A stretch of 25,570 nt of DNA from a virus: positions 1-25,570 of the IMG/VR virus record IMGVR_UViG_3300032053_000464. The stretch is one strand, 5' to 3'. Positions 1 through 25,570 of the stretch are shown here, piece after piece. Position 1 is the first letter of the stretch, and each line of letters begins with the position of its first letter. Below the pieces are notes generated by a model, which saw only the letters and a program-made list of their open reading frames with translations, was not told where the DNA came from and ran no database searches. Both the position numbers and the translations under genes were made by a program.

Positions 1-103
1 CCACAGCCTTCACAGCCTCCACCACAGCAGCCTCTTTAGCAAAACCCCTGTCCTTCAAAACGGAGGACACACTCTCCAAAGCCAACGAGATATCTTTATC
101 CAT
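1..103 (-). CDS. Hypothetical protein, 3'-truncated by the window edge
   Basis: An open frame begins at an ATG whose first base is 103 and runs off the window at position 1. The visible 34 residues start MDKDISLALESV and read as a charged, alanine/valine-rich amphipathic helix. A Shine-Dalgarno-like AAGGA lies 9 nt before the ATG, inside the end of the upstream metallopeptidase gene, and only 3 nt separate the two genes, so they are probably co-translated. No family is recognisable from this fragment. Confidence 0.6.
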   Translation of the reverse strand, partial: MDKDISLALESVSSVLKDRGFAKEAAVVEAVKAV

Positions 104-106
104 CGG

Positions 107-799
107 TCACCGTCCTTTGAAATATTTTCCGAGTTTGCTATCGAAATAGGCTACTTTGTTCGCAGGAAGAAAACTCTTGAGGCCAGCCACGTAATAAGAG
201 AAAGAGTCCCCAAAATCATCCCATGGATTTCTGCGTGCATAAAACCGTGTAAACCCCGCGTCTGGAGAGTAGTAATACTCCCCCTTCATAACTGGGGATC
301 CAGGCTCTTGTATGATCACACGCTTGTACCCAGGTACAGGTTTCTCCGACCACTTAGACAAACTCAACCAATCTTTTTGCAGAGACAGCTCTGTACCATT
401 ACTGCCGTTGACCTCATCCCACCCGTGACCCAACTCATGGTACAGTGTCTGATCAAACTTATTCACAGATGACCCGCTATCCGGGTCTACAATCAGCGTA
501 GGATCTTCTATGATCTGATGATTGATGTAAAGAGTGTTGTCCTTGTATTTACCGTGATTGGGGTAGTACTCCTTGGAGGGACCAAGATCCTCAAAACCTA
601 ATGTCTTTATCCCACAATCACGCACCAAATCAGCAGGCAATCTATCCAGGCTGTCGCTCAACACACTAACAAACTCATCGTCCGTATCAGGGTCAACCTC
701 TATATCATAGGAGTCCTTCAAATGACCTATGACGTCTACTTTCTCACTGTAGACTCGGACATCTGCAGCTATTTTCCGCAGCTTAGTTGTTGTCAGCAT
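107..799 (-). CDS. Putative zincin-like metallopeptidase
   Basis: This 230-residue protein carries HELGH at residues 121-125, the HExxH zinc-binding and catalytic motif of zincin metallopeptidases. Downstream, NPWDDFGDSFSYY (191-203) sits where related enzymes place their third zinc ligand; here the acidic residues are Asp rather than the more usual Glu. No signal peptide or membrane segment is visible, so it would act in the host cytoplasm or as a virion component. The ATG at 799 has only a weak ribosome site (GAG). It is preceded by repeat element A (841-860) and a block shared with the terminase-nuclease paralogue promoter region. The zincin fold is well supported by the motif; the substrate is unknown. 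Confidence 0.65.
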   Translation of the reverse strand: MLTTTKLRKIAADVRVYSEKVDVIGHLKDSYDIEVDPDTDDEFVSVLSDSLDRLPADLVRDCGIKTLGFEDLGPSKEYYPNHGKYKDNTLYINHQIIEDPTLIVDPDSGSSVNKFDQTLYHELGHGWDEVNGSNGTELSLQKDWLSLSKWSEKPVPGYKRVIIQEPGSPVMKGEYYYSPDAGFTRFYARRNPWDDFGDSFSYYVAGLKSFLPANKVAYFDSKLGKYFKGR

Positions 800-809
800 G
801 AAAAACTCT

Positions 810-823
810 ATATGGATATAGCA
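810..823 (-). repeat. 14-bp leader block shared with 16262-16275
   Basis: Read on the minus strand the block is TGCTATATCCATAT. An identical copy lies at 16262-16275. Both copies sit 17-18 nt downstream of a TATTA-N6-TATTA element and upstream of a minus-strand start codon. This suggests a shared promoter or leader component, or a duplicated upstream region. Confidence 0.6.
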
Positions 824-840
824 CAGACAATTACATTTTG

Positions 841-860
841 TTATTAGAAGACTATTATAG
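841..860 (-). promoter_or_regulatory. TATTA-N6-TATTA element A, upstream of the metallopeptidase gene
   Basis: On the plus strand this site reads TTATTAGAAGACTATTATAG. It aligns without gaps to four other intergenic sites in the window, all containing two TATTA units 11 bp apart. It overlaps the stop codon of the ribbon-helix-helix gene and lies 41 nt before the metallopeptidase ATG. The minus-strand sequence includes TATAAT but no good -35 box. It may be a phage-type promoter or a regulator-binding site. Confidence 0.6.
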
Positions 861-1040
861 CTTCAACAAACCAACACTACCAGAAGGCCGCTTCTCTATA
901 GCCCCGCTTTTCACAAGGTCATCTATATACCTGTCCACAGCCCTACGGACCAATTCAGACAATGAGATCTCCAGATCCTTAGATAATGACCGAAGAATCG
1001 TGTCCTGGCGAGTAGTGAGACTGACGAGGGACTTCTTCAA
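855..1040 (-). CDS. Ribbon-helix-helix (CopG/Arc-like) DNA-binding protein
   Basis: The 61-residue product has the layout of a ribbon-helix-helix repressor: a short N-terminal beta strand (MKKSLVSLT), a first helix (about residues 10-24), then LSELVRRAVDRYID as the second helix. Such proteins dimerise and bind short operator repeats. The start is TTG at 1040; no in-frame ATG exists between it and the upstream stop, and GGAG sits 8 nt before it. The gene has one TATTA-N6-TATTA element upstream (1084-1103) and another overlapping its stop (841-860), so autoregulation through these sites is plausible but not shown. The plus-strand open frame over the same bases lacks a protein-like composition. 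Confidence 0.75.
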   Translation of the reverse strand: MKKSLVSLTTRQDTILRSLSKDLEISLSELVRRAVDRYIDDLVKSGAIEKRPSGSVGLLKL

Positions 1041-1083
1041 GAGAGGATCTCCAGTAGATATATAGTTATATCTATCGGAGATT

Positions 1084-1103
1084 TTATTAGGAGAGTATTA
1101 GCG
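1084..1103 (-). promoter_or_regulatory. TATTA-N6-TATTA element B, upstream of the RHH gene
   Basis: The plus-strand sequence TTATTAGGAGAGTATTAGCG aligns without gaps to elements A, C, D and E and keeps both TATTA units. It lies 43 nt before the TTG start of the ribbon-helix-helix gene, just downstream of the preceding gene. Confidence 0.6.
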
Positions 1104-1111
1104 GGGGCGGG

Positions 1112-1405
1112 CTACTCGTCTTCCATAGGATCTTTATCAGCCAGCTCTGCCTTAATAAGAGTGCTGGCCATTTTCTTGTCACAACAAATTTGAATCATAT
1201 GCGTGTCTGCCTGCACCTCTACCTTATGTTTTGCTACCAAAGCAGCCACTTTGTCGAGATGCTCAGCTACAGATCGCATAATTTCTGCGTGCATCTTAAA
1301 AGCAGCCTTAGGTGTTTTAGTTTCTTTAAGGCAGTGTGCAAGGTCATCTCCTTGCTTAAAATACCCGAGATGAATCTCTACGCAGGCTTTCTTGGGGCGA
1401 GTCAT
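1112..1405 (-). CDS. Hypothetical protein (97 aa)
   Basis: No family was recognised. The protein is soluble, predominantly helical in character, and rich in Lys, Ala, His and Glu, with five cysteines including an adjacent pair (QICCDKK) near the C terminus and an acidic tail (DPMEDE). The ATG at 1405 has AAGGAG 8 nt upstream. It begins 13 nt after the stop of the EEP-family gene, so the two are probably co-transcribed. Confidence 0.6.
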   Translation of the reverse strand: MTRPKKACVEIHLGYFKQGDDLAHCLKETKTPKAAFKMHAEIMRSVAEHLDKVAALVAKHKVEVQADTHMIQICCDKKMASTLIKAELADKDPMEDE

Positions 1406-1418
1406 AATGAGTCTCCTT

Positions 1419-2138
1419 TTAGATGTCTATTTCAATGTGGACTATGTTGTGATCAGACATACGCATAACTTTCTCGTTTTCTATCACGACACAAGATTTC
1501 AAAAAAGGTACCAAAAAGCCACTTACAAAAATGTAATCACTCTGCCACGGCACGCTACTCCTTTTGTTTCTATAGGTTTGAATGAAATTAGAGTAGTGCC
1601 CATCAAAACAGTTGTGCAGTCCCCAAGCTCTCAACCGATCGAAGAACACCTGGTGTGACTTCACAGGCTGCCTCTCATCAAACTGCAGGCTGGCATTAAA
1701 ATCTCCAGCGATAACAACTCTCTTTTTTGTTTTGCCGCCTTCTATAGTCCCTGTCAAATCTGAAAAAATTCTATGTAGATTAGAGATCGAGTAAAACGAC
1801 CCATTTATACACTCTAAAATCCCATAGAGGGACACAACAACCAAACTAAAATCAGGCTTTATACTGATCTCTGCAGCAGTGACAGAGCCGTAAAGATCCG
1901 TTTTGAAAGGGTACTCTCGTATAGGATACTTTTCACAGTATATCCCAGATCCCCATGTTCTTTTATCTCCTATAGCGTGCCACACTAAACTCTCCTTCTT
2001 GAAAACAGTGGTATCAGGTAGTGCCTCTTGAAATATTTTGATGTCAGAGTCGATATCCTCTAAATAATATGCGCAGGACTCTCGAAACTTTGTCCTGTGC
2101 TTCCAATAGTCCATATTCCAGGTAGATAAAGAAATCAT
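1419..2138 (-). CDS. Endonuclease/exonuclease/phosphatase (EEP) family protein
   Basis: The 239-residue protein is a compact EEP-fold metal-dependent phosphohydrolase (the DNase I / exonuclease III / inositol-phosphatase superfamily). It shows the expected motifs in order: TWNMD with Asn8, FQEA with Glu38, VVIAGDFNA with Asp146 and Asn148, WQSDYIFV with Asp201, and a terminal SDHN with Asp229-His230. All catalytic positions are therefore present. Members hydrolyse phosphodiester or phosphomonoester bonds in DNA, RNA or small molecules, and the substrate cannot be read from sequence. Its ATG overlaps the stop of the small GNAT-like fragment upstream (TGATG), implying translational coupling. 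No signal peptide is seen. Confidence 0.85.
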   Translation of the reverse strand: MISLSTWNMDYWKHRTKFRESCAYYLEDIDSDIKIFQEALPDTTVFKKESLVWHAIGDKRTWGSGIYCEKYPIREYPFKTDLYGSVTAAEISIKPDFSLVVVSLYGILECINGSFYSISNLHRIFSDLTGTIEGGKTKKRVVIAGDFNASLQFDERQPVKSHQVFFDRLRAWGLHNCFDGHYSNFIQTYRNKRSSVPWQSDYIFVSGFLVPFLKSCVVIENEKVMRMSDHNIVHIEIDI

Positions 2139-2263
2139 CAGACAATCCTTTTACTGAAAATTACGCAGTCGTTTTTCTCACCCTGCTCAACATAGCCTTG
2201 TCTTTTGTAGAACTCAAGAGCTTTTACATTCTGCTTTTGTAAAACAATATTTTCATAGTTCAT
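2138..2263 (-). pseudogene. GNAT acetyltransferase C-terminal fragment (41 aa)
   Basis: A short frame from an ATG at 2263 encodes MNYENIVLQKQNVKALEFYK and continues RQGYVEQ...NDCVIFSKRIV. The pattern N-x2-AL-x-FY-x3-GY followed by a final beta strand is the C-terminal acetyl-CoA-binding end of GNAT N-acetyltransferases. The usual N-terminal ~100 residues are missing. The frame has an AGGG-like site 8 nt before its ATG and its TGA overlaps the ATG of the EEP gene, so it may still be translated. It lies immediately after the stop of the large nuclease-methyltransferase gene. It is most likely the remnant of a GNAT gene disrupted when that element arrived; the small peptide could instead be a genuine short gene. 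Confidence 0.5.
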
Positions 2264-2273
2264 GTGAGAAACC

Positions 2274-4886
2274 CTATTCGAAATTCTTCAAAAACTCTTC
2301 ATGCAGAGACACGTCAAGAGCTACATAAAAAAGTCGCTCTTTCAAATGTGCGTACGGTCTACCCGCATTGAAAATTCTCTTGAGCCTCGTAGCAGGTATC
2401 TTCGTCCTCTTCTCATACTCATAAAAAGACAGAGTCTCCCCACACGACAAACACTCCAACAGATACTCTTTAACATGCTCCACGGGGTTCTTTGCGACGT
2501 ACCCCGGCTCTACTCCACAAGCTATTACGAAACTGTTCCAGCCACCATAATGGTGCTCTAAAACATGTGCTGGGACACCTAGTAGCTTCGGGTCATCGTA
2601 GGTGTCCCGTGATGTACCCACAACAGCGGACAACTCCTTGAATTTTACTACAGCCTCGTTTATAGCCTCGGTATTAGATTCTCTTTTATTACGTTTTACC
2701 TCACTAAACAGGCTTTCTTTTTTGTAGGGTACCTCTTGAATAAATCTGTTTATATCTATAGGGGTTTCTTTTGGCGGAACTTTCGAAAAAATCAAAATAA
2801 CCTCATAAGAGTCGCTTCCCGAGAAAACTTGCTTAAAAGGTACCTTATACCCTCCACAATAATAGTAGCCAATGTCGGTAGCCTGAGACAAAGTATAAGC
2901 AATCTGCTCCTTAGCTACCTTTGTACTGAAACACATACCAAAAAAGCCATCAGGTGTCAATGCTCTATAGCAATTGATCATAGTCTGTTTCCAATAACCC
3001 TCTAACCAGGCTTCAAATGTACTGAATCTGACCACACTTTGACCTGGATCATTAGAATAGCACTCAAAATCAAAATAAGGCGGGGATGAGAACGCCAAAC
3101 TAAAATAACCTTCCCTGTATATTCCTGTTTCACTACCCTCGTTTAAGATCTTAAAAGTACCAGAGGTTCTGCTGCTAAGAAAATCTCCAAACTTCATAAG
3201 GTTGTCATAGGTGTCCACAGAAGGTTCGTAGCCAACATACTCCAAGCCTAATGACATTGCTGCCAGCATCCTTGACCCGAAACCGCAAGCGTAGTCAAGA
3301 ACCCTACCGTTCGAACAGTAATTAGAGTACACATACTTAGCTATAGTAGGCTTAAAATTGGAGACACATGCCTTTGTCAGCTTTATGCCAGTCCTCATAG
3401 CCGCGGTTGTCAGTCTGTCTGCGTATCTGAGCCTATTACGAATCAAAGATTTAAGGAAATTATCATCATCCCACAAATCCAAAGGTGCCTTATATCCTTT
3501 TCTGCTTGCTTTGTATATATTTGGAAAAAACTTCTCACAAAGAGGCATCCCTGACGTGCTGTATGATATCGTGTTGTTGCAACAAGATACTGACCCCTCC
3601 ATAAATGATTTTAAAATGTAATTTTGTCGTTCAACAGATAGAGTCGAAAAAGGAAACCCTCTCTTTCTATAGTAATCAAACACTATGTTCTCTATAGAGA
3701 TCTTTTGGACATCATCTGTCAGCCTGTAAAATTTAGGCTTTATGTCAGAGAATTCTTCAAGGGTAAGCTCGCTCACATGATCTACAGTTAAAGAAATTTC
3801 AGGCACTTTATAGTATACGTCGGGTGTAGCGTACTTTATCAACAAATTACCGAAATTACGGGCATATCCTTTAGAAACAGAGACACGGTATATGCTATCC
3901 CCTGCCGTACCGCAATGAAACCCCCACTGATATTTCCCATCTAAAAAAGAGGCCAAAGATCGTAAATTATCAAAATCAGGACAAAAATTGGAGATGCAGA
4001 TATCGCCTGTTACATCATCGATATAGCCATCATCAAAAAACCAATAGGCTAAAATATCATCACTCCAATTTTTCACAATAAAATCTACTGGAATAAACTT
4101 GCCTTTTACCCCTTCTTTATAGAAAAGTTTTCTAAACTCATGAAATACCGGGTGAGATATAGTGTCAAACCTGAACCCAGACCCATCATCCTGTGGCGTT
4201 ATAGACGTGCTATATGGTGCCAGGATTCTGTGTTTTTTTCTCAGATAATTCTCTTGTTTTTTAGCATGAAACTCATAGTACCTGCCGTCGTTTGTTATAC
4301 CTCCATCACCCAGCATCCCACCAATTATTAGACGAGTCTGCTCAGGAGTCAGAACAGGATACTCACTTATTCTCTTATCCTTTTTTCTGGCAATCCCTAG
4401 GCTGTCTATATAAGGTATCCAAACTATTTTACTAACAGCATATTTTTCGGAAAACTCGTCAACGGTCATGCTATAGTAGTCTGCCTCTATCGACTCTTTA
4501 CTAGCAGCCTCCAACAAACGTCTAGAATTATAGTTGTCTTTGGCAGAAGATAAACTCCATTGTTTCCTTCTATAAGCGACACCCTCTCCAGTCATGTTAA
4601 ACAAAGAGCCTATTTCTTTGTCGGACATGCCTTTTTTTACGAGATCATTTAAAGCTTCTTTGGTCAAAAGATTTTTAGCATCAAATCTTTGTCCAGTGTA
4701 CTCTATCTCGACTACTGTATCTCTTACAGCTCGACAGCCTGGTGTTAGGTTAACCTTTTTTAGCCTAAGTAAGATAGCACTCTCTGTAAGACCCACAAGA
4801 TTGCCTATCTCCCTAGCAGTTAGCCCAAATACACAGTACAACTTTTTCAAGCTGTCTTCATCTAAAGACACGATTGTTTCTTTCAT
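2274..4886 (-). CDS. LAGLIDADG homing endonuclease fused to a DNA methyltransferase
   Basis: The 870-residue protein (numbered from the ATG at 4886) combines several modules. Residues 1-175 hold helix-turn-helix-like units (LTAREIGNLVGLTESAI, MSDKEIGSLFNMTGEGV, MTVDEFSEKYAVS). A LAGLIDADG nuclease follows, with motifs at 185-197 (RLIIGGMLGDGGI) and 278-291 (ILAYWFFDDGYIDD). A SAM-dependent DNA methyltransferase comes next, with motif I VLDYACGFGSRML (529-541) and motif IV SSPPYF (600-605). A C-terminal part resembles homing-endonuclease-associated repeats (GGWNSFVIACGVEP). No intein splice junction is visible, so this reads as a true fusion. A GAGG lies almost against the ATG, an odd spacing; an in-frame TTG at 4934 would add 16 residues. 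The gene is A/T-richer than the virion genes, consistent with mobility. Confidence 0.85.
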   Translation of the reverse strand: MKETIVSLDEDSLKKLYCVFGLTAREIGNLVGLTESAILLRLKKVNLTPGCRAVRDTVVEIEYTGQRFDAKNLLTKEALNDLVKKGMSDKEIGSLFNMTGEGVAYRRKQWSLSSAKDNYNSRRLLEAASKESIEADYYSMTVDEFSEKYAVSKIVWIPYIDSLGIARKKDKRISEYPVLTPEQTRLIIGGMLGDGGITNDGRYYEFHAKKQENYLRKKHRILAPYSTSITPQDDGSGFRFDTISHPVFHEFRKLFYKEGVKGKFIPVDFIVKNWSDDILAYWFFDDGYIDDVTGDICISNFCPDFDNLRSLASFLDGKYQWGFHCGTAGDSIYRVSVSKGYARNFGNLLIKYATPDVYYKVPEISLTVDHVSELTLEEFSDIKPKFYRLTDDVQKISIENIVFDYYRKRGFPFSTLSVERQNYILKSFMEGSVSCCNNTISYSTSGMPLCEKFFPNIYKASRKGYKAPLDLWDDDNFLKSLIRNRLRYADRLTTAAMRTGIKLTKACVSNFKPTIAKYVYSNYCSNGRVLDYACGFGSRMLAAMSLGLEYVGYEPSVDTYDNLMKFGDFLSSRTSGTFKILNEGSETGIYREGYFSLAFSSPPYFDFECYSNDPGQSVVRFSTFEAWLEGYWKQTMINCYRALTPDGFFGMCFSTKVAKEQIAYTLSQATDIGYYYCGGYKVPFKQVFSGSDSYEVILIFSKVPPKETPIDINRFIQEVPYKKESLFSEVKRNKRESNTEAINEAVVKFKELSAVVGTSRDTYDDPKLLGVPAHVLEHHYGGWNSFVIACGVEPGYVAKNPVEHVKEYLLECLSCGETLSFYEYEKRTKIPATRLKRIFNAGRPYAHLKERLFYVALDVSLHEEFLKNFE

Positions 4887-5036
4887 ACCTCGTAATATAC
4901 TATACTTTCCTCCAAGAGTCCAGTAAAAATGCAAAAAACCTTGCTGATGAGAGATCGCTACCCATGTTGGCAGGCTATTTTATGGGAATCTATCAACAAG
5001 AAATAGATAGGTACTTATACGCAGTGCAAGCATAAA

Positions 5037-5064
5037 AAAGGCCGCCTATTCATAGGCGGCCTTT
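5037..5064 (-). terminator. Intrinsic terminator after the major capsid gene
   Basis: A perfect 12-bp stem, AAAGGCCGCCTA paired with TAGGCGGCCTTT, closes a 4-nt loop. On the minus strand it is followed by a run of T residues and lies 23 nt after the capsid stop codon. It should end the capsid transcript and insulate the accessory genes downstream. The flanking stretch 4887-5036 contains no convincing gene. Confidence 0.9.
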
Positions 5065-5086
5065 AGACCAACGACTTAGCTAAAAC

Positions 5087-5876
5087 TTAGCGAGCAATCT
5101 TAACTCTGGTGATCGCCAACGGATTGTGGCAACCGATCCCGAGATTTTCAAAGACGCTAAATCCGATCCTTCTTGCCTTGGGATCGTCTGCTGAGAGTAC
5201 TGTTAGTTCGGTCCTCACCGGAATCCTGCCGAAGAACTCAGGCTCTGCGCAAACGTACGCATAGCCCGGAGTGACCTTTCTCGAGACGATGATCTGAGCG
5301 CCCCACACGGAGCCCATCAAACCAGTCTTGAGAATCTGAGCCTGGCTCTCGATGTCAAAAACGTCCCGTCCCCATTTTCTGAGGTCAGCAAAATCAAGGG
5401 CATTCATGAACACTCTAGCCACTCTCAGATCGTGTGTCTCGATACGAGCAAACGCATCGATCAGGTTCGGAGGAGTGAGAGGAGCAATCGCGTTCACCTG
5501 AGCGTTCACGTAAGCAGAACCCAGGTTGTCGAAACCATTCTGGGAAACTGCGTCCATGACGTCAAATGCACGGGCATCCTCAGCAGCCTGGATCTGAGCC
5601 TTCGCAAGGTCCTGAGCACGCTCGATCAAGTCGAACCGACGCTCTTTGACCTGTGTGAGAGGGATCTCCGGGTTCGAGGCGATCTCGAACAGGGGGAAAA
5701 TCACACGGCGGGGCTTGGTGATCGCGAGGATGTTCTCACCCTCTTCGCCAACCACGAACGCAGTCACGTTGGGGTCCTTATCGTAGATGGGCAGTGCGCC
5801 ATCGGGCAGCTGCTCTACGAGGAACGCCTTACGTGCGACGGACGTGTAATCTCTACGCGAGCGTAGAGGCTGGATC
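5087..5876 (-). CDS. Major capsid protein, exon 2 (residues 31-293)
   Basis: This is the 3' exon of an HK97-fold-type phage major capsid protein. Joined to exon 1 (6922-7013) it gives 293 residues. The junction reads KLAASM-IQPLRSRRDYTSV, continuing ARKAFLVEQLPDGALPIYDKD and then FVVGEEG and PLFEIASNPEIPL, a pattern familiar from capsid proteins of large myoviruses. The exon starts with the third base of the Met31 codon at 5876; an in-frame TAA just upstream shows that the intron must be removed to make full-length protein. A GTG at 5767 could be mistaken for a start but lies inside the conserved region. It is followed by a strong terminator at 5037-5064, as expected for the most highly expressed late gene. 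Confidence 0.85.
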
Positions 5877-6921
5877 CAATTTGTTACTACTTCTTATCAG
5901 AAGCGGATAAGTCTTTCAACTTACCTCTCGTAGTTACCCACGAGTTCAGACTGTATCACAACCAACAAGTTCGTTGGTTTCCGGCATGCCGCAGTCCGTC
6001 GCCAGACTGCAGTAGGAGTTACCGTCATGCTCTTCTACAGAAGAGTTTAGACTTTCCTCAGTCGTTGAACCTTCCGAGAGGTTTCCCTCAAGGCTAGGCT
6101 GCTGATTGTCCACTATAGAATCAGATTGGCATTTGTTGAGATAACTTAAAACATAATCATCTGAAAAAGATCTCTTATACGGTATTCTAATTAGAGGAAA
6201 TCCATTATCAGAAGCCCACATATTTTTTATCCCATCTCTGACAACTATCTCTTCAGAATGATAGGGGCCACAATAATGATGGATTCCATCAGCTTCAATC
6301 AGAATTTTTTGAGCCTCACTGTAAAAATCAAAGCGTAGAGAAAAACCACGAGGAGATAAACATCCAGGAAATTTTTTCTCCCGTACCAAATCAGGATACA
6401 CCTTAGAAAGTATTACAGCTACACGATCCTCGAAAACTTTTTTAGATTTGTATCCAAGTTGCTCATTAAGAGCAACAATAGATATACCAAATCTACCCAA
6501 TGTTCGAGAAGTAACCCCTACTTTCTTTCTAACGTCTTCTGTGGTAAGATACCTTTTTTCTGATTTTATTACGTTAAGGACAGCATCACTAATTTCCTCT
6601 TTACTTTTAAAACCATCTCTTTGAAAAATGGTCTTACAAGATCGAGAACAAAAAGTATATGCCCTTTTTCCTCTACGAGAAATAGAAAATACCTTACCAC
6701 AGTTAGTACAGGTGTAGTTTCTTTCAGCTTTGACTTCATTACAATACCGTAAATTATCATAGCACCTTGTACACATACCCTTAGCCTCATGCGGGACGTC
6801 CACCGTTCCGCACTTAACGCATTGTATGTATTTAGATGCCCAGCTACTCATTGCCAATCAACTCCTATAGTGCATTTTCCAGCAATTTACCGGATTTTAC
6901 GTCCACCATCCAGCTTAGTTA
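5877..6921 (-). ncRNA. Group I self-splicing intron in the major capsid gene (1045 nt)
   Basis: The capsid reading frame is broken by an element with group I hallmarks on the minus strand. P1: exon end CGUCCAU pairs with GUGGACG, leaving the required U-G wobble at the 5' splice site (exon ends at 6922). P10: the exon 2 start AUCCAGC pairs with intron GCUGGAU, 7 bp. The P element AAAUUGCUGGAAAA lies at 6875-6888, Q (AAUCAGCAGCC) at 6097-6107, R (GGUUCAACGACUG) at 6059-6071 and S (ACAGUCUGAAC) at 5944-5954; R and S give P7 GACUG/CAGUC. The intron ends with the conserved G at 5877. The exact join restores the capsid frame. The core resembles subgroup IA. It encodes a homing endonuclease. Confidence 0.93.
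5946..6851 (-). CDS. Intron-encoded EDxHD (Vsr-like) homing endonuclease
   Basis: The 301-residue protein has two N-terminal cysteine clusters (C11-C14 with C27-C30; C48-C51 with C68-C72), likely zinc fingers for DNA binding. A short helix-turn-helix-like region follows, then a nuclease core: RFDFYS (Asp175), IEADGIHHY (186-193), RDGIKN (Asp206, Lys209) and LIRIPY. That order matches the EDxHD homing endonucleases related to very-short-patch-repair nucleases, typified by I-Bth0305I from a phage group I intron. ATG at 6851 is chosen because AGGAG lies about 10 nt before it; a TTG at 6857 is too close. The gene starts 24 nt after the intron P element and its last ~55 codons run through Q and R, with the TGA inside S, so the tail is dictated by ribozyme sequence. 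Confidence 0.88.
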   Translation of the reverse strand: MSSWASKYIQCVKCGTVDVPHEAKGMCTRCYDNLRYCNEVKAERNYTCTNCGKVFSISRRGKRAYTFCSRSCKTIFQRDGFKSKEEISDAVLNVIKSEKRYLTTEDVRKKVGVTSRTLGRFGISIVALNEQLGYKSKKVFEDRVAVILSKVYPDLVREKKFPGCLSPRGFSLRFDFYSEAQKILIEADGIHHYCGPYHSEEIVVRDGIKNMWASDNGFPLIRIPYKRSFSDDYVLSYLNKCQSDSIVDNQQPSLEGNLSEGSTTEESLNSSVEEHDGNSYCSLATDCGMPETNELVGCDTV

Positions 6922-7013
6922 ATGGACGCGGCAAGCTTCTGCCTGCCAGCAGCAGTCTTGATGTACTCACCAATGATCTGCTGTTTCAGTTCATTGCTAA
7001 TCTGACCTTCCAT
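6922..7013 (-). CDS. Major capsid protein, exon 1 (residues 1-30 plus 2 bases)
   Basis: The ATG at 7013 follows a strong AGGAGG site with 6-nt spacing and opens MEGQISNELKQQ, then IIGEYIKTAAGRQKLAAS. This is a typical helical N arm of a phage capsid protein. Without splicing the frame reads Ile-Asn-stop three codons on, giving only 32 residues. Removing bases 6921-5877 joins AT to G to make Met31 and continues into exon 2. The gene lies just downstream of the decoration-like gene, as expected for a capsid operon. Confidence 0.88.
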
Positions 7014-7041
7014 ACAGAACCTCCTATTGGTTTTGCTAAGA

Positions 7042-7073
7042 GCACTCAGCGGATGAATTTCCAATCTGAGCGC
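7042..7073 (-). other. Possible mRNA hairpin in the capsid leader
   Basis: In the 73-nt gap between the decoration-like gene and capsid exon 1, minus-strand GCGCUCAG can pair with CUGAGUGC (8 bp, one G-U) across a 16-nt loop. No U-run follows, so it is not a standard terminator. A processing or stability element is possible. Confidence 0.35.
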
Positions 7074-7086
7074 CCACAAGCATTAT

Positions 7087-7632
7087 TTAGATCCTCATCT
7101 GAACTACCATGAACGGATCCGAAGCAGACGGAGCGATTAGGACGATACCAACGATAATTGAGACAGCGGTTCCAGCAGCAACAGTCGTAAGCAGACCGTT
7201 GACCGAGCTGTACAGAGGAAGACCAGCTGCGTAAGCGATGGTAAGCGCTGCGCCGCCGACTTCTGCCGTCTCGTACAGATCTGTCGAGAACACGGTACCA
7301 GAACCATGGAGGTACGGGCACTTTCCGCTGGCTACGCCAGACGAACTCTCGAACGGATATCCCACTGCATTGTTGATCACGACGCCGAGCGGGTTGCTGG
7401 TAGCATCGCAGGCGACCACGGTACCTGCAACCGAACCTGCCTTGACGATCGAACCAGCCAGGAGACCCTTCGGAGTATTCGCGCTCAAACGGGTATTGGC
7501 CGTCTGCTGAGCGGACGAATAGTTGTTCTGGGTCAGATCTGTGTCGGTCAGATTCATCAACGAGTTCATCGAGACGCGGTAGAGGATGTTTAGGCCTCTG
7601 TCAGGAGCGAGACCACTTGCTTCACCGATCAT
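7087..7632 (-). CDS. Putative capsid decoration (head-stabilisation) protein
   Basis: The 181-residue protein is rich in small residues and predicted beta strands, with repeated hydrophobic Gly/Val/Ala segments (SIVKAGSVAGTVVACDATS, LGVVINNAVGYPF, VGIVLIAPSASDPFMV). It has no charged coiled coil and no enzyme motif. A small beta-rich protein directly before the capsid gene is the usual place for a lambda gpD-like or other cement protein. The ATG at 7632 has a strong GGGAGG 6 nt upstream. The late hydrophobic stretch (TAVSIIVGIVLIAPS) could be taken for a membrane helix but fits a buried strand in this context. The role rests on position and composition, not a recognised family motif. Confidence 0.5.
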   Translation of the reverse strand: MIGEASGLAPDRGLNILYRVSMNSLMNLTDTDLTQNNYSSAQQTANTRLSANTPKGLLAGSIVKAGSVAGTVVACDATSNPLGVVINNAVGYPFESSSGVASGKCPYLHGSGTVFSTDLYETAEVGGAALTIAYAAGLPLYSSVNGLLTTVAAGTAVSIIVGIVLIAPSASDPFMVVQMRI

Positions 7633-7713
7633 GTTAAACCTCCCTTGAATGTTTCTTACCCAATCTCCACCATGGAGCGGGTTACTGGACCAAAAAACAA
7701 TTTAGAAAAAGAC

Positions 7714-7733
7714 GGTGGAGATTTCTCTCCACC
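7714..7733 (-). terminator. Hairpin terminator or attenuator after the repeat-containing scaffold gene
   Basis: An 8-bp stem (GGTGGAGA/TCTCCACC) closes a loop that reads GAAA on the minus strand, a stable GNRA tetraloop. It starts 6 nt after the stop codon of the 7740-8702 gene and is followed by GTCTTTTTC and later a T6 run. No TATTA element precedes the decoration gene, so read-through is probably needed, suggesting partial termination. Confidence 0.65.
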
Positions 7734-7739
7734 AGCCAA

Positions 7740-8702
7740 TTAGAACATGTTGCTCACGTCAGGATCTGTCGCCCACAGACCCTGCAGATCACTGACCTGC
7801 TCAGAAGCCTGCTTCTTCACCATACCAGAGAGCTTTGCAGCGCCCTTCTTGTTTTCGGAAGCAGTCACTTCACCAAAGATCTGGTCGAGGAGCGTACCGT
7901 CAGAAGCCTCAACCTCTTCCTTCTCTTCTTCTACCTTCTCATCTTTCTTAACGGCAGCTGTCTTATCCTCTTCTTCTACTACCTTCTCATCTTTCTTAAC
8001 GGCAGCAGTCTTGTCCTCTTCTTCTACTACCTTCTCATCTTTCTTTACAGCAGCAGTCTTGTCCTCTTCTTCTACTACCTTCTCATCTTTCTTACCAGCG
8101 GTAAGCTCAGTCTCGAGGTCAGCTGCTTCCTTTTTCAGATCCTCAAGCTTCTTCTTCTTATCATCCATAACCTTCTTAGCGGCTTCCTTCTTCTGCTCAT
8201 CTTCCTTATTGCACTTCTTCTCAGCTTCTTCCTGCTCCACAGTTTCACCCTCAGCTTTAGCCTCTTCAGAAGTCTCAGAAGCCTGCTTGGAGATCATCTT
8301 TGCGAGGGATTCCTGGTTCGACAGAGTAGCGTTCAGACCTTCCTCAGGCAGATGCATGAAAATCGCAGCCTGCTTCTCAATCATCTCCTCAGCAGCACCC
8401 GGGAGGATACGCTGAGCAGCGATGATACACTTTACTGCCTTCGCTTCGAGCACTCTGGCGGACGCCACAGCTTCAGCAGCAGCGTGCTTGTCGATGAGAG
8501 GAGCGTGACCAGTACTTTCACGCTTGTGATCGTCGGCTGCCGGATTGGCCGTATTCACATCTTCACCAAATGTCGAGTTAATCGCATACTCACCGATCTT
8601 AGGATCATTGGAGGTATGCTCTGGATTGTTCTGAGCAAAGACATCATTATCGATTGCCTTTGTCTCTCCTGCTACCCGTGTCGTAAGGCGTTCTCTTGAC
8701 AT
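7740..8702 (-). CDS. Putative scaffold / prohead core protein with KKDEKVVEEEDKTAAV repeats
   Basis: The 320-residue protein is extremely charged. Residues ~140-285 are a Glu/Lys coiled-coil-like segment including three copies of the 16-residue unit KKDEKVVEEEDKTAAV and a degenerate fourth. The N-terminal part is more ordinary (MSRERLTTRVAGETK...), and the C terminus ends LWATDPDVSNMF. Charged coiled-coil proteins encoded between the protease and capsid are typically scaffold or internal head proteins that are degraded or expelled during maturation. The gene has a strong GAGGAGG site before its ATG, element C 78 nt upstream, and a hairpin terminator after its stop. The scaffold role is inferred from position and composition. 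Confidence 0.6.
   Translation of the reverse strand: MSRERLTTRVAGETKAIDNDVFAQNNPEHTSNDPKIGEYAINSTFGEDVNTANPAADDHKRESTGHAPLIDKHAAAEAVASARVLEAKAVKCIIAAQRILPGAAEEMIEKQAAIFMHLPEEGLNATLSNQESLAKMISKQASETSEEAKAEGETVEQEEAEKKCNKEDEQKKEAAKKVMDDKKKKLEDLKKEAADLETELTAGKKDEKVVEEEDKTAAVKKDEKVVEEEDKTAAVKKDEKVVEEEDKTAAVKKDEKVEEEKEEVEASDGTLLDQIFGEVTASENKKGAAKLSGMVKKQASEQVSDLQGLWATDPDVSNMF
7932..8095 (-). repeat. 48-bp in-frame tandem repeat
   Basis: The unit beginning TACCTTCTCATCTTTCTTA (plus strand) starts at 7932, 7980, 8028 and 8076, exactly 48 bp apart, with only a few substitutions between copies; the fourth is incomplete. Each unit encodes 16 residues, so copy number can change without shifting frame. 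The near identity suggests recent expansion. Confidence 0.9.
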
Positions 8703-8780
8703 TTCGGTCCTCCTCGTGAAAGATTATTAATTAGGATATAATCGCTAATTAACCGATATTCTATTTCACACTAATTTTAT

Positions 8781-8800
8781 ATATTAATAGGTTATTATGA
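8781..8800 (-). promoter_or_regulatory. TATTA-N6-TATTA element C, upstream of the scaffold gene
   Basis: The plus-strand sequence ATATTAATAGGTTATTATGA keeps both TATTA units of the five-member element. It lies in the 111-nt gap between the protease gene and the repeat-containing scaffold gene, 78 nt before the latter's ATG. The surrounding gap is very A/T rich. Confidence 0.55.
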
Positions 8801-8813
8801 AAGTAGGTCGAAA

Positions 8814-10460
8814 TCATTCGAAATATCGAAGGATTTTGGCCCAGGACGCTATTTTGCTAGCTTCCACTTTTCGAGGTCTTCTACCAGTCTCTACTATTAT
8901 TTCAGTGAATAAAGGTACGAGACCTCCAGACCCTATCTTTACTTTAGCTAGCGCTTTCACGGCGTCCACACCTACAGGATCTTTAGATGCATGCTTATCT
9001 ACGTAATGTAGCAGGCCTAACACATCCTCACGACTATATCCGTATTTCTTGAATTGGTTCCAACTCTTCAAACTAGACAGGATCATGAGACCGTTGTATA
9101 GTCTATCGTTACCTGTCTTTTTCGAAGCCAGAACCACTTTGCTCAATCCAGCCTGTTTCACCAAAGAGCTGTTTGACGCATTCTCCATCTCAGTAGGACG
9201 ACCGCTGTCACCCTGCTCCGTAGCCTGCTCCTTCAACAACTCCCTGCGTATCTGATTTAGGAGTTGTTTCTTTACCATATCCTTCACCTCAGCTACAGTA
9301 GCATCACCCTTAGGCTCTGCTATCTGAGGTTCTGGTGCAGGAGGAGCACCGCCGGGGACTCCCATCTGATCTCCCAACGATCCTGGGGCTGCGGGAGGAG
9401 CTTCAGCAGGAGCTTCTGCGGGAGGAGCCTCGGTAGGCGGGGCTTCTGCGGGAGCACCCTCTGCAGGCGGGGGCGTATCCACCTCTAAAGGCTTCTCAGC
9501 ATCCGCTGGAGCCTCAGGGAATCCTATATCATCTTTGGGAGGGGCGGGAGGAGGAGCTTCTTCACCTGCTGCCTGTATCTCATTTACCACAGAGCGAGCA
9601 GCCTCAGATGCTGCTTTCAGATACATGCCAGGAGCATACTCAAACGATGGGAACGCTATAGCTTTCTGGATCTTCTCGCTCACATCCTGTGATGCAGAAT
9701 CTCCCATGTTGAGGATGTTCCTCAGGACAGCACCCTCAAACGCAGGCTTACGGACCCAGCTGGCATCTATAAACTTACAGCTATCCGGGTCGTCCCTATG
9801 TCCACATATCTCTGCGACTACACGCTTTACACCATTCTCATCATAAAAAGAGTTATTCTTGAAATAGCGTATATGCTTGCACGCTTGAGTCTCATCTTCT
9901 ATCTTTCGTCCACACTGAGAGCATATACTGTACATTATGGAACAGCCCATGCTGACAGCGGCGTATTCACCAGACCCTATCTTATCAACTAAATCTTTAT
10001 GCTTCCTATCGGTAGCTATAAGAATGTCTACATAAAGAGTCGTGAGGTCCTTGCCATCTTTGTCTTTAGTAAAAGGTACGTCTCTCAACGCTACATCAAT
10101 TACTTTACCTTTTGACAAGGCTTCTAGCTGCACGTGTTCGCAGAAATTATCAGCACCCAGGAAAGTCTTAGACGCTTTCCTGAGGAGCTCTCTCTCCCAG
10201 CTATCACCGTTATTGTTCACGAAAATGGAGTACTCAGGCTTGATCAGGTAATCGCTCTTGGGGTCTTTGGGGTCAGCCTGATCTACATCTACAGAAGCCA
10301 TGATCGAGCAGTGCGACAGCAACCATTTAGATGGGTCATACTTAGCTATGACATCTTTAGCCAACTTGATACGTCCTGGGACGACCTTTTTGTCTATCCA
10401 TTTACCGGGGCATACCATGGGTGTAGCTACAGCAGCGTGTCCAAATTTCAATAGGGCCAT
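8814..10460 (-). CDS. Putative capsid maturation (prohead) protease with C-terminal scaffold region
   Basis: The 548-residue protein has an N-terminal domain like phage prohead serine proteases: CEHV (His109) and, 61 residues on, AAVSMGCS (Ser170) fit the conserved His and Ser of the T4 gp21/HK97 gp4-type group, with the intervening KGKVIDVALRDV and LYVDILIATDR strands. A cysteine/histidine-rich insert follows (C180-x2-C183, C194-x-H196, C219, C228), suggesting bound zinc. Residues ~301-385 form a Pro/Ala/Glu linker, then helical segments to the end, as in protease-scaffold fusions where the scaffold is cleaved on maturation. The ATG at 10460 has AAAGGA 8 nt upstream. Its position between portal and capsid fits. 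The catalytic assignment is from motif pattern only. Confidence 0.65.
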   Translation of the reverse strand: MALLKFGHAAVATPMVCPGKWIDKKVVPGRIKLAKDVIAKYDPSKWLLSHCSIMASVDVDQADPKDPKSDYLIKPEYSIFVNNNGDSWERELLRKASKTFLGADNFCEHVQLEALSKGKVIDVALRDVPFTKDKDGKDLTTLYVDILIATDRKHKDLVDKIGSGEYAAVSMGCSIMYSICSQCGRKIEDETQACKHIRYFKNNSFYDENGVKRVVAEICGHRDDPDSCKFIDASWVRKPAFEGAVLRNILNMGDSASQDVSEKIQKAIAFPSFEYAPGMYLKAASEAARSVVNEIQAAGEEAPPPAPPKDDIGFPEAPADAEKPLEVDTPPPAEGAPAEAPPTEAPPAEAPAEAPPAAPGSLGDQMGVPGGAPPAPEPQIAEPKGDATVAEVKDMVKKQLLNQIRRELLKEQATEQGDSGRPTEMENASNSSLVKQAGLSKVVLASKKTGNDRLYNGLMILSSLKSWNQFKKYGYSREDVLGLLHYVDKHASKDPVGVDAVKALAKVKIGSGGLVPLFTEIIVETGRRPRKVEASKIASWAKILRYFE

Positions 10461-10472
10461 TGTGTCGGTCCT

Positions 10473-11030
10473 TTAGGCTTTCTTGACTGCGTAAATCTTA
10501 CTGATAGCTGTACGCATGAATCCATCCGAACACATGTTCTCGTACTGAGGATACAGACTCTGATAGGCCTGGATGTCTGTCATGCCTTTCTCCACGCATG
10601 CTACGACATCACTAGCCAGCTTGTCCACCACGGTACTAGCGAAGCTGCTAGCGACCTTGGTAGCCATACCAGCCAGTTTCACATTCTCTGGGATCTCTTT
10701 AGACACCAGTTTATGAGCCAGCTTTAGGACAGCGTCCCCAGGAGTCCCGTAGCTCTTGTCCGAGATACTCTTGGAGTAGCTGCTATAGCCAGTGTCTTCT
10801 GTGACAGGGGACTGGCCTGTGAATGGGGTAACCATCAAGAGCTCCGACGGATCTCTCTGCTGGTTACCACCATTCTGAAACTCGACCCAGACCTTATTAA
10901 TGCCCGGGCATACCTGCGTCACTACACCCACTTCTGCAGACGCTTCTTTACCAGGGATGAACCACTTTACTTGGTCCCCTACCTTGAAGCTCTCAGCAGC
11001 CGCAGATGGATTAGGATAGATTCCAGGCAT
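10473..11030 (-). CDS. Hypothetical virion-region protein with a KOW/SH3-like N-terminal domain
   Basis: In the 185-residue product, residues ~15-66 (FKVGDQVKWF, GVVTQVCPGINKVWVEF, ending in RDPSELLMV) look like a small KOW or SH3-like beta barrel. The remainder is helical and Ala/Val/Lys rich (KLVSKEIPENVKLAGM...). No enzymatic motif is seen. The ATG at 11030 has AAGGAG 9 nt upstream, overlapping the end of the preceding gene, and the downstream protease gene follows after 12 nt, so it belongs to the head-assembly operon. The function is unknown; a head or scaffold accessory role is inferred from location. Confidence 0.6.
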   Translation of the reverse strand: MPGIYPNPSAAAESFKVGDQVKWFIPGKEASAEVGVVTQVCPGINKVWVEFQNGGNQQRDPSELLMVTPFTGQSPVTEDTGYSSYSKSISDKSYGTPGDAVLKLAHKLVSKEIPENVKLAGMATKVASSFASTVVDKLASDVVACVEKGMTDIQAYQSLYPQYENMCSDGFMRTAISKIYAVKKA

Positions 11031-11043
11031 TATCGTTTACTCC

Positions 11044-12207
11044 TTATTTCTTTACCTGATAGGGCATTGCAGATGCGTCCTTGCCGAGACCCTTAGGATA
11101 CTTGTCCTTCAGCTCGGTAGTGGTATCTGTATTGAACGCAGCCATGTATGACTTCTCGTCAGAGTCACCTTCGCGCATACCGGCCTTGAAGAACTCTTTC
11201 ATGTACTTCTCGTCGGTATCGCTTTCGAGAGTCGCAGCTTCTTTCTTGCCCATGAGCACATCAGACACCTGATCGATCTGATAGGCGATCTTGAACAGCT
11301 CGTAGTCTTTCTGTGACTCCAGGGTGCCAGCGATCTCATCGAGAGACTCCACTATGTTCTCCATAGCAGTCTTCTCTTTCTTGTCGTCCTTCTTGTCTTC
11401 TTTCTTACCACAACCCTGGAAAGGCCAATGCTTCTTAGAGCACTTAGCGCATGTAGGCATTTCTTTAGCCTCTTTATCTGCGCCCTTCTTGTCGTCCTTA
11501 TCTGCGCCTTTTTCGCTCTTGTCGTCCTTCTTATCTTCCTTGTCCTCTGACTTTTCTTTCTTGCCGCAACCCATAAACGGCCAATGCTTCTCACCACACT
11601 TTTTACAGGTAGGCTTCTCTTTGGCCTCTTTGTCCATACCTTCATCACCTGCGAGAGCCTCCAACGCTGCCATCTTGATACGAGTAGCTTCGAGCTCTGC
11701 CAAAATCATTCCCTTATCCATGCGAGCCTCCTTGGTTATTTCCTGTATAGGTTCAGATGATTCTTCCGACGCTTTCTTAGCCTTCTTACCCATCGTATCC
11801 ATGATCAGAGAAAATGTAGATGCATTGACTTTTCCAGCGTACTTCCCACCGTCCTTGGACCCTATCGCACGCTGGAGAGCATCCTCATACGCCACCTTCT
11901 GATCGTACTGTCGGAGAGTGTCATCTACCAAAGAGGACGCGAATACAGCCATCTCACGTAAATCTGTGTCCGTCAGGTCTCCCTGAGTCCGAGGCATGAT
12001 GACATCTTCTTTCTTCGGATCACCACGCGGCACCGATTCCTCAACGATAGTAGTACCATTCTCGTTGCGAAACAGGTTTCGTGCGTTATACATGATCTCA
12101 GGATGCTTAGACAACAGCTGTTTAGCTCTCGCTTTCTCATCACCCTTTTTATCTTTTTCGCCTGGCGATACTTTTAACTCAGGCTTTTTCTTGTCATCTT
12201 TAGCCAT
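11044..12207 (-). CDS. Lys/Glu-rich head-region protein with two CCHC zinc-knuckle-like motifs
   Basis: The 387-residue protein has charged, low-complexity Lys/Asp/Glu segments interrupted by two near-identical motifs, CKKCGEKHWPFMGC (201-214) and CAKCSKKHWPFQGC (253-266). Each has the spacing CX2CX3HX5C. This is the same overall length as a CCHC zinc knuckle, with the histidine shifted by one. The copies lie 52 residues apart, with similar flanks (KEAKEKPT, KEAKEMPT), so they arose by internal duplication. Helical regions flank this part. Its place after the portal and its composition suggest a scaffold or prohead core role; zinc-mediated contact with protein or DNA is inference. The ATG at 12207 has a weak site (GGGG); element D lies upstream. 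Confidence 0.65.
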   Translation of the reverse strand: MAKDDKKKPELKVSPGEKDKKGDEKARAKQLLSKHPEIMYNARNLFRNENGTTIVEESVPRGDPKKEDVIMPRTQGDLTDTDLREMAVFASSLVDDTLRQYDQKVAYEDALQRAIGSKDGGKYAGKVNASTFSLIMDTMGKKAKKASEESSEPIQEITKEARMDKGMILAELEATRIKMAALEALAGDEGMDKEAKEKPTCKKCGEKHWPFMGCGKKEKSEDKEDKKDDKSEKGADKDDKKGADKEAKEMPTCAKCSKKHWPFQGCGKKEDKKDDKKEKTAMENIVESLDEIAGTLESQKDYELFKIAYQIDQVSDVLMGKKEAATLESDTDEKYMKEFFKAGMREGDSDEKSYMAAFNTDTTTELKDKYPKGLGKDASAMPYQVKK

Positions 12208-12253
12208 AGTGTACCCCGGATAATATCTCGGACAGTGATTCGACTTAATTTAT

Positions 12254-12273
12254 TTATTAGAAGAGTATTATGA
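12254..12273 (-). promoter_or_regulatory. TATTA-N6-TATTA element D, upstream of the CCHC-motif gene
   Basis: The plus-strand sequence TTATTAGAAGAGTATTATGA matches the family consensus at all core positions. It sits in the 81-nt gap before the 11044-12207 gene, 46 nt from its ATG. Confidence 0.6.
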
Positions 12274-12288
12274 TCTATTACTATGCTA

Positions 12289-12573
12289 CTAGAATTTCCT
12301 AGATAAGAACTGATCTATAACCTTCTTGGACGACGCAAATCGCTCACTAGTCGAAAACTGTGCTGTGAGCGCGTACTCCAGGTTACTCTTAAAGACTTCC
12401 ATCTTACTTCGTAACTCCAGAGCCTGCTTACGTATCTCACCCAGCGGCTCCACAAAATCTTTACCGTAGTACTCGATCTTGATCTTGTTACCGCCAATGA
12501 CATCATTCAGGCCGTCTATGATCTCCTGGATGGTCATTACCTGCTTGGTTAACTCTCTCGGTGGCTTTGGCAT
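12289..12573 (-). CDS. Hypothetical small helical protein (94 aa)
   Basis: The protein is predominantly alpha-helical (MTIQEIIDGLNDVIG, GEIRKQALELRSKMEVFKSN), with a basic C terminus ending FLSRKF, and no recognised domain. The ATG at 12573 has GAGGAG 8 nt upstream, which also contains the stop region of the preceding gene; the genes are 12 nt apart. It is the last gene before element D. A small assembly factor is possible, but nothing in the sequence proves it. Confidence 0.6.
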   Translation of the reverse strand: MPKPPRELTKQVMTIQEIIDGLNDVIGGNKIKIEYYGKDFVEPLGEIRKQALELRSKMEVFKSNLEYALTAQFSTSERFASSKKVIDQFLSRKF

Positions 12574-12585
12574 TTTACAAACTCC

Positions 12586-12924
12586 TCACACTTTTGGTTT
12601 CTTCACGTATCTAGTACCCACATCATTGCCGTTAGCACGATACTCAGCCTGATACTCATTCCTCTTCTCTTTCCCACCATCCCCACTCCACTCACTCTGA
12701 TAAGCAGGCTGGCGACGCATAGGGCGTAGCTTAGGTCGCTGTGTCATCTCCGTCTCATCCCTCTGCACCTGTACCCTCGGCTTACGTATAGATACCCCAA
12801 GACCCCCAGGCTCCTCACACACCCGCTGACGCCTGAGTAGGATCTCCTCCTCAGTCTCTGGAGTCTCATCTATCACTATCATCTGCGCTATCTTGCGCAG
12901 TACACTCGCTATAGATTTATTCAT
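12586..12924 (-). CDS. Hypothetical basic protein (112 aa)
   Basis: The protein is unusually rich in Arg, Glu and Gln, with a central basic stretch (RKPRVQVQRDETEMTQRPKLRP) and a C-terminal tail ending VKKPKV. It looks largely disordered after a short N-terminal helix (MNKSIASVLRKIAQMIVI). The start at 12924 is 2 nt after the portal stop with little ribosome-site signal, so translation probably depends on coupling to the portal gene. No family was recognised. Confidence 0.55.
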   Translation of the reverse strand: MNKSIASVLRKIAQMIVIDETPETEEEILLRRQRVCEEPGGLGVSIRKPRVQVQRDETEMTQRPKLRPMRRQPAYQSEWSGDGGKEKRNEYQAEYRANGNDVGTRYVKKPKV

Positions 12925-12926
12925 AG

Positions 12927-14852
12927 CTATTTCTTCGCTAAAAACGCCGCTATCTTGTCCATCTTCTCTGGATTCTTCATAGCCATAGTCATGAGCTTAG
13001 TCAAAGCCGCCTGGCGTTTACTATCCATCCCTACAGACGAGAATCTACCCATAGGCGGCGCTCCACCGCCGAGCCCTCCCAGACCTCCACCTGCCTCCTC
13101 ACCCGCCGGAGGCGGAGGGAGTGGGTCGAGCTTGAGGTACTCAGCCATCTTATCCGCAGAGCTATACCCCTCAGCCAGTTTAGTAGCCGTAGCGACATAC
13201 AGGTTCGTCATGAGCTGGTTGAACGCGAAATCGTTCACAGTAAACAGGTCGGCCTCTATCTTCTTACGGGTAGACACTGGGTCTATGTTCAGCATCTCCA
13301 GGATCACATCGATCGAGATAGAGCCCTTGTTGTAGAGCTGCATAGCCTGATCAAAGAACGCATCATTGTCCTTGATAGCCAGACGAGTAAAGCTGAGTTT
13401 CGGATAAATCAGCTTCTCACGACCGTACTTGTCCTTCTCAATGAATCCCTTTTTCTTAGCTACCGGCTTGAACAGGTTATTCTCCACGTACTCCTGGAGC
13501 TGCTCCCTAAACAGCATGTACTGTGTGTTCAGTACCTCCAGCGTGATCCTATTACCAGCGTACGTGCCCTCACCGGTCAGTAGCTCCCGGGTCACTCCCA
13601 GTCCCGCGAACAGGGAGTTCGCTACGTACTCGTGCTCACTGTCGAGCTGCAGCAGACGACCGTTGGAGCCCATTTCCTGCCAGTTTACCTGGTAGTTGGC
13701 TACGATCGAGAAATCAGGGTCCGTCAAAGCCATGTCCACCTGCTCACGGAGGTTCTCTACGTCCGTGTCAGACAGCTCCTCAGCCCACACTACACGCATG
13801 GGAGTCATATGCCGAGACGCGATCGACGTCTGAGCCTGACGTAGCTTGTCATCATACAGGAGGGTGTTTACGCAGCGCTCGAGGATAGATACACCGTAGG
13901 TCTCATACTGGCACTTTTTACGACACAGATAATGTACGTGGGACCCGCTATACGGGTCGGTGTCCAGAGCGATGCTACCGCTCTGTTTTAGCTGTTCCAG
14001 GAGTTTACCCTGTATATGGGGTATCTTTCTCTGCACGTCATCTGATCCGGTGCCATAATAGCTTGGATCCTGGGAGTTCAGGATCGATTTTCTCGTCTCT
14101 GGCTCCGGGATGAACTCTACGATACTCTCATCTGACAGGGGTATTTTCTTCATACGCACCTGATCAGGCGGGAGGATGATAATCTTTCTAAAGCCCTTAT
14201 AGTTAGGGTCTTTATCTATGACCTTAAACTCTTTGTAGAGTCTCTCTGCTTCTGCTTTACCCTTGAGCTTCATTTCCCGTACTTTTTCTTCTCCATCCTC
14301 ATCTGTAACTTCATACGGATCATGGTCTTCAGAGTAGCATGTGCACGAGCCTAGTAACCAGAACTCGTGGCTTATTTCCAGTAGGGTCTTGAAAAGCTTT
14401 ATCTCATCGCACATCTCGGTGAAGAACGCATACACATACTCACACTGCTCTTGGTTCTCACCATGCGGTTTCTCGAGTCGGAGTTTCGAGAGAGGGAGCG
14501 TGGAGTGCAGGTCGATAGCCTGTCCCACGAACTCATTGGAGTGATAAAAATGTCGGTACCAGGCTCTACGTTCACGTTGGTTTTGCGGTTTTTCCAGGAA
14601 GTCCGTGGACAGCTGAGGGGAGTAGAAGTTACCGAACTGGCTGTCCATCGACCCGCCGGAGCTATATCCGGTACCTGCCGCGGTCCTCGTATTAAACCCG
14701 AACGTCGTAGTAGCGTACTTCCTGATTTTTCTGGCCACAATCTCTTTTTCAGTGAGCTTATTGGACACTCGGACATTATCCCCGTTCTTTACCGGGACTA
14801 TCTCCGAAGCTGTCTTTCTTACTGTAGTTCGCATACGTTTTGGTTCTTCCAT
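12927..14852 (-). CDS. Portal protein
   Basis: The 641-residue protein forms the dodecameric DNA-entry vertex of the head. It shows portal features of large myoviruses: a FYSPQLSTDFLEKPQ segment near the N terminus, RAWYRHFYHSNEFVGQAIDL, a core with IIILPPDQVRMKKI, a segment VSILERCVNTLLYDDKLRQ, then LLTGEGTYAGNRITLEVLN followed by YMLFREQLQEYVENNLF, the familiar stem/clip-proximal helices. The C-terminal ~60 residues contain a Pro/Gly-rich stretch (DPLPPPPAGEEAGGGLGG) before a final basic helix. Length is normal for this group. The ATG at 14852 follows AGAGAAG. It stands between the terminase-related genes and the protease and scaffold genes, the canonical order. Confidence 0.9.
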   Translation of the reverse strand: MEEPKRMRTTVRKTASEIVPVKNGDNVRVSNKLTEKEIVARKIRKYATTTFGFNTRTAAGTGYSSGGSMDSQFGNFYSPQLSTDFLEKPQNQRERRAWYRHFYHSNEFVGQAIDLHSTLPLSKLRLEKPHGENQEQCEYVYAFFTEMCDEIKLFKTLLEISHEFWLLGSCTCYSEDHDPYEVTDEDGEEKVREMKLKGKAEAERLYKEFKVIDKDPNYKGFRKIIILPPDQVRMKKIPLSDESIVEFIPEPETRKSILNSQDPSYYGTGSDDVQRKIPHIQGKLLEQLKQSGSIALDTDPYSGSHVHYLCRKKCQYETYGVSILERCVNTLLYDDKLRQAQTSIASRHMTPMRVVWAEELSDTDVENLREQVDMALTDPDFSIVANYQVNWQEMGSNGRLLQLDSEHEYVANSLFAGLGVTRELLTGEGTYAGNRITLEVLNTQYMLFREQLQEYVENNLFKPVAKKKGFIEKDKYGREKLIYPKLSFTRLAIKDNDAFFDQAMQLYNKGSISIDVILEMLNIDPVSTRKKIEADLFTVNDFAFNQLMTNLYVATATKLAEGYSSADKMAEYLKLDPLPPPPAGEEAGGGLGGLGGGAPPMGRFSSVGMDSKRQAALTKLMTMAMKNPEKMDKIAAFLAKK

Positions 14853-14879
14853 GTTCTTCTCTACTCGCTATGTGATATG

Positions 14880-15206
14880 TTATTTGGGGGCGTCTGACAG
14901 GAGCTCTTCCAGCTCTTTATCCAACACCTCTTCTTCAGTGATCTCAAACCCATCTACTGCACGCATTCTCTTCAGGAGAGCGTATGCGTTTTTCACTGCT
15001 ATATGGTTCTTCTTCACGGAATTACTGAGTGCGTAGAAATCTTCGAGGCCGCTGGTAGCTCCTGCGTTCTTCGTGTACTCATCCCTAAAGCGCTCTGTCA
15101 CGGACCCCTCAAACTCCCCGTACATCTTGATGAGAGTGTCAAGGTCTTTCAGGATTTTACCGCGGAGAGTAGTAGCGTCTCGTGTAATTTGATTTAGATC
15201 TGCCAT
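14880..15206 (-). CDS. Hypothetical coiled-coil protein (108 aa)
   Basis: The sequence is almost entirely helical, with heptad-like segments (ATTLRGKILKDLDTLIKMY, NAYALLKRM) and an acidic tail (ITEEEVLDKELEELLSD). It has no enzyme motif. It lies directly upstream of the portal gene with a 27-nt gap and has GAGAGGG about 12 nt before its ATG at 15206. Small coiled-coil proteins beside the terminase and portal can be small terminase subunits, but no DNA-binding motif was recognised here, so that is only a possibility. Confidence 0.6.
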   Translation of the reverse strand: MADLNQITRDATTLRGKILKDLDTLIKMYGEFEGSVTERFRDEYTKNAGATSGLEDFYALSNSVKKNHIAVKNAYALLKRMRAVDGFEITEEEVLDKELEELLSDAPK

Positions 15207-15224
15207 GTGTTATGTGGGCCCTCT

Positions 15225-15419
15225 CTAATCAGGTATTGTGTTCTTGTCCTGACAGCGGACCAGTTTCAGGACATTCATAATCATTTTTGAGTTCGGCAAA
15301 GAGGACTGAGAGTCTGGGTCTATAGGATCTTGGTCTCCATTCTCTCCGCGGGTTTTATATTGGTTTTCCCTATAACCCGCTTCCTGCTTGTCGTCCTCAA
15401 AATTCAATTCACCTGGCAT
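15225..15419 (-). CDS. Hypothetical protein (64 aa)
   Basis: The product is polar and probably disordered in its first two thirds (MPGELNFEDDKQEAGYREN), followed by a short hydrophobic helix (KMIMNVLKLVRCQ). The ATG at 15419 follows AGAGG with 9-nt spacing, inside the end of the preceding gene. The tight tiling with both neighbours supports it as real. No family was recognised. Confidence 0.5.
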   Translation of the reverse strand: MPGELNFEDDKQEAGYRENQYKTRGENGDQDPIDPDSQSSLPNSKMIMNVLKLVRCQDKNTIPD

Positions 15420-15422
15420 GTA

Positions 15423-15608
15423 TTAAGGCCTCTTGATGACTTCTATACCTGGTGGCAGTGCGCTCTCGGCTTTCGCCGCTACGGTATTCTTCAGGACCTC
15501 GAGTACGAATCTCGATTTCTCGTACTCGATTTCTTTTTGTTTATTCGCGTAGAATGAGATGCGCTCGTCGTACTCAGCGAGCCTACATTGATATTCCATG
15601 GAGTTCAT
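15423..15608 (-). CDS. Hypothetical small helical protein (61 aa)
   Basis: The first ~45 residues form one charged helix (RLAEYDERISFYANKQKEIE), and the protein ends in PPGIEVIKRP. No known domain was recognised. The start at 15608 has no strong ribosome site; a second ATG four codons in is also possible. It lies between the terminase-nuclease paralogue and the next small gene, with gaps of 20 and 3 nt, in the same transcription direction. Confidence 0.5.
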   Translation of the reverse strand: MNSMEYQCRLAEYDERISFYANKQKEIEYEKSRFVLEVLKNTVAAKAESALPPGIEVIKRP

Positions 15609-15628
15609 GACAGAGCGGCCCCGATATG

Positions 15629-16240
15629 TTATCTGCTAATGTGTGCCGTATAGACCATTCGTGCAAAACTATCCGTCAAATCGTCGTGCCCACCTACGGG
15701 TGCTACTGCATATCGAGCGGCTGGGTCTATCACTAGATTTTGCAACTCTTCTGTTAAATCTGACACAGGCATGCGTAAAAGACCCTTACTCAGGTAGCTG
15801 TCCAGCACAGAGAACATCTCGGTATTCAGAGCTTGGGTAAAATGCTTGAAAGAGATGTTTTTAAACCCTTTTTTCTTCATAGCTGGCACAGCTGTGAGTC
15901 CATAGTATTGGTCTGTTAATCCAGACTGGATGTTGTATCTGCGAGCCCACATACACACCCAATCGGCTATCTCTTCTATCTCAAAAAACGCTCTATTCTC
16001 GTTTCTCGCGTATCGTACTGTAGACACGTCTATCTCTAACTTCTTTACTGGATTATCCTTTATGAACTCTGTCACCCAGTGGCCTATAGTTACTGCAGTG
16101 CCATCATTTTTCAATCCGATATCCAGACCCATAAAATGGGGCACTAGCTTGTCCTGACTTCTGTCAAAAGCACTTCCTGTTACGAGGCTCTTGTCGAGGA
16201 CTTTTGAGTTTTCAATCCATTTAGACGGCACCGCAACCAT
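15629..16240 (-). CDS. Stand-alone terminase large-subunit nuclease domain (TerL paralogue)
   Basis: The 203-residue protein matches the C-terminal RNase H-like nuclease domain of the terminase encoded at 22533-25570, including the identical segment GLKNDGTAVTIGHWV and the shared DQYYG and GHDDL-x-DS-x-ARMV. Putative metal ligands Asp40 (GLDIG), Asp110 (LTDQYYG) and Asp186/187 (GHDDL) are all kept. There is no ATPase domain. The similarity begins at the terminase position GWIDDASIV (KWIENSKVL here), so the gene starts at the domain boundary. An ATG at 16240 follows AGGGGG. It has its own upstream element E. It should be a folded, probably active nuclease; whether it helps packaging, resolves replication junctions or attacks other DNA is unknown. 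Confidence 0.88.
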   Translation of the reverse strand: MVAVPSKWIENSKVLDKSLVTGSAFDRSQDKLVPHFMGLDIGLKNDGTAVTIGHWVTEFIKDNPVKKLEIDVSTVRYARNENRAFFEIEEIADWVCMWARRYNIQSGLTDQYYGLTAVPAMKKKGFKNISFKHFTQALNTEMFSVLDSYLSKGLLRMPVSDLTEELQNLVIDPAARYAVAPVGGHDDLTDSFARMVYTAHISR

Positions 16241-16261
16241 ACAGACCCCCTGTTATATGTG

Positions 16262-16275
16262 ATATGGATATAGCA
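16262..16275 (-). repeat. 14-bp leader block shared with 810-823
   Basis: TGCTATATCCATAT on the minus strand is an exact copy of the block upstream of the metallopeptidase gene. It lies 18 nt downstream of element E and 21 nt before the terminase-nuclease paralogue ATG. Confidence 0.6.
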
Positions 16276-16293
16276 TTACCTGTTAATCAGATA

Positions 16294-16313
16294 TTATTAG
16301 TAGACTATTATGG
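16294..16313 (-). promoter_or_regulatory. TATTA-N6-TATTA element E, upstream of the TerL paralogue
   Basis: The plus-strand sequence TTATTAGTAGACTATTATGG keeps both TATTA units, with 11-bp periodicity. It lies 53 nt before the ATG of the terminase-nuclease paralogue, in the divergent region between minus-strand and plus-strand genes. Confidence 0.6.
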
Positions 16314-16391
16314 ATGGTGTTTGTGGACCGGGAGCTACGGAGATATTTTGAGGGGGAGAGGGACCCGAGCAAGAACTGCTTCAAAAAAGCC

Positions 16392-16420
16392 TTGATTCTT
16401 ACGTTATACAAAGGTATATT
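16392..16420 (+). promoter_or_regulatory. Sigma70-type promoter of the plus-strand island
   Basis: TTGATT (16392-16397) and TATATT (16415-16420) are separated by 17 bp. The site is followed by AATAGTA. It lies about 30 nt before the ribosome site of the 168-residue protein. The same arrangement occurs at 17360-17388, which strengthens both. Confidence 0.7.
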
Positions 16421-16464
16421 AATAGTACGGTCAATATCCACAATCCTACCGGAGTATGTTTATC

Positions 16465-16971
16465 ATGGTGAAGAAAGAAATGGTTACAAGGACTATCGAA
16501 AGCTTTATCAGGCAGCTAAAAAAAGACGGCCACGATAAATACGCGTCTGAGCTGCGGACTATCGTGGCTATGTCTCGAAACAGGAAAGAAGCCCTTTCAG
16601 CCCTCTCCAATATGACTATCACGCTACTCGAGCACATTATCAAGTACGTGACTATGCCGCAGTCATTAAACAGGGACAAATGGCGCAGGGAGATACGAGG
16701 CTATCTAAACAGGTTCAACATACGCAACAAGAGCCCAAAAAGTCAGCCCTGGCTAACTATAGAGTACATACAGGCTGATTTGAACGATGTGCTGTCTAGC
16801 GCTAGCTTTTTGATAGACATGAAAGAAGTGCTGAGTGAATATTCGGATACAGAGGCAGAGAATGCTACGAATCTCCTGAAAACGCACAAAACTCTCAAAA
16901 GTTTAGGCATAAAACTATTCTACGACGAGGACAGTAACCTCATTGTAGATATAGGCGGACAAGCCTTGTAG
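16465..16971 (+). CDS. Hypothetical protein of the plus-strand island (168 aa)
   Basis: The protein is helical and basic in its first 110 residues (RTIESFIRQLKKDGHDKYA, LLEHIIKYVTMPQSLNRDKW), followed by a more acidic C-terminal part ending LIVDIGGQAL. The HIIKY-x10-W-x3-I arrangement is faintly reminiscent of DUF29-type proteins, too weak for an assignment. GGAG lies 10 nt before the chosen ATG at 16465; an ATG at 16456 is only 1 nt from GGAG and is less likely. A sigma70-type promoter precedes it, and the next gene starts 12 nt after its stop. It is transcribed against the virion operons, suggesting early or independent expression. Confidence 0.65.
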   Translation: MVKKEMVTRTIESFIRQLKKDGHDKYASELRTIVAMSRNRKEALSALSNMTITLLEHIIKYVTMPQSLNRDKWRREIRGYLNRFNIRNKSPKSQPWLTIEYIQADLNDVLSSASFLIDMKEVLSEYSDTEAENATNLLKTHKTLKSLGIKLFYDEDSNLIVDIGGQAL

Positions 16972-16983
16972 AATAGGTGACCT

Positions 16984-17343
16984 ATGAATGAAAAAGAAGA
17001 TCTTTCTTACAGAGAAAAACGGGAAGCAGAGCTTCTCCACCTGACTACACAACAGATCGTCGACACAATCAGGGCTCGATTCTCTAAAGACATCGGGCAG
17101 GCTGTCACAAGCAAATCCGTAATCAGGACTTTCCTCACTGAGGCTATAATAGACACGGATTTTGACTGTCACGAAATAGATGAAGATTACAGAAAAAAAC
17201 GAGTAACAGAGCTCTCCGTTTTAACGCACCAACAGCTCATCGACACCATCAAAGCTCGGCATGTTAAAAACACCGGGTGTGATATGTCAGATGAGTTCAT
17301 AATAAAAAGCCTGTTGATCCAAACTGTCATAGACACGGACTAG
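16984..17343 (+). CDS. Hypothetical two-repeat protein (119 aa)
   Basis: The protein is an internal duplication. Residues ~9-59 (YREKREAELLHLTTQQIVDT ... TEAIIDTD) and ~69-119 (YRKKRVTELSVLTHQQLIDT ... IQTVIDTD) align along their whole length, each about 51 residues and each ending in IDTD. Each unit looks like a small helical domain, possibly DNA-binding. The ATG follows AGGTGA and lies 12 nt after the preceding stop, so the two genes form one transcript from the promoter at 16392. No family was recognised. Confidence 0.65.
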   Translation: MNEKEDLSYREKREAELLHLTTQQIVDTIRARFSKDIGQAVTSKSVIRTFLTEAIIDTDFDCHEIDEDYRKKRVTELSVLTHQQLIDTIKARHVKNTGCDMSDEFIIKSLLIQTVIDTD

Positions 17344-17359
17344 TGACCAAAAATAGTAC

Positions 17360-17388
17360 TTGATTCCGACATTCCATAAAAGTATATT
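17360..17388 (+). promoter_or_regulatory. Sigma70-type promoter of the LamG-like gene
   Basis: TTGATT (17360-17365) and TATATT (17383-17388) are 17 bp apart and followed by AGTAGTG, closely matching the promoter at 16392-16420. It starts 17 nt after the stop of the preceding gene and drives the secreted LamG-like gene separately. Confidence 0.72.
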
Positions 17389-17437
17389 AGTAGTGAGCAG
17401 ACAGAATCGGGCACATCAAACTCAGAGGAGGTAGATG

Positions 17438-18325
17438 ATGGGTAGACTGACGAAGACGATGGCGATGATCGCGGTGCTGGCAGGGATTTTGATGGCGCAG
17501 GTTCCCGTGGATGGGCTGATCGCCTTTTACCCACTCACTGGGAACCTCCTGGATGCCAGCGGGAACGGACACAAACTCGATTCACTGCACACCTCTGACC
17601 AAAGGGGCATACCTAAGTGGGTAAATGACCGTATGGGTGTCGCCAACCGAGCAGATTCTTTCCCTGGCACAACTTGTGGGCTCTACACTCCAGCAGACTC
17701 TTTCCCTACAGGTTCGTCCGCCCGGACTATCTCAGCGTGGGTAAAACTCGCTTCTCTTTCCCAACCCAGAACGATTGTAGCCTGGGGAGACAAAGCTAAT
17801 AAAACAGAGTGCTCATTCCTTGCTCTTTCTACCGGTGGCTTTGATTATCTTATATTCACCAACGGTACAGATAGCCTCAAGCACAAAACAACCTCACTGG
17901 CAAAGATCCGATCATGGACACACCTGGCCGTCTCCCTCACAAGCGCAGGCAGCGCTGTATTGTACATGGACGACTCAGCCCTTGTATCCAAACAGATGTC
18001 GAACTGGAACACATCCGCAGGATGGTTCGGTGTAGGCGCATGGTTCGTAAGCTCGTCTTCACCAAATGACAACTGGTCTGGGTGCATCGACGCAATAGCT
18101 ATTTATAAACGTGCCCTGACTGCCACGGAAATAACCGTGCTAGCAAACAACACCACAGACCAACTCATACCTACAGTGGTATCTGTACCAAGTGTACACT
18201 ATGTCACTACACGATCAGAAGTATCAAACATGTTGTACACAATCAACGGTAGGACAACCAAGAACGAATCTGTAGCAGGATTGCTCGTAGGCGCTGGGTT
18301 TAAGAAAACTCTACGAATACAGTAA
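17438..18325 (+). CDS. Secreted LamG/concanavalin-like protein with a possible T9SS-type C-terminal tail
   Basis: The 295-residue protein begins with a signal peptide: basic MGRLTKT, hydrophobic MAMIAVLAGILMA, with likely cleavage near Ala20. Residues ~25-215 form a LamG/concanavalin A-like jellyroll (GLIAFYPLTGNLLDASGNG, RSWTHLAVSLTSAGSAVLYM, CIDAIAIYKRALTATEI), usually a carbohydrate-binding fold. The last ~35 residues (MLYTINGRTTKN, then VAGLLVGAGFKKTLRIQ) resemble type IX secretion C-terminal sorting domains (LYDxxGR ... GVYxVxxxxKKxxV). Signal plus tail would place it on the surface of a Bacteroidota or Fibrobacterota host. GGAGG is 6 nt before the second ATG (17438), preferred over 17435. 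It has its own promoter and terminator, like a moron. The T9SS reading is the uncertain part. Confidence 0.72.
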   Translation: MGRLTKTMAMIAVLAGILMAQVPVDGLIAFYPLTGNLLDASGNGHKLDSLHTSDQRGIPKWVNDRMGVANRADSFPGTTCGLYTPADSFPTGSSARTISAWVKLASLSQPRTIVAWGDKANKTECSFLALSTGGFDYLIFTNGTDSLKHKTTSLAKIRSWTHLAVSLTSAGSAVLYMDDSALVSKQMSNWNTSAGWFGVGAWFVSSSSPNDNWSGCIDAIAIYKRALTATEITVLANNTTDQLIPTVVSVPSVHYVTTRSEVSNMLYTINGRTTKNESVAGLLVGAGFKKTLRIQ

Positions 18326-18334
18326 TACAAAAAA

Positions 18335-18360
18335 GGTATAGAGCTATAGTGCTCTATACC
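18335..18360. terminator. Bidirectional terminator between convergent genes
   Basis: A perfect 10-bp stem (GGTATAGAGC/GCTCTATACC) closes a 6-nt loop. On the minus strand it is followed by TTTTTT and serves the 18377-22510 gene. On the plus strand it follows the LamG-like gene by 9 nt and is followed by CTTAATTCTTTT. Confidence 0.85.
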
Positions 18361-18376
18361 CTTAATTCTTTTACTA

Positions 18377-21300
18377 TTATCCCTGGAAATAGGAGATATA
18401 CGTTTTCCCGGTTAAATTACCCAATTCCTCGCTTCCATCAGGCAACAATACCACATCTAAACTCCACACGCCTGTATAAATCTTGTTGTCCCCTGCGCCG
18501 CTCGTAGTTCTACTCTGACTAATGAGCCTGGGATATATTGCTGCTTTCCAGGCAGACGGACTAGCCGTCTGGTCAAACACAGCGCTGGTTTGGTCATAAA
18601 AATCTACGATATTCAGTTTAGGAGATCTATCCTCCCACCGATAAAACGGTGCTATAGATTCATAAGCGGTATTAGGCTGACCACCCTTGCACACTGCAGT
18701 CCATTTTGATAGAGGTATGTATAAATGTAGACACTGATCTACTCTGTGCATTTTAGTGTCAGACTCTGATACCTTCGTGTTAATAATGTTAGCCTCTATC
18801 CGCACTACAAAATTATCAGAGTTGGTTACAGCACTCCCAGGCATCCAATCAATAGTAGCTCCACCATCTACATTCCTGAAATAGTTAGACGTGAATTTGT
18901 AGCTCTGAGCTACTGAACTGATAGGTACTATTGTATCCACAACTCCAGATCCAGGTCTATACCCAGTCCACGTCATCGTGAGTTGACCCAGACTGCACAC
19001 CCGAATGCGTTCACACTTGTATCGCTGATACTGAGGCAACGTGATAGCAGTCACGTCGACAGTATCTGGAGTGCTATCAACAGTCCCCACGATAGCGTCA
19101 AACTCTTTCTCTAAAATACCTATGTTATCAAACGCCCAACGAGCCACAACGGCACCCTGATTATACGGATCAGCATACCCGTTATATATATGTTCGATAA
19201 AATAATTCTGATAAAGATCTGTATAAACTAGTACGCCCAACTCAGACCCGTTGCTCAACAATACCCTCTGCGTACTCGTGAACTCCTTCGTCCTGAGAAT
19301 ATTCCCGGGATTCTTGTTCTGAGAATAATCTTCCCCAGCCACTCCACCCGCTAACACCCTACCTAAAGCCGTAATGTTCGAAGGGTCCGTAATGCTCAGA
19401 GGAGCCTCTGGCACGTCCGTACCCGTGAACTCAATCGCCTTCACTCTCAACGTATCACTAATCAACGCTTTCCCGTTCACTTGCAACTTGTAGTCCGTGT
19501 CCAACACGGGGATGTTACCAGCACCCAGGTAATTCGCTGAGAAATACCGGTCAGTGACCAGGTCTCCCTTGATACGCAAACTCGCCGTACGCTCATTGCC
19601 CAAACCATCCGAAGCGTCTATCACCACTTCCGTGAACCGGTCCGCCTCTGTAAATAGAGACGAGGTAGGACGATTATCTACCAAATGTATCCCGTAGTCC
19701 GTCAAAGGCCCACCAATACGTGCAGACACAGCACTATCTCTTACACTGGTCTGCTTGATAGTCCCCAGCGTAGTGACCGAAGAGTCCGCGTCACGTACCT
19801 CAAGACTCCTGGACAGCAACATACCTTTGATGTACAACAGCAGATCCGAGTAATTTACCGTGTCTTTCAACTTGTCATTCATCTCAGCCAACGAACCGCT
19901 ACCCAAAGCCAATCCACCCGCTATCTCAGTCTGCCCTACGATATTGACATTCTTGCGCACAAACAGACTCTGCACGTTCGCCAGATTAAAGAACTGCTGG
20001 TCAGAGAACAAGGTCCCATAGATGAACACGTCATTGCGGAACATCACGTTCGGGCTGAACGTGACCCTATTGGACAAACCGTTCCCGTTGAAAAACACGT
20101 CACCGTTGAACAACCAGCCGTCCGCACCCTCACCGAGATCCAGCTTCGCGAACTTCACGTTAGTGATCGATCCACCATAATCCACAGCACCGTAGTACGA
20201 CCCCGCTGTGAACGTAATACTCACAGGCAAAGACAACAGGCGTGTCACCGTGAACGAAGACACCACGTCCAACGCCACATGAATAGGATCCTCAGGCATG
20301 TCCTTGAGGATTATCTTCCCATCATCCATCGGGTATACCGGTGTAATACTGTGAGCTATGTCATAGTCATGCTGAGCATGTCCAAGCGGGTCTGTCAAAA
20401 TCTGCACACCGTACGCCACTCCATCGTGCATGAGCGTAGGAGTACCGTCAATCTCGTAGAAGATGTAGTCGAAACCAGTACGGGTATACCCAGCCGGGAA
20501 ATCTCCGTTGGCGAGTATGTCCTGCCGTACCTCCTCAACACCTGCCATACCGCCCGCAGTCACTGTCACGCTCCCAGTGACATGTACTCCACCCTCCAGA
20601 GCTATATCATAGGTCACCGTATCCCCAGCCTGTATCTCACCTAAATCTGTCACACCGTCATGGATATCCAACAAGCTCACATCAGACGTAAGTGCCTTGC
20701 GCAAAGACGTACCATACAGACTCATCACTGTACGATCGAAATCATCTCCGAGGTCACCGATCGTAAACATCCTCTTACCTTCGGAGTCATAGCACTCATA
20801 CTGACCCGCAGCTGCCATACCCGTGTAACCATAAGCCGTGATACCCGTCTCACCTGATACCGCTATACCACGCTTGAATACCACCGCAGCGATAGACCCT
20901 GTGATACCCGCGAACTGTGCGTGATGTATCCCCGTGAACCCAAACAGCGCAGGATTCTGGTCTGATAGTGCCGCGGGAATCTTCCAAGACTGACCGTGTA
21001 TCTCCCCACTCACATACATGTCTTTATCAGCAAACACATGGTCCGTCAAACGGAGAGATCCATTAATCTCCTGTACAATGTTGACGCCCGTCTCACCGTG
21101 CAAACCATCATTGTACCGATCGGTATTCTCCCACGCCAAAGGCTGATCCCACCCAGGCCTGAACGTATTGAGACCGATACGACCCGCATAATCCACCACA
21201 AAAAAGTTTTGCTGCTGTCCACCCTGCACAGACCTCACATACACCGTCTTAGAGCCCGTCACACCATCCATATTCATGACAGAGAATCCACTACGACCTG

Positions 21301-22510
21301 TCTCCCCACGTACGACTACACTCACGCTATCCTTGTACTCACGCATCCCTGTGATGCCTGTCACACCATATCCAGCATAGATGGACCGTGCAGAGAGGTC
21401 CTGTACTATCATCTCTCCTATGCCCAGTGCCTCAGCTCCTGTCTCATACGCTATGAGACCCGTGTCATGCCCCACCATGAGCCCACGCATGAAAAATCTG
21501 CCGTTGTTGTCCAGGATACGAGGAGTCACGGAGTTCGTGTTCAGAGCCTCGGTACCTAAACCCTGATTGAGTCCTGTCGCGAACGCGCCCTCATCGTACA
21601 CAGCAGCAGGATGTTGAGGAGTGAACCCAGATAGACTCAGCTCATATACACCAGTTTCTGTGTATCCACCATTCCTAACTCTATAGGAGAGCTCTCCCAG
21701 ACCAAACGCACGCTTATTGTATAGCGCGAGTAGATCTACGATCTGGCTATCGTTTATGAGGTTGCTGAATGCATCCCTATAAATTATCGCGATCGGGATC
21801 TTGTAGTGGTTGTCAGTGGGATCATAGTCACTGCTGGGTGTAGCACCCAAAAAGAATACGTCATCGAATATGTCTTTGGTGACTGTAGAGGTCCAACCCT
21901 CTTTAACCTTGATATCAATCACAGCACGTAATCTATTAGCAGTCTCAGTACCTACTACTGGATTCTTCAGACCCGTGTCCCGGTACACATCTGCATCCGT
22001 ACCAGATACCGCAGTGACCTCTTCAAAATGTAGATCCACGTACACGACATCTATCCGGTCCACATTCGGAGTAGTGAGAGCAGGGATAGGTGAGAGTGTC
22101 AGGGATTTATCTGACTGCGTCTGGATATCGATAGTGTCACTGGGATACTGTTGATACTTATACTCCAGGTCACCCGTCAAAAAGATATAGTACCCTTTAG
22201 CGAACAGCACCGCGGGACGGTCGAGGCTGGACCCACCAGTGACCGTAAAATTCCGGTCATTATCTGTAGCCTGGCGTACTCTGAACGAGTCTGTAGTAGA
22301 CTGAGCTCCCGAGGAGTACTCTGTATAGGGTGCAGCTACGTCTCCGTAGATATTCTGGACAGCACGGCGTACCTGGTCGAGCAGACCGATACCCATGTCC
22401 CGGATCTCGTCATCGAGAAACGGTTTATTCTTCTGAGGAGACATGTAGTAGTAACGTCTACGTTCATCGTAAACGATTATATTCGAGTAGTTACCTTTGC
22501 GTGCTGCCAT
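18377..22510 (-). CDS. Large fibre / appendage-like structural protein (1377 aa)
   Basis: The protein has a structured N-terminal ~270 residues (FLDDEIRDMGIGLLDQV, DRIDVVYVDLHFEEV, HYKIPIAIIYRDAF) resembling baseplate-attachment regions of tail appendages. Residues ~380-565 are dotted with TG motifs (GVTGITG, GETGRSG, HGETG, GFTG, GITG, SGETGITAYGYTG), typical of repetitive fibre shafts. A long beta-rich region follows (RIKGDLVTDRYFSANYLGAG, then LQVNGKALISDTLRVKAIEF), with a C-terminal ~200 residues ending YISYFQG that may be the receptor-binding tip. No chaperone autocleavage motif was recognised. The ATG at 22510 has AAGGA 9 nt upstream and lies 22 nt after the terminase stop. A fibre role is inferred from length, repeats and context. 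Confidence 0.6.
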   Translation of the reverse strand: MAARKGNYSNIIVYDERRRYYYMSPQKNKPFLDDEIRDMGIGLLDQVRRAVQNIYGDVAAPYTEYSSGAQSTTDSFRVRQATDNDRNFTVTGGSSLDRPAVLFAKGYYIFLTGDLEYKYQQYPSDTIDIQTQSDKSLTLSPIPALTTPNVDRIDVVYVDLHFEEVTAVSGTDADVYRDTGLKNPVVGTETANRLRAVIDIKVKEGWTSTVTKDIFDDVFFLGATPSSDYDPTDNHYKIPIAIIYRDAFSNLINDSQIVDLLALYNKRAFGLGELSYRVRNGGYTETGVYELSLSGFTPQHPAAVYDEGAFATGLNQGLGTEALNTNSVTPRILDNNGRFFMRGLMVGHDTGLIAYETGAEALGIGEMIVQDLSARSIYAGYGVTGITGMREYKDSVSVVVRGETGRSGFSVMNMDGVTGSKTVYVRSVQGGQQQNFFVVDYAGRIGLNTFRPGWDQPLAWENTDRYNDGLHGETGVNIVQEINGSLRLTDHVFADKDMYVSGEIHGQSWKIPAALSDQNPALFGFTGIHHAQFAGITGSIAAVVFKRGIAVSGETGITAYGYTGMAAAGQYECYDSEGKRMFTIGDLGDDFDRTVMSLYGTSLRKALTSDVSLLDIHDGVTDLGEIQAGDTVTYDIALEGGVHVTGSVTVTAGGMAGVEEVRQDILANGDFPAGYTRTGFDYIFYEIDGTPTLMHDGVAYGVQILTDPLGHAQHDYDIAHSITPVYPMDDGKIILKDMPEDPIHVALDVVSSFTVTRLLSLPVSITFTAGSYYGAVDYGGSITNVKFAKLDLGEGADGWLFNGDVFFNGNGLSNRVTFSPNVMFRNDVFIYGTLFSDQQFFNLANVQSLFVRKNVNIVGQTEIAGGLALGSGSLAEMNDKLKDTVNYSDLLLYIKGMLLSRSLEVRDADSSVTTLGTIKQTSVRDSAVSARIGGPLTDYGIHLVDNRPTSSLFTEADRFTEVVIDASDGLGNERTASLRIKGDLVTDRYFSANYLGAGNIPVLDTDYKLQVNGKALISDTLRVKAIEFTGTDVPEAPLSITDPSNITALGRVLAGGVAGEDYSQNKNPGNILRTKEFTSTQRVLLSNGSELGVLVYTDLYQNYFIEHIYNGYADPYNQGAVVARWAFDNIGILEKEFDAIVGTVDSTPDTVDVTAITLPQYQRYKCERIRVCSLGQLTMTWTGYRPGSGVVDTIVPISSVAQSYKFTSNYFRNVDGGATIDWMPGSAVTNSDNFVVRIEANIINTKVSESDTKMHRVDQCLHLYIPLSKWTAVCKGGQPNTAYESIAPFYRWEDRSPKLNIVDFYDQTSAVFDQTASPSAWKAAIYPRLISQSRTTSGAGDNKIYTGVWSLDVVLLPDGSEELGNLTGKTYISYFQG

Positions 22511-22532
22511 TGTGTGTCATCCTTCTATCTGA

Positions 22533-25500
22533 CTATCTGAATCGACCACCGAGCGCTGACATTCCCATGTTCATACGCCCACTCATCCTCCCACCCAGCC
22601 TACCACCCATCATACCAGCCCTACCCGAGGTAGGCCTGTTCAGGCTCACTTTCATCATCTCAGACCGTCGTATCATCCTCGCCGCATGCACCAGGGACGT
22701 AGCGGCTCCACCAGCCACCATAGTCGAGTACGATTTACTCTTGTGCTCGTGGGCTAGAAACACCATACGAGCGAGACTATCACTGAGGTCATCATGCTCC
22801 CCTTTTCTATCGGGGGCAGACACCTTGATCATGTATTTCGATTTCTGCTCCGCCTGCAGAGTCAGGAGCTCTGTCACCAGGTCGGAGTCATTTACCCTAC
22901 TACCTTCGAGCTGTCTGACCTCTCCTGCCGGGAGCCTGATTGCACTGGATATGAAATCCGTCATCAGCACTTGATACACGGCTGAGTTGAGCTGATCATT
23001 GAACTGTCTAAACTCAAACTGCTTATAGCCCTTCTTGTGCAGGTATGGCACGAGAGTCATGCCATAGTATTGGTCCATCAGGGCTTTTTGTACATAGAAC
23101 TTATCACAGAACGTAGCCATCCAGTCAGCCATCTCATCAGGCACAAAGTAATCTTTGCCCTCAGACTCTGCGCTCCTCACGATAGACTGATCTACCTCGA
23201 GTCTGTCCACCTTGAGTCCGTTCACGACATCCTCTACCCAGTGCCCTATAGTCACCGCGGTACCGTCGTTTTTGAGTCCCACGTCGATCCCCATGAAATG
23301 AGGTACTCGTAGAGAGCTTCTTTCTTTGTATTTCAGATTCGCTATGATATTCTGACGTACGATAGACGCGTCATCGATCCACCCGAACATTCTATCACTG
23401 AACTGCGCTCCAAACTCAGACTTGAAAGAAATCGGATTCTCTCTAAACTTATTCTTCAGATACTGTGTAGCTATACTGGAGTCGATCTCCCATGTAGGGG
23501 CTTGCATCATGAATAGATCATTATCGGGCTCGAACGATCTCTCAAACTCCTCATAGAACTTTCCGCTCTTAGCTCCAGGAGACGAGATACAGATCACCTT
23601 ACCGTCTGGTGTACCATCTTTTCTCTTGAATTTAGCTACAGACGGAGTCACGGCTTTATAAATAGCCTTGTCGTTTTTGTCCTTGTTAGACTCCGCGTCT
23701 TTGTTCTTCTCGTCAGCGAAAAAGAACGCCATCTCGTCCAGTACCACGATCATGTTGTTAGATCCGCGGGTACCTTTAGCACTACACGGAGCTACACGGA
23801 TAGATAGGGATGATCGTCCTTTGAGCCCGTACTTATCTATATCTCTCTGAGTCCTCAAATAAATCCACTGCGCCGTGGGTTTGTTACGATACTTTCTGAA
23901 AAACTCCGAGCGCTCTATATGTCCAGTGACCATATTAAATAGTTCGCTGGCGGTCTCTCTACTCGTGGATAGACACGTGACGCGTATGTCCTGCTCAGGC
24001 ATGATACCATAGTATTCCTGAGGGCAATATTTATTGAGTAATTTATACGCTTCGTAGGCTATAATGCTTGACGTAATTGTTGTGTTATGATTTACCACGC
24101 CGTTTGCTACGAAAGACTCCCCGTCCGGCACATTCAAGTCGTACACCTTCGATCTACCCGCAGATACATCTACTATCTCATCAAAAAAATAGTTTGACTC
24201 TATTATAGATTCGAAATGCTCTATGTATACAGGGTCCGCCCCGGACGTTTTAGCTAAAGAAACAGCCTCTTTTATCCTGGGATATGACAGATTCTCTCCT
24301 GAGTTTTTAATCACGTTACCCAATGCTAACCGAAGCAAGCCATGGTACCCAGTTCTACAGACTTTGCTGTTCTTCTGTACCGTACTCAATAATCTATTGC
24401 ACCAATCTTTCTGGTAAGGTATAGACTCTGTAGCGCTCTTGTTCTGTGTGTATCCTAGTTCAAAATAACCTTTTAAAATACTCTGCTTTCTGTTACTGAT
24501 AAATCCGATATTTTTATAGAACAAGCGGGCCGACTCAGCCCCTATCAAAGTCATATGATAGTATGTCTTATTAAACTTTTTGTTCAGTCTCGGTTTTACC
24601 CGGCTCACTATACCAAAGCTCAGCAGCAACAACTGTAACTCTTGGGCTAACTTTTTGCTAGCGGTAGAGAAAGATATTACTCTGCCTTTTGCTTCTGCAC
24701 AACCGTCTGTTTCAAACAGCCCTCTCAAGAAAGCTGCCACCACTGGTTTAGGAGAGCGCCAGATAATCCACGGTATCCGTTTCTCATCACTCTTTGCTTT
24801 TAGTGTATACCCTATACGGTTAAAAAACTCCCGTACAGCAGTAGAGTAAAAAGCTACCCTATAAATATCTCTGGTCTTCTGGTACATCACTGCAGGCTCA
24901 CCTACAGTGTCCGTGAAAATAGTACACACCTGGCTCAGCCACTCAGCGTAATGACCTACGGTAACCGCTATATACCCTCTCTCCCCCCACGTGCCGTCCC
25001 CTACCAGAACTCCCAGCAACGTAGCCCATTTATCATCAAAACTATCTGGCAAAATTATATCTTTTCTTCCACCTACATCTTTTTTGTACTCAGAAGTATC
25101 GAACAGAGCCCCAGGCCACATATCTGTCCTACGGTGGACACCAAGTATCTCCCCCGTCTTTATGTCACCCAAATATCTCCACTGAATAACTCCGTCCGTA
25201 CCCATTACCTTAACTCTATGGTTTGGAGTACCTTCAATCTCATAGCCGTTCCAGGTACGGATCCTGATAGTATCTCTCTCTCCTCCGTTGTAGAAAAAAG
25301 CCGAGACAGCCTGTCGGGTACCCTCCTGGGCTACAGTCACTTTCAACGGTTGGTATTCAGGCCCGTTAGGATCACCCAGATCCTGTATCTCCCTGAAACC
25401 GCCGCCTGTGTTTACATAGGTTCCCTCTGCCACACACTTCCCCGACCTTCTCCCGAGTACGAGCACCAAGTTCGGGTACGATGTTCCTACCTCGTACGGT

Positions 25501-25570
25501 TTGTTTATTCGTCCCTCATCCAGTAGAAACTTTGAGTACTCAGCCTCATTGAATCTGTAAAGTTCTCCCT
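22533..25570 (-). CDS. terL: Terminase large subunit with intein (5'-truncated by the window)
   Basis: This ATPase-nuclease motor translocates DNA into the prohead. The frame is open to the window edge, with 33 codons before the TTG at 25469 (GELYRFNEAEYSKFLLDEGR...), so the true start lies outside. After intein removal the Walker A motif reads GRRSGK-TT. Walker B is MIVVLDEMAFF, a motif III candidate is VICISSPGA, and the nuclease domain carries HFMGIDVG, LMDQYYG and GEHDDLSDSLARMV. The last ~35 residues are unusually Gly/Met/Arg rich (GRAGMMGGRLGGRMSGR). It is followed 22 nt later by the fibre-like gene. A second copy of the nuclease domain lies at 15629-16240. Confidence 0.93.
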   Translation of the reverse strand, partial: GELYRFNEAEYSKFLLDEGRINKPYEVGTSYPNLVLVLGRRSGKCVAEGTYVNTGGGFREIQDLGDPNGPEYQPLKVTVAQEGTRQAVSAFFYNGGERDTIRIRTWNGYEIEGTPNHRVKVMGTDGVIQWRYLGDIKTGEILGVHRRTDMWPGALFDTSEYKKDVGGRKDIILPDSFDDKWATLLGVLVGDGTWGERGYIAVTVGHYAEWLSQVCTIFTDTVGEPAVMYQKTRDIYRVAFYSTAVREFFNRIGYTLKAKSDEKRIPWIIWRSPKPVVAAFLRGLFETDGCAEAKGRVISFSTASKKLAQELQLLLLSFGIVSRVKPRLNKKFNKTYYHMTLIGAESARLFYKNIGFISNRKQSILKGYFELGYTQNKSATESIPYQKDWCNRLLSTVQKNSKVCRTGYHGLLRLALGNVIKNSGENLSYPRIKEAVSLAKTSGADPVYIEHFESIIESNYFFDEIVDVSAGRSKVYDLNVPDGESFVANGVVNHNTTITSSIIAYEAYKLLNKYCPQEYYGIMPEQDIRVTCLSTSRETASELFNMVTGHIERSEFFRKYRNKPTAQWIYLRTQRDIDKYGLKGRSSLSIRVAPCSAKGTRGSNNMIVVLDEMAFFFADEKNKDAESNKDKNDKAIYKAVTPSVAKFKRKDGTPDGKVICISSPGAKSGKFYEEFERSFEPDNDLFMMQAPTWEIDSSIATQYLKNKFRENPISFKSEFGAQFSDRMFGWIDDASIVRQNIIANLKYKERSSLRVPHFMGIDVGLKNDGTAVTIGHWVEDVVNGLKVDRLEVDQSIVRSAESEGKDYFVPDEMADWMATFCDKFYVQKALMDQYYGMTLVPYLHKKGYKQFEFRQFNDQLNSAVYQVLMTDFISSAIRLPAGEVRQLEGSRVNDSDLVTELLTLQAEQKSKYMIKVSAPDRKGEHDDLSDSLARMVFLAHEHKSKSYSTMVAGGAATSLVHAARMIRRSEMMKVSLNRPTSGRAGMMGGRLGGRMSGRMNMGMSALGGRFR
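24084..25436 (-). mobile_element. LAGLIDADG intein in the terminase Walker A motif (451 aa)
   Basis: The intein starts at Cys1 (CVAEGTYVNTGGG) directly after GRRSGK and ends VVNHN before extein TT. Splicing blocks are intact: the N-terminal Cys, TPNH (70-73) as block B, and block F VYDLNVPDGESFVANGVVNH with the terminal His-Asn and +1 Thr. The homing endonuclease has both LAGLIDADG motifs (LLGVLVGDG 140-148; FLRGLFETDG 236-245), so it looks active. Insertion between Lys and Thr of Walker A makes terminase activity strictly dependent on protein splicing. Confidence 0.93.

Follow-up and report, generated by a model that had tools for sequence, protein, structure and literature searches.

A free-standing paralogue of the terminase nuclease domain opens the portal/head gene run of a large uncultured phage

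The stretch of DNA analysed here (the window), a viral record, comprises 25,570 bp and comes from a large, uncultured phage. A 203-residue ORF lies on its minus strand at 15629–16240, with its ATG at 16240 and its stop ending at 15629, as the preliminary description had placed it, and is preceded by the Shine-Dalgarno-like sequence AACAGGGGGTCTGT (16241–16260, minus strand). BLASTP with the window's own terminase large subunit (TerL), an AF2 model and a match to a PDB structure identify the product as a free-standing paralogue of the TerL nuclease domain. The window's TerL and the ORF are identical at 82 of 211 positions (39% identity, E 2e-51), and alignment of 14 TerLs with the free copy gives identities of 33–42%. 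This homology excludes chance resemblance and bears out the earlier claim of a free-standing domain duplicate. Because it begins at a W-I pair directly after the TerL linker, the start does fall exactly at the domain boundary, as had been proposed. The block of 15 identical residues that was first noticed is also real (GLKNDGTAVTIGHWV, residues 42–56 of the free copy). Of the 20 identical residues in the 24-residue stretch around it, not counting M and W, 14 are encoded by different codons, which rules out that the block was duplicated or gene-converted recently.

The frame extends only four codons above the ATG before reaching a stop (207 residues from stop to stop). An ATPase (Walker A/B) is absent from both the ORF and this upstream frame, and a tblastn search with the whole TerL found no further convincing TerL remnant in the window, in agreement with the initial view that the protein has no ATPase. 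No Pfam family, the RuvC profile included, matched the free protein at E 0.01; the nuclease domain of the window's TerL was likewise unmatched in Pfam, and PDB sequence searches returned nothing useful. The gene is not an assembly chimera or accident, because G001, another assembly of this phage (74.8 kb, overlapping window positions 1–19407), carries it unchanged at the same place, within a segment (5632–19407) that is 99.76% identical between the two.

The full terminase is encoded at 22533–25570 on the minus strand, with its N-terminus beyond the contig end; alignments and a structural model place its nuclease domain at 22749–23402. Its Walker A motif is interrupted by a 451-residue intein with a LAGLIDADG domain (GRRSGK|C...HN|TT; 24084–25436, minus strand), recognized by Pfam intein and LAGLIDADG matches, by its borders and by comparison with the L011 TerL, which has no intein. 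The intein looks competent for splicing, and its C-terminal junction is identical in L012 and L014. Walker B, the three aspartates and the HDD motif are present as well, and TerL is therefore complete if the intein splices. The free protein thus does not supply a half that a split terminase lacks, a possibility that would have required the terminase copy to be non-functional. In a related locus (L093, 5498–7646), two ORFs match only the TerL ATPase profile, and the same locus has a TerL with a nuclease domain.

The acidic active-site residues reported at the outset are all present in the free copy and make up the metal-binding triad: D40 (16121–16123, minus strand), D110 in the LxDQYYG motif (15911–15913, minus strand) and D187 in the third acidic motif, H185-D186-D187 (15680–15688, minus strand). 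Each of these aspartates is conserved in 75 of 75 comparable rows and H185 in 72. By motif order and fold, D40 probably corresponds to D294 of the G20c terminase. The AF2 model of the free copy (pLDDT 87.5) has a TerL-nuclease fold, and its best PDB structure match by Foldseek is the nuclease of phage G20c TerL (E 2e-9), with TM scores of 0.67–0.70 for the best G20c entries and 0.40–0.45 for RuvC.

Three parts of the TerL nuclease region are missing or reduced. The first is a stretch of otherwise fixed length that adjoins the active site: the conserved aromatic Y and HDD are separated by 7 residues in the free copy, whereas the distance is 12 in 73 of the 74 further terminases that can be compared and 10 in the last, so that five residues before HDD are gone. 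This loss reduces TerL strands at model residues 182–194 (22818–22856, minus strand) to bridges in the free-copy model. From their place before HDD, we infer that these strands are probably the terminase β9/β10 hairpin and loop L3; by this equivalence the auxiliary β-hairpin has lost most of its strands in the free copy, along with the shortening before HDD. The β9/β10 hairpin has been described as terminase-specific and as lying near modelled DNA (PMC5389553). The second is a small hairpin (TerL model residues 162–169; 22893–22916, minus strand), absent from the free copy in a region that varies in the wider family, with short spacing in eight other rows too. The third is the basic C-terminal tail of TerL (70 residues, pI 12.0; 22536–22748, minus strand), which is also absent; assembly of D6E TerL on the portal is proposed to be mediated by its C-terminal arm (PMC5727402). 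In other systems, parts like those lost here have been linked to contact with DNA or to assembling the motor, and the free copy is probably not doing TerL's job. The original label of a second headful nuclease is not supported, given the loss of the basic tail, the family hairpin and five active-site-proximal residues. Since those five residues adjoin the third aspartate, activity could also be impaired.

The nuclease gene is the first of a portal/head gene run. It is followed on the minus strand by s61, a 61-residue ORF with no match in phage records (15423–15608), by s64 (MPGEL...; 15225–15419) and s108 (14880–15206), two small genes conserved before the portal in relatives, and by the portal gene (12927–14852; PHROG portal, E 1e-34), with successive gaps of 20, 3, 18 and 27 nt. 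The order in the related records L011 and L143 is TerL, a long tail-like gene, a LamG gene on the other strand, a small ribbon-helix-helix gene, s64, s108 and portal, and that in L018 is similar. The slot of the ribbon-helix-helix gene in these three records holds the nuclease gene and s61 in the window, where a ribbon-helix-helix relative sits at 855–1040 instead. In our searches, neither of the neighbours p171 and s61 had a relative beyond this phage. The LamG/concanavalin-like protein (17435–18325, plus strand) has a signal-like N-terminus, and its place is conserved in L011, L018 and L143.

In several relatives, genes are split: the portal at about residues 153–186 in L143, L144/L053 and L145/L017, and a 548-residue gene (p548) at about residue 107 in L122, L143 and L145; splits at such similar residues suggest introns or inserted endonucleases. 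At 5087–7050 (minus strand), a 226-residue frame is 87–93% identical in relatives whose portals are 58–71% identical, and is preceded, across an endonuclease-like gene (5946–6857), by a short possible N-terminal piece. This segment, which has no Rfam match at the gathering threshold, may be a capsid gene that an intron interrupts. An 886-residue protein at 2274–4934 (minus strand) combines LAGLIDADG endonuclease and DNA methylase-like domains and has relatives in L122, L144 and L145.

A phage promoter-like motif (TAATAGTCTACTAATA; 16295–16310, minus strand) stands in perfect form ∼55 nt ahead of the ATG of the nuclease gene. Across 81 kb (window plus G001), the motif TAATANTCTNNTAATA with at most one mismatch occurs before gene starts 12 times in the sense and never in the antisense orientation, against a shuffled expectation of 0.225 on average and 1 at most; two of the 12 sites overlap antisense ORFs. 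The sites in the window are at 842–857, 1085–1100, 8782–8797, 12255–12270 and 16295–16310 (minus strand), and the motif is also found in L011, L143, L017, L065 and L067. The promoter-like element described for this gene therefore exists, as a phage-specific motif and not a sigma-70 consensus; a sigma-70 scan of the minus strand gave no site for the nuclease gene. Because the motif precedes the ribbon-helix-helix gene in L011 and L143, the nuclease most likely uses an existing promoter of the head gene run, and the position of that promoter points to late activity. A different type of promoter, TTGATT-17-TATATT, occurs in two perfect plus-strand copies before p171 and the LamG gene (16392–16420 and 17360–17388).

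Among the terminase-bearing loci collected from IMG/VR, a nuclease-only ORF was found solely in this phage. When 50 related records were searched whole (records of 183, 259 and 470 kb included), none of the other 49 contained a second TerL nuclease copy, an absence that is not proof because many of the records are fragments; in three of the 50, one nuclease domain lies in two pieces within one frame. A scan of genome contigs found only one TerL relative. A second nuclease of this kind is thus unusual, as had been supposed, and none that stands free of its TerL was described in the papers covered by our literature search. Phylogeny had been proposed as a check on the origin of the gene. In a 77-row tree, the free copy forms a group with L011 and its own TerL (97/85), and its terminal branch, at 1.71, is some six times the 0.28 of TerL. 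This best tree agrees with duplication, and trees that hold the terminases together with the free copy outside are not rejected (AU p 0.125–0.33), so that partial duplication within this lineage is the preferred history among those that fit. As read from these sequences, the gene is best explained as a partial duplicate of the terminase gene that would have arisen in this lineage or a close one.

The divergence of the free copy is patterned. Against the 14 sampled terminases, it keeps 31 of 41 invariant residues and 28 of 115 variable ones. It has changed the other 10 invariant residues; the terminases themselves retain nearly all. Codon usage favours its frame, and when neutral drift of the TerL domain to 45% identity was simulated, the frame stayed open in only 2 of 400 runs. 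The gene, of which no orthologue was found, is known from one phage only; the patterned conservation and the open frame indicate that the copy is probably under selection. We conclude that the free copy is real, selected and unusual, a known domain in changed form.

What might such a protein do? We see an even chance that it is a motor-free, late-made accessory packaging nuclease derived from the TerL domain and acting in trans by RuvC-like two-metal cutting. A partial duplicate of the terminase gene would have come to lead the portal/head gene run, and its protein would be made late, together with the head proteins. It would cut DNA by the two-metal mechanism and, acting in trans, would remove branches or ends from concatemers or at heads that are full; it would not be the motor-coupled headful cutter. 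Homology, the kept active site and the confidently predicted TerL-nuclease fold together favour a nuclease. The perfect, strand-specific motif, which also precedes head-region genes, and the tight spacing to the portal point to late expression, and the missing C-terminal tail and shortened stretch before HDD suggest a protein freed from the motor. Of the roles first suggested, packaging or genome processing is favoured over an attack on competitors by the place in the head run and the shared motif. Separate nucleases do serve packaging in T4, where EndoVII associates with the portal (PMC3012670) and the DNase activity of gp4 is required for packaging (PMC7824862). Against the accessory nuclease stand the 10 changed invariant residues, the loss beside the third aspartate, and relatives that package without such a copy.

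Because that loss adjoins the active site, there is also room for a non-cutting protein. A non- or weakly catalytic regulator that binds DNA, TerL or the portal and so modulates packaging would account for the fast divergence, the lost invariant residues and the shortened active-site-proximal stretch, and has a precedent in phi29, where a vestigial nuclease keeps DNA binding without cutting (PMC7672431). However, with ∼60% of its residues differing from TerL, the protein still has its three metal-binding aspartates and the histidine of HDD, and we consider a regulator unlikely. Slightly less probable is a Holliday-junction or branch resolvase working on packaging-stalled concatemers. The domain belongs to the RuvC-like fold family, the hairpin reported as terminase-specific is reduced, the 75-kb contig G001 of this phage contains no RuvC or EndoVII match, and T4 EndoVII offers a precedent at the portal (PMC3012670). 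The predicted fold is nonetheless nearer to TerL nucleases than to RuvC by the TM scores given above. A pure resolvase is further lowered by the separate RuvC found in relatives (4 of 8 records searched), a comparison to be read with the incomplete genome of this phage in mind.

Phages in general use nucleases against host or competitor DNA. The free copy could likewise degrade host DNA or attack competing phages or satellites, and T4 gp17 endonuclease is indeed sequence-nonspecific (PMC3012670), but the gene sits in the head gene run, defence-system models gave no match and the sparing of the phage's own DNA would go unexplained, so we regard this role as improbable. That the gene is a decaying, untranslated remnant of a duplicated terminase is very improbable: the long branch, the shortening at both ends and the restriction to one phage fit decay, but the open frame, ribosome site, perfect promoter-like motif and patterned conservation argue against it, as does the absence of an ATPase remnant nearby.

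Compared with known systems, the free copy is like the nuclease domains of G20c TerL (PDB 5m1f), T4 gp17 and SPP1 G2P in its predicted fold and its D...D...HDD set, and differs from them in being a separate gene without the ATPase and C-terminal tail; its stretch before HDD is five residues shorter than even in its own family. The closest named relatives of the window's TerL, from the uncultured huge phage LR745208.1 (485 kb; also the closest named relative of the portal, 48%) and Tunturiibacter phage Tunturi_5 (308 kb), come from phages with a single terminase nuclease and no free copy. RuvC resolvases share the RNase H-like fold and two-metal chemistry, although the structural match is weaker and no Pfam RuvC match was found here. 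T4 gp4, a head-completion nuclease, and EndoVII (gp49) provide a working analogy of a separate late nuclease aiding packaging; the fold of EndoVII is unrelated to that of the free copy. T4 gp4 is unrelated too, with an REase fold (PMC7824862). The C-terminal vestigial nuclease of phi29 gp16 (PMC7672431) is, as here, a repurposed terminase nuclease domain, but it is inactive and lies within the ATPase, whereas the free copy is separate and keeps its active-site residues.

Tentatively, and with somewhat less than even confidence, we propose that a packaging nuclease stripped of its ATPase and motor-docking parts may have become an enzyme in its own right, made late, that processes DNA and acts on a new substrate, while the original stayed intact. 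To our knowledge, how TerL nucleases are restrained to cutting at initiation and at the full head is not settled. A natural, selected, motor-free copy that lacks a defined set of parts, beside its intact parent in the same genome, offers a comparison between the parts that tie the nuclease to the motor and those that cutting requires, and suggests that a packaging nuclease can come loose from its motor and be put to another use.
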